From: Amaurobius ferox | Lineage: Eukaryota > Arthropoda > Arachnida > Araneae > Amaurobiidae | DNA length: 64,000 nucleotides | NCBI GenBank assembly: GCA_951213105.1 | Contig: OX578135.1 | Location: forward strand, 158,481,750-158,545,749 | Direction: 5' to 3' | In this document: one piece after another, positions 1-64,000 of the stretch | Position numbering within the stretch: position 1 is the stretch's first letter | Layout: each line of letters starts with the position of its first letter | The notes under the pieces: model-generated | Databases searched by the model: none | What the model was told of the DNA's origin: nothing | Seen by the model: only the letters and a program-made list of their open reading frames with translations | Program-made: the position numbers and the translations under genes

Positions 1-776
1 CCTAGATGACACAAACTATTTTTGAAAACTTTCTGTGCGAACTAGATAGAAAAATGATATTGCAAAGGCGAAAGATCATCCTGTCTATTGATCAATGTAC
101 ATCTCATTTGGATTTACAACTAAAAAATGTAAGTGTAGAGTTTTTTCCTCCAAACTGCACAAGTAAACTTCAGCCATGTGATTTTGGCATAATCCGCTCT
201 TTTAAAGTGTGTTATAAGAAACAGTTGGTACGAAAGTCAGTGGTTGAACTAGAATCTGGAAACATTGAAAATGCATGTAAACACAAAATCAATGTATTTA
301 GAAGTATTACATTTCATTTCTTCTTCATTGAATAATGTTACAAAAAGTTGCATATCTCATTGCTTTATGAATGACGGATTTCCTACATCATACGAAAAAG
401 TTTCTGTTCTAGCAGAGAATGATGATTTTTTGAAGGGCAGTTATTTCAACGGACCTGAAATTGCTTTTGATGATTACATTGAATGCGATGAAAATGTGAT
501 TACCACAGAGGTACAAACCATCTCTGAATTAATGGAATCTTCGTGAGACGACAGCGATGATGACAATACGGAAATTGCAGAACCTATGCCTTCTTTCAAC
601 GAAGTGTTAAATGGACTGAAATTAGCAAAAAAACTTTTTCTTGGATTACGATTCGCAAGAATCACATTTGCAAAGCTTGTCAGTAATTGAGAATGCTCTT
701 TATGAACGTAAAACAAAAAACACTAAGCAAACAAAAATCATGAATTTTTTTGTAAATCACGATAGCTGTAAGTGAA
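1..776 (+). pseudogene. Tigger/pogo-type DDE transposase, C-terminal fragment
   Basis: The translation of the first 270 bases matches the end of a Tigger/pogo (Tc1-mariner superfamily) DDE domain. A segment reading IDQCTSHL sits at the second catalytic Asp position, and FFPPNCTSKLQPCDFGII contains the third. Around base 270-300 the reading frame shifts, and homology resumes with LHFISSS and ISHCFMNDGF, which is typical of the region after the DDE fold. A TGA at 544-546 and another frame change follow. A last stretch ending in NFFVNHDSCK runs to a stop near 775, resembling the short hydrophobic tail of this family. The first catalytic Asp and the DNA-binding domains lie off the left edge. This is a dead copy, probably in an intron of the opposite-strand WASP-like gene. 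Family call confident; terminal repeats not seen. Confidence 0.8.
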
Positions 777-2722
777 ATTTTTGATTATTTTATATGTGCA
801 TTTAAATTGTTTATATTATACATACTACGGTATTTATTTTTTTGCTTTTTTTCCTACCCCGATTTTACGTTTTCCCGTGTTGTACATTTTTTTCTGTTGG
901 TCGGGTAAAAAAACTTAAAATCGGGGTTTCACTGTATATATATATATGCCATTAATAAACAGAAGGAATTGCAAAAAAAAGAAAAAGTGACTTTAGATAA
1001 ATGTTGAGTTCTGTCTTATCATTTGATATTAGACAGAACTCAACATTATAACAACTAGTTTCTAAATATATTTTTCATAAAGTTATTATTTCACCAAGCT
1101 CTGAAAAATACTATAACACAGAATTTATCAAGAGCATATGATGACTCATTTTTTGTTTTAATTTTAAATACCTTCAAATTTGAGGGCAACCACATGCAGC
1201 AGAAAGGCTGTTTATCAATTTTTCCATTATTCATTCTAATATTTCAAGACATATGTACGTAGTTTGTAAACTACAAAGTCATATTTTACATTATTAGCCA
1301 TGCTTAAAAAGCAAATTTGCCAACAAAAATGAAAAACTAACTTTTCAAAGTATTTAATTACTTGGTTGTTAAAGAAGGCTATGGAACACAACACAAAATT
1401 TTTATGTATATAATTCAGTTTAAAATGTAAAACAATATTTACTCTTTGAAATTTGCAGCACCTCTGTGGTAGGATTTGGTTTGTTTTAAAATAGTGTAAT
1501 AGCACAACCTTTCTAATCAGGGTCATCTGATAGGAAGTATGGGGGGTGATAATCAAAATTTTTGGCATAGACCCCTTCTTAATTGATAGTTAACATGTCA
1601 TCACACTTTTTCGAAGCCTCGTTACTATAGAGAACCTGAAATTAATTTTACTTGTCGTCTCCTCTTTATGAGCACCTTAGATTAAGCTTCTGATTCTAGT
1701 TATTCTTTCTATAGCCATATGAAAAGGAAAACAATGGACACAAAAGTGCACGCTGTATTATGCAGCACAGAAATGCAATAAGCATTCTTAACAAAGCTGG
1801 TGTTACATTATAAATATGGTACGTTCATCTTCAGTAAAATGATCAAGAAATAGAAGCTAGTTCTTTTTTAATCATTAATTTAATTCCTATCAAGCTCATG
1901 ATGCAGGGAGATATGACATGACATTTTGACATGATATGTGAAAGCACTTAAATGAACTCAACATGCTTGTCTGAGCAGGGGTGGAATTTCAATGAGTCAC
2001 AAAAGGTTGAGCAACCTACAAAAATATCATACTGTTAAGTCGAATGAGAGAGCTTAAATCAGTTATAAATGACTGTGTGAATAAAAATTCATGTAGAAAC
2101 CAATGCAGAAAGGTTTGAGCAGATCTTCCACCAAATGCAAAAAAAAAAGAAACTTTCAAATTTTTTAAGAGTCTGAAATGATCCAGATATGATTTTGAAA
2201 AGTCTCAATATCAGATCACCAATTATCACACATTTCAAACCATTTCAGACATGGAAGCAAGAGAAAGATTCCACTGACTCCTGAAACTCGGATATTGTCC
2301 AATATACATGGTAAGCATTTTTTTAGTTCCACAAGACCATCTTAAATGTAGCTATAGTGATTGTAAGGCTTCATATCCCCTAATATGTGAAAGCATTTAG
2401 CTAAAGGCCATATCCCCAAAGTTATTTTTTATAATTTATGATAAAAAATTACTTATTATCTTATAAATAAGTAATTTATATGATAATAAGTGATTCCATA
2501 TATATAAGGTATTTTTATATAAATAATGAATTGTATATAAAATTCAAATAAATCTACTGTTTTAATCTTTAGTTAAAGTTATTCTAAAGTAATTTTGCTA
2601 TATATTTTATGTTCTTGTTTGCATTTTCTAAAAAATACAGCAGGTAATACAGAAATAATAAGTTATGAGAATATTAAAAATATTCTCATAATGTAATACA
2701 CTGATTTAGAGTAGGTACTTAC
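777..2722. other. AT-rich non-coding stretch, probably intron
   Basis: No credible coding exon is seen on either strand. The stretch holds a 17-bp perfect inverted repeat (1000-1016 with 1031-1047), a short TA-rich run near 940 and an AT-rich palindromic patch near 2445-2495. It lies downstream of the WASP-like exons on the minus strand, so it is probably intron. A next EVH1 exon was looked for and not found. Confidence 0.5.
1000..1047. repeat. 17-bp perfect inverted repeat, 14-nt loop
   Basis: AATGTTGAGTTCTGTCT at 1000-1016 is the exact reverse complement of 1031-1047. It could form a hairpin or be the relic of a small foldback element. No flanking target duplication was recognised. Confidence 0.8.
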
Positions 2723-2863
2723 ATCCATGTCAAAAAGCTTTATGAAGTACGAGCGTCGATCACAATCTTTGACAAAGCATATTACTCCACAAAATTTTTT
2801 CACCCATGTAGTATGGTAAGGCTCCTCAGTAAGATATAGCTGGACCACAGTTGTTGATAAAGT
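2723..2863 (-). CDS. WASP/N-WASP-like gene, second EVH1 (WH1) exon
   Basis: This exon of 47 codons encodes the middle of a WASP-family EVH1/WH1 domain. Recognisable blocks are VVQLYL, TTWVKKFCGVICFVKD and RRSYFIKLFDM, which correspond to the conserved strands of N-WASP, including the Trp and the Cys-Gly-Val core. On the minus strand it is preceded by a good acceptor (CATTTTCAG) and followed by a consensus donor GTAAGT. Both junctions are phase 0, matching the upstream exon. In WASP proteins this domain binds the proline-rich region of WIP and holds the Arp2/3 activator in place. The remaining exons (rest of EVH1, GBD, proline-rich and VCA) were not found and should lie left of the window. Sequence and splice sites are seen; function is from the family. 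Confidence 0.85.
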
Positions 2864-2953
2864 CTGAAAATGGATATAAGAAAATGTTAGAAAACAAAAA
2901 TTAAAATACCTAAATTAAATTTAAATACAAATTAAAAATATTAAAATATTTAC

Positions 2954-3064
2954 TGTGCACTGTTTCCCAAGTGCATAAAACACTTTTTGGTTTTCTTCTT
3001 GTGTTAATAGGCTTGAAGAAACATTCTGAACTTTTTTTGAATCTCCAGACATTTTTGGTTTCAT
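2954..3064 (-). CDS. WASP/N-WASP-like gene, first coding exon
   Basis: The exon encodes 37 residues starting MKPKMSGD and ending FYALGKQCT. The block SSSLLTQEENQKVFYALG matches the conserved start of the WASP EVH1 domain (family pattern: serine/leucine-rich stretch, then LT-x-QEN and a Leu-Gly-Lys core). An acceptor-like TTTAAG precedes the exon at 3071-3072, so a 5'UTR exon further right is likely. The donor GTAAAT follows at 2953. I chose the ATG at 3064 because it is the first inside the exon; a second ATG four codons later is equally possible. The exon joins in phase 0 to 2723-2863 across a 90-bp intron. Confidence 0.82.
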
Positions 3065-3070
3065 CAGTTC

Positions 3071-5350
3071 CTTAAACAAAAAATGCATACAATGAAAGTT
3101 ATAAAACAAATCAGTTCGTAATATTAAAAGTCATATGAGTAATCAATTTATCTATGCGCATATATCTAAGAATCTTTTCCATGAATACTTCATAGGAAAT
3201 TCATTAAAGAATTATTAAAAGAAAACTACTGACCTATAAAACTGAACTGGTTATTCAAAACTAAAGAGTTCATAGATTTTTAATTACAAGAATTTACAAA
3301 AATAAATGGCAAATTCAGAAAAGACTGCTTTTACCAGTGTGGTGTATTTTGCACATATATTTTGAGTACTTTTTTTTTGAAAGCAGACTCGTTTATCTAA
3401 TTAGCAAAATATTTAGTTTTATAATGTCTTAGGAAGATTTAACTGACATGTTTTGGTTTGTGAAATTGGGTGGAACCCTTGATCCCCCTTAAATACACCT
3501 ATGTTTTTCATGTATAACTTAATGTTAAAAACACTAGATGGTTATCAAAACTACCTTAACTCTTGTTGAGGCCCTTAGGCAAAAGTAAATTCTAGAGCAC
3601 CCCATAAAACTTTCATAGAAAAAAAAAATGGTACACTGAGCATGGAACATGGGTCCCCTTGCATACTTTGCCTATGGTAAAAAGTGACCCCAATGGGTAT
3701 TCACCTGTGTGGTATGCTTTTCTCAGTGAAGTGATCCTTAATGATATATTCTCAAAAGTTTTAGCTTATTCAGTAACTACATTTTCCATTTCACTCAAAG
3801 ACTTTTGAAACATGTATGTTTGTATTTGTTTCCATTCTGATGGATATAATTATATTTCAGTTGCTAAATATATTGAATTGTTTGGAAAAGCCTGTTTTAC
3901 ATGTTTCCCATCCAAAAATCTCTCCTACGTTGATGTCCCAAAAGAACCTATAATTTTACATCTTGTAACTAAACCAAAAGGTTGATTTAACTGATTAACA
4001 TTAAAGATGAGTCTGAGCCAGGTTTCAATCTGATTCAAACATTGAAAGTTATCAATGTTCAGATTTTATCATTTTGTTGTATGAAAAATTTTAACAATTT
4101 CTTTTCAAAAATGATTTATAAAGTCCAGCCTGCATTCAAATATCAAGAGGACGAAAAATGCATACCGCTACTTCACTACAAATAATTAACAGCTACATTA
4201 CAATGTTAAGGGAGAATCCAAACCAAAATACACTGATTATAATTATATTTGCTATAACCTTATTATAATAAATAGAGCATAATAAATAGGATTTGACGGT
4301 ATTTATGTTCTATTATACAGTACATATGTATGCATAAACCACATTTTGAGACATTCTACTGCAAATTAAATCAAAATATTTATTCTAAATGTTAATATAT
4401 CTCAATCTAGTAAAGCAAGTACATGCAGAAACTTAAAGTCTACATTTTGATCTGATGATTATGTTGTGATAAACACGCTGCATGGACCAATTTGAATAGA
4501 GTAATTAGAAAATTAATAGTAATTGCTTTAAGAGCTTAATAAAAATATTATAAATCAATTATTCCATTCAAATCAAGATCCCTGCAACAAATTTTCACAG
4601 GTCGGATTCTCATGTCAAATCAATTTAATTTTTAAATGGCCAAATAAACTAAATTAATTAAAATTATAAATTTCGTATAGTGGTATTATCCAGGTATTGA
4701 CATGAGAACATTAAATAAAATGATAATGTAAAATGAATTATAGTTATGCACAATAAATACAATGGCTATTTTGAAATATAAAAAAATTATTTATTATTAT
4801 TATTTTTTTAAATATTCATTTTGAACTTTTAAGTTGGATTTTCAGATAAATTTAGATTTTATAATTCAGAGAATTTAGATTTAAGCATACTTAACAGCTT
4901 CACAAAGAAGATAACATAATTTACAATGTTCATAATAATTTTCCAATATCATAATACATAAAATTACTCTACTCACAAGTTTTTTGCATAAGAACTTTGT
5001 GTGTGCAACTTAGTGTGCTTGCACCAAAAAAAATAAAATTGAAAACTGATTCAATATCATCATCATTGAACCATTTTTTTACCAACAACTATTTTCACAT
5101 AATAGCCATATACTTTATGTGAAAGCATATTTTATATCGAACACACCATCGCATTAATTTGGTTGCACAATATGTTGAAGCTTCCCTTGTATATCTGTAG
5201 CACTCACATCACTAGCCATAGTGCCCTTTTTGCTCTTTTAAATACACATTTTATCACAAAAACAACATTTTTCTTATTTGCAACTAAAATCATGAAGCAC
5301 TACACTTTTTGAATACCGCAACCACACTGATGTTCTGATCTTAAAACCAG
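3071..5350. other. AT-rich non-coding stretch upstream of WASP exons
   Basis: No coding or known mobile sequence is recognised. It is probably the 5' intron of the WASP-like gene. Confidence 0.45.
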
Positions 5351-5437
5351 AAAAAATACTTCTCAAAGAAACAATTACACCTCCCCTCTTCCTAGGGAAG
5401 AGGGGAGGTGTAATTGTTTCTTTGAGAAGTATTTTTT
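5351..5437. repeat. Perfect hairpin: 42-bp arms, 3-nt loop
   Basis: Bases 5351-5392 are the exact reverse complement of 5396-5437, separated only by TAG. A third, partial, direct reuse of the same text (AGAAGTAT, CTTCCCTAGGAAGAGGG) follows immediately at 5441-5468. Perfect identity in neutral DNA implies a recent origin or an assembly fold-back. Confidence 0.9.
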
Positions 5438-5507
5438 TTTAGAAGTATCTTCCCTAGGAAGAGGGAGAGAAAAAAAAAAGCTGCTTTCTGATTCACACTT
5501 GCATGTA

Positions 5508-5570
5508 GCCCGGCATCACGTTTTGCTGCTGTATACCTTTGGGTCAGCATGTGGTCTCGGTCTTCAACAC
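5508..5570 (+). mobile_element. SINE tail fragment (tRNA-SINE family of this window)
   Basis: The order CCCGGC, TATACCTTTGGGTCAGC, then TGGTCTCGGTCTTCAAC parallels the tail of the SINE copies at 60597-60807 and 24137-24203. It is a 5'-truncated, diverged copy. Confidence 0.45.
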
Positions 5571-8500
5571 TTGCATGTAGCTAGGTCCCAGTAACAGAAA
5601 AACAAAATCATTAAGAAAATGGCTTCTGAGGAAAGAAGATACGTATCAATCAGCCATTGGATGAGATGGATATTTCGTCATCTCAATCCAGCAAATTGTA
5701 GAATGTGGGAAAAATTTGTTTTTTTTCACTAAGTGATTTTCGCTGGAAGCTTCTGCTCACAGGAAACTCGAAATTGATGATCCTTGCACATCTGGCAGAG
5801 ATGTTAAATGAATGAGCTTGTAATCCATTCATGCTTAATCGTGGTGTTAATGGCTGCGAAAATAAATGCCAGGCTGTAGAAAACAAGTAAGGTCTCGATC
5901 TTCTTTCAAGTTGTGATTCTCCATACTTTAAAATGTCACTTAAGGCTTGAGTGATTGTGCTAAATGCTTTTTAATGGCTTTACAGCCTTCAGCTCTGATG
6001 ACAGTGTGGGAAAAATATTCATTTACTCAGACCACTATGAATTTGAGAAAATGTTCTCAATGCAAAGAATAATTTTTGTTGTAAATATATTAAGTGTTTT
6101 GATGAGTTTAAAGCTTTTTAAACACATCGCAACAGATGAATGTACTGGCCCCTCATCTTTTACAGAATATATGACCCAGGCCAGGGCAAACGTAACTCAA
6201 TTAAACACTCACCTAAATTTTCTCTGGAACATATGCCATATTAACCCTTTTGGCTATTTTAACCTTGGTGACAAAAAATGTCAAGGGTACTACATGTTTT
6301 ATCGTCTAATGCTGTCGGAGTGCATGCTTATTGTAACAAAAATGATCAGAAATGCATGAAAAATATATAATTAATCTTGATTAAACATAATTGTAACTTT
6401 GATTACATGAAAGAAGAGCTGCTATATTAGCGATTTTATATATGAATGATCATTCTCAGTCAAAGGTCATAATGTGACAAGAGCCATTTGTGTAACAGTT
6501 GAGCCGTAGCAATTCGAACATGGACCTTCGCCAGCTATGCGGCTTTTGCTCACTTCGCTCGTCCTCTAAAAAAATATCACAGAATCCGGCTACTAGCACA
6601 TAGAAAACAGACTTATGCAGCAGGCATAACATGAAAATCAGAAAATTTTAGAACATTGAAATGAAAAAAATATGAAAGAAATCAAATATCAACAACTTAC
6701 ATTTTTAATTTCAGTATAAACCCATTAAACTGAAATTTTGAATTCTTCCCATTTTACATCCCTCACAATGCATAAAAAATATAAAATTAACTGCACAATT
6801 GAAAAATAAAAATCTTATAAGCCACCCCCACTCTGCCCAAAGCCAGCCTACCGTTCGAAAAACAAATTCCCAATTGACTTGAAAGAATTCCTTGGTACTT
6901 TTCAACAACACTGAAAATGGAAGTCATTTTTTCAGTAAATGTAAAAAAACAATGAAATAAAATCAAAATAACAGTAAACTGTACATTCTGATTAATGTCA
7001 TACTTGAAAAAAATGAACCATTTCAAAACAAAACCAATGTACACTATAACAACACAGAAAAGGTTGCCAGAATGGAATGTTCTCCAAATCAAAATAGGAA
7101 TTGTCAGAATTTCATCACCAAGAATGAAAAAATCATAATACAGTATCTGTATTTTTTCTCTTTCTAATCTACGGTTCTGAGCAATCTCAGTTATAACTTT
7201 ATAAAACTAATTTTATTATATTAGCCTTTTCATATACTTAACTACAATAAATATTAAAACAAAAGAAAAAAAAATATTGCATGAGTACATTGCATACAGG
7301 ATGGGTTTTACTTAGGCAGCTGAAAGAAGCTAAGTATTTTACATTGAAAGAAATATATATATGTATTCATTCCGGTGCCCACTCGCATTGACGAAGTGAG
7401 GAGAAATGCTCAGTCGCTTGTTCAACTTACATGTGGTAACAATGCTTGTGAGTTCATATTTCTGTTCGAGGAAGTATTTTTCTGATTTGTAATTCAATTG
7501 ATTTATTTTTCTCCTTCCACTAGCCAGTAGACAGTTCCAATGGTGTCTATAGTTAAATACTATCGCCATTGTCAGAAACTGGCTATTCTATCGGTTTTAA
7601 TTCGAATTGTATGGCTGTCCTGATGAGAATGCAATTTCGAACTAACCGCCATTTTTGTGTAGTTTCAATAGATTGTTCTCAATGTCTTAATCTTTTATCT
7701 TGAGCTAATTATTATTGCCTTTTCTCATTTTTGCCGTGTTTTATTTTTATTTATATTTATATACTTTTGTGAATTTTGTATCCTAATATTCTTCTCATCC
7801 CCCTTACCATTGTAGTGATATGTTACCTTCTATCTTTATCCTTAGTCTTGGTCTATAGTTACTCATTTGTAACAGATATGCTAGAGATGGGTTTTTTTGT
7901 ACATACAGTAGTTTATGCATAATTTTCGATTAAAATCTTTCAATTTATATATTATATATATATATATACGTACATATATATATATATAAATATGTATATA
8001 TATATATATAAAAGGCATCGAAACATATCCTTTAGATCCTCAAAGACAGCAAATTCGCTTTAAGATAAGAATAAAAAAACATGTACCTAATTAATAGGTA
8101 AAATATATGGATTTATTAACATCATTAGACAAATATCCATCCATGCATTGCAGTTAATAATATATTTTCTGAGAAATATATGATATACAGATAAGGAAAG
8201 AATAGCATTTTGAATACTGCATGAAAAGAAAAATCTAAAACAGATCACACTTCTTAGAACACATGATTTATACCACTACTATTTTACATATATAGAACAT
8301 AAACAATATTTTATCGATATCATTGGTTGGAGATTTGAAATCAAACATTAAAGGCCTTTCATTTTGTACTATCATAAATATCAGTAACACAAACACGCCT
8401 CCATTCCATTCTAAATGAAAACAATGAAAATTAAAACATCAGAAATATATATATATGGTGAAATTAAAGCAAAATTATATACCCATCAATCAGAAATAAC

Positions 8501-9690
8501 AAATCCAATAATTTGATTAACAGCTGGCAAAAGTTAATTAACTTGCTACAAACCAAAATAACATAAACAGCAGGATGTCAATTTTTACGCTTCTATTCAG
8601 TTCATTTCAATTTTTGAATTTTGTTTTGTTTTGAAATAAAAAGGAGCAAAAGGATGAAATTTTACTAACGATTTTGTTTTATGAACAGTTCGTTTTTGAC
8701 AGGGGGTTGAGCGATTTATTTATATTTAAACATGGAGTAAATATCAACACATCATTGCTTTTGCAAAGAAGGCAGACTCCAATGCAGTAGTATCTAAAAG
8801 TTCAGCATACTTTCCTAGCAATGGTACGAGCGGGTAAATAGCACCAGACCCACTCCGACGTTATGATGTTACGTTACCCGACTTCAATATCGACGACCAA
8901 TAGTAGCACAGAATACTATATTCAGAAGGCTCACTCCCATAGGATCCTATGGCAACATTTCTAACATGGGATGTCCCATAGACACTAGCGCTAGTCAGAT
9001 GGACCAACTGAAGTGCGATGCGTCTGCCAGATTTGGCGCGTTATCGCTCGCTTGGCGATTTTTTTTAAACGGGATGGGAACAAAATGTTGAGGACTGTAC
9101 TTTTATAATTTTTGAAACTATAGAAAGGATCAGGATTTAAAAATACATTAATCTGCAACATAAATATATTCATTAGTTTAAGAATATTTAAATAAACATA
9201 GTTATATATTTAATTCAAATAATCATAAAATAGATTAAAAAATACACACATTGCATTGTCTCACTATAAAACATAATGCACAAAAAATTACAAGCTAACA
9301 TACTCAAAAGACTGAAATATTATATAATACTTTCAGTCTAAAAAGTATACTAGCGTGTTGATCGTTCTTAATTTATTCTGGGATACTGATAATAGACTTT
9401 TTTTTTTTTTAATATAAAAATATTCATATAGTAAATATCAAATTTACATAAATGCACTATCGAAGTTGTGGAACTCAATCATTAATTACCCGAGGGAGGG
9501 GGGGGAATTTTTCACCATAAGGCACTTAATAAAAATTTTACATAAATATATACACATACTATATCACATTCAACTAAGAAAAAGCTATCCAAATATCAAT
9601 TATTTCACATTTTATAAAAATACGGAAAATATTTAACTAATTATACCACTACCTCTTAGTCTAATCCGGCAGTAATAGCAACACAGCACT
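5571..9690. other. Non-coding stretch, one unrecognised 131-codon ORF
   Basis: An open frame at 5964-6359 (+) has 131 codons with no recognisable domain, in AT-rich DNA; I do not call it a gene. A (TA)n-rich patch lies at 7945-8012. A slightly GC-richer patch at 8820-9060 has no recognised content. The rest shows nothing. Confidence 0.4.
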
Positions 9691-9700
9691 AATTTCGTAT

Positions 9701-9773
9701 GATGAACACATGTATACTTATATGAACACGTGTATACTTATGAACACGTGTATACTTATAATGAACACGTATG
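9701..9773. repeat. Short tandem array, unit about 19-20 bp
   Basis: Four near-identical units of the type ATGAACACGTGTATACTTAT follow one another. Three of them contain a palindromic CACGTG or CATGTG core (E-box-like). The array is probably a local slippage product. Confidence 0.75.
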
Positions 9774-9899
9774 TAGGATGGTGATAACTAAAATTATTTC
9801 AATTTTAATAAACATAAATTACATACCCTGTAACGCAACCAGTTTTCTTTTATCAATCCATTTCTATAAAATGATCTAAACACTTAACAAATAATCCTT

Positions 9900-10180
9900 T
9901 TTCACGTTACTCAAACCACGCTAGTCTGTTGTTCTAAGTTTTCGCCGAGCGAAATAGGGTTATAACATTGAAAATCGGCTTGGACCCAAACCAGATCATC
10001 GCCAAGCGCTCGGATCAAACCAGACCATCGCCAAGAGCGCGCCAACCCAATGTTTGGTCTATCTCTAATGGCCGCCGCGAAAACGAAACTATCCAGAGTG
10101 ACAGGTCTGTATAGTAGTCTGTGAATAGTAGCTTCAGAGAACTGCACCTGTGCACGGAGATAGTAGTTTATAATACGAAC
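9900..10180 (-). promoter_or_regulatory. GC-rich island, possible promoter or 5' exon
   Basis: This is a CpG-containing patch in very AT-rich DNA, with an ATGGCCGCCGCG stretch near 10069. Its sharp base-composition contrast, and its position upstream of the minus-strand WASP exons, make a promoter or 5'UTR exon possible. It also holds a 78-codon minus-strand frame that I do not recognise. This is a guess from composition only. Confidence 0.22.
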
Positions 10181-10850
10181 TCGTCATCTGGATATGGAAC
10201 ATGATGTTTGATGAATGAACTATAACATGAACATATTGTGGTTAAGATATTTTTAAGGTTTCAAAGTATAGTATATGTAAATAATTAATATACAAAATTG
10301 TTTAAGAACATTGTTGACTACAGTGATTTTCACCTAAGCTTATGTTCTAGATATATTTCTCACCTATTTTCAGCGCATTCCTTTGAATTGCTTTATTTTG
10401 TTAGTTCTGTTTATCTTTACAAAACTAGTATATATGTTTTCCATCACTTGCTAATAATATTCTAATGTATTTCTACTTCATACATAGGCGCCTGCAACAC
10501 TTTTTCCAGGAGGAGGGAGGGGGGGGCAAACTTAAGAGCATGATGAACAACATTGACTGGTTTGATGCTTGCCTTTGTTATATTAAATGCTCAAGGGGGA
10601 GTGTGCCCCGCCCCCGACCTCCCCTATGGGTGACCAGTTCATCTAATTTAGAAATAAGAAAACATTTAAAATGTTATATCTTGTATTCATCTTACATAGG
10701 TAACATTTTTAAATTGCACGCATTTCATCCATTCCACGCATTGTCCAGATTTATTGAGCAAGGGACTTGGAATTTGGTTCAAAAGTAGATCATATAATAA
10801 AATCAACATGGATAATTACCGTTTTGAAATATTTATTATTTTAGAGGGTG

Positions 10851-12797
10851 TCATAGCAACAATGTTCGAATTGCGGAATAAATGTAAAATTGGAATATTG
10901 GAATTGGAACCGAACCCTGCGGAGCCCCAGAGGAGATACATTTAGTGATAGAGGAAGTGCCGTTAGCCAGAGAAATTTGTCTATTATTTAAATAAGAAAA
11001 TATAAAGTTTTGGTAAATTGGTGGAAGATTGATATTAGAAAGTGTTTGAGGTAATATATTCCAGTTGAGATTATCGAAGGCCCCGCAGATGTCCACGGTG
11101 GTCAGGGAAACGAAATTTTTTGATTTGTGAGTAGAAATGTTATTAATCAGCCTGAGGGTTGCATCCTCGCAACTAGTAAGTTCCCTAAAACCGAATTGCA
11201 GGGGATGAAGAGCTCCAGCAGAGAAAAGCCAAAAGTTGAGTTTGTTAATAAATATTTTTTCCAAAATTTTTCCAAGGGTAGGTAATAAGCAAATTGGGCG
11301 GTAGGAAGAACAAAGGGTGGGATCCTTACCGGGTTTATTAAAGAATATGATATTTGCATTATTAAGACATGAGGGGAAATGGCAAAGTTTAAAGCAAAGG
11401 TTAATGAATTTCGAAAAAAAGAAAGGGAATGATTTAAAAAGTTTTTTCCATATTGTGAAGTCCAGGTTATCGAGACCGGGAGCTTTTCCGTTTTTTAAAT
11501 TTTTGATTACTGCTGAAAGCTCCTCATCCGAGACAACCCCCAACCCATCAGAAGGTAAATTAAAATGTGGAAAACCGCTAAAGTCAGTATCAATTTTAAA
11601 GTGGTGGTCCATCAATCGTTTCAATTTGTCTTCATAGTTAAGGGAGGGGGAGTCAGGGAAAAAAAGATTAATATTATTGAATTTTCTATGTTTCTGGAAG
11701 GCAAATTTGAAATGTGAGCCGAAAGAGTTACTGCACTTAGTGCAATAAGCCTTCCAGGAATCCATTCGGGTTTTTTTGAGGAGTAATTTATATTTGGCTT
11801 TATTAAGCTTGTAAAGAATTTTGGCAGAAAGTATAGTTTCAGGAGAAGCATCATTTCTCTCGAGTGACCGAATTCTTTTATATAGGGCAGTGACAAAATT
11901 TCTATGTTTCGAAAGGGTTGGGGTCCACCAAGTGAAGTTTTTTATAGTTTTAGTCTTTTTCTTTCTAATATATTTAAAGGCGCAATCTTGGACGGATTCA
12001 ATTAAAATTTTTACAAAGGAGTCAAGAGAATTTGTGTCGTGAATTTTATCTAATAGAGGATTAAGAAAGTTAAGGTTGTTTTTGAAGTTGTATATAAATT
12101 TGCCTATACCGTATTGAGTTTTTAAGAAGTAAGTATTATCTGAAGGAGGATCAAGGTTAAAAATAATTTTGATATATTTATGGTCACTGAATGTGTCACT
12201 CGAGAGAATCTCCCAACTCTGAATAAAATCGAAAAGTGAAAAGTTAACAAGGGACAAGTCGGGGAAGCCATTTCCAGTATGTGAAACAAAAGTTGGACCA
12301 CATTTAACATCATTACAAATTACAAGATTATTATTAAGACAAAAGTCGATCATGTCGAGTCCCCTCTGATCGGTGAAACCGTATCCCCACATCCGGGCAC
12401 GGGCGTTAAAATCTCCAAGGAGTAAAAAATTTTCATTAAAATAGTTAAAAATTTCAATTTCTGATAGCATGTTTGTAAAATCATCATGAGGGGGGAAATA
12501 TATGCTCGCTAAATTAATTGGAGCGTGATGTGGTAGTAAAATTTCTACAAATATTGATGTTAGTGATTTATATTTAAAGTTTACTATAAGTTGGGGGTTA
12601 AAAATTAGAATAATTGATTTTTGTGAGTTGGAAGAATATTGTCGAACCCCTGGGGGGGGAGAGAGAATTAAATTATGATTAACGTATGGCTCTTGAAGGC
12701 AAACAAAATCTATTGAATTATCGAGGGCGAATTTAAATAATGAAGAGTGAGCAGAGAGCGAGTGATTAACGTTAATTTGAATACCGGAAAAGTTCAT
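10851..12797 (-). CDS. LINE ORF2: APE endonuclease plus truncated reverse transcriptase
   Basis: The protein opens with an apurinic-like endonuclease domain: QINVNHS, the CLQEPYV block (catalytic Glu), LLGDFNAR (Asp/Asn) and SDH near residue 205. A spacer rich in Lys and aromatic residues leads to the reverse transcriptase fingers and palm. Visible are FNKPGKDP, YRPICLLPTLGKILEK, FGF, a motif-A region VDICGAFDNLNW with the first catalytic Asp, and SGAPQGS. After PQGS about 20 residues still look RT-like (PIFQFYIY), then a stop is met. The YADD catalytic pair is missing, so the enzyme cannot be functional. The start was placed at the Met just before the endonuclease; an in-frame Met 17 codons earlier adds a hydrophobic stretch that lacks family support. 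Confidence 0.88.
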   Translation of the reverse strand: MNFSGIQINVNHSLSAHSSLFKFALDNSIDFVCLQEPYVNHNLILSPPPGVRQYSSNSQKSIILIFNPQLIVNFKYKSLTSIFVEILLPHHAPINLASIYFPPHDDFTNMLSEIEIFNYFNENFLLLGDFNARARMWGYGFTDQRGLDMIDFCLNNNLVICNDVKCGPTFVSHTGNGFPDLSLVNFSLFDFIQSWEILSSDTFSDHKYIKIIFNLDPPSDNTYFLKTQYGIGKFIYNFKNNLNFLNPLLDKIHDTNSLDSFVKILIESVQDCAFKYIRKKKTKTIKNFTWWTPTLSKHRNFVTALYKRIRSLERNDASPETILSAKILYKLNKAKYKLLLKKTRMDSWKAYCTKCSNSFGSHFKFAFQKHRKFNNINLFFPDSPSLNYEDKLKRLMDHHFKIDTDFSGFPHFNLPSDGLGVVSDEELSAVIKNLKNGKAPGLDNLDFTIWKKLFKSFPFFFSKFINLCFKLCHFPSCLNNANIIFFNKPGKDPTLCSSYRPICLLPTLGKILEKIFINKLNFWLFSAGALHPLQFGFRELTSCEDATLRLINNISTHKSKNFVSLTTVDICGAFDNLNWNILPQTLSNINLPPIYQNFIFSYLNNRQISLANGTSSITKCISSGAPQGSVPIPIFQFYIYSAIRTLLL

Positions 12798-15250
12798 TAA
12801 AAAAGAAAAAAATATAGAAAGAAAAAAAAAGCCCGGAGGGGGAAGCAAAAGGTACTAAAATTACATAAAAACATGAAATAACAAAAACATGAAATAACAA
12901 AACATACAGAACAAAAGACATATAATATGCAGAATTAAGGAAACCAAAAAATTGTTAAGCCTCATTCTGAAGCTTTCTAATTCTCGCCATCTCAGCCTGA
13001 AAAGTTTGGCAGTTCTTTTTATCATAGGTTGTATGATTAGTTTTGTATTTTAAACTAGAGTCTCCTGCGTTAGAAGTAGTACAGTTCACACAGGTTAAGG
13101 TCTGAGCTTTGCACTCTTTGTATGTGTGTCCGCTACGGGTACAGTGGCTGCAATTACCGGTAACATGGTGACAGGAACTTGCCACGTGTCCGTAGCCCTT
13201 ACATTTGTGACATATTTTTAATGCAATATAGTTTTTTACTAGGTAAGACTTGAAGTGATGGAAGAGTTTTTTCGTTTCCAGTATTTGATTTGCATCGTTA
13301 GTGTTCATGAGAAGTACCCAATTTAAGTTGCCAGACCTGGCTGGGAAATTTTTTAGAATTCTAATATCTTCTGTTTTCAAAGTAGGATGGTTGATCACCA
13401 CCAATGCTTTTACATTCTCCTCATTGAAATTGGGAGGAAGGTTGAAGATTATAAGTGCCTTTTTACGTTCCTCCTGGACCCTAATTGTAAATTTGCTCTT
13501 GATGGCCGAATTTTGAAATTTTGGTAGTAGTTTCGCTGGGTTGTCCTCTTTACATGTAACTTTGAGCGTACCGTTAGGCAGTGTAGTGATGTTTTTAATG
13601 TTGACTCCAAGAGGACAGGGGAGTGAGATAAGGTCTTTTTTCAGCTGTAGGTTATCTTTTGAGCGATCCAGTCCTTGGAGTAGAACGCTGGAGAACTTGC
13701 GAGAAGAGGTTTCAGGTTGAGCAGAAGATTGAGCAGCGTAGGAGGAAGGAGCAGGAGCAGTAGGTCCTGATCTTTTGAATGACTGTTGTACCGAGTTTTT
13801 GACCTGTGTAGGAATTTCTTTCAAAATATTTGTAGTGAAAGATTTTAGGTCATTGTTGATTTTATGCTGGAAATTTGCGAAGTCATCATTTAGTTTCTTG
13901 GAAAGGTTTGAGAAAGCTACAGCATCTACCAGTAGCGGTCGAGAACGAGGTGATGGAGCAGAACCAACGTTACTTTCGAGAGTATGAAGAGAGATTTTAA
14001 TATCTCTAAATTTGTCCTCCGTGTATGCTTTATGAGTGGCATTTAACTTTACGTTTTTGGTAAAATATTTCTCAAGTCTATCAATGCTTTTCATGATCTT
14101 AGCCACATGTTCGTTATTGAGATTAAAAGGTGGAGCATCTTTATCAGTAGCGGTGGAGCCAGGACTAGAACAGGTAGAAGGGGCAGGAGTAGAGGGAATA
14201 TCTGTGGATTTTGAAGAACCAGGCAGAACCGGAAAGTCGAGTGCAGGAGTCGTCGGAGCCGGCGAAGCCGAAGCGGCAGGAATAGATGCTGAGTCCAAGG
14301 CGACCTGAGAGAGAGAGCCAGGAACCGGAGAAGAAACCAATGGGATGTCTTGAAGGGTTGGAGCAGAGAACTGAGCAGAGTGGGAAGGAGTGCAGGATAC
14401 TTGGGTAGATCTGGTAATTGCAGGAGAGGTTGAAGTGGTAGTTGATTTTACCGCAGGTGTCGTAAAGTTTTTGGTTGAAGTTGTCCATGCAGGTTTGAGA
14501 AGTGGAGTTGTAACAGGTTTCGAGAGGATTTTTGAAGATTTGGGTGGGTCCAAGGGAGTAAGAGAAGTCACAGCGGAGTTTGAAGAAGAGGATGAAGTTT
14601 GTTTAGGCAGTCGAGGAGGCAGAATAGTGGAGGAGAACAAAGGAGAGTCATATACTTGCGACGTACGAGGAACACTTTTGAAATTGGAAAGTCTAATTCC
14701 AGAACCACCAGTAGTGGGTGTATTCTCAATTGGATTATTTCCACTGGATGAACTGATAATTGAGTCTGTATTTACGGGTTCAGTTATTTCAGTGTTCATT
14801 AAACCAGGTGTAAGTATAATTGGGGGTAGCAAGGGTGGATAGTCCAAGTTAGAAGGTGAATATGAATTAGGATTCATTTTATAGAATATTTATAATACTC
14901 AATATAAAAATAATACTTTATGTTAAGATAATAGTACACAATATAAAAATTATACTTCATAAAAATGTTGTAGATAAGAGTATAGCATATAAAACCAGGT
15001 CAGCATTTCAAAAATTCGGAGGTGTCGTCAAAAGGACAATTATATATATATTATATATACATTTTATAACAAAAAATGCTTTAGAGGCATAAATATTTAG
15101 TGAAATCAAGCGTGTCCGAAATGACAAAATTAAAGAGATAGTAACGACAAGCACCATCAATCATGTGACGAGCAACCTGGCACTTTGCCAAGGACAGATC
15201 CAAAACAAAAATACAGGGGGGGAAGGTTGAAGCGAAAGCTGAGAACATGA
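10870..15250 (-). mobile_element. Non-LTR retrotransposon (R1/I/Jockey type), 3' half missing
   Basis: The element reads right to left: a 5' untranslated part of uncertain length (15250 is a guess), ORF1 (12955-14877), a short spacer, then ORF2 (to about 10870). Both frames are open over more than 600 codons each, so the copy is young. Sequence homology stops shortly after the Pro-Gln-Gly-Ser motif of the reverse transcriptase. The YADD box, thumb, any RNase H and the 3'UTR are absent. Non-LTR elements usually lose 5' ends by incomplete reverse transcription, so a missing 3' end implies a later deletion, recombination or internal priming. No target duplication was found. Confidence 0.85.
12955..14877 (-). 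CDS. LINE ORF1: Gag-like protein with CCHC zinc knuckles
   Basis: This intact 640-residue frame begins MNPNSYSPSNLDYPP. Residues 1 to about 250 are low-complexity and rich in Pro, Ser and Thr. A central charged, possibly coiled region follows (about 255-350). The C-terminal third has an RRM-like or Gag core and then zinc knuckles: CHKCKGYGHVASSC and CSHCTRSGHTYKEC (both C-x2-C-x4-H-x4-C). A third, longer variant starts CVNC and has His and Cys further on. This layout is that of the nucleic-acid chaperone ORF1p of R1/I/Jockey-type LINEs, which coats the element RNA. It is separated by about 157 bp from the chosen ORF2 start and is in the same orientation. No internal stops are seen, in keeping with recent insertion. 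Confidence 0.88.
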   Translation of the reverse strand: MNPNSYSPSNLDYPPLLPPIILTPGLMNTEITEPVNTDSIISSSSGNNPIENTPTTGGSGIRLSNFKSVPRTSQVYDSPLFSSTILPPRLPKQTSSSSSNSAVTSLTPLDPPKSSKILSKPVTTPLLKPAWTTSTKNFTTPAVKSTTTSTSPAITRSTQVSCTPSHSAQFSAPTLQDIPLVSSPVPGSLSQVALDSASIPAASASPAPTTPALDFPVLPGSSKSTDIPSTPAPSTCSSPGSTATDKDAPPFNLNNEHVAKIMKSIDRLEKYFTKNVKLNATHKAYTEDKFRDIKISLHTLESNVGSAPSPRSRPLLVDAVAFSNLSKKLNDDFANFQHKINNDLKSFTTNILKEIPTQVKNSVQQSFKRSGPTAPAPSSYAAQSSAQPETSSRKFSSVLLQGLDRSKDNLQLKKDLISLPCPLGVNIKNITTLPNGTLKVTCKEDNPAKLLPKFQNSAIKSKFTIRVQEERKKALIIFNLPPNFNEENVKALVVINHPTLKTEDIRILKNFPARSGNLNWVLLMNTNDANQILETKKLFHHFKSYLVKNYIALKICHKCKGYGHVASSCHHVTGNCSHCTRSGHTYKECKAQTLTCVNCTTSNAGDSSLKYKTNHTTYDKKNCQTFQAEMARIRKLQNEA

Positions 15251-15505
15251 AATCAGATACATTTTAAAATGCTAATTACACACTAAAAATTAACACAGAG
15301 GGAGAAAATAACTTTTGAATAACAGTAACCAGACTTGAAAATACATATATATATACACAAAATTACAAAAATATGCAAATATATTAAGATTTACAGATGT
15401 ATAAAGTGCGGGGATTTCGCACTTTTTGAAAGAGCTTCCAATACAATTGTATTACAGCATTTTTTTTTACATATAAATAGAATATTTTTGATTTTAAAAT
15501 GCAGA

Positions 15506-15752
15506 TAAGGTAACTGTTTGGACGACCGGGAAGTGCCACCCAATTTGGACCGGAACCCAGTGGGGGAGGCATCCACAGGGACCGTACCCTCCTTCCCCTA
15601 CCACCATCCTCTCGGAAGGACTTACGGACCCACATGTTTAACGTGATCGTACTCCGCGTGAACACGGCGGCAGTTTTGGCAGTGGCTGGAATCGAACCCG
15701 GGCCTACCGAGTGCAACTCTAGCGCGCTAACCAATGGGCTACCGCGCCCCCG
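15506..15752 (-). mobile_element. tRNA-derived SINE with intact-looking head
   Basis: Read on the minus strand, the copy starts GGGGGCGCGGTAGCCCATTG. It has an A-box-like TAGCCCATTGGTTAGCGC and, about 35 bases on, the B-box core GGTTCGATTCC, the two internal RNA polymerase III promoter boxes. A body follows with ACGTTAAACATGTGGG and TAAGTCCTTCCG blocks, which recur at 38718-38865 and 60597-60807. The final tail seen at 60.8 and 24.2 kb is missing here. The head resembles a tRNA, but the 3' acceptor strand no longer pairs well. Confidence 0.8.
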
Positions 15753-16324
15753 ATAAAATCAATGTGTATAATTTCTATTTTGAAATAATTACTATGTAAG
15801 AGTGTGTTACAGGTAAAAATGTTCGGATTGTTGAATGAATGAAACTCCAAGTCATGGACACACATAGAATACATAGGGGGGCAAACCTCTGACGTCAGTG
15901 GGGCAAACTCAACATCAACTAGCCCGAAACCCACCTTTGTGACCTTGAACGTCCAGGGCGGCAAGTGCCCTCTCTTACTCTCCTCTATAGGAGCCCATGC
16001 TCCATGTTCATTAAAGTAGAGACTTAAAATATGATGCAAAGGTATTGATTATGTGATAAAATCAACATGAATTATTGCTTGCATAAAGTCAAATAACATT
16101 ATATTTTCTGGGGGGTTTATGCTATGTTACAATCTAATTAAATGTACCTTTTAGGATCCCGGGAGTTTTTCGATATTATAACCACTCTTTTTCAAAAATT
16201 AAGAATTCGATCCAAAATATAACTATTTATCCTTCCTTATAAGGCGTTCAAAGGGATAGAAGTGACTGTTTCTAAACCTAGCACTTTTAGTTTTTGAGAT
16301 ATAAGCATCACAAACTTTAAAAAA

Positions 16325-17241
16325 TCTGATGTAGGCAACACATGACTTTGCTTATATAATGCAATGAATTTACAATTTTTACAGTAAGAAAAATGCTATT
16401 CTTATAGTAGATACTTATATTCTCTCCAAGATATAGAATTTTCGATGATTAGTTGTCATTTTCATTGATTTAGTGTCATTTTTAACCATTTCGCGAGATT
16501 TTCGTTAATTTGGCAACATTTAAAAGAGACGCCAAGTTGGCGACGTTCCGATAAATTCGTCGCCAAAATTTCGCCAAGCGTTATGGACGGAGAAATAAGT
16601 TATTCTTATAGCAGATAAATGATTATTGGCGTTCAAATACAAAAGTATTACTCAAAGTATCTTTTCTCATGAATGGAACGAGCTAGATCCACGAGAATGA
16701 TGTCACCCCATTTATCGCATGATATTATATATGAAAAGTGAATTCTCAACAGTTAAGATTTTTTTTTAATTAATGGGATTTTTTGATAAATATGTTTGAA
16801 AAATGTACAATATCTCAAGAATGGTTCATGCTAGCGTTCTAAAGTTTATGTCAATCGTTTTCTAAGGAAAAATTACACAAGAAACGTCTATTTCCGTAAC
16901 TTTATTAAAGGTTTTGAGTTTTTGATGATTTTTTCAAAATTTCACTCGAAAATTTAGGTGGATTCTAAATATTCAATTACGTTTAAAAACAATAGGCTTC
17001 CAGTATTTGCGGATTGTAATTTTTGTACCAAATTTCATTCGAATCGCTCTATTCGTTCGTAAGATATCATCTCCACAGACTCACACTGACAGACACACAC
17101 ACACACACACAGACATCACTTCCAAAATGTTTGATTCGTGATCAGGGATGCTTGAAACGTGCTCTCCCGTCGAAAACTCGGATTCGAATTTTCGACCCCG
17201 TCACAATACTTTCCTTATACATTATGTATATAAGGAAAGTA
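16325..17241 (+). mobile_element. Family A repeat (DINE-1/Helentron-like), copy A1
   Basis: The element starts TCTGATGTAGGCAACACATG and ends with a hairpin made of CTTTCCTTATAC and GTATATAAGGAAAG. Near the 5' end, ACTTTGCTTATATA is complementary to the outer arm of the 3' hairpin. A CA/GT microsatellite lies about 150 bp before the 3' end. It is non-coding. The layout (subterminal inverted repeat, internal microsatellite, 3' stem-loop, no clear target duplication) is that of non-autonomous Helentron-type elements such as Drosophila DINE-1. The class assignment is inference. Confidence 0.6.
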
Positions 17242-17245
17242 AAAA

Positions 17246-17600
17246 TGTAAAAAATGTAGATCTTCTCCAAATTGACAACACGATTGCTCAAAAAGTATTA
17301 GAGTTTCGTAAATATAAATGAATGATAGAATCTCTGATCTAGAAATTAGATTTAGATTGAACATTTTTGTGGCATATCTATCTTTTATATTTTAGAAGAT
17401 ATTTCGTGTAAAATTAAACAAAGTACAGTGCGAAAACTAGCTCGGGAAAAAACTTTATTTCTGAAAATAAAAATTTTAATATAAAAATATTGAATTCATT
17501 TTTATATATTCATAAATGGCACCCAATGTCCAACAAAACAAATATAAATTGCTTACATTTTTATCTTTAAGATTCAGAGATATATAAGCAGCCAAGGTGT
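17246..17600 (+). repeat. Family C repeat, copy C1
   Basis: This segment between A1 and A2 shares ordered blocks with 40800-41165: ACAATTGCTC-like text, TAGATTT, AAGATATTTCG, then TTTTTATATATTCATAAA and CAACAAAACAA. It is a diverged, non-coding dispersed repeat of unknown class. Confidence 0.5.
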
Positions 17601-17609
17601 TTACAATTT

Positions 17610-18547
17610 TACTTTCCTTATATACATAGTATAATGTATAAGGAAAGTATTGGGACGGGGTCGAAAATTCGAATTCGGCTTTTCGACGGGAGAGCACGTT
17701 TCAAGCATCCCTGATCACGAATTGATCATTTTTGTGGTGATGTTTCTGTGTGTGTGAAAAAGTATGTGTGTGTATCAGTGAGTCTGTGGAGACGATATTT
17801 CTCAAACGAATGGAGCGATTCTAATGAAATTTGGTACAAGAATTATAATCCACGAATACTGGAAGCCTATTGTTTTTAAACACAATCGAATGCTCAGAAC
17901 TCTCCTAAATTCTCGAGTGAAATTTTGAAAAAATCATCAAAAAATCAAAACCTTTAAAAAAGTTACGCAAATAGACGTTTCTTATGTACATTTTTCCTTA
18001 GGGAACGATTGACATAAACCTTAGAACACTAGTATGAACCGCTCTAGAGATATTGCACATTTTTCAAATAAATTTATCAAAAAATAACATAAATTAAAGC
18101 AATATATTTCCTGTTGAGAAATATGTTCACTTTTCATATGCAATATCATGCGATAAATTGGGTGACATCATTCTCGTGGATCTAGTTCGTTCCATTCATG
18201 AGAAAATATACTTTGAATACTACTTTTGTATTTGAACGTCAATAGTCATTTACCTGCTATAAGAATGATATATTTGTCCGTTTATAACGCTTGGTGAGAT
18301 TTTGGCGACGAATTTAATGGAATTTCGACAACTTGGCGATTTTTTAAATGTTGCCAAATTAATGAAAATCTTTCCAAATGGATAAAAATGACGCTAAATC
18401 ATTGAAAATGACGACTAATTGACGGAAATTCGATATCTTGGAAAGAATATAAGTATCTACTACAAGAATAACCTATTTCTTTTTTTACTGTAAGAGAAGC
18501 AAATCCATTGCATTATACAAGGAAAGTCATGTGCTGCCCACATCAGA
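17610..18547 (-). mobile_element. Family A repeat, copy A2
   Basis: The copy is oriented opposite to A1: the hairpin end is at 17611-17645 and the TCTGATG end at 18547. It carries the conserved internal blocks about isolated TTGGCGA motifs, TCTCGTGGATCTAG, and the GT-rich stretch at 17745-17775. It is followed directly by A3 in the same orientation. Confidence 0.7.
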
Positions 18548-18552
18548 TTTTT

Positions 18553-19477
18553 ATTTTCCTTATTTACAATAATGTATAAGGAAAGTATTGTGACAGGGTT
18601 TAAAATTCGAATTCGAGTTTTCGACGGGAGAGCACGATTCAAGCATCCCTGATCACGAATCGAACATTTTTGAGGTGATATCTCTGTGTGTGTGTGGGGG
18701 GGGGGGGGGGGGGGGTCAGTGAGTCTGTGGAGACCATAACTGACAAACGAATGGACCGATTCGAACTAAATTTGGTACAAAAATTACAATCCGTGAATAC
18801 TGGAAGCCTATTGTTTTTATATGCAATCGAATGTTCAGAACCCCCTAAATTTTAGAGTGAGATCTTGAAAAAATCATCAAAAGATCAAAACCTCTAATAA
18901 AGTTAAGCAAATAGACATTTCTTATGTAATTTTTCATTAGAAAACGATTAACATAAATTTTAGAACGCTAGCATGAACCGTTCTCGAGATATTTCACATT
19001 TTTCAAAAACATTATCAAAATTTCTATAAAATAAAAAAAAATATTGAGAAACATGTTCACTTTTCATATGCAATATCATGCGATAAATTTAGTGACATCA
19101 TTCTCGTGGATCTAGCTCGTTCCATTCATGTAAAAAGATACTTTGAGTAATACTTTTGTATTTGAACGTCAATAGTCATTTATCTGCTATAAGAATAAAT
19201 TATTTCTCCATCTATAACGCTTGGCGAGATTTTGGCGACGAATTTGGTGGAATGTCACTAACTTGGCGACTTTTTTAAATGTTACCAAATCAAAGAAAAT
19301 TTCGCCAAATGGATAAAAATGACGCTAAATCAATGAAAATAACGACTATTTGACGAAAATTCAATATCTTGAAAAAAATATAAGTATCTACTATAAGAAT
19401 AACCTATTTTGTTTTAACTGTAAAAGTAGTAAATACTTTGCATTATATAAGGAAAGTCATGTGCTGCCCACATTAGA
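18553..19477 (-). mobile_element. Family A repeat, copy A3
   Basis: This is a full-length-looking copy placed head-to-tail with A2, with only five bases between them. The GT microsatellite position contains a G homopolymer run near 18697-18715. Confidence 0.7.
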
Positions 19478-20044
19478 TTTTTTGTAATGCTCCGATTTCA
19501 GCCGGATATTGATCTTATTCACTTCAAAATTAAAATGATTTTATGTAAAGTGATAAAAAAATACGGATACTCAAACTGCAGTTGTGAACTTTGAAGAGAC
19601 AGTTGAATCGTCTTGTCCCCACTCCCCAAATTCATACATATGTACTGTATACAATACATACATATGTATTGTATACACACATGCATAATCTGACTTTTTT
19701 CGAAAGTTTTCGGAATGTATTCAGGAGGTCTTAAAACGTACTTTTTTCCGACAAAATATTAAATTTGAAAATTTTTGCTCAACCAAAAGTGTTAACCCAC
19801 CCCAACCAATGCACAAGATTATTTTAAAATGCTACACCGTGTGGAAAAGAAATCAGTAAACACATTTATTCAAGCGAACGTAAACCTGGGAGAGAACAAT
19901 CGGTTTCTTTAATTGCTAAGCTTAGCAAGCAGTGAGAGTTTGTTTGAATGACTATGTAGCTCATCCGTTACAACTGAATGAGTAATAGGAATAATAGGAT
20001 GCAGCTGAATGAATAATATATTCGAATTTTCTGAGAATTAATTC

Positions 20045-20335
20045 TTCAAGGGAGTGAACTCTCCCAGCCCTAACCACTGAGCTGTCGCACCTTTTTATGA
20101 ATTTCGATTTTGGTTATGAGTTATTCTATTTTTTGATGCACATCTGAAGTCAAAATTTGTCTTCTGTACGGGCGAAGATTTGATAGGTCCAGCCGATTTC
20201 CAACTTCTCTGTGAGTGGTTGTTAGCAGAAACGTCACAAAGAGCGTCAGGTAGTAGAATGCGAAGCCGCACGACTCGCAAAGTGAGTTACGGGGTTAGCG
20301 AGCAAGGGCGGAACCCCCTAGTATGTTAAAAATGT
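20045..20335. repeat. Possible SINE-like relic (tRNA A-box-like motif)
   Basis: On the minus strand, GACAGCTCAGTGGTTAGGGC at about 20070-20090 looks like a tRNA A box, but no B box lies at a proper distance. The neighbouring GC-richer text to 20335 is unrecognised. Weak call. Confidence 0.25.
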
Positions 20336-20701
20336 TTTTATCCATGTTGTTTTTCTTTCTCAGCAGGGAATAAAATACGTTATTTTGTTTCATATTAAAT
20401 TGCCATTTTCTTATTTACAAAGCTCAATAAAATTAACGTGAATTGAAAAACGAATGGTGGGACTTTCATCGTTAATTCTTCTATTGCCTTATTCTTTGGG
20501 AATTGCAACTTAGCATACTACTGTACAAAATCAAATGCAAACAACAATCTACTAGAACATATCACAATTTGTTTTATTATGCAAAATTTCATAACTTCAT
20601 TATTTCATATTAATTTAATTATTTTTGAGTTTTTACAGAAATCAGTATAAATCCTTAATTTATTTTTCATACCCATCGCAATTATTAGTTTCATACTTTT
20701 C

Positions 20702-21597
20702 ACTTCCCTTATATACATAATATAATGTATAAGGAAAGAATTGTGACGGGGTCGAAAATTCGAATTCCAGTTTTCGACGAGTTTATTTCAAGCATCCGTG
20801 ATCACGAATCAAACATTTTTGAGAGCATGTCTGTGTGTGTCAGTGAGTCTGTGGAGACGATATTTCACGAACGAATGGAGCGATTCGAGTGAAATTTGGT
20901 ACAAAATTACAATTCACGAATACTGGAAGCCTATTGTTTTTAAACACAATCGATGTTCAGGACCCTCCCTAAACTTTCGAGTGAAATTTTAAAAAAATCA
21001 TCAAAAATCAAAACCTTTAATAAAGTTACGCAAATAGACATTTCTTATGTAATTTTTCCTTAGAAAACGATTGACATAAAATTTAGAATGCTAGCATGAA
21101 CCGTTCTCGAGATATTGCACATTTTTCAAATAAATTTATCAAAAAAAGCCCATAAATTAAAAAAAATATTAACCTTTGAGAAATATGTTCACTTTTCATA
21201 TGTAATATTATGCGATAAATTTGGTGACATCATTCTCGTGGATCTAGCTCGTTCCATTCATGAGAAAATATGGAGTAATACTTTTGTATTTGAACGGCAA
21301 TAGTCATTTATCTGCTATAAGAATAACTTATTTCTCCTTCCATAACGCTTGGCGAGATTTTGGCGACGAATTTGGCGGAATGTCGCCAACTTCGCGACTT
21401 TTTAAAATGTTGTTAAATTACCGAAAAACTCGCCAAGTGGATAAAAATGACACCAAGTGGATAAATCAATGAAAATGATGACTAATTGACGAAAATTCAA
21501 TATCTTGGCAAGAATATAAGTATCTACTATAAGAATAACTTTTTTTTTACTGAAGAAGTAATAAATTCATTGCATTATAAAGTCATCCCACATCAGA
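20702..21597 (-). mobile_element. Family A repeat, copy A4
   Basis: The 3' hairpin end is at 20702-20739 and the TCTGATG end at 21597. It has lost part of the 5' block (the TGCTGCCCAC text is shortened). All other family blocks are in order. Confidence 0.7.
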
Positions 21598-22309
21598 TTT
21601 TATATTATATATTGAGATGGCAGCAGGAAAGAATTAATTACATGTTCATAATTTGCTTAACCAGGGTCAATTAGACATTTTGTAGTAAACCCATACAAAT
21701 TTTAAGATATTTAATTATTTTCTAAAATTTGACAAAGTTTAACTTTTTCTTAAAAAAAAAAAAAAAAAAATGCTGTGAGACAGGAAGCATTGTATCAATA
21801 TCAGGAAACAAATAAATGCGGTTTTAGAAATCAACAAATCTAGTACTATTTTATGTATTGGCAGAAAGTAATACGTTTATCAATAATATATATATAAGGA
21901 ATTATAGCTATATTTAAAATCAATGCAACGGTTCGTTCTGACTTCCTTCTCTCAAGACATTTATTAGAAAAAGCCAATGAATTTAATGTTTATTCTTGTG
22001 TTATCTTTTTCTGAAATTGATATATAAACATTTGATAAATATCAAATTCTTTAGTTATTGTTTATAAATTTTTTTTAATTATTAAGTTAATATTATTTTT
22101 AATTATTTTGTTAATATTATTTTTAAGATTATCCTCCTGATACAAAACTCACTTCTCTTACACATGTACTATTTGCTCCATCTTTTTACACTATGTTATA
22201 TTGGGCCTGAAAGATATAAAGCCAGTTCTGACCCGGCAATTTAGGAATGACTGGCATGATTGACTGGATATTGGCCGGATTTGATCACGCATTATAGAAA
22301 TCCGTTTAG
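21598..22309. other. AT-rich spacer, no gene seen
   Basis: It contains a long A run near 21752-21770 and TTAATTATT repeats near 22075-22125. Nothing else is recognised. Confidence 0.5.
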
Positions 22310-23240
22310 ATATAAAAAATGGCCCGAGCTCAAATATTCATTATATAAATTACTCGGGCCTATTTAAGCCCTGATAACAAACCTTAAATTTTTTGCTCCC
22401 TCCAGTCCAAAATAAGAGCAAAGATCCGAGATCAAAAATTAATTTTAGAAATAAATTATCAAAAACTCGGGCTGGGCCCAATTAAACCCGAATAGCCAAG
22501 CTTGAATCTGGGCACCCCCAGTTTAAAATAGGAGCACAGGCCAGAGAATAGAAATTCATCATAAAAATTATCGTAAACTCGGGTCGTTGCTCAGTCAAAC
22601 CCCAAAGCTTGAATATCCAATCCTGTCTAAAATGGGATCACAGGCCCGTGAACAAACATTAATTATAACAATTATCGAATACTCGTGCCGGGCCCAGTTA
22701 AGCCCGAATAGCAAAGATTAAATCTGGGCCCCTCCAGTCCAAAATTGGTGCTGATTCCCGAGCTCAGATATTAATAAGGAAATAAAATATTATAAGTCCT
22801 GGCCGATCCTAGACAAATCCAAATAATTAAATTTAGTATTGGGCCCCCTCCAATCCAAAATAGAAGCATGGGCGCGAGATTAAAAATTTCTTATAAAAAT
22901 AAATTATCGGAAACTCGGGCTGGGCCCAGTTAATCCCCAAAGCTTGGATCTAGGCCCCTCCTGTCTAAAATAGGATCACAGGACCTAAAACAAAATTAAT
23001 CATAAAAATTACGAAAACTTGAGCCGGGCTCAGGCAAGCCCCAAAACTTGAATCTGGGCCCCTCCTGTCTAAAATATGATCACAGACCCGAGAACAAAAA
23101 TTCATCATAAAAATTATCGAATACTCGTACCTGGCCAATTAAGCCGAATAGCAAAGCTTGAATCTGGGCTCCTCCAATCCAATATAGGAGCGCAAGCCCG
23201 ATTTTAAATATTCCTTCTTATAATAATAAACGGACACTCG
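22310..23240. repeat. Minisatellite, eight units of about 104-116 bp
   Basis: Anchors of the type TCCAAAATAGGAGCACAG recur at 22405, 22521, 22625, 22737, 22853, 22963, 23067 and 23177. Each unit also carries ACTCGGGC, GGGCCCAGTTAAGCCC and CTTGAATCTGGGCCCCTCC. Units differ by point changes and small indels. The array is GC-richer than its surroundings. No coding frame runs through it. Confidence 0.88.
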
Positions 23241-23733
23241 GACCCGGCCAAGACTGGAAAATAAATAACAACGACATTATGACATATCGATATCATGAAG
23301 GTCTCCGACCTTATATCATCTTTGATGTAAATAGCAGCAAATATAGCGCAAATGTAAAATATGTGAACCGTGCAATAAAAGGGCACTTATCGGGCATCTA
23401 CAGAATTATAAAAAAAAAAATAAAGGAGTGATTCAGAGGCCGACGCCGGGGAAATGATTTGCTGCTTGCGAAATGACTAGATGCAGACAGTTTCAAAATA
23501 CCAAAGTTTAAATTTTGACAGGCATCTGTTTACTTTTAAATGTTTAATTACTAATTTTATGACTTTTAAAGATATATATTTTTTTATAAATAGCTTGAAC
23601 TGATACCATTTTCACACGAAAGAAGTATTAATAAATTAACTATTTTTGCTATTGATTCGTTTTCCTATTTTTGTATGTGCTTATATATGCGTTGATATTT
23701 TAAGGAAGTTTTAAAAATGAGATATAAACATAT

Positions 23734-24410
23734 TGTTGCGAACGCGCAATATTCTCTTTTGCGCCTCCTCTTTCGTCTGTCTCGAAGGCCAGGCGAAGAA
23801 AACACAGCGTGACGTCAGCATGACGTGAGGATGACGTGCTCAGGGTTTCTAGGATTTCCCAGTTAGAAGAAGGGTTTTCAGATTTGGCAATTTATCGCTA
23901 ATTTGGCGACAATTTATCGTCAATTTGGTGACTTCCGGAATGTTCCAGAAACTTAAAACTTTGTTCCAGAAATAACAATTAGACTAGGAGAGGAGATATG
24001 GAGAGATTTCCAGAAGTTTCTATAGAGAGACTATAAAAAGACTCATCACTTCGTTGGAGTGGAGTGGACGTGACACGAGCTACATTATTGGACTGTGATT
24101 TTTGTCAATGTTTTGACAATAGTAGCAGCTGTTTTGTTGTTGTTGAGACCCAGACCGTCCGACCTACCAGAAAGGTGTAAGGTAATCGTTTGGACGGCCG
24201 GGAAGTAGCAGCTGTTTTGTGAAATTACTTTCGTCAACATTCCGAGAATAATATCGCTTATTCTGTGAAATTAGTAGAGCAATTAAGTGCTATTTGATTG
24301 TATATTGTTCCTGTTTATTTCGTGCTTGTGAATAAACGTAAGTTATCCAAAAACGTGGACTCGTTCTTGTATTCTGCGTGTACACCCGCGATTTTAGAGG
24401 ATACGTTCGT

Positions 24411-24414
<4 letters not shown>
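23734..24414 (+). mobile_element. Solo LTR (Gypsy-type size and ends) with ATAT target duplication
   Basis: The segment starts TGTTGCGAACG and ends CGTTCGTAACA, so it has TG...CA ends with short imperfect inverted termini. It is flanked by ATAT on both sides. A TATA box (TATAAAAA at 24032) and a poly(A) signal (AATAAA at 24331) are placed as U3 and R should be. No internal retroviral region follows, so this is a solo LTR from recombination. A SINE fragment is nested at 24137-24203. Confidence 0.72.
24137..24203 (-). mobile_element. 5'-truncated SINE tail with 16-bp target duplication
   Basis: The insert is bracketed by AGTAGCAGCTGTTTTG at 24121-24136 and 24204-24219, an exact 16-bp duplication inside the solo LTR. 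Read on the minus strand, it is the last 67 bases of the SINE family, ending in CAA repeats. The duplication and the 5' truncation show LINE-mediated insertion. Confidence 0.85.

Positions 24415-24462
<48 letters not shown>
24415..24462. repeat. (AT)n microsatellite
   Basis: Nearly pure AT dinucleotide repeats directly follow the LTR, which was inserted at its edge. Confidence 0.9.
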
Positions 24463-24465
<3 letters not shown>

Positions 24466-24874
24466 AAGAAATAATGAATTTTATAGAAAAATTAGAGATA
24501 GGTGTACATGTGTGACCAAGTTATTTTTTAAAATAAAACGAAATATTTTTAATATTTAGAATATTAATCAAAAATAGTCATTTAAACGATAGAGATAAGT
24601 GAATTTTAATTAAGTGTAAATACATTCTAATTGACATTAGTTTACATTTTTTTTTCCAAATTCTTTGCTACAAGTCTTGATCAAGTTATGAATAACAAAG
24701 AGAAAAAAAATTTAAAAATATATATATATATATGAAATGATCTGCTATCAATGGATATTGATTTCTATTAAAACTTTAGAGAACTATTATAAATGTATTA
24801 TTGTATATTAAAGAACTATTTAGTGAATTAAAATATTGCGGTATGCGGATGAAAATTTGGTTACTAGCTATATT

Positions 24875-25803
24875 ACTTTCCTTATATATAATAATGTATA
24901 AGGAAAGTATTGTGACGGGGTTGAAAATTCGAATTCGAGTTTTCGACGGGAGAGCACGTTTCAAGCAGCCCTGATCACGAATCGAACATTTTCAGGTGAT
25001 GTCTGTATGTGTGTGTATGAGTGAAAGTAAGTGTGTGTGTGTGTCAGTGAGTCTGTGGAGACGATATTTGACGAACGAATGGACTGATTCGAACGAAATT
25101 TGGTACAAAAATTACAATCCGTGAATACTGGAAGCCTATTGTTTTTATATGCAATCGAACGTTCAGAACCCCCTAAATTTTAAAGTGAGATTTTGAAAAA
25201 ATCATCAAAAGATCAAAACCTCTAATAAAGTTAAGCAAATAGACATTTCTTATGTAATTTTTCATTAGAAAACGATTAACATAAATTTTAGAACGCTAGC
25301 ATGAACCGTTCTCGAGATATTTCACATTTTTCAAAAACATTATCAAAATTTCTATAAAATAAAAAAAAATATTGAGAAACATGTTCACTTTTTATATGCA
25401 ATATCATGCGATAAATTTAGTGACATCATTCTCGTGGATCTAGCTCGTTCCATTCATGTAAAAAGATACTTTGAGTAATACTTTTGTATTAGAAAGTCAA
25501 TAGTCATTTATCTGCTATAAGAATAAATTATTTCTCCATCTATAACGCTTGGCGAGATTTTGGCGACGAATTTGGTGGAATGTCACTAACTTGGCGAATT
25601 TTTTAAATGTTACCAAATCAAAGAAAATTTCGCCAAATGGATAAAAATGACGCTAAATCAATGAAAATGACGACTCTTTGATAAAAATTCAATATCTTGG
25701 AAAGAATATAAATATTTACTATAAGAATAACCTATTTCTTTTACTGTAAAAATAGTAAATTCATTTCATTATGTAAGGAAAATCATGTTCTGCCCACATC
25801 AGA
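24875..25803 (-). mobile_element. Family A repeat, copy A5
   Basis: The hairpin end is at 24875-24910 and the TCTGATG end at 25803. The GT-rich stretch at 25008-25047 is split by ATGAGTGAAAGTAAG. It is closest to A3 by eye. Confidence 0.7.
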
Positions 25804-25809
25804 TTTTTT

Positions 25810-26982
25810 TCTGTTAATGTTATAATATAACCCTTAACTTTTTAAAGATATAAATGAATTCTGAATACTGAAGTGACTACCTAAAAATAGCAGCCTTTAT
25901 ATAGATATATAATAAATTCTTTCTTTTATTATTTTTAATTCAAAGGGAGTCATGAATACTTTTAATACTTTTTAACAAATTCAAATATATTAAATTAAAA
26001 TGTTTTAAAACTTTTGATTATATCTCATAAAGATATTTTCTTCTATATACATTAAAGTTCTTATATTTATACTGTTTTTTTCAGTATATTTAAATTATTA
26101 TATGTAAAACTAAAATTAAAATTATGATATATGATATTAATGTTAAAATCTTAATGTAAGTTTTTGATTTTTACGTGATTTCAATCTTATAAAGACATTT
26201 AAAATTTAATTTCATTTAAAAATTATTGAATGAAATGTTTTAATTGTGGACGATACTGATACCGTATTTTCTAAATATATTTTTTTTTACTTTGCAAATT
26301 GTTATAAAATTTAAAGTGAAGTGTAAAATAAATAAAAGTCTTCAATTACAAATGGTTTCTTAATAATAACCTTAAACAGCAAATGATGTCTTGAATAACA
26401 AATGACGTCTGGTGCGCGACAAAGAACAGATTTAATTTGACAAAATGGCGCAAAATGAAGGGTTTCAAAAAAATGCAAATACTTTTAAACAAATTCAAAT
26501 TTTTAAAAAAAATCTCGAGGAGGTGCACATTATGAGGACGTCGAACACCTCTGTAATAATTTTCTTTGATGTCAGACACTTCGATTTTCCGCTACAGAGG
26601 ACGCAGACCGAAAACCAAATTCTTCTATCATGTAAGATACGATTCGTAACAAAACATAAGTACTATATGACCCCCTTAATAAAATATATTTCCATACAAC
26701 CCCCAAACAAAACATAGTTACTATACGAAACCTCCTAACAAAATATAATTTAAACACAATTCCCTTTATAACGGGCGATCCTCCCTTTGCAAATATCTGC
26801 AACGGTAGTGTCTTCAAAAAACATAAATTACTATATATCCCCGCCTTCTAAGTACCTATCCCACGGACAGAGAAACATGCTATACTTTGAATTAAAAATA
26901 TTAAATTAATAATTCCCACAAAGTGACAGAGAGCATTAATGATCAAATTTAATAGATAAAACCAAGGACAAAACGTTCTTTA
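25810..26982. other. AT-rich spacer with a short tandem repeat
   Basis: A unit of about 57 bp containing CAAAACATA and ACTATA, then CCCCC or CCTCC, recurs near 26650, 26708 and, decayed, 26818. A 90-codon frame at 26445-26717 and its antisense partner run into this array and are not credible genes. Confidence 0.45.
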
Positions 26983-28291
26983 AACAAGAAAGATCAATCA
27001 TGATTAAAGCATTGATTATGAAACACTTTCCAACAGCAATGCAATTTTATTTAAACATGTCTAAAATGCAATACATTCCTCGGTAATATTTTCAAACTTC
27101 TCACAATACTACATTGATTTATTATATTTGAAAACTTAAACCTTCATAAAAAAAAATGAACTTCATTCAAATGACAGCATTGAAATATAAATTGCCTGGT
27201 TTAAACATCTCTAAAATGTGATATATTACTCGATAATAACTTTAGAATTATCATAATACCACGATAATTTATTATATTTAAAAACTTTATCGAAAACAAC
27301 TGAAATTCATTCAAATGACGTCATAGAAAAAATAACACGCCTGGCTCTCTCTAAAAAAGCAGCATTTCATCCATAAATAATTTCCCATTCATGTCATTCA
27401 TCACAATACCATAATAATTTATTTTATTTAAAAATTAAGACCATGGAGCTACAAGTAATTTAACTCTATGCTTAAAACTTCATCGCAAAAAATCGTCCTT
27501 CTCTCGGTAAAGTCAATGAATATTTCTTTCATATCAGCTATGCAGACTCCATGAGCTAAATTCTTTTGCGTTAAAAAAATACAGCAATTTCTATACAACT
27601 CATCCTACATATTTTGCTGTTTACATTTTACATAAGTGAAAAATAGGTTTCGTTGTAGAAATAATCAAATTTGGATGAGCATTTAAACTCATATATATTG
27701 TAATTTGCGTTGATTTAGTATGTAGATGCACAGAATTTAAACCAAAATAAAGTGGTTTTAGGACGGATACAACACTCAATATGAAATAAAAAGAACTTTA
27801 AAAATCACGATTTTGAGACAAGATGGATGCCATATATCATTTTGAAGTGTATCACGTGATACTTTCATATCATGATCACGTGATCGTTTCATATAAGAGG
27901 TATTATTATTATTTTAATTTTTATTTAAAAAACTACTGAATATATTTCGCTGAATTTTTTTTTATATATTTTATGGAACAATTTGAATATTACCTAAAAA
28001 TTTCGAAGCAATTTGTGAATTTTAAATCCACTTAAAAAATGTTTGAAAAATTAGGTCCCATAAGGCTCAATGTATTTCATTTTTTCAACCCGGGTTCAAT
28101 CCAAAACTAATTGGGTGATATTATTCATTTATATTCCCGTAGGTCCTACAGACCGTCTGAACAACATACTAAAATTTCATTTTGATTAAGTCATTTTTAC
28201 GGTAGTTATCGTGCTAACGGACAGACAGACAGACAGACAGACAGAATGAACAAAGTCATAAACACTTTTCAACTTTGTTATAAAGTGTTAA
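26983..28291 (+). mobile_element. Family B repeat, copy B1
   Basis: It starts AACAAGAAAGATCAATCATG, which contains a small hairpin (ATGCTT-like/AAGCAT). It ends with a stem-loop of AACACTTTTCAAC and GTTATAAAGTGTT. The 5' subterminal AACACTTTCCAAC is complementary to that outer arm. A (GACA)n tract lies just before the 3' stem. It is non-coding, with the same architecture as family A but unrelated sequence. Confidence 0.65.
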
Positions 28292-28464
28292 AAACGAAAG
28301 ATCTTCTATTTAACATCCTAAAAGACGTACAAAATATTGTTAAAAACTGCCAGAGCGCTTTCGGACGCATATACGCCCTTCATTGTGTCCAAAAGCGCTC
28401 TGGCAGTTTTTAACAATATTTTGTACGCCTTTTAGGATGTTAAATAAAAGACCTTTCGTTTTTT
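28290..28464. repeat. Foldback element D1, arms about 76 bp
   Basis: The text from AAACGAAAGATCTTC through TTTAACATCCTAAAA to GCCAGAGCGCTTTCGG recurs, inverted, up to 28464 with only a few mismatches. About 20 bases lie between the arms. It directly abuts the 3' end of B1. One arm is homologous to 40527-40612. Confidence 0.8.
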
Positions 28465-30879
28465 AAAAAACGTTTTGTCTTTGGTTTTATCTATTGTATG
28501 CAGACCTGATACCAATCTTGATTATTTGATCAAATTTAATTTACAAATAGTGAGTTATCGCCAACTTGGCGGCATTTCCCTGAAGTTTATTAACATAATT
28601 TGGCATGCCAGATAATTGTGTTTCGATTAGGTGCAGAAGAATATAAATTTAATCTTGCGTAGCTTAAAATAAAAATGATATATCAAATTTCAAATTGGTA
28701 AAAGATAAATTAAAATCGAAAGGATTCTAACTCATGAATGTGGGTGTGCATTTGTGGTTTTAGACACAAACAGATAAATTGAGAGAATTTCATTCAGATC
28801 ATTATACATAATTTGTGTTGTGCCATACCCCCCCCCCCCTCCTCACCATGCGAGATTATGGGTTGGCCCCCTTACCACATGTATTTTTCAAAATACCTAT
28901 TCCACAACCTTCTTTAGGGTCCCTTTACAAGCTCTGCCCTTCCCCCTGTATTGCGTATGTGTATATGTCTCTGTAAGATGTGGACACGATAATTCAAGAG
29001 TGAATGCCTGGTTATGGGATTTCTATGAATGGTCATATTATGCATACATATTATGGCCATACTTGCATAATATGACCATTCATATGGTCATATGAATGGT
29101 CATATTATGCAAGACTTGAACTAGATAGAACGTAATAATTTTCGCATAATTAGAAAACGAATTATACGAATCTATACCATGGAAGAATTTTATAGTATAA
29201 TTTCTTATAGGAATCAATGCCAATTCTCGGAACAATTCCATGAACTCATAGTTTGAACTACAATATGAATGTAAATGGTAATAAAATGGTGATCAGTCGA
29301 ATTCGCCCATTTATTGACGTTGCCTACTTGGAAAAATAAATTTTCTAAAAATTTTTACAAAAAATTTTCAAAGAATAACTTTCGAATGAAAAATCATAAA
29401 AATATATACAATATTTACTATTTTTAATAGTACCGTAGAATTCCGTCTGCTCCCAATTCGATAGGCGTGCGTTCCTCTCAGTTTCTACGCTCTATTTTTT
29501 GCCCATGCGTATTGGTAATCTTAATTAGGAAAGAAACCTGTGATCAAACTTTGGAATGGCGTATTTTGGAGAAGAAAAAAATATTCCCATTTGCACCTGT
29601 ATTGCCAGTTGATTGCCTGTTTTCAAAATGATTGCGAGTGCGGTTTATTTATTTATTTATTTTTTTATCCGGAAAGGTAAAAATTAACGAACAGCTGCTT
29701 GTACTTTCGAAAAAGAGGTAGCATTAAGGCAATCAAACAGCCTTTGAATACGAATTAGGAACACTGTATCCAGTTTTCAGAAGAAATTGCGTAATCTATA
29801 ATTTAAAGTTAGCCGTTTTATTTATTTATTGGCAAGTCATTAACAGTTTCGATTTTAGATTTACGGCAGATGAACAGACGGGTGTTTTAGAAATGCTAGC
29901 AAAAAAATCCTAGATGAACTGGGGTAGGAACTTTAATACACACCCGCTCTTCAAAATCGAGTTCAGTTTTACTACAAACGTGCCACTATGACGCAAACCC
30001 GGGTTGAAATTTTCAACCCGTTCACGATATTTAATATATAAAAGGAAAAAATTGAGGATTTAAAATGAAAAATCCTTTGAAATCCGCAATGGATTAGAAT
30101 GGAGTTTTTTTCAGGCAAGGAGGTTGAGTCCATGGAATATTCTGGTATAAGTTTTATTCCCTTATAATGAAGTGTAGGAAAACAAGAAATAAAACCTGTT
30201 TCTGTCTGTCCGTTTGTCATGACCGATATTTAAGTCATGAACAGCTTAACGGATTTAGGTTAAGTTTTATTAGGGACAGATACATTTTAAAGCTTTATTA
30301 GGAGCAGGTACTTTTTTAATCCTTATTTGGAGCAGGTATACGGTTAAAAATCCTTCCGATTTTGTACCGTGTTAATGCATAAAAAAAAAAAAAATCCAAT
30401 TCTGCGAAATTCAAAATTCGATTTTAAGTTAAATATATATCCTTAAATATGCAATATTGTATTTTGATGACATTTTCCAAGCAATAATATTTAACTTAGA
30501 CAGCATTTGATATAAGTTTCAACCTTCTATCCGCGAAACGACAGAGCTTGGAATACCAGTTATTGTTTTTTTGCAAGGACCACTTATAGCTTGAAAACAC
30601 TTCAACCGATTTACATTATAATTTTATATATATATATTTTTTCATTGCTTTGTTTAAACTTGAATGAGAGTAGGTTTACGGATAAAAAAAAATGTTTCCA
30701 TGTTTGTACCGATTTAATTTATAAAAATAAAAAATTCGAAAAGACGTTTGCAAACTAAATATTTCCTGAAATACGTGACCTTTTAGACAAAACTGTTATC
30801 CGTGCAGTGATGCCAGATACTGGGAATGCTTTTATATTTTTATTATACTCCTACACTTAACCATGCTACAACAAGAATA
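28465..30879. other. Non-coding spacer with palindrome and decayed repeats
   Basis: A C homopolymer run lies at 28830-28841. A strong palindrome lies at 29062-29113. Text near 29998-30060 (GGGTTGAAATTTTCAACCCG followed by a TTTCCTT-like end, inverted) recalls the family A terminus and may be a relic. No gene is seen. Confidence 0.4.
29062..29113. repeat. Perfect palindrome, 25-bp arms, 2-nt centre
   Basis: Bases 29062-29086 are the reverse complement of 29089-29113. A third copy of the AATGGTCATATTATGCA text lies just upstream at 29027-29043, so the region is an inverted-plus-direct repeat cluster. Confidence 0.88.
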
Positions 30880-32041
30880 AACAAGAAAGATCAATCATGC
30901 ATAAAGCATTGATTATGAAAAACTTTCCAACTTACATCTCTAAAATGCGATACATTCCTTGGTAATATTTTTAAAATTATCACAATACTACATTAATTTA
31001 TTATATTTGAAAACTTCACCGAAAACAAATAAACTTTATTCAAATAACGTCATCAAAATATAAATCGCCTGGCTCTCTATATAAAAGTATTCATTCATAA
31101 ACATTTATAAACATTATTTCATTCATAAACATTTTTCCAATCCTTTCATTCATCACAATACTACACTAATTTATTTTATTTAAAAACTTAAAACCATGGA
31201 GGTACAAGTAATTTAACTCTATGCTTAAATCTTCATCGAAAACATCATCTGCATCGCTATGCAAAATCAATGTAAGTTTCAGTCATATCAGCTATACTGC
31301 AGACTCCATGAGCTAAGTAATTTTGCGTTAAAGAAATGCAGCAATTCTTATACAACTCATTCTACATCTTTTGGTGTTTGCATTCTCCATAAGTGAAAAT
31401 TAGGCTTCGTTGTAGAAGTAGTCGAAATTTAATGATCATTTAAACTCAAATATATATTGCAATTGCGTTGTTTCATAATGTAGATGCACAGAATTTAAGT
31501 TAAAATAAAGCGGTTTTAGGCCGGATACAACACTAAATATAAATTAAAAGAAACTTTAAAAATCACGATTTTGAGACAAGATGGATGCCATATTTTATTT
31601 TGAAGTGAATCAAGTGATCTCTTCATATAATGGTCACGTGATCTCTTCATATGAAGGGTGCAATTATTATTTTAATTTTTATTTAAAAAACTACTGAATA
31701 TATTTTGCTGAATTTTTTTTTATATATTTTATGGGATAACTTGAATATTTCCTAAAACTTTCGAAGCAATTTGTGAATTTTAAATTCGCTTAAAAAATGT
31801 TTGAAAAATTAGGTCCCATAGGGTTCAATGTATTTCATTTTTTCAACCCTGGTCCAATTCAAAACTAATTGGGTGATATTATTCATTTATATCTCCATAG
31901 GTCCAACAGACCGACTGAACAACATACTAAAATTTCATTTTGATGAAGTTATTTTTACGGCAGTTATCGCGCTAACGGACAGACAGACAGACAGAATGAA
32001 CAGAGCCATAAACACTTTTCAACTGTGTTGTAAAGTGTTAA
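30880..32041 (+). mobile_element. Family B repeat, copy B2
   Basis: The copy has both family ends: AACAAGAAAG start and AAAGTGTTA stem end. It lacks a stretch present in B1 and B3 after the first terminal block. The (GACA)n tract is short (31977-31995). Confidence 0.65.
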
Positions 32042-33511
32042 AAAATCACGGCCCACCCCTCGTTATTCGTACAATAAAAGTAACCAATTAAACGATGCCA
32101 TTTGACAGTGAATGACATCCTCTACAAATTTATATGCATAAAATTTTTTACAAAAAAACAGTCTGTATATCTAAATGTGCAGCACCAACTTCATAATTAT
32201 TAATAGCAACACCCAATTTCGACGTTAGAATTCGAATCTATATCATAATTAAATCTTAGATACTGAATTTCAAGTCTTATTTGATTTGGTCGTTCTTGTA
32301 TTATGAATATATAAAGTTTTGAGCTCCTAATATTTAATTAGTTTTCCCGACTTTTATTTGTGTCTTCCAAAATGTTTTTATCATGCTAATTGTTTTATTA
32401 CATTGCTATTAAAAACCAAAATCTAAGTAATATTTCTTTCTTTTTCTTTAAAGAACTTTTAGTATGAAATGTGAATTATGAAATTAATAAGCGAAAAGAA
32501 ACATATGAATAGAAAATTTGAGATATTTTTTATAGAAATCGATTCAGAAGGACATTTGATATGACTGCAAAATTTATGCTGTTTCCTCCCGGTAGTTTCT
32601 TAGCTATATTTAAATTTTCATCATTAGTGTAATTTTAGAGAAGCATTCATTAGTTACAAAAAGAAATGGCTAATTTGAAAAATTACAAATCAGAGAAAAA
32701 TTTGAAAACTTAATCATTTACCCTTTTCATGCAACCTAAAATCTACCAGCATGTAAATTCTGTAACAACGGAAAAATTACTTATAATGTTTTATTCATAA
32801 TTATAAAAATTAAGAAGTAATTAAAAATAGGGAGTATTTAAAAAAAATAACTAATTAAGAAATAAGATCTGCTTTGCACTATGACGCCATCTTGTGAACT
32901 TTAGATCGATGACGTCATCTTATATATTAGATCTTAGATAAGAATCGATAAGCTCTCATTTTAGTACTGTAATTAGTGTGTATAACATTCATTTCTAGTT
33001 TGGATGTAGGCTGATGAAGACCTCATTCTGTAAGTAATTTTCATGTTTTTGCTAACTATTCTTGTATATTCCGCGTGATGTGGTTAGCATATCCCCTAAA
33101 GTTATAAAAATATACAAAATTTTCCTACGTAATTAATATTAGTATGATTAAAAATTGTGAACTTTAACTAAGTTTGGTACATATTTTCACTTCATGATTT
33201 CGAAAATGAATAAAATGATGTAGAAATTCTCCCATATACATAAAAATTGTGTTTAGCACAATCCAATGTTGCACGATTCATTGAAAATTACAAGTTCTAA
33301 CCACTTCATATCTTATCATATGTAATCTGTTTGCACATGACACTCGATTTAGATCACGTGATTGCACTTATGTAGTGACCCGATAAGACATTTCAACCTT
33401 GGGCGTTGCATGGATAGGTTCAGTTCGTTCATAGCTGTAACAAATTTATAGTGTTTTAAAAATAAATCTTATACTGTAAATGTGGTACTTGGATGTTACT
33501 ATCTACAAATA
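32042..33511. other. Spacer upstream of PC4-like pseudogene
   Basis: No coding sequence is recognised. A short stretch at 32877-32945 carries repeated GATGACGTCATC/GACGCCATC text. A consensus donor-like CATTCTGTAAGTAA at 33024-33037 could end a 5'UTR exon of the PC4-like gene; this is speculative. Confidence 0.35.
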
Positions 33512-34386
33512 ATGTCTAAAATTCAAAGTATGCCATCACTCGAACAGTCAATTTCTAGTGGAAATAGTGTGGAGTTATCGGTTTCTGCCCTAGATGAAAC
33601 AACATCTGTGGATATTGTCTGAGATGTGATTAATTCACCCTCACCAAAGTTTGCGGCGGATTGGTTATACACCTATCTTATGTCCCGGCCACACAATTTG
33701 TTACCATAAACCCCTGGGTTGGTCGTGTGGTCTGGGTCTTCTACCTATCTTATGTCCTTTCCCGGCCACACACTTTGCTACCATAAACCCTTGGGTTGGT
33801 CGTGTGGTCTGGGCCTTCAACCTATCTTATGTCATCCATAGTCCTAGCAGAAACAGGTACCACTGCCAATTCACAAGTCCTCACCGAGGGCGGAAACTCA
33901 ACTCAAGATCTGCTTTCTTGTGCTCTAACACACAGCGGAGTTTTATGCTCCACTACAGAATTTGTTTTGACTGAATCTACTTCTTCAGATTCTGTGCAAG
34001 ATGCGCTCCGTCGTTGCCATTTAGGTTCTGGTGTCTATGTATATTTGAAACTTCGCCAGGGGAAGCTAAAAGTGTATATATGGAAATATCTCTCTAAAGA
34101 ACTAAATGAACTACTTCCTACGCGTGAAGACGTTACATTGACACCTGCTACTTGGAGTGAATTTTCTCAAAAATTGTGGTCGTTCAATATTCTATATGCG
34201 GATACCTCTTTCGTCAGTCGCAATGAGTTGTTTTGTTTCAATGGCAATGGAAAACTGCATTTACAGAAGATAATTCAATTATATGATTCAAAATTTTGTC
34301 TAACACAGTGCCATATTACTTTAGATAAAAATCAAATAACATGTTTAAAGAATTGTGTTAACAACATTAGTATGAAACTTCAATGA
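33512..34386 (+). pseudogene. PC4/p15-like ssDNA-binding coactivator gene, broken
   Basis: The start codon at 33512 opens a Ser-rich leader ending at an in-frame TGA (33620). The same frame continues to 33684, where a 149-bp SINE-tail duplication, not a multiple of three, breaks it. Beyond it, an open frame to 34386 includes GVYVYLKLRQGKLKVYIWKY and VTLTPATWSEFSQKL. These correspond to the PC4/Sub1 C-terminal fold: basic beta strands, then the conserved leucine/Trp helix. A second half (GKLHLQKIIQLYDSKFCLT, then ITLDKNQITCLKNC) looks like another, weaker PC4-like unit. PC4 proteins bind single-stranded DNA as dimers and act in transcription and repair. The Ser/Thr-rich N-terminus also fits PC4. 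Homology may continue, frame-shifted, to about 34730. Not clear whether host retrocopy or element gene. Confidence 0.6.
33671..33833 (+). mobile_element. Duplicated SINE-tail insertion with 14-bp target repeats
   Basis: ACCTATCTTATGTC occurs three times (33671, 33743 and 33820). Between the copies lie two near-identical SINE-tail segments, each with CCCGGCCACACA, ACCATAAACCC and GGTCGTGTGGTCTGGG. The simplest reading is one insertion with a 14-bp target duplication, followed by unequal duplication of tail plus target. It interrupts the PC4-like gene. Confidence 0.7.
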
Positions 34387-34719
34387 AGTATATTTACAGA
34401 GTGTCTTCCTGCTCAAATAGTAAAAATATAGGATACTATAACCTTTTTACCATCAGCTATTTGTGACAAAAAATTTGCATTCGAACATTTAATCTCTTGT
34501 ATTCATGACAGTATGATAGAAAACTTTTCAAATGTGTTGCTCAAATAGAAGGTCAAAGTTACCATGAATGTCTTTACAGCACTCCATTAGAAATGTACGA
34601 CAGTGTGCATGAACAAGTGCTTCTAAATGTTGACATTAATAACATAGCAAAGAAAGTTTTGCTGCGTGGGGAATAAGTCTTTTACTGGTATGATCGAAAT
34701 TTTTTCAAGTCATTAAAAT

Positions 34720-36120
34720 CAGAGGACAATGAATGCGCGATAAGAAAATTATTTTAACTTCTTTGTTTAAATGTACAACAAATAATGGTTAATGTGTATT
34801 TTATGAAGAATAGATTTATTAAATGGTTTTTTATTTTTCAAACTGAACTCCTTATTTACCTTCGTCAACTCATTTTTAACATGTTCTATTTAAAAATGTT
34901 ATGAGCTCGTGGATTATGTATCTATACATTCAAGTGTAATGGGTTTACTAAAATCTCGCTTTTTAAAATAAAATATAAAAAAATTAAAAATGGATTTATT
35001 AGAATCATATCAAATGTCTATAGTGTGAGTTTCGTAATGAACGATAGTTACATTTTACAGAGTTTAAATCATAAAATTTATGTTCAGTGTTAAAATTCTA
35101 AAATTATATACCCTTATTCATTAAAAATAAATGCAAAGTTATGTTCCATTCTCTAAAAGTATGAAGATTCATAAAGAATGTGGTGTTTGAAATTCTAATA
35201 ATCACTGGAAATTAGACTCTAGTTTCCTAAAAATCTACGAAGTTGGGATTTATTCTGTAAGAAGTGTAAACTGTTGTCGCAGATCTCCGTTTCGTCCTGT
35301 GATTTTCCCCACTTTGTTTAAATATGCACATTCAAATGTGATCATTCATTAAGAATTTAATGGTTTTATGGTGCACCTACGCCCGCGAAATCGTGACATT
35401 CATGTGTATGTCAAAAATGCCTCGTATTGATATATCAAAACTTATTACACGTTTCTTTTAAAGTGTTAATTGCGTATCTTTCGTATTTTAATGTTATTAC
35501 AATGTAGTGCACTTGTCCCGGAGGGTCACTCTTTCATTTAAATTCAATGTTAATAATCACATATCCTAAAAAAAAAAAAACACTAAGTGTTATTCTATTC
35601 CCCTTCATGACAGTTTTAAAGAATATAGCGATTTAAGGGCCTTATAGACGTTGCTGCAACATTAAAAACTTAGCTCTTATTCGATAATCATCCACTAAGT
35701 ATTGTGCAATTTTTGCAAATTTCATTAAAGTATCATAAATGTAGGCCATAAAGGTATCTATGTAACATTACCCCAGAGGGTTACTCATTCATTTATCCAT
35801 CAAGTTTTTCAATCTTTGGTAAGGACAGATTAAGTGGACGCAGTGGGTAGTTCAAAGTGGTCTCGATATCAAACATTTTCCCATTTTAAAATATCCACCC
35901 AGTATTGCATTCTTTGGTAATGACAGACTAAGTGGGCCAAAGCAGTGGGCAGCTTGTAGGGGCGTCAGCAGTTCGCATTTTTGAAATATCTGCTATGTAT
36001 TGCATTTTTTGGTGATTCAATGCACCTATTCATTTTAACTACTTCGTTAAATATAGCAACGTCTTGTATTCTCCATTTACCAAAAATATTTGTTAAGAAA
36101 ATTCGCTACCAGCATTTTTG
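34720..36120. other. Spacer with decayed tandem text
   Basis: Two related stretches begin near 35515 and 35768 (CCGGAGGGTCACTC and CCAGAGGGTTACTC). Another pair lies near 35815 and 35913 (TCTTTGGTAA, GACAGA, AAGTGG, CAGTGGG). No gene is seen. Confidence 0.4.
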
Positions 36121-36131
36121 TTAGCTAAAAA

Positions 36132-36305
36132 AAATAGTCGAAACGGGTTCAGCAGGTTCTGAAACTTGGCATTAAAATATCGCATGGCACACACAATCAT
36201 TCTGAAAATAGTCGAATCTTATTCGGGAAGTGTTAAGCCGTTGTGTAAAAAATTCCCATGGCACACACAAGCACTTTAAAAAATAGTCGAATCGTATTCG
36301 CTAGA
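36132..36305. repeat. Decayed tandem repeat, unit about 90 bp
   Basis: AAAATAGTCGAA plus a following GGTTC- or TATTCG-like block occurs three times. CATGGCACACACAA occurs twice, near 36182 and 36257. Confidence 0.6.
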
Positions 36306-36775
36306 TACATAAAATGGGGGGTTAAAATCCCGTAAACCCTCTACACATTCACAATTTTTGTGTTCTCTGATTGCTCATAAGGATAATTCTCACTTTTATG
36401 AGTAGATTCATTAAACCCATTAGCGTAGCAAAATTAATTAACATCATTAACATGGGCTTATCATGTACACATGTTTGTATGAGTACACATCGAAGTTAAA
36501 GTCTTGTAAACCCATTCACACACCAATCAGCATAGAAAACCTTAGATTAACTATTAATAACTACTAAAAGTAATAACTATTCGCGCACACACGCTTGTAC
36601 ACATCGAAAATTCGTTAAGAATCCAAGAATTTAACTCCCTATTCATTCATATCTATAAAAAAAATATCGTTTTGTCAAAATATGGTTCTTTTAATAGCTC
36701 TCTCCCATATTTGCATTCGAATTCCCATGGCAATCAATCTTAATACGAAAGGCATACCCCAATGTTCAAACCTTT

Positions 36776-36850
36776 CCGAGTCACGATAGCATAACGGTCA
36801 GAGCGCCGAGCGAGGCCCCGAGTTCGATTCCCGAGGTCTCCAAACGGAAA
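36776..36850 (+). pseudogene. tRNA-like relic or SINE head
   Basis: TAGCATAACGGTCAGAGCGC resembles a tRNA A box and GAGTTCGATTCCC a B box. The spacing between them is too short for a normal anticodon arm plus variable loop, and the acceptor strands pair poorly. It is either a decayed tRNA gene or the head of another SINE. Confidence 0.5.
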
Positions 36851-36907
36851 TATGTCGTTTTACATTCAGAAATTTAAAAAAATGCCGATAGATGGCGACT
36901 CTCTTCC

Positions 36908-36923
36908 TTAACCACTCAAATCT
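36908..36923 (+). promoter_or_regulatory. CTCF-like motif
   Basis: CCGCCAGGGGGCGACA closely matches the known CTCF core (CCASYAGRKGGCR form). It stands out in AT-rich DNA. A single motif match is weak evidence of use. Confidence 0.3.
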
Positions 36924-37390
36924 TCCGCCAGGGGGCGACACCTCACTTCATGTACGTCACGACGGTGAAGAAATCAAATTGGCCCTCAACGCCCCTTTTA
37001 TAGCTACTGACGTCTACTGAAGTCGTATGCATGATATGTATAATCGATGCATAGATGTGAAATGTGGGACTAGGAGAGCTGTTTTGAAGTTGAGGCTTAA
37101 AATTTTTAGGTAAATTTCTGCTAACTGTTAAAGAGAAGAAAATATCTAGTTAGGGGTATATACGATGCGCATAGCCGGCAGCTTCCGATGGAATGTAGAT
37201 CTGAGGTAGTCTTTTTAAGTTAGGACTTAAAAGATTTTCAAATAAATAGTGTTTAGAAGCATTTAAAGAGATATAAACGTATAATAAGGTAATATCCATG
37301 CTACGCACAGCAGCAAAATGGAAAATTTAAATATTTTTTAGGGAAGAACATAGAAATTTTCAAGTAATAAAGGTGATTAGCAACTTTTAA

Positions 37391-37650
37391 CACTAGAACG
37401 ATAGAAGCGGTCATTTTGACCGCATAACTATTTTGAGAAACAATTCCCCCAATACGGCCAATCCCAGCCCATTGAAATTTTATGACTTCTCTTATTTTCT
37501 TAAAGTTATTGAAAACACAGAAGAAAATTATTCTACATTTTGTAAAAAGAGAACAAATCAACTATGATGTTTTTGTTTTGAATTAAAGGTATATTGTATT
37601 TTTTCTATGGCGGTCAAATTGACCGCTGTCCATAACATAGAACATAATGA
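37391..37650 (+). mobile_element. piggyBac-like short element, decayed
   Basis: TTAA at 37387 is followed by CACTAGAACGATAGAAGCGG and then TCATTTTGACCGC, the form of a piggyBac-like terminus with a subterminal palindrome. About 220 bp on, GCGGTCAAATTGACCGC followed by a TAGAACATAA-like end is the decayed opposite terminus. It is non-coding. Confidence 0.5.
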
Positions 37651-37688
37651 AAATTCCATATTTGTGAAATACCTAAATCTACTGAATT

Positions 37689-38000
37689 GTTACCTAAATC
37701 TGCTGAAAACTAAGAATGTATAGATGTCGATATAATGGCTATATGCCACATTATATCAGAAGTAACATTTTCCGCATCTAGACACTTTTCTTTAAAATCG
37801 CTCCATGTAGTCGTTATGTGTATAGAAGTATATTTTGCAAAAGAAATGTTACCTAAATCTACTGAAGACTAAGAATGTAAAGATGTCGATATACTGGCTG
37901 TATGCCACATTATATCAGAAATAACATTTTCATCTGGACCCTTTTCTTGTAAACTACTCCATGCAGTCGTTCTGTATATAGAAGAATATTTTGTCAAAAG
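37689..38000. repeat. Tandem duplication, unit about 159 bp
   Basis: GTTACCTAAATCTGCTGAA begins a segment that repeats from 37848. The blocks AAGATGTCGATAT, ATGCCACATTATATCAGAA and CTCCATG are in the same order. Confidence 0.8.
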
Positions 38001-38007
38001 TACATCG

Positions 38008-38114
38008 ATGGGTCGCAAAAAAGAACCGCCGGACCGCACAAAAGAGTCGTCGGGCAGCAAAAACAGAATCACAGGGCCGCATACGGCTCGCAGACCGGCG
38101 GTTGAAGGCCACTG
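38008..38114 (-). mobile_element. hAT-like transposon terminal fragment
   Basis: Read on the minus strand, the fragment begins CAGTGGCCTTCAACCGCCGG and continues through GCCGTATGCGGCCC. This is the familiar form of a hAT end (CAGTGG...TTCAACC). Only one end is seen; no transposase. Confidence 0.5.
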
Positions 38115-38441
38115 CTCTAAGCTAAAGGATCCCTTGAAGACGTACCATTTAACAGCACAGTTTATTTAAAATATCCTCCCCTTAGTAGAATAATCTGATA
38201 CAATTTCCCACCAAAAACCATTCAATAACGAATGTCCAGTTTGTGACCTTCATCTAAATGACTTTTCAGCATGTGCTTTATGTAACGCGTATAAAGAATA
38301 GAAAACGTGCTCTGATTCAGCCCTTTCTGATTGCGTAAGGAAACGTCAATCGTTTAATTACGTTCAATACAAATTTACATATCTTGACAGCACTTATTAG
38401 TGAGAAACTAAATGAGTAACAGGTGGTCATCCTGATACATT

Positions 38442-38449
38442 TTATATAA
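38442..38449 (+). promoter_or_regulatory. TATA box for the secreted-peptide gene
   Basis: TATATAAA lies 38 bp before the start of the signal-peptide ATG, giving an expected start site near 38470-38475. An alternative reading is that CTCCCTCTAG at 38465-38474 is a splice acceptor and the real promoter lies further upstream. Confidence 0.4.
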
Positions 38450-38486
38450 AGTTGTAAACTCTTCCTCCCTCTAGACACTCGAAAAT

Positions 38487-38547
38487 ATGATTTCCATATT
38501 CTGTTTGTTTGCTTTGGTGGGTCTTGCATTTTCTGCATCGTTCCACA
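38487..38547 (+). CDS. Signal-peptide exon of a secreted protein
   Basis: The ATG opens 20 codons encoding a textbook secretory signal: a short N-region, then a run of Ile, Phe, Cys, Leu, Phe, Ala, Leu, Val, Gly and Leu, ending LAFSASFH with small residues at the likely cleavage site. One further base (A) precedes a perfect donor, GTAAGT, so the intron is phase 1. A TATA box lies just upstream. The terminal exon at 62588, in the same orientation, needs exactly a phase-1 partner and is itself an acidic, secreted-precursor-like sequence without its own signal. Joining the two is an inference across 24 kb. Other intervening exons cannot be excluded. Confidence 0.6.
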
Positions 38548-38717
38548 GTAAGTCAAACTACAACTTATTTATTAACTCTTCATATCACAAATCGATATAA
38601 TAATAAATCGATCTAATAATAATCCGGCGAAATTGATATAATATAAATAAATTGATGTAAATATTAATATAATTTATACAGAGTTCTACTACCTTCTCTG
38701 AAGCAGAGTTAAATAAG

Positions 38718-38865
38718 CATTTTTCCCAGCCTCTGCCCAAACTGTCCCCGTGTTTAAGCGAAGTATGGGCACGTTAAATATGTGCGTGCGCCCATCAGAG
38801 AAGTGGGTGCTAGGGGAAGGGGGGGGTACAGTCCCTATGAATGCCGCCCCCATTAGGTCGGATGA
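38718..38865 (+). mobile_element. SINE body fragment, diverged
   Basis: Ordered matches to the body of the SINE at 15506-15752 are seen: CCCAGCCTCTGCC, CGTGTTTAAGCG, CACGTTAAATATGTG, GGGGAAGG, then ACAGTCCCTATGAATGCC. It lies just downstream of the signal-peptide exon. Confidence 0.6.
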
Positions 38866-39134
38866 TCTGAATCGAAGAAAAGGAACAAGCATTTTTGTTC
38901 TCGCTTCTTTAAAAGTGCTGAAATATTCTCCCCCTCCTGCAAAGCTAATGAAACAAACTTTCGTTCGCCGTAGTTTATGAACAAAAATAAAAATATTAAA
39001 AATGTTGGTAAAAAATGAAGTAATACTCCGCAAAACCTTCCCATAAGGGTATCAAAGGTAGGATCGCACTTTTATGGCAGATAATTGCATGAGTGAAACG
39101 GCTTTCGCTTTTTATTCGATAGTCAGCATAGAAA

Positions 39135-39824
39135 CCCTTTCGCGACGATCGGCACGCCCACGTGCCAGATGCGAACTTGCATTCAAGGACGAACGGCACT
39201 CACTCGAGCCAGAGGAAATTTTAACGCAAGCGGATAGTGGCACCTATAAGTGCCACCTCGCGGAACGTTTTAATTTGTGTACTAGATGGCGTTACATGTC
39301 CATGGAACTAACTTCAATGTATTTTGCAGAGGCATGACCTTGGCGGAAGAGGATCGAATGAATTATTTCTCCATTTGGAGCGGTGAAAATCATTTTGTAA
39401 CATAAACAAACAGAGCAATTCTCGTAGCATCAACAATTTTATAATTGAGTTTCGGTTTTTATTTTTATTTCAGCGTTATGATTTCGTTGGTGAATCATAG
39501 GAATATAAGAGAGTATTTTTTTTTTTGGGGGGGGGGGGTTTAGAGGCAGTGAAATTATTCGTTTATTTCGGATAAAAGAATGGGAGCAACTAACGAGTAT
39601 TTTGTATTCAGATTTGTATGAAAATTATACATCAAATAGAACATAAATATTTATTTTATTCCTGAAAAAAGTAGAGTTCTGTGTTAAATAGGTGATTTTT
39701 AGTGAATTTTTTTCGAGAGTTAGGCTTAGCGCAAAAAATGCGCCGTCCTTTTCGACCAGTTCGGAAGCGAAGCGCTTCGTCTTTTGAGCCGCGACAGCTC
39801 CGGAATGCCGCCGTCCCGAAAGGG
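39135..39824. mobile_element. piggyBac-like non-autonomous element
   Basis: The left end CCCTTTCGCGACGATCGGC pairs with the right end, which in reverse complement reads CCCTTTCGGGACGGCGGC. TTAA follows the right end; the left flank is GAAA, so one target site is mutated or the left boundary is off. The inside is GC-rich at both ends and carries no transposase. Confidence 0.45.
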
Positions 39825-39836
39825 TTAAACGATATT

Positions 39837-40322
39837 CATGCAACGTCAAAAAGAAAGTTTTCCACGCTTTTGTGGATCTGTATGGAGACCAACGAATTCG
39901 GTCCCATCCATGCAGCTATCTCTTACTGCCATTACAAGTATTAGTCCAGATTGACGAACGTATATAAAAGAGGTGAAACTAGCCCATGGATCTAATTACT
40001 TGCATTCGGAGTAGGGTGATTCTAAATGATGGAATTCTTCCTATGGGCGGATTCATGGGTCTTTATATTTGTATTGGGAGCTGATCCTAAATGCCAATAA
40101 CCATGCAATGTCAAAAAAGAAAGCTTTGCATGTGCCACAATCTTGCGGACTTGTATCGGAACCGATACATTTGGGTTCCATCATACAGCTATTTCTTATT
40201 GCCATTTTAAATATCGATTAGTCCAATCGATACTTGATATAAAAATGCCAGTCCATAGATCCTAATATTTGTATTGGGGGCGTGATCCTAAATGTTAGGA
40301 TTCTTAATATGGGCGCGCTCTT
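39837..40322. repeat. Tandem duplication, unit about 267 bp
   Basis: CATGCAACGTCAAAAAGAAAG-type text at 39837 recurs near 40104. It is followed in both by a GGACTTGTAT- or GGATCTGTAT-like block, a CAGCTAT block, TTACTGCCATT, and the TATTGGGGG- and ATCCTAAATG-type blocks. Confidence 0.7.
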
Positions 40323-40526
40323 CAACGATGACGCTGACTGCATATGCGAACTGCCTCCTTAAAGATTCGCAAAATTGTGATACATAGCAAATTTTCTTGC
40401 TGACATTTCAATTACTGGCTAATGCAACTTGCTAATTGACGGCCAAGTAAAATGCACTAGATATGTTGCATTAAATCAAAGGCAACAAATCATAGATTAA
40501 AAGGTCAATTAATAAAAACCATCTTT

Positions 40527-40612
40527 TTTGACGTACAAATATTAAAAAAGGCCAAAGCGCTTTCATGGATCACCATACCCTTCATCAGTGGCATAGCCAC
40601 TGATGAAGGATA
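40527..40612. repeat. Family D relic with 14-bp perfect hairpin
   Basis: GACGTACAAATATT and CAAAGCGCTTTC match the arm of D1 at 28320-28362. CCTTCATCAGTGGC (40579-40592) pairs perfectly with 40596-40609 across ATA. On the minus strand it contains CTGATGAAGG...CCATGAAAGCGC, which recalls a hammerhead ribozyme core. Confidence 0.6.
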
Positions 40613-40739
40613 TTCATCTTTTATAGTTTCAAAGATATTTCTAGTGAAAGTAAGGAAAAAAAGAACTCGCTCGGGCAAATACAATTTTAATTTTTTTTTC
40701 GGGGGAAAAATTTTACTCGAAAGAACCAAAATCCAATTA

Positions 40740-41165
40740 TATACACTTTTAATGTTTTCAAAGAGTTACGAATTCTTGCTTATTGTTCAAATATAAGTAT
40801 AAAACTTTGAAAACGGAAAACTTTTCAATCTTTTTCAACTTGACAAGACAATTGCTCGAAAACTATAAGAGCTCTTTTAAAAAATAAATATAGATTTAAA
40901 AACTAGATTTCTTAATACATATTTTGTTGCTTACTATTTATATCTATTTTTATAGTTTCAAAGATATTTCGAGTGAAAAAACAAAAGAAAAAATACTCGC
41001 TTGGACGAATACCTTCATTAAGTTTTTTGAAGAAAGTTCAAAATATTAAAATGTTGAAATTATTTTTATATATTCATAAACTGTAACCTATTTCCGACAA
41101 AACAAGGAAATTATTTACATTTCTATTTATTAGATTAGAAAATAGAAACGTCCAATACAAAGTGT
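40740..41165 (+). repeat. Family C repeat, copy C2
   Basis: Collinear with 17246-17600: GACAAGACAATTGCTCGAAA, AGATATTTCGAGTGAA, TTTTTATATATTCATAAA, then CGACAAAACAA and TTATTTACATTTCTAT. A partial second copy of the AAGATATTTC block lies at 40620-40690. Confidence 0.5.
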
Positions 41166-41423
41166 TTACATTTTTGGTAACCCTCCTGCTTCCGCCACAG
41201 ATACCCAAAGCATAGACGTTATTCACATGAAAATAAAGCCATTACAAAAATAAACCGTTCTTTATCTTCACAATGAATCTAGCTTATAGGAACTATATCA
41301 ACACATTGGGAATAAATAATTTTCACCAGTTTTTATCTGTGGGATCGTATGGCATGAGGGTTAGAGTGTGTATGTGTGGTGTGTGAGAAAGGGGGCGGAC
41401 GTCATATAATTACATAATTAATA

Positions 41424-42717
41424 AACAAGAAAGATCAATCATGCTTAAAGCATTGATTATGGAACACTTTCCAACTCCAATGCAATTTTATTTACACACA
41501 TCTAAAATGCAATACATTCCTCGGTAATATTTTAAAACTTATCACAATACTACATTAATTTATTATATTTGAAAACTTAAACCTTCATCGAAAAAAATGA
41601 ACTTCATTCAAATGACGGCATTGAAATATAAATTGCCTGGTTTAAACATCTCTAAAATGTGATACATTCCTCGGTAATAATTTTGAATTATCATAATACT
41701 ACGAAGATTTATTATATTTCAAAACTTCATCGAAAACAACTGAAATTCATTCAAATGACGTCATAGAAAAAATAACACGCCTGGCTCTCTCTATAAAAGC
41801 AGCATTTCATTCATACATAATTTCCCATTCATGTCATTCATCACAATACTATAATAATTTATTTTATTTAAAAATTAAGACCGTGGAGCTACAAGTAATT
41901 AAACTCTATGCCTAAAACTTCATCGAAAAAAATCATCCATCTCTTTGTAAAATCAGTGAATATTTCATTCATATCATCTATGCAGACTCCATGAACTAAA
42001 TGATTTTGTGTTAAAGAAATACAACAATTCTAATACAACTCATTCTGCATATTTTGCTGTTTACATTTTACATAGGTGAAAAATAGGCTTCGTTGTAGAA
42101 ATAATCAAATTTGGATGAGAATTTTAACTCAAATATATTGTAATTGAGTTGTTTCAGTATGTAGATGCACAGAATTTAAGCAAAAATAAAGTAGTTTTAG
42201 GACGGATGCAACACTCAATATGAATTAAAAAGAAGTTTAAAAATCACGATTTTGAGACAAGATGGATGCCATATATCATTTTGAGGTGGGTCACGTGATC
42301 GTTTCATATCATGGTCACGTGATCGCTTCATATAAAAGGTGTTATTATTATTTCAATTTTTATTTTAAAAACTACTGAATATATTACGCTGAATTTTTTT
42401 TATATATTTTATGGAACAACTTGAATATTACCTAAAATTTTCGAAGCAATTTGCGAATTTTAAATCCGCTTAAAAAATGCTTGAAAAATTAGGTCCCATA
42501 GGGCTGAATGTATTTCATTTTTTCAACTCGGGTTCAATCAAAAACTAATTGGGTGATATTATTCATTTATATTCCCATAGGTCCTACAGACCGTCTGAAC
42601 AACATACTAAAATTTCATTTTAAGTCATTTTTACGGCAGTTATCGTGCTAACAGACAGACAGACAGACAGAATGAACAAAGTCATAAACACTTTTCAACT
42701 TTGCTGTAAAGTGTTAA
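41424..42717 (+). mobile_element. Family B repeat, copy B3
   Basis: This is a full-length copy with both ends. The subterminal inverted repeat and 3' stem are intact except for a C in the stem side, and a (GACA)n tract lies at 42653-42670. It is closest to B1 and B5 by eye. Confidence 0.7.
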
Positions 42718-43221
42718 AAAGTGGTTAGTTCAGTTCAGCATGTTTGCACCATATTGTTGTTTACCTTTACAAAAGGTTTATTTTTCTAAACACATTTTAA
42801 TTCGGGAATAATATTTTCATTTCTTTCACTAAAATGTTTGGAAGTGTTTTATTGACAAACAGTAATTTGATTACATAATCCTTTGTGATATTTGAGAACA
42901 TTCAACAAATGTTATAGAGTTATAAAAAACTACATATAGAGTGCAAAGTAAGAACTGTCAAAATTGTTAAAATATGCAATATCGCAGACATAATGTTGAT
43001 AGTTATAATTCTCAATTATCTTCTCATTTTAAATATTATCTTTTCAAAAAACACATTTTACATCTCTATATTGTTTGCTACTTAATATTTGCGTTGCCTT
43101 AAAGTGGCTAATGTTATCAACATAATATTCGCAAAAAACATCATAAAGTAGTATTCATATTTTAAGTCAAAGCGCATTTGTAATTAAAATTTCCAGATAT
43201 AAATATGTTTTGATCAATTTT
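42718..43221. other. Spacer between B3 and B4
   Basis: AT-rich, with no recognised feature. Confidence 0.5.
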
Positions 43222-44198
43222 TTAACACTTTATAACATAGTTGAAAGTGTTTATGACTTTGGTCATTCTGTCTGTCTGTCTGTCCGTTAGCACGATAACT
43301 GGCGTAAAAATGGCTTTATCAAAATGAAATTTTAGTATGTTTTTCAGACGGTCTGTGGGACCTATGGGAATATAAATGAATAATATCACCAACTTAGTTT
43401 TGGATTGAACCCGGGTTGAAAAAATGAAATACATTGAACCCTATGGGACCTAATGTTTCAAACATTTTTTAAGCGAATTTAAAATTCACAAATTGCTTCG
43501 AAAATTTTAGAAAATATTCAAATTATGCCATAAAATATATAAAAAAAATTCAGTAAAATATGTTAGGTAGTTTTTTAAATAAAAATTATTTAATATAGGG
43601 AGAAAAACAAATTCAATTAAATTCTGACTCTCGTTATATCCTCCAGAAAGAAAAAAGAGATATATTATATAATAAATATCTTTCCAAGAGTTTAATTATT
43701 TTACATATGAGAAAGGTTTCACATTTTAAAATATATATGGTAGATAATAGTTTTTCAAATTTTTAAATAAAATAAATTATTATAGCATTGAGATGAATGA
43801 AACGATTGGAAAAATGTTCATGAATGAAATGCTGCTTTTATATAGAGGCAATTTATATTTCGATGACGTCATTTGAATAAAGTTCATTTGTTTTCGATGA
43901 AGTTTTCAAATATAATAAATTAATGTAGTATTGTGATAATTTAAAAAATATTACCGAGGAATGTATCGCATTTTAGAGATGTTTAAGCCAGGCAATTTAT
44001 ATTTCAATGCCGTCATTTAAATGAAGTTCATTTTTTTTCGATGAAGTTTTCAAATATAATAAATTAATGTAGTATTGTGATAATTTTAAAAATATTACCG
44101 AGTAATGTATCGCATTTTAGAGATGTTTGTATAAAATTGCATTGAAGTTGGAAAGTGTTTCATAATCAATGCTTTATGCATGATTGATCTTTCTTGTT
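43222..44198 (-). mobile_element. Family B repeat, copy B4, internally rearranged
   Basis: An inverted copy: the stem end is at 43222 and the AACAAG end at 44198. The middle (about 43590-43790) is replaced by unrelated AT-rich text, and a terminal segment is repeated twice (43905-44000 and 44050-44130). It abuts A6 with no base between. Confidence 0.65.
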
Positions 44199-44323
44199 AC
44201 TTTCCTTATATACATAATGTATAAGGAAAGTATTGTGACGGGGTCGAAAATTCGAATTCGAGTTTTCGACGGGAGAGCACGTTTCAAGCATCCCTGATCA
44301 CGAATCAAACATTTTTGAAGTGA

Positions 44324-44377
<54 letters not shown>

Positions 44378-45141
44378 AGTGAGTCTTTGGAGACGATAAC
44401 TGACGAACGAATGGACCGATTCGAACCAAATTTGGTACAAAAATCACAATCCGTAAACACTGGAAGCGTATTGTTTTTATACGTAATCGGATGTTCAGAA
44501 CTCCCCTAAATTTTCGAATGAAATTTTGAAAAATTCGTCAAAAAATCAAAACCGCTAATAAAGTTACGTAAATAGACATTTCTTGTGTAATTTTTCATTA
44601 GAAAACGATTGGCATAAATTTTAGAACCCTAACATGAACCGTTCTCGAGATATTGTGCATTTTTCAAACAAATTATAAAAAAGTCACATAAAAAAAAAAT
44701 TCCTATTGAGAAACATGTTCACTTTTCATATGTAATACCATGCGATAAATTGAGTGACATCATTCTCGCGGATCTAGCTCGTTCCATTCATGAAAAAATA
44801 TGCTTTGAATAATACTTTTGTATTTGAACACCAATAGTCATTTATCTGCTGTAAGAATAACTTTTTTCTTAGTGCATAACGCTTGGCGAGATTTTGGCGA
44901 CGAATTTGGTCGCAAAAATGTCGCCAACTTGGCAACTTTTTTGAAATGTTGCCAAATTAATGAAAATCTCGCCAAATGGATGAAAATGATGCTAAATCAA
45001 TGAAAATGACGACTCATTGTTGAAAATTCAATATCTTGGAAAGAATATTAGTATCTACTATAAGAAAATCCTATTGTTTTACTGTAAAAGTAGTAAATTC
45101 ATTACATTATATAAGGAAAGTCATGTGTTGCCCACATCAGA
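44199..45141 (-). mobile_element. Family A repeat, copy A6
   Basis: A full-length copy with the longest GT tract of the family (about 44327-44377). Its 3' hairpin terminus touches the 5' end of B4 directly. Confidence 0.7.
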
Positions 45142-45779
45142 TTTTTTATACATATTTTCATGTCTACTGAATATCACTATATTCTTCCTGGGAGTTTTCG
45201 TTAACTTTAATAAAATCACCTGTATTTGACATTTTAGTCATGCTGGGTCACAATTTTAACTAACAAATAAAGAAATATCTGCAACTAGTAGCCACCGTCC
45301 AAAATCCATCATTAGATTCCACTTGAAGGAACCCAATTCTTAAGGCATTCTCTAACCAGATATTCCATTCCTGATCAGTATATAATTCCCAGAACCGAAT
45401 CCAGTTTATATTTCCAACCTCAACCTGCGCGTTTTCTTTGCTCAAACACATGTCGTATCCGCTTACACATTGAATATCTTCTTTTACCTCTAACCTCTCC
45501 TGGCATAATCTTCAGTGCTTCTTAAGTACAAACAGTACTCTGCATTTGCGTTTCAAGAGTAGTATCAGATGCCAAAAGATGTAACCCAGTCTCCTCATTA
45601 CTGAATATAATGAATTTTTCAGAAAATTCAAAATCCTTTCCTTCCGTATTCGCGACTTCAAAATTTTCATGTGTTACTTTCGTTTCGTGGGTTACCACAG
45701 TAACACATTCCCCCAACTCACATAAAATCTCTTCTACATTTCCATTCGACTTATTTCCACGTTGTTTCAAAACCCTAGA
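45142..45779. other. Unrecognised stretch beside a dead RT
   Basis: Minus-strand frames of 63 and 87 codons (45260-45451, 45522-45785) have fairly protein-like composition but no family I recognise. They may be the unrelated 3' flank or a decayed 3' part of the neighbouring element. Confidence 0.3.
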
Positions 45780-46620
45780 GTCCATTGCAGGCTTTTGTCG
45801 AAGACGACGCCTAGATATTTCTATTCCTTATAGTTTCGTATGGTTTTTCCTCCGTACTTTGTGCTTGGAGCATCTTTTACTTTCTTCCTTTTCGGCATGT
45901 ATAATTGCTTCATTTTCTCATAACTGAATTGCAGTTTATACTTCTTGCTCCAGTCCTTTATCTGTTTAAGAACCAATCCAGCTTTCTTTCTATGCCTGGC
46001 CTTCCTGTTTCTGTTAACAAGAGGACGAAACGATCTGCATATGCTTGGATATATGCCCCTTCTGGCAAGTTTATTGTTAGAACCTTGTCACTATGTTCCA
46101 CAAGAGAGGTCCTGAGTTCGACGCTTACGTACATCCTTTCCCATACACTGGAAATGATGTACATATGAAAATGCACATCATTTCCAATACATTCCATTGT
46201 GGACATCCTTTTCCGGCTCGTGTTAGTGCTATATAATTGATGCTCCCAGATTTGTAGAAGACTTTCCTATTTCTTGGGGGAACTTTTTATTGCACCATAT
46301 AGACTCCTTGGACAGTTCTTTTCTGCCAGTATCGTCAGCACTGCTGGTCACCATACGTTATTAAAGGCATTCTTTACATCCAGTGATGTTATGCATGTAT
46401 GTATTCCTGTCTTTTTCTCTGTTCTCTCTCATTATTTTTACTATTTCGCTTATTGCGTCTTCTGTTACTTTACCTGGAGTGAATCCATATTATTTTGTTC
46501 TCATGTGCTTTAAATGAGGAATGGCCAACCTAAGCGCTTTGAGTATAATATGTCTATCGTACTGTTTCTGAAATTTCAGAACGAACTGTTGGAACTTACT
46601 CCGATTTCTCATTTTCGCCG
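45780..46620 (-). pseudogene. Dead non-LTR reverse transcriptase fragment
   Basis: In scattered minus-strand frames the palm order is clear: a YGFTPGKVTEDAI-like block (near 46490), DVKNAFNNVW with the first catalytic Asp (46343-46380), a CPQW remnant, then AYADRFVLLL (near 46040) where YADD should be. WSKKYKLQFSYEK (45910-45950) and YLGVVFDKSLQW (near 45790-45830) follow. The second Asp of YADD is Arg here, and several frameshifts separate the blocks. This is a different, older element from the LINE at 10.9-15.2 kb. No ORF1 is seen. Confidence 0.75.
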
Positions 46621-47352
46621 TCCTTTTTTGCTAGATGGGCTTTTGATTTAAACAGTAAAAAAAAATACTGTATAAGATCTACGGTACTGTGTTTTTATCG
46701 ATGAATTGTACATTTGGCGATTTTTCGGATGACAACATGTAAAATTATTTTAAAATACCTAATTAACTTATATTTCGTGCAACTCTAAATCATTAATATT
46801 AATAGCATCCTCAATAAGCGATATAGTCCATATATTAAAATATTTATTAATTCATTCATCTATTAGACGTCATTTTCAATAATTTAGCGCAATTTTTGCA
46901 ATTTTAACGATATTTTTATCAATCTGGGGCGAAATATCGGCAAGTTGGTGATACTTTGCTAAATTATTCGCCAAGTTTGCCAAATGAATCCCCAAGTGTT
47001 ACAGACAAACGGAGAGAAAAGTATTTCTTATATACTGGAAGGTATGCCCGTTATATGACGGAAATTAGAATTTGTGAAGCATTACTTCCCATTTGGCGTC
47101 ATTTTTATCAATTTGGCGACATTTTTGTCACTTTGGCCAAATAGCAGCCAAGTTGGCGACGTCCCGTTAAATTTCTCGATAAGCGTTACGGGCAGAAGTA
47201 GGGAGTAAGGAGAGTTCTGCGCCACTTGAGTGGAGCTAAAGAGCTATATTTTAACATGTAAACCCTCCGAGGCCAGAAAATAAGTGCATCAATGGTGGAA
47301 GTATTCAAGAGCTATGCTCTAACATGGGGAGGTCGTCAAAAGCCGGCACAGT
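46621..47352. other. Spacer with family A-like relics
   Basis: Runs such as TTTGGCGACATTTTTGTCA and CGCCAAGTTTGCCAAA (46870-47170) echo the TTGGCGA blocks inside family A, without its ends. No gene is seen. Confidence 0.4.
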
Positions 47353-47479
47353 TCATAAGATAGGTATGGATAGAAGGATGATGTCATAGAAGAGGGTGGA
47401 GTTTATTACATATGAAGTATTGTTTTTTTTTTGTTTATTTTATTTTATTTTATTTATTTATTTATTTTTTTTAAGTTTT

Positions 47480-48300
47480 CACACTTACAAATTTTTCACA
47501 AAAATATGTTTTTATTCCCAAAAAAGACAAAAAATGTGGATTTTTTGAATGAGTTGAATTTCGGGGATTTTGGGAATTGTAGAATTTCTCTATAGGAAAT
47601 AACATGGGTTTTCACAGTTTTAAAAATTTTTCACAAAAATGCGTATAAATGTGTTTATATTTGTTAAAAAACTGTAAAAAAGCGGCCAAAAATGTGTTTT
47701 CTTTGAATAAACGGAATTGGCCGAATTTTTAAAATTTCAGAATTTCTCTATGGAAGTTAATATGGATTTTCCCACTTTTGCAAATTTTTCACAAAAAATG
47801 TGTGTTTTTACAAAAAAACGGCCAAAGATGTCTGTTTTTTGAATGAGCAGAATTGGCCGAATTTTTGAAATTTCAGAATTTCTCTATGGGTATTAGCATG
47901 GGTTTTCGCACTTTTACAAACTCTTCGTAAAAATGTGTTTTTATTTGTTAAAAACTGTAAAAAGCAACCAAAAATGTACGTTTTTTGAATCAGTTGAATT
48001 TCAGGGATTGTAGAATTTCTCTATGAGAAATAACATGGGTTTTCGCACTTTTACAAATTTTTTGCAAAAAATCCTAAAAATGTGTGGTTTTTACAAACAA
48101 AAACGGCCAAAAATGTGTGTTTTTTGAATAAGCGGAATTGGCCGATTTCTTTTAAATTTCAGAATTTCTCTATAGGAATTAACATGGGTTTTCACACTTT
48201 TGCAATTTTTTCACAAAAAATGTGTGTTTTTGCATAAAAACAGCCAAAAATGCGTGTTTTTGAACAAACTGAACCTCGGGAATCTCGGGAATTTGAGGTT
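47480..48300. repeat. Outer tandem array, left arm (unit about 150 bp)
   Basis: About five units are seen, each with TTTTTGAATGAG, AATTGGCCGAAT, TTTCAGAATTTCTCTATGG, ATGGGTTTTCGCAC and TTTTTCACAAAAA. The CGGCCAAAAATGTG block alternates with shorter forms. It is the mirror of the right-arm array. Confidence 0.8.
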
Positions 48301-48357
48301 GTGTGTATACCCAATGAAGTTGGTAGTCCGCGGGTTGTTTATCGACGATCCACGAAA

Positions 48358-49619
48358 CCATGGAGTTGGAAGGAGGAAAATCTCCATGTTGGGAAAACGC
48401 CAAAACCATTTGAGACAATAATTTAGGTGGCGCTGGCATAAGATAAGTAGTCCGTATTGTCCGTAGTCCCATTTCTATGGCGAAAGGCCTAAAATATTTA
48501 TTTACACCGCCAATTTTGTAAAAATAAATTATTGGGGCAATCCAAATTAGAACTAAAATAATAAAGAATATTCCGAAGTATTCAAAATTGTTTTGCCTTT
48601 CAATTTATTATTATCTCCATATAATATGCACTCTATCCTACAACTATGAAAAAATCTGATGTGGGCAGCACATGACTTTCCCTGCAGACATATATTCACG
48701 TACTCTTTATTTAAATTAAATTTAATTCACTTTTAATACAATTTTCGTTCTCATTTGATAACTGGACTTATTTTCAAAAATGGCTTAGAGAAAACACGAA
48801 AAAACTAAAATATCTCGAGAACGGCCAGTCCTGGTGTAGTGAGGTTGGCCTTATTCTTTTCTTCGTTAAAAATTACATATTAAACAAGCATTTAATGCAT
48901 ATATTTGAGCATACGTATTTCTTTATTTCAGATTTTGGCGATTTTTCGGGCCATTTTGCAAAGAAAATGCAAGTTATTTTTTTCTGAATCGTGCCAAAAT
49001 CTAATCAGCACCAGGGTGTCCTACAAGTGATTTATCTACCGAATTTTGTGAAATTCGGTCCATTAGTTTTTCATCTAGAGTGGATACAAGTTTTTGTGGG
49101 CCATTTCGCAAAAAAGGCGGGTTCTTTTATCCCGAATCGTACCCAAAACTAATTAGCACCAGATTCGCACACAAGTGACTTACCTACCACAATTTATGAA
49201 ATTCGGTCTATTAGTTTTTGAGTTAGACTGAATACAAAATCTGCACAGGCAGACAGACAGACACACACACACAGACGTCGAGCTAAAAATAGTTTTTTCG
49301 TATTCTAGGGGTTTCGACACGTGTAGATCCGTCGAAAACTCGAGTTCCAATACTCGATGATTCCAATACCTTCCCTATACATTACCATGTATTGCAGGGA
49401 AAGTAAAAATACTGGTTCAGTATACTCATAATAAGGGAACCTTCTATTCAAAAATAATCGAAAATACATGTACTAGATACTACGCCTATCTGTTGTGTCA
49501 ACTAACAATAGCAACTACTTTACTAACACTAGCGACACCTAGATATAATTCTCAAAGCATTATGGTATTTTCAAGCATTTCATCCATAGGAGTTTTATCT
49601 CCTTCATTCTAACTCCATG
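48358..49619. mobile_element. TIR element inserted in the left arm, CACGAAA duplication
   Basis: The right arm has an uninterrupted CCACGAAATATTT. The left arm reads CCACGAAAC, then this 1.26-kb insert, then CACGAAATATTT, so the target was duplicated over 7-8 bp. The insert begins CATGGAGTTGGAAGGAG and ends with the inverse of CATGGAGTTAGAATGAAGG, giving short terminal inverted repeats. It encodes no protein. Family A-prime is nested inside. Superfamily unresolved; a hAT-like 8-bp duplication is possible. Confidence 0.7.
48655..49405 (+). mobile_element. Family A-prime repeat (Helentron-like), nested
   Basis: It starts TCTGATGTGGGCAGCACATG like family A, but its subterminal block is ACTTTCCCTGCA. 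The 3' outer stem arm is TGCAGGGAAAGT, its exact complement. The inside differs from family A except for a GACA/CA-rich tract (49250-49275) and the terminal TCGAAAACTCGAGTTCC-type block. Confidence 0.65.
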
Positions 49620-49737
49620 CACGAAATATTTAAGTGGATAGTGTTGCATTCATTTCTATCTTAAAATTCAGAAAAACACTGGAGAATATACCTATTTATA
49701 AAAATTAGTTGAATACATCCATTTCCTCAATAGTAGT

Positions 49738-52700
49738 CTATTGAATATATGTAGATATGTTAGTAAAAGGTAATACTTCTTTAAAAAGGTTGTACCCGCC
49801 ACCACCCGATCCGCATGAGCACCGCGACAAGATCGAAGATATGAATAATTTCTGTATTATAATATTAGTTACAAAAAAAGTATTTTTTTTTTTAAAGATT
49901 GTCCCCACCACCACCAGATACATAAATGCACCGCGACAATCTCTATTTTTTTTATTAATATTTTTCTTTTTTATTTTAAAGTGTCCGTAAGCATAACTTG
50001 TAATGCCGTTCTCATGTAAATATCTTCTGTCATCAATGGGTGACAAGGCCACCTTGCTCTGGCATACAGTGAATAGTTTATGATTACAGCTATCAATTCT
50101 AATCTGCTCTTCCATGGTAGGTCTAACACTCAACAGGCACTGTCTATGATCATTGTGTGTAATTTTCCGTGCAACCACATGCGTAGAAACACCATTAGCC
50201 TTTTCCTTTTCTCCCAAATGATAGAATAGAGTACATTTTGGTCTACGTCCTACGTATAAACTCTTGAATGGGGGTTGAATTCAGTTCACCTTTAAAGTAT
50301 CCAATACGTTTTTCATATTCTTCACTGAAGAGGGGATGGTCCTTGGGATAGTCAGAAAAATCATACAACTGTTTATACTGGCTCATATCTTCATAGATAT
50401 CAGCAGTTTGGATTTCATAGGCCAATGAATCAGTATCGGTAAAGAAAAGTGAAGCTTTTTCACCATATTGGCTTTTAATATGCTTATAATGGAACTCGTA
50501 CATGAGTAGCTTGGACAGCTCCAGGATAGTAAAGTCAACATTAAAATGCAAGGGACGATTCATTAAAATGTAACTCTTTACACGTTCGATGCCCACCAGA
50601 TCTTCGCTAAAAATCCTGCTAGCTTTATAAGCTGGGGATGCCACCATTTTCAGGGCCCACTTTGAAAAATTGACTAACTCAATATTCACTCGATTTCAAA
50701 GATTTTCCATGGTTTTTCCAAACACAGCGTTATTAAGCAATTTAAAGAAATCCTTCTCAAAATTAGTCTTCACAAACTTTATCTTTTCTGTATTAAATTG
50801 TATGTATTTCGCCAACTAAGGCTTCTGATTAAATTTCAAGGCCTTGTGAATTTTCTTGAGTCTTAAACCTAATGATAGGTATAGCTGAAGGTTGCGATAG
50901 TGAACAATATAATGTTTCTTGTCATGTTATTTGGACACCTATTTCGCAGTACTAACGAAATGGCCATGATGTAACTGTTGAACCAACAGTTCAGCATAGG
51001 GGGAGAGCATTTATCAGTCAATTTTCATCCTTTATAATGGTAATCATGTAAGGATTCATTACCCCCCATGGTAATCATGTAAGGATTCAGAATATTCCAG
51101 ATCCACTTTAAATATATACCTCTCTTGAGTATTGTCCATTAGGCTCATTATTCAGGATTCATTCAAATTTTCCATAATATCCATTCAAAATCACCATAGG
51201 GCAGTGGTTGAGGCATTGCCCAACCGTATAGGATATTGGCATTGCGATTGTTAATGTGCTTAGTAGAATCGCAATTTCCCAAATAACGATTATTAGCCTC
51301 AAATCTACGCTGTCTAATCATACATATGCCGCCTCGAATACCGCGTTCTGTCAACAGTAGCATATTTTCATCTGTGAGAAGTTCAAGGGTTTGCTCAGTC
51401 ATTTTCAAGGACGCCTGCCAGACCAATCCAGGGGCGGTCATAAGATGTGCACAGTCTACTATAATGAGATAGGCATAGTTTTAGAAAATTTTCAAAGACA
51501 TCGGCTAATAGTAGAACATCTGTTTCCACATACAGGTCGTGATATTCTCTTAAGCTCCTTATAACGAAGGTATCCCATACAGTTTGTGCATGCAGATAAT
51601 CTTCACTCTTAATATCTTCGCCTTTAATATCATTATGAAATGCAAAAGGTGGAGGTAATACATCTTCATCAAATTTTTGAAATGATGTCTTATAGCGATA
51701 GGCATATACTCCTTTCCTAAGAAGGGCATTCTGCTGTACTGCATCAGGGAAATGTTCTCTTAGAATATGAAACTCACTCAAGTCCAAATGAGAAACTAGT
51801 TTTTCCAGGGAAGCATTCAGAAACTGCAAGCTGCCAATAAATTGTAAACAGACACGGGACCCATCTTTCTTTGAATTCTTAAAAGAGATGTATTTTTTGA
51901 TATTAGTGGCAATCACATCCATTTCAGGATCTTGCAATTCCCCAAGACTCAGCATATTATAATGAGCATCCTAATTTTTAAAATTATGAAACACTACAGG
52001 AATATTAGTGCTTTGCCTATAGTTAAGATTACAGGCATTATGCAGGGCGCCTCTGTAGACTCTAGTCACGTGATTGTGATCACGCACACGATCTGTTTTC
52101 ATTTCACGATGATACACATTACAATGAGTAGCTCTTTGAAAGTCAATCTCATTCTCCTTAGTCATTTTCAGTGGCTTAATATAACGTAATTTCTCTCCAA
52201 GATGCTGTTTTTCCTTTAACAAGTTGTTTAGGAAATGATTCACAGGGTCGAGACCTCGATACATCTTAGCTTGTTTCAAACACTTTCCATCACATGTCCT
52301 ATGATAACATAAGCATATCCGCAAGGCTCATGAATCGCCAGTCTATGCGTGTAAGATCTACTATTCGATGGCTTAGTAGTATCCACTTTAATGAACAGGG
52401 CTTCAAAGTCAGCATAAATTATGAAGGGGATAGAATGCTGATACTGTTTATTCGTAAATTGGAGATATTTCTGATCTTCCGATGACATTTTAATGCGCTG
52501 AGGTGCATGCTCTTTGCAATATTGGGCATGATCTTGTAGAAGTTCATTTTTACTGTAACGATGTAAGCCCCTATAACACACATATTGGTTAGTTATATCT
52601 CCCAGCAAGCGTGACATATTCCTAATCAGTGTATAGTGTTGCTTATCTTCATCACTAAACAACAGTAAATTCGCACAGTCATCATCCTCTCTTTTGGATG

Positions 52701-53764
52701 TATGCAAAGGAAAAATTTCATCATCTTCATATCCATACGCATTTATCTGTATATCATTCAATTTTTCAATCTGAGGAATCTTCACAACTGAGAAAGGAAA
52801 TAGAATATCCCCAAGTTTAAGTTCATTCTCAAGACTTTGGTAATGTGACACTCGATAAGAATGATCTCTACGGGATATATAGTATTTGTGAACAAATAGG
52901 CACCACACCAGACATTTCTCGTCTTCATTTCGAATATTTAACAAAGCTTTCTTGGCAGAAAGTTTTGAGGGCAAGGATATATAGCTAGAAGGTGCAAGGG
53001 GCTTGTACTTTGCACAGAAAACATCTATCTTTCGCATCTTTTGTAAAGTCCACTCAGAGCCTCGGCTAATAGACTCTTCGAATAACTTCAAAATTTTAGG
53101 AAAAGACTCTTCAATATTGTCTGGAAGGGTATCCTCTCGAAGTTCTGTCGCAACGTCTGTTCTAAAATATGAACTCGTTACCTCTTCACCATTTGCAATG
53201 TTACGAATGAATTGTACATATGCAATAAGATACCACTTAATAGATCTGTATTCACCAAGTTCATATTTTAATATCTTCAAAAGCTGAGGGCGAATCTCAT
53301 CAAAACACAACATAACATCCCCCTCTACATCTTCAGTGGGCTCCAGAGTGTGTACAGAGCATACATCTAAAGACTTCTCCACTTTATTCTTGCAACGTTT
53401 ATTAGAAGTTGAGGTTAAAGTAGATGCTTTTCTCTTTTTAGAACCATGTTCAATACGCTGGTGGTGCAGAGCATAATTTTCTTGTTGAATATAAGTTCGC
53501 AATGCTTGCACTTTATGCCATCACTCTGAAGTTTCAAATGACACTTTAGGCTATCCTTTCTGCTAAATTTCATAGAACACTGGGCACACTCTAAAACTTG
53601 AAGGGGAGTATGCGTATTCGCATGTCTAGCTAAGTCCTTCTTACAAACAGATGTACGCTCACACACGTTACATCGATAATTCGATGCATCAACAGAATGC
53701 ATCTTCAAATGTCGCACCAAATTCCTCTTATTCGTATAAAGCTCTTAGTACAAGTAAGACATAC
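49738..53764 (-). pseudogene. Protein-primed family-B DNA polymerase, exon 2, left copy
   Basis: The minus-strand text begins after an acceptor at 53765 with C2H2 zinc fingers (to about 53480), then a basic linker with KKRKAS-type stretches. Next come the exonuclease I motif (YADFEA, about 52401), an HNH/endonuclease VII-like insert (VRDHNH...CNLNYR, about 52070) and exonuclease II (FHNFKN, about 51975). The polymerase palm follows: LLLADVFENF (motif A, about 51490), ILYGWAMPQ (motif B, about 51220) and TDTDSLAYE (motif C, about 50430). The C-terminal block has KVALSPIDD and YGHFK (about 50010). This order matches the protein-primed PolB of Polinton/Maverick, adintovirus-like and bidnavirus-type elements. 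At least five frameshifts or stops separate the pieces. No other element genes (capsid, integrase, ATPase) accompany it. Confidence 0.85.
49786..49942 (-). repeat. Tandem stem-loop pair after PolB, left arm
   Basis: The first unit has a perfect 8-bp stem, AGATTGTC (49896-49903) with GACAATCT (49935-49942). The second unit (49786-49832) has the same loop text (GGTGCTCATG, GGTGGTGGCGG) and an imperfect stem. The pair recurs at 61022-61173 in the right arm. Confidence 0.75.
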
Positions 53765-54065
53765 CTATGAAATATAAAAAATACAAGACTTTAGTATAAA
53801 CTCACTATTTTCTGAAATAATGTAATAAATTTTAATCACTTATTTAAAGTAATCATAGATTTCTTATACCATTCCCATAGCAATCCCCCCCCAAAAAATA
53901 ATAAAATCACTAAGTTACAGAATATATATAGATACTAAAACCTCAACAAATTACATTAAATTCATAAAAATCTTAATTAAATAAAATAATGAAGCTGTTA
54001 CACATCATAAAAATACTAAGTTTAATAAAATAGGAGAATAAAATCACATTAAGACAAGTACTTAC

Positions 54066-54101
54066 ATGCCCAATCCTGTTCAAAGATGTTGCATTAGGCA
54101 T
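54066..54101 (-). CDS. PolB first coding exon, left copy
   Basis: A 12-codon exon (MPNATSLNRIGH) is followed by the consensus donor GTAAGT. It joins in phase 0 to exon 2 at 53764, where the zinc finger begins VCLTC. An in-frame upstream ATG (54158) is closed by TGA five codons later; the same TGA exists in the right arm, so the downstream ATG is the likely start. The exon is identical in protein to the right copy. Confidence 0.6.
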
Positions 54102-54606
54102 AGGATGATCAATAATGGCAGATGTGACATCTCTAGCATTTCAAACTAAAGCCGACATATTCGTAGTAGAGAGCACGTGAAACGCAACCTAGCAGTACGA
54201 AATCCACATCTAGAATCATAAAATCGCAGCTTGAAGGCCATCGTCATCCGCTCCACGTCAAGGTCACCTAAAGGTTATATTACGGTTACCGTTAAACCGA
54301 GTAATATAAGATATAATTACACACACTAACCGATAAAAATTGACAGATCATTCATAATCGCATTCGATACATTGAATAAATTCACGTAGGATTAAAACTC
54401 ATTAAGTTATATTAAAAAGGTAATTACCACCATTACTTCCCCTAATATACAACTTATGCACTAAACGTAACCCTTAGTAATTAGAATCTGTAATAAAACA
54501 TCCATCTCCATTCCAGCACACGTTTAAATACCCGTAATTCTGCACGAAAACACCCGTTAAACATACTTTACAGGAATTCATAAAATGGACATAAAAACAA
54601 TTATAA
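54102..54606. other. Inner arm spacer, left (putative PolB upstream region)
   Basis: Non-coding; collinear, inverted, with 57085-57684. It should contain the promoter of the left PolB copy, but no TATA box is evident. Confidence 0.5.
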
Positions 54607-55980
54607 AACAAGAAAGATCAATCATGCTTAAAGCATTGATTATGAAACACTTTCCAACTTCAATGCAATTTTATTCAAAAAAGTCGAAAATGCAATACAT
54701 TCCTCGGTAATATGTTAAAACTTATCACAATACTACATTGATTTATTATAACTGAAAACTTAAACCTTCATTGAAAAAAATGAACTTCATTCAAATGACG
54801 GCATTGAAATATAAATTGCGTGGTTTAAATATCTCTAAAATGCAATACATTCCACGGTAATATTTTTAAATCTATCATAATACTACGATAATTTATTATA
54901 TTTGAAAACTTCATCGAAAACAACTGAAATTAATTCAAATGACGTCATAGAAAAAATAACACGCCTGGATCTCTCTATAAAAGCAGGATTTCATTCATAA
55001 CTTTCTCCATTTCATTCATCACAATACTATAATAATTTATTTTATTTAAAAACTTCATCGAAAACAACTGAAATTAATTCAAATGACGTCATAGAAAAAA
55101 TAACACGCCTGGATCTCTCTATAAAAGCAGGATTTCATTCATAACTTTCTCCATTTCATTCATCACAATACTATAATAATTTATTTTATTTAAAAATTAA
55201 GACCATGGAGCTACAATTCATAAACTTTATGCTTAAAACTTCATCGAAAAAAATCGTCCTTCTGTTTATAAAATCAATTAATATTTCATTCATATCAGCC
55301 ATGCAGACTCCATGGACTGAATTATTTTGTGTTAAAGAAATACAGTAATTCTAATACAACTCATTCTACATATTTTGCTGTTTACATTTTACATAGGTGA
55401 AAAATAGGCTTAGTTATAGAAATAATCAAATTTGAATGAGAATTTAAACTCAAATATATTGTCATTGTGTTGTTTTACTATGTAGATGCACAGAATTTAA
55501 GCAGAAATAAAGTAGTTTTAGGATGGATACAACACTCAATATGAATTAAAAAGAACTTTAAAAAATCACGAATTTGAAACAAGATGGATGCCATATATCA
55601 TTTTGAAGGGGGTCATGTGATCGATTCATATCATGGTCACGTGATCGTTTCATATAAGATGTGTAATCATTATTTTAATTTTTATTTAAAAAACTACTGA
55701 ATATATTTAGCTGAATTTTTTTTTATATATTTTATGGAACAATTTGACTATTACCTAAAATTTTCGAAGCAATTTGTGAATTTTAAATCCGCTTAAAAAA
55801 TGTTAGAAAAATTAGGTCCCATAGAGCTCAATGTATTTCATTTTTTCAACCCGGGTTCAATCCAAAACTAATTGTGTGATATTATTCATTTATATTCCCA
55901 TAGGTCCTACAGACCGTCTGAACAACATACTAAAATTTCATTTTGATTAAGTCATTTTTACGGCAGTTATCGTGCTAACG

Positions 55981-56014
<34 letters not shown>

Positions 56015-56060
56015 ATGAACAAAGTCATAAACACTTTTCAACTTTGTTGTAAAGTGTTAA
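54607..56060 (+). mobile_element. Family B repeat, copy B5, with internal duplication
   Basis: It carries both family ends and a long (GACA)n tract (55980-56012). A segment of about 140 bp (AACTTCATCGAAAACAACTG to TTTATTTTATTTAAAA) is present twice in tandem (about 54906 and 55049). The right arm lacks B5 and shows the uninterrupted A/T-run target. Confidence 0.8.
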
Positions 56061-56182
56061 AAAATCATCAAATTCACCCATAAACTAGTTAAAACCCTCA
56101 AATTACTCATAATTATCATCTACATATGCTATATAACCATTTATAGCCATAAAAGAGTGAGGAGCCTGTAGACAAGAAAGCA

Positions 56183-56965
56183 GAGTTCACCGCCAGTAGC
56201 TGTGCAAAGCTGTGTAACGGCCACCATCTTGGATTCCGTAGTCCTGAACGAGGAGGTAAAAGGGGGAAATAGAAAAATTTGAGGTGCTTTTAGTGTTAGA
56301 AACTGTCTGCGGGTGGCAAAGGTAGTGGTCTTATACGAGGATATTGTTTTGGGGCTGGATGACTTTATAATGAGGGATGTATAGAAACTTTATGGGGGTG
56401 GCAACGGTTGGGTTTCACCTCCAGTGGTTGTGCAGAACCATCAGCTCCCCCTAGCGGCGGAAAGCGGAACTCTTCAGGATGGAACTTAGAAATATATTTT
56501 GTTTGGCATTTGGATTGCCATAAAAACACCTGGGGGGAAAGAAACTTTTTGGGGGTGGCAATACTTGGGGTTCTGCGACAGAGGCTGTGCAGAACCATCA
56601 GCGCTGTCTAGCGGTGGAAAGGGGAACTATTCAGGGTGGAACTTAGCAATTTTCTCGCTTAATGGGGTCTTTTCTAAGAGTCAGAGAAGCTTTTTGGAGG
56701 TGGCAACGGTTGGGTTTCACTGCCAGTGGCTGTGCAGAATCATCAGCTCCACCTATTGGCCGAAGGTATACTAGTAGGGGTGAAACTTAGAAATTTTGAG
56801 AAAATTAATAAAAAATTGAGTTATTATAATTTTTTTAAAACTTTTTTTAATTTTGCCAAAATATTACATGGATAATACTTTCTAGAAATGATAAAAACAT
56901 ATTTATATTTTTTCCAGAAACTATTTTTAGATAGCATTGCTCCAACCGCATCCTGGCGAACCCGC
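56183..56965. repeat. Central spacer of the palindrome with about 150-bp tandem repeats
   Basis: Three clear units (from about 56393, 56543 and 56693) and a decayed first one share GGTGGCAACGGTTGGGTTTCAC, GTGCAGAACCATCAGC, CTAGCGG and GGAACTTAGAAAT-type blocks (shown here in parts). The DNA is GC-richer than both arms. Open frames here follow the repeat and are not credible genes. Confidence 0.75.
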
Positions 56966-56983
56966 CTTTCTTGTCTACTAGGC

Positions 56984-57684
56984 TCCTCTCTCTTTTATGT
57001 CTATAAATGGTTATATAGCATATGTAGATGATAATTATGAGTAATTTGAGGGCTTAACAAGTTTCTGGGTGAATTTGATGATTTTTCATAATTGTTTTCA
57101 TGTTCATTTTTTGAATTCCTGTAAAGTATGTTTTCGTGCAGAATTACGTGTGTTTTCGTGTAGAATTACGAGTATTTGGACGTGTGTTGGACTGGGGATG
57201 GATGTTCTTTTACGGATTCTCGTTGATAAGGGTTACGTTTAGTGTATGAGTTATATATTAGGGGAAGTAATGGTGGTAATTACCTTTTTTAATTTAACTT
57301 AATGAGTTTTTATCCTACGTGAATTTATTAATTGAATCGGTTACGGTTATTTAAAGGATGTAATAGATTACGATTATAAATGATCTGTCCATTTTTATCG
57401 AGTTTGTGTGTGTAATTATATCTTATACTCGGATAATGGTAATCGTGATATAACCTTGACGTGACCTTCGATGCATTATCAGAACCTAGAAGGCATCCGC
57501 CGACATCCACCGACATCCGCTCCACCATGGTGGGGCAGATGTCGGTGGCCTTCAAACAGCTATTTTATCATTCTAGATGTAGATTTCGTACTGCTAGGTT
57601 GCGTTTCACGTGCTCTCTACTACGAATATGTCGGCTTTAGTTTGAAATGCTAAAGATGTCACATCTGCCATTATTGATCATCCT
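56984..57684. other. Inner arm spacer, right (putative PolB upstream region)
   Basis: Mirror of 54102-54600 and 56075-56165. Includes the uninterrupted family B target (about 57078-57095) and a short direct repeat (GACATCCGCCGACATCCACC-like) near 57493-57520. Confidence 0.5.
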
Positions 57685-57720
57685 ATGCCTAATGCAACAT
57701 CTTTGAACAGGATTGGGCAT
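57685..57720 (+). CDS. PolB first coding exon, right copy
   Basis: The ATG opens 12 codons followed by donor GTAAGT at 57721. The partner acceptor is TTTCATAG at 58010-58017. Phase 0, as in the left arm. The upstream ATG at 57628 is stopped by TGA at 57643, also as in the left arm. Confidence 0.6.
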
Positions 57721-58017
57721 GTAAGTACTTGTCTTAATGTTATTTTATTCTCCTATTTTATTAAACTTAGTATTTTTATGATGTGTAACAGCTTCATTAT
57801 TTTATTTAAATAAGATTTTTATGAATTTAATGTAATTTTTTGAGGTTTTAGTATCTAGATATATTCCGTAACTTGGTGATTTTATTATTTTGGGGTGGTT
57901 GCTATCGGAATGGTATAAGGCATCTATGAGTACTTTAAATAAGTGATTAAAATTTATTACATTGTTTCAGAAAATAGTGAGTTTATACTAAAGTCTTGTA
58001 TTTTCTATCTTTCATAG

Positions 58018-61015
58018 GTATGTCTTACTTGTACTAAGAACTTTACGAATAAGAGGAATTCGGTGCGACAATTGAAGATGCATTCAGATAATGCATCGAA
58101 TTATCGATGTAACGTGTGTGCGCGTGCATTTGTCTATAAGGTGACTTAGCTAGACATTCGAATACGCATACGCCCGTTCAAGTTTTTGAGTGCACCCAGT
58201 GTTTTATGAAGTTTAGCAGAAAGGATAGCTAAAGTGTCATCTGAAACTTCATCTGAGTGATGGCATAAAGTGCAAGCATTGCGAACTTATATTCAGCAAG
58301 AAAAGTGATGCTCTGCAATACCAGCGTATTGAATATGGTTCTAAAAAGAGAAAAGCATCTGCTTTAGCCTCAACATCTGATAAACGTCGCAAGAATAAAG
58401 TGGAGAAGGCTTTAGATGTATTCTATGTACACACTCTGAAGCCCACTGAAGAGGTAGAGGGGGATCTCTTATGCTGTGTTTTGATGAGATTTGCCCTCAG
58501 TTATTGAAGATATTAAAATATGAACTTGGTGAATACAGATCTATTAAGTGGTATCTTATTGCGAATGAGCAATTCATTCGTAACATTGCAAATGGTGAAG
58601 AGGTATCGAGTTCATATTTTAGAACAGATGTTGCGATAGAACTTCGCCACGATACCCTTCCAGACAATATTGAAGAGATTTTTTCTAAAATCTTGAAGTT
58701 ATTCGAAGAGTTTATTAGCCAAGGCTCCGGATGGACTTTAGAAAAGATGCGAAAGATCTGTGATAACAAAGCTTTCTGTGCAAAGTACAATCCACTTGCA
58801 GCTTCGAGCTATATATCCTTGCCCTCAAAACTTGCTGCCAAGAAAGCTTTGTTAAATATTCGAAATGAAGACGAGAAATGTCTGGTGTGGTGCCTATTTG
58901 CTCAGAAATACTATATATCCCGTAAAAATCATTCTTATCGAGTGTCACATTACCAAAGTCTTGAGAATGAAATTAAACATGGGAATATTCAATGCCCTAT
59001 CTCTGTGAAGATTACTCGGATTAAAAAATTGAACGATATACGGATAAATGTATATGGATATGAAGATGATGAAATTTTTCCTTTGCATATATCCAAACGA
59101 GAGCGTGATGAATGTGCGAATTTACTGCTGATTAGTGATGAAGATGAACAACACTATACACTGATTAGGAATATGTCACGCTTGCTGGGAGATATAATTA
59201 AACATAATGGAGCTCAATATGTGTGTTATAGATGCTTACACTGTTAGATTGGAAATTATCTTCTACAAGATCATGCCAAATATTGCAAAGAGCATGCACC
59301 TCAGCGCATTAAAATGCCATCGGAAGATCAAAAATATCTCCAATTTACGAATAAACAGTATCAGCATTCTATCCCCTTCATAATTTATGCTGACTTTGAA
59401 GCCCTGATCATTAAAGTGGATACTACTAAGCCATCGAATAGTAGATCTTACATGCATAGACTGGCGATTCATGAGCCTTGCGGATATGCTTATGTTATCA
59501 TAGGTCATGTGATGGAAAATGTTTGAAACAAGCTAAGGTGTATCGAGGTCTCAACCCTGTGATTCATTTTCCAAACAACTTGTTAAAGGAAAAACAACAT
59601 CTTGGAGAGAAATTACGTTATATTAAGCCACTAAAAATGACTAAGGAGAATGAGTTTGACTTTCAAAGAGCTACTTATTGTAATATGTGCTGTCGTGAAT
59701 TGAAAACAGTTCGGGTGCGTGATCACCATCACGTGACTGAAGTCTACAGAGACGCCCTGCAGAATGCCTGTAATCTTAACTATTAGCAAACCATTAAAAT
59801 TCCTGTAGTGTTCCATAATTTGAAAAATTATGATGCTCATCATATTATGCTGAGTCTTGGGGAAATGCAAGATCACGAAATCGATGTGATTGCCTCTAAT
59901 ATCGAAAATTACATCTCTTTTAAGAATTCAATAAAAGAGGGCACCCGTGTCTGATTACCATTTATTGACAGCTTGCAGTTTCTGAATGCTTCCCTGGGAA
60001 AACTAGTTTTCCATTTGGATTTGAGTGAGTTTCATATTCTAAGAGAATATTTTCCTGATGTAGTGCAGCAGAATGCCCTTCTTTTAGAGTTAGCAAGATT
60101 TTTAGCGAAGATCTGCTGGATATCGAACGTGTAAAGAGTTGCATTTTAATGAATCGGCCTATATACGTTGGGATATACGTTGACCTATATACGTTGGCCT
60201 ATATACGGCCTATATACGCTTTGCTATCCTGGAGCTATCCAAGATACTCATGTACGAGTTCTATTATAAGCATATTAAAAGCCAATATGGTGAAAAATCT
60301 TCACTTCTCTTTACCGATACTGATTCATTGGCCAACTGCTGATATCTATGAAGATATGAGCCAGCATAAGCAGCTGTATGATTTTTCTGACTGTCCCAAG
60401 GACTATCCCCTCTTCAGTGAAGACAATATAAAACGTAATGGATACCTTAAAGATGAACTGAATTCAACCCCCATTCACGAGTTTATAGGACTTAGACCTA
60501 AAATGTACTCTATCATCTGCTGGAGAAAAAAAAAGAGCTAAGGGTGTTTCTATCCATGTGGTTGCACGGAAACGGAATTTGCACGCTGCCACAACTACCG
60601 CCGTGTTCATGCGGAGTACGATCTCGTTAAACATGTGGGTCCGTAAGTCCTTCCGAAAAGTTGGTGGTTGGGGAAGGAGGTTACGGTCCCTGTGGATGCC
60701 TCTCCCACTGGGTTCCGGTCTAAATTGGGTGTCACTTCCCGGCCATCCAATCGGTTACCTTACACCTTTCTGGTAGGTCGGACGGTCTGGGTCTCAACAA
60801 CACAGTGATTATAGACAGTGCCTGTTGAGTGTTAGACCTACCATGGAAGAGCAGATTAAAATTGATAGCTGTGATCATAAGGTATGCACTGTATGCCAGA
60901 ACAAGGTGGCCTTGTCACCCATAGATGACAAAAGATATTTTCATGAGAACGGCATTACGAGTTATGCCTACGGATACTTTAAAATTAAAAAAATAAATAA
61001 ATTAATAAATATAAA
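58018..61015 (+). pseudogene. Protein-primed family-B DNA polymerase, exon 2, right copy
   Basis: The exon opens VCLTCTKNFTNKRNS, a C2H2 finger, and keeps the order of the left copy: linker, a long open stretch 58471-59247 (258 codons), exonuclease I (YADFEA at about 59386), the HNH-like insert (about 59715-59780) and the exonuclease II region. A deletion near 60088, about 1.1 kb relative to the left copy, removes palm motifs A and B. Motif C (TDTDSL, about 60312) and the KVALSPIDD C-terminal block (60905) remain. Other lesions are stops such as TAG at 59245, frameshifts, a run of CCTATATACG repeats (60155-60220) and a SINE at 60597-60807. It cannot be functional. Family call is as firm as for the left copy. 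Confidence 0.85.
60597..60807 (+). mobile_element. SINE copy inside right PolB, 5'-truncated
   Basis: It starts in the SINE body (CCGCCGTGTTCATGCGG), continues through CGTTAAACATGTGGGTCCG and GGTCCCTGTGGATGCC, and ends with the tail GGTCTGGGTCTCAACAAC. The left PolB copy lacks it, so it postdates the arm duplication. Target duplication not resolved. Confidence 0.8.
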
Positions 61016-61021
61016 AAATAG

Positions 61022-61173
61022 CGATTGTCGTTGTGCATTCATGCATCAGGTGGTGGTGGGGACAATCTTTAAAAGAATTACGTTTTTGTAACTAATATTA
61101 TAATAAAGAAATTATTCATATTTTCGAGGTTGTCGCTTTGCGCATGAGCATCGGGTGGTGCCGGCGACAACCT
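61022..61173 (+). repeat. Tandem stem-loop pair after PolB, right arm
   Basis: The first stem is GATTGTC (61023-61029) with GACAATC (61061-61067). The second is a perfect 10 bp, AGGTTGTCGC (61127-61136) with GCGACAACCT (61164-61173). Both loops share TGC-CATG and a GGTGGTG run. Paired changes (AT to GG at the stem base) keep the pairing between units. Confidence 0.75.
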
Positions 61174-61429
61174 TCTTAACCATATCTACAACCATATCTA
61201 CATATAATCAATAGATTACTATTGAGGAAATGGATGTATTCAACTAATTTTTATAAATAAGTATATTTTCTAGTGTTTTTCTGAATTTTAAAACTGAAAT
61301 GAATGCAACGCTATCTACTTAAATATTTCGTGGATCATCAATAAATAACCCGCGGACCACCAACCTCATTGGGTATACACGTCCCCTCAAATTCCCGAGA
61401 TTCTCGAGATTTCCGAGATTCAGCTTGTT

Positions 61430-61960
61430 CAAAAATTCGTTTCTTTAGCCGGTTTTTACAAAAACACACATTTTTTGTGAAAAAAAATTGCAAAAATGTG
61501 AAAACCCATTTTAATTCCCATAGAGAAATTCTGAAATTTTAAAAATATCGACCAATTTTGCTTATTCAAAAAGCACACATTTTTAGCCTTTTTTTTGTAA
61601 AAACCACACATTTTTAAGATTTTTTGCGAAAAATTTGTAAAAGTGCAAAAACCCATGTTATTTCCCATAGAGAAATTCTACAATTCCCGAAATGCATCTT
61701 ATTCAAAAAACGTACATTTTTGGTTGTTTTTTTTTACAGTTTTTAGCAAATAAAAACACATTTTTACGAAAAATTTGTAAAAGTGCGAAAACTTATGTTA
61801 ATTCCCATAGAGAAATTCTGAAATTTCAAAAATTCGGCCAATTCCGATTATTTGAAAAACACACTTTTTTGGCCGCTTTTTTACAGCTTTTTAACAAAAG
61901 AAAAACACATTTATACGCATTTTTGTGAAAAAATTGTAAAAGTGTGAAAACATAAAAACA
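61430..61960. repeat. Outer tandem array, right arm (unit about 150 bp)
   Basis: Three to four units, mirror image of 47480-48300, with the blocks CCCATAGAGAAATTCTGAAA, GGCCAATT, AAAAACACACAT and TTTTTGTGAAAAA. Confidence 0.8.
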
Positions 61961-62061
61961 GAAAAAATAAGCAAAAAATCATAAAAAAAACCAATACTTC
62001 AAATGTAATCAACTCCACCCTCTTCTATGACATTATCCTTCTATACATACCTATCTTATGA

Positions 62062-62587
62062 GATCATACCTGATCTGTACCCCCTATAACAGATCAGTAC
62101 CCATTCTTAAAACAAATCGCGACTTCCTACGTCGAGAATCAACCGAATAAATAATCCACTCCCTATACATATATAGATTGTCGAACTCGTTATTATATTG
62201 TACCGTAATTTTTTGGACACTTTCGATCTGGAGAATCAGAATTTTTAATTAAATTGATTTTAATAATAACAGAAACTTTTGACTTGATACAATGTTAAAT
62301 AAGAAATCGGTTCCTTTTGGAAACAAGATGCACATCCGTTTGGAGTCGATATTCTTTCGGGTCAAATGATTTTTTTTTTATTTCAGTCAAACTATGCATA
62401 TGCATGATTAATTATCGGTGTTCATATTTTTAATTTGCTTACAGCATTCACCAAATGGTACACTTCTCAGTAAGGCACGTTTTAAACGATAGTTATTAAT
62501 ACTTGTAGCAACTGTTTACAGCGATTGCTGTGACTACTGATAAAAAGATGGCCATGTAGTACAGTTGGATATTTCTAAATTTTTCAG
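62062..62587. other. Spacer before the peptide-repeat exon
   Basis: No coding sequence is seen. It would be the 3' end of the intron, with acceptor TTTTTCAG at 62580-62587. Confidence 0.45.
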
Positions 62588-63111
62588 ATAATCTTCAAGA
62601 TGTGCCAGACTTGGAAATGCAAAGGGATGAGACTTTCATCGAAGAACAGATCACTATGATGGCAGACGGTTTTGAACAAGACACTCCATTTCCCACTGTG
62701 ATGGACTACGGCGACGACCTGTTTACTGGGCCTCCAGTGATGTCGGATAACGAACGACAGATTCCACCTGTTTTCCCGTTCAATATGACGGATAACGAAC
62801 GACAGATTCCACCTGTTTTCCCGTTCAATATGTCGGATAACGAACGACAGATTCCACCTGTTTTCCCGTTCAATATGTCGGATAACGAACGACAGATTCC
62901 ACCTGTTTTCCCGTTCAATATGACGGATAACGAACGACAGATTCCACCTGTTTTCCCGTTCAATATGACGGATAACGAACGACAGATTCCACCTGTTTTC
63001 CCGTTCAATATGACGGATAACGAACGACAGATTCCACCTGTTTTCCCGTTCAATATGTCGGACAACGAACGACAGTTTTCTACAGTGTTCTCGTTCAATA
63101 TACTGAACTAA
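62588..63111 (+). CDS. Secreted multi-copy peptide precursor, terminal exon
   Basis: The exon follows acceptor TTTTTCAG and starts two bases into a codon, which fits the phase-1 donor at 38547. It reads NLQDVPDLEMQRDE, then an acidic stretch rich in Glu, Asp and Met to about residue 50. Next come seven perfect 45-bp repeats (62758-63072), unit QIPPVFPFNM(T or S)DNER, and one decayed unit. Each unit ends Asp-Asn-Glu-Arg, which fits the processing quadruplet motif (Arg preceded by Glu within three residues) used in spider venom precursors; cleavage would leave N-terminal Gln, able to cyclise. Acidic propeptide plus repeated units suggests several identical mature peptides. A TAA ends it; a poly(A) signal lies at 63366. 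Function and tissue unknown; a structural repeat protein is an alternative. Confidence 0.6.
62758..63072 (+). repeat. Seven 45-bp coding tandem repeats
   Basis: Units are identical apart from ACG/TCG (Thr or Ser) at one codon, so they were homogenised recently. Both strands lack stops inside the unit, giving false antisense frames. Confidence 0.95.
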
Positions 63112-63240
63112 GGCCACGAACGACAGTTCACTGGACCTCCAATACCGCTCTCATAGAAACATTCATGTCGTTATCTGGCATTATTCATTGTCGAGCTACG
63201 ACAAAGAACAACATTCTACAATGCTGTTCCCGATCATGGA
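63112..63240 (+). pseudogene. Decayed repeat units after the stop codon
   Basis: In the same frame after TAA, GGCCACGAACGACAGTTCAC resembles the repeat junction and the FTGPP block that precedes the array. Near 63193-63240, GACAAAGAACAACATTCTAC resembles the last decayed unit. The ancestral array was longer. Confidence 0.5.
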
Positions 63241-63365
63241 CAATGCCTCTTTGCAGCTTATAATGCTTCCCTTTACTTTGATGTAGAAATATTTAAAACA
63301 AAAATTTTGTATATTCCGGATCTATATTTTATTGTCAAGACCAACAAACAATTATCTGAATTTAA

Positions 63366-63371
63366 AATAAA
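63366..63371 (+). terminator. Poly(A) signal of the peptide gene
   Basis: AATAAA lies 255 bases after the stop codon, the first canonical signal downstream. Confidence 0.5.
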
Positions 63372-63727
63372 ATGGGATGAATCTAACATGACTTTTCTGT
63401 GAACTTTCTTGTATTTTGTCGTTCCTATTCATTGAATGTACTAGCTCATACAGGAAATGGATACACATTTGAAATGACATCGCATATGCAGTTTCCAATT
63501 TACTTTTCTTTTCATTTAGCACTCTTTAGAAAGATGCTACCTTTTCAAACATTCCGCTAATAATGAAAAATAAAAATTTCAAGACCAAATTATCTATTAT
63601 TTAGTGGAACAGATATATTTTTTCTTATACCCCATATAGACAAAATCCCATATAAACGAAATCACTTATCTCATCAAAGTGAAAATAACATTTATATTAA
63701 TTAATCTGCGAGAAAAACTGCTTTTTT

Positions 63728-64000
63728 ACTTTCCTTATGTACATAATGTATAAGGTAATTATTGTGACGGGGTCGAAAATTCGAATTCGAGTTTTCGACG
63801 GGAGAGCACGTTTCAAGCATCCCTGATCACGAATCCAACATTTTTGAGGTGGTGTCTGTTTGTGTATGTGTGTGTGTGGGAAAATATGTGTGTGGGTGTG
63901 TGGGTATATCAGTGAGTTTGTGGAGACGATATCTCACGAACAAATGGAGCGGTTCGAATGAAATTTGGTAGAAAAATCACAATCCGTGAAAACTGGAAGC
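63728..64000 (-). mobile_element. Family A repeat, copy A7, cut by the window edge
   Basis: The 3' hairpin end (ACTTTCCTTATG...) starts at 63728, followed by the GACGGGGTCGAAAATTCG block and a GT-rich tract (63855-63905). It continues beyond 64000. Confidence 0.7.

What the first reader, a model, noticed from the sequence alone, without database searches (positions are those of the whole stretch)
47353..62061. Head-to-head palindrome with two divergent protein-primed PolB genes
Two mirrored arms each carry a zinc-finger/HNH/PolB gene firing outward from a repetitive centre. The full order of arm parts is conserved, while point changes, a 1.1-kb deletion and separate insertions distinguish the arms. 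Protein-primed replicons can produce inverted dimers, so a fixed head-to-head copy would be a plausible replication relic. No capsid, ATPase, protease or integrase is present, unlike known Polintons. This may be an undescribed element layout.
Basis: partly seen in the sequence, partly recalled or inferred. Interest (0 to 1): 0.82.

Follow-up and report, generated by a model that had tools for sequence, protein, structure and literature searches.

The report
Palindromic jumping element encoding only polymerase
The mirrored structure is a decayed copy of a large mobile-DNA family in this animal genome whose normal form is a palindrome carrying the same DNA-polymerase gene twice, back to back, and no other recognised gene; the mirror images were inserted as single units.

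Summary
The palindrome is real, and it is not a one-off relic. The host genome (3.56 Gb, unnamed) holds hundreds of relatives. Of 101 scored hits to the gene's N-terminal part, 78 form 39 pairs, all divergent (-,+); 53 of 60 examined loci are palindromes. A young copy is 12.6 kb: two about 6-kb arms (99.7% identical over 5.6 kb), each with one open 1221-1285-aa zinc-finger/OTU/exonuclease/HNH/PolB frame, and a 0.6-kb centre; no other frame inside it exceeds 115 aa. Seven of seven informative palindromes have exact 6-bp target duplications (control 0 of 42) and AGT...ACT ends, the Polinton/Maverick signature, yet the copy read has no integrase or capsid gene. Old copies' arms decay nearly neutrally (dN/dS 0.63-0.88), while a young gene against other copies shows constraint (0.08-0.26). 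So arms are probably identical at insertion, like LTRs. The polymerase model matches phi29 polymerase best. A second family, 46% identical in the part compared, also gave only divergent pairs (10 of 10). Best reading: a PolB-only, long-inverted-repeat element derived from Polintons/adintoviruses that replicates itself as a palindrome and borrows an integrase. How it is copied, and by whom inserted, is inferred.

The parts
47197..54605 (.). left arm, outer part up to the unrelated insertion
   Evidence: tip AGTAGGGAG at 47197, homologous to both ends of L041; inverted match to right arm
47197..47353 (+). terminal ~157 bp of left arm; counterpart missing in the right arm
47476..48273 (.). subterminal ~136-bp tandem repeats, left
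48358..49616 (.). left-only 1.26-kb insertion (absent from right arm and from L041)
49978..53801 (-). left PolB gene, decayed (6 tblastn pieces in shifting frames)
53415..53744 (-). C2H2 zinc-finger frame, left
52276..53520 (-). longest surviving frame (414 aa): N-terminal region to exonuclease motif I
51971..52327 (-). endonuclease-VII-like HNH stretch, left (E 0.0012, below curated cut-off)
50627..51718 (.). stretch of left arm whose counterpart is deleted in the right arm (polymerase palm part)
54606..56063 (+). unrelated inserted repeat, not part of the element
   Evidence: other copies at 26982-28294, 41416-42720, 30870-32044 and, inverted and in pieces, 43209-44198
56060..56191 (.). inner end of left arm
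   Evidence: 92% inverted match to 56955-57086
56192..56954 (.). single-copy centre with ~145-bp repeats at 56383-56797; related stretches elsewhere in the genome
56955..62072 (.). right arm
58003..60992 (+). right PolB gene, decayed, lacking residues ~704-1047
59475..59786 (+). endonuclease-VII-like HNH stretch, right (E 0.0061, below curated cut-off)
60571..60800 (.). right-only insertion containing a 226-bp dispersed repeat
61440..61951 (.). subterminal tandem repeats, right

Best explanation
The structure is an old, decayed copy of a PolB-only mobile element whose normal form is a palindrome: two ~6-kb inverted arms, each holding one zinc-finger/OTU/exonuclease/HNH/phi29-like PolB gene transcribed outward, joined by a 0.6-0.8-kb single-copy centre (perhaps a shared divergent promoter, inferred). 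SHOWN: recurrent palindromic form; 6-bp duplications and AGT...ACT ends around the whole palindrome in all 7 informative cases; arms near-identical in the young insertions read; PolB constrained between a young copy and other copies and much less constrained between the arms of one old copy; no other frame over 115 aa inside the one whole copy examined. INFERRED: the element's PolB copies it from its ends by protein priming as an extrachromosomal linear DNA; the displaced self-complementary strand can fold back or form a panhandle, so one arm templates or corrects the other and both are identical at integration; an rve-type integrase supplied in trans by resident Polinton/adintovirus-like elements inserts it. 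It is thus probably a satellite of such elements that kept replication autonomy and gave up integration and capsid genes.
For: Pairs: 39 of 39 adjacent pairs among 101 scored hits are (-,+), gaps mostly 3.4-3.6 kb; 13 of 20 further loci checked have the inverted partner. Ends: 275 + 272 tip matches, control 0 + 0; of the first 100 listed, 38 pair within 25 kb, all (+,-), median 12,673 bp. Target duplications: 7 of 7 informative, control 0 of 42. Arms: 99.68% over 5601 bp in one young copy; outer 330 bp differ by 0-2 positions in 8 loci versus a between-locus median of 5.6%; inner arm segments are reciprocal best matches in 5 of 6 pairs tested (4 of 5 old, and the young one). dN/dS: L049 against other copies 0.08-0.26; arms of one locus 0.70, 0.63, 0.88. 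Fold: the 9 best PDB matches are all phi29 DNA polymerase; OTU-like and little-finger-like N-terminal domains. Exo and pol catalytic residues conserved in 45 aligned sequences. One integrase locus read elsewhere in the genome has rve + chromodomain. Second family with 10 of 10 divergent pairs.
Against: No replication intermediate, terminal protein or mobilisation was observed. The integrase source was not linked to the element: no listed integrase hit lies within 30 kb of a listed palindrome PolB hit or 20 kb of a listed tip, and the one integrase locus read (L088) has no AGTAGGGG tip in 5.2 kb. PF03175 does not call the protein even at E 0.1. 7 of 60 examined loci lacked the expected inverted partner in the 2.4 kb read. 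In the young end comparison only 3 of 8 loci have arms strictly closer to each other than to any other locus; 4 are ties and in L077 another locus is closer (1 vs 2 mismatches), so young copies alone do not separate 'identical at insertion' from a recent burst. Old pair B is not a reciprocal best match (0.900 vs 0.902/0.913); pair F was not tested. Arm dN/dS is below 1 (0.63-0.88), and the old copies compared with the window's left arm give 0.43-0.52, so the contrast is graded. Searches scored only the best candidates (101 of 4923), so proportions apply to those.
Confidence: 0.8

Rival explanations
1. Defective-interfering origin: the palindrome is the snap-back duplication of one end (inverted terminal repeat + polB) of an adintovirus/Polinton and is still propagated only when a complete helper virus supplies everything else, capsid included.
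For: A virus-like relative encodes a 38-41% identical PolB next to an rve integrase and carries a Pox_A32-type ATPase (L070); an integrase-bearing, virus-like gene row exists in the same genome (L088). The gene's 3' end faces the terminal repeat.
Against: No helper with the same ends was found (lists capped, one integrase locus read). The dN/dS of L049 against other copies suggests that the element uses its own polymerase rather than a helper's. This rival concerns origin and packaging and is compatible with the main reading.
Confidence: 0.35
2. Host gene conversion: two-armed copies are kept identical after insertion by ordinary conversion between inverted repeats, not by replication.
For: Inverted repeats are known to convert (recalled). 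Young copies have near-identical arms.
Against: Older copies have diverged with unshared indels and arm dN/dS 0.63-0.88, so conversion does not keep them alike for long. The unit duplications mean the palindrome existed before insertion. Early conversion is not excluded.
Confidence: 0.14
3. One reading: a single inverted dimer fixed at this locus.
For: Only the window-level picture.
Against: 39 of 39 divergent pairs, 53 of 60 examined loci, and 7 of 7 unit target duplications.
Confidence: 0.02
4. Assembly artefact or neighbouring independent insertions.
For: None found beyond general caution about palindromes in assemblies; no raw reads were available.
Against: The window's arms differ by about 9% over their longest match; the structure recurs on many chromosomes with different flanks; the exact 6-bp duplications differ between loci.
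Confidence: 0.02

Closest known systems
Polinton/Maverick self-synthesising elements
   Same: 6-bp target duplication, AGT...ACT ends, terminal inverted repeats, PolB of phi29-like fold (Maverick features from passages of PMC8097293)
   Different: no integrase, capsid, ATPase or protease frame in the copy read; inverted repeats are about 95% of that copy and carry its only gene, so the gene is present twice; 12.6 kb instead of typically 15-25 kb (passage of PMC6431247)
Adintoviruses (animal Polinton-like viruses)
   Same: PolB 52% identical to the PolB of Parasteatoda house spider adintovirus (P0030); N-terminal OTU-like fold, which is part of the adintovirus PolB definition (passage of PMC11071296)
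   Different: no hexon and no chromodomain integrase in the copy read; four zinc fingers precede the OTU-like part
Integrase-less Polinton-like viruses proposed to use resident Polinton integrase in trans
   Same: integrated without an integrase of their own (passage of PMC4642659)
   Different: that passage concerns virus-like elements; a palindromic PolB-only unit is not described in the passages seen
Palindromic defective genomes of adenoviruses and long-inverted-repeat fold-back transposons (recalled, from no call)
   Same: large inverted duplications in a protein-primed replicon, or very long inverted repeats
   Different: here the palindrome is an abundant genomic element carrying its own polymerase

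Membership tests
Polinton/Maverick | 6-bp target-site duplication | tested here: met
   7 of 7 informative palindromes exact, mismatched-locus control 0 of 42; one more in a TA repeat uninformative; one locus without its tip in the stretch
Polinton/Maverick | AGT.../...ACT termini and terminal inverted repeats | tested here: met
   AGTAGGGG...CCCCTACT in young copies, AGTAGGGAG at 47197 in the window; a single AGT, not the doubled AGT commonest in vertebrates (passage)
Polinton/Maverick | protein-primed family B polymerase | tested here: met
   best 9 PDB fold matches are phi29 polymerase; catalytic residues conserved; but PF03175 not reached at E 0.1; priming itself not tested
Polinton/Maverick | rve integrase encoded in the element | tested here: not met
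   besides PolB no frame over 115 aa lies inside the one whole copy read; a 162-aa frame overlaps its end but lies about half outside
Polinton/Maverick | capsid, ATPase and protease genes | tested here: not met
   same frame lists
Adintovirus | PolB with N-terminal OTU-like domain | tested here: met
Adintovirus | hexon and chromodomain integrase | tested here: not met
   (one whole copy)
Fold-back / long-TIR DNA transposon with its own transposase | transposase gene | tested here: not met
   only PolB found in the copy read

The most novel reading that the evidence does not exclude
A distinct class of self-replicating palindromic replicon: the element is selected to be a near-perfect palindrome because its polymerase copies a self-folded strand, so both gene copies are regenerated from one template each cycle, as LTRs are. 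Two polymerase families (46% identical in the part compared) in one genome show this form, so the architecture is either ancient or repeatedly favoured, and the elements live as satellites using the integrases of resident adintovirus/Polinton-like elements.
Probability: 0.4. Interest if true: 0.87.

Novelty: new variant of a known kind. Interest (0 to 1): 0.78.

Why it matters
Polintons and adintoviruses as described in the passages read have single-copy gene sets between inverted repeats. Here the inverted repeat has swallowed nearly the whole element and the replicase is carried twice. If the arms are identical at every insertion, that gives an LTR-like clock for a DNA element, makes concerted upkeep of inverted repeats in protein-primed replicons testable from genome sequence alone, and separates self-replication (own PolB) from integration (borrowed), a step relevant to how Polintons, viruses and linear plasmids turn into one another. 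It may also help explain the many annotated zinc-finger/PolB proteins in spiders, molluscs and cnidarians that carry no virus label (speculation).

Full report
1. What is in the window. BLASTN of the window against itself joins 51719-54256 with 57530-60083 at 90.9% over 2565 columns, 49617-50158 with 60800-61335 at 86.7%, 47353-47971 with 61436-62061 at 72.9% (within tandem repeats), 54260-54608 with 57084-57468 at 78.9%, and 56060-56191 with 56955-57086 at 91.7%. Between 54606 and 56063 lies an unrelated repeat with further copies in the window (26982-28294, 41416-42720, 30870-32044 and, inverted and in pieces, 43209-44198). The true centre is 56192-56954, with three ~145-bp repeats. The left arm has a private insertion at 48357-49617, the right arm a private 226-bp dispersed repeat near 60571-60800, and the right arm lacks the counterpart of 50627-51718. 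Both genes are broken: the left aligns to an intact relative in 6 pieces (49978-53801, minus), the right in 9 (58003-60992, plus), without residues ~704-1047. Zinc fingers and an endonuclease-VII-like HNH stretch, the latter below Pfam's cut-off, are detected.

2. The same structure elsewhere in the genome. The window lies in a 3.56-Gb, 276-contig assembly. Searching it with the surviving 414-aa frame scored 101 of 4923 candidates. The 101 hits fall into 39 adjacent pairs and 23 unpaired hits; all 39 pairs are (-,+), i.e. divergent, and most gaps are 3.4-3.6 kb. One unpaired hit is the window itself, whose partner was not among those scored. For 20 of the other 22 I read 2.4 kb where a partner was expected: 13 hold it in the expected inverted orientation, one (L063) holds only the outer repeat, one (L059) holds a same-strand copy, and five (L050, L056, L058, L061, L068) hold nothing. 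So 53 of 60 examined loci are palindromes; two loci were not examined. A DNA search with the inner arm segment (40 of 2077 candidates scored) brought 30 loci standing for 25 places: six places show (-,+) pairs of hits; eight more show a second, inverted arm piece within the 1.5 kb seen (two of these, L021 and L022, look like duplicates of one another); L018 shows an inverted self-match of unknown content; L011 (whole in L041) has both outer ends but one gene; nine are undecided on 1.5 kb (for one of these, L012, no inverted partner was found in the 10 kb of L042).

3. A young copy. L048 and L049 (two adjoining stretches) hold one copy of about 12.6 kb, with tips near L048 1512 and L049 6121. 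The arms are 99.68% identical over 5601 bp, and the single-copy centre is about 624 bp, so the arms make up about 95% of it. L049 1172-5029 is an open 1285-aa frame (1253 aa from its first ATG; the first zinc finger lies upstream of that ATG). The other arm's frame is shorter at its C-terminus (1221 aa open; 1189 aa from ATG). Read from stop to stop, no other frame inside the element exceeds 115 aa; a 162-aa frame overlaps the right end but lies about half outside, in a TA repeat; nothing longer crosses the junction of the two stretches.

4. Ends and target duplications. The 130-bp tip search returned 40 scored hits of 869 candidates, 99-100% identical. A 22-base tip pattern with up to 2 mismatches occurs 275 + 272 times, against 0 + 0 for the reversed control. 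Of the first 100 listed, 38 adjacent pairs lie within 25 kb, all (+,-); the median length is 12,673 bp and 30 of 38 fall between 12 and 13.5 kb; 24 are single. Nine of ten PolB pairs on C1-C5 lie inside such a tip pair. I read both ends of eight more palindromes: seven have a readable tip at both ends and all seven show an exact 6-bp direct repeat outside AGTAGGGG...CCCCTACT (TCTAAG, CACGTC, TACGAT, TACATA, ATTGAT, AATATG, AGCATA); the eighth had no tip in the stretch; L048/L049 sits in a TA repeat and is uninformative. Left and right flanks of different loci matched in 0 of 42 combinations. A 6-bp duplication, inverted repeats and AGT-type ends are features of Mavericks (passages of PMC8097293). 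L041, a single-gene copy nested in another repeat, shows the outer boundary of the older subfamily and a degenerate 6-bp duplication by eye.

5. Are the arms identical at insertion? In eight young loci the outer 330 bp of the two arms differ by 0-2 positions, while between loci the median difference is 5.6% (mean 3.9%). But the young copies are so alike that only 3 of 8 loci have arms strictly closer to each other than to any other locus; 4 are ties and one (L077) is closer to another locus. The older loci are more telling: the inner ~500 bp of the two arms are reciprocal best matches in four of five pairs (0.944-0.986 within, best other 0.917 or less); pair B is a near tie. With NG86 counts on frames as they stand, L049 against other copies gives dN/dS 0.08-0.26 (old ones 0.19-0.22), but left against right arm of one locus gives 0.70 (window, dS 0.116), 0.63 (dS 0.112) and 0.88 (dS 0.101). 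Other old copies against the window's left arm give 0.43-0.52, as expected if both decay after a constrained phase. So the gene is constrained in the lineage that moves, and the two arms of a landed copy most likely start the same and decay almost freely. That is the logic of LTRs.

7. A second family. The PolB of an IMG/VR contig (L070) that sits next to an rve integrase and carries a Pox_A32-type ATPase gene finds, in the window's genome, another set of PolB frames, mostly 1221-1255 aa: 36 of 7861 candidates were scored, 10 adjacent pairs, all (-,+), nine gaps 3.6-4.1 kb and one 1.6 kb, 16 unpaired. A 650-bp piece of one (L089) is 46% identical in protein to the first family. Its arms, ends and target duplications were not read.

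8. Mechanism. Shown for the seven read: the unit that lands is the whole palindrome. Inferred: replication by the element's own polymerase from its ends; fold-back or panhandle of the self-complementary strand as the way both arms become the same; integration by an integrase in trans. For the last, integrase-less Polinton-like viruses have been proposed to use resident integrases (passage of PMC4642659), and this genome holds many hits to an rve integrase, most in open frames of about 280-370 aa (129 of 8398 candidates scored). The one I read (L088) has a chromodomain, as in the adintovirus definition (passage of PMC11071296), and lies in a gene row that looks virus-like by eye; its neighbour has relatives in spiders, none virus-named in the list. 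I saw no matching tip in its 5.2 kb.

9. Standing. As an element it fails the Polinton and adintovirus definitions on integrase and capsid genes but meets those on ends, duplications and polymerase. I file it as a new variant: a PolB-only, palindromic, Polinton-type mobile element. The window copy is a decayed member.

Noticed in passing
54606-56063; also 26982-28294, 41416-42720, 30870-32044, 43209-44198 (inverted, in pieces): Dispersed 1.1-1.5-kb repeat with 144-bp internal repeats and a GACA run near one end in two copies (Helitron/pearl-like by eye, recalled); L041 is nested in another copy of it.
   Followed up: partly
60577-60802; 15506-15749; 24134-24206: A 226-bp dispersed repeat also lies inside several other copies of the palindromic family (L028, L031, L038, L039, L040 twice).
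   Followed up: no
16318-17245, 17606-18552, 18547-19483, 20697-21604, 24873-25809, 44194-45148, 63723-64000: A ~950-bp repeat family with six copies and a cut seventh in the window.
   Followed up: no
10851-12848 (-): Endonuclease/reverse-transcriptase frame of a LINE-type retroelement; the neighbouring 640-aa frame 12955-14877 has no Pfam hit.
   Followed up: no
62740-63101: 45-bp in-frame tandem repeat (8 copies) coding a 15-residue repeat within a 183-aa frame.
   Followed up: no
L087 (C18:11094600-11101000): A related inverted structure with the outer-end repeats facing each other and the centre-like sequence outside: an inside-out arrangement not explained by the standard element.
   Followed up: partly
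C13:102562444 and 35 other places: Second PolB family with divergent pairs and frames of mostly 1221-1255 aa, 46% identical to the first in the part compared; arms and ends not read.
   Followed up: partly
L088 (C18:50260000-50265200): Gene row with an rve + chromodomain integrase followed by open frames that look capsid-like by eye; many integrase hits in the genome have the same score and frame length.
   Followed up: partly
85 places, e.g. L006: Classic Polinton-type PolB family (frames up to ~1520 aa), many frames without stops, coexisting in the genome.
   Followed up: no
L041 (C18:139915700-139925699), L063: Copies in which one arm has the outer repeat but not the gene, as if deleted from a palindrome.
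   Followed up: partly
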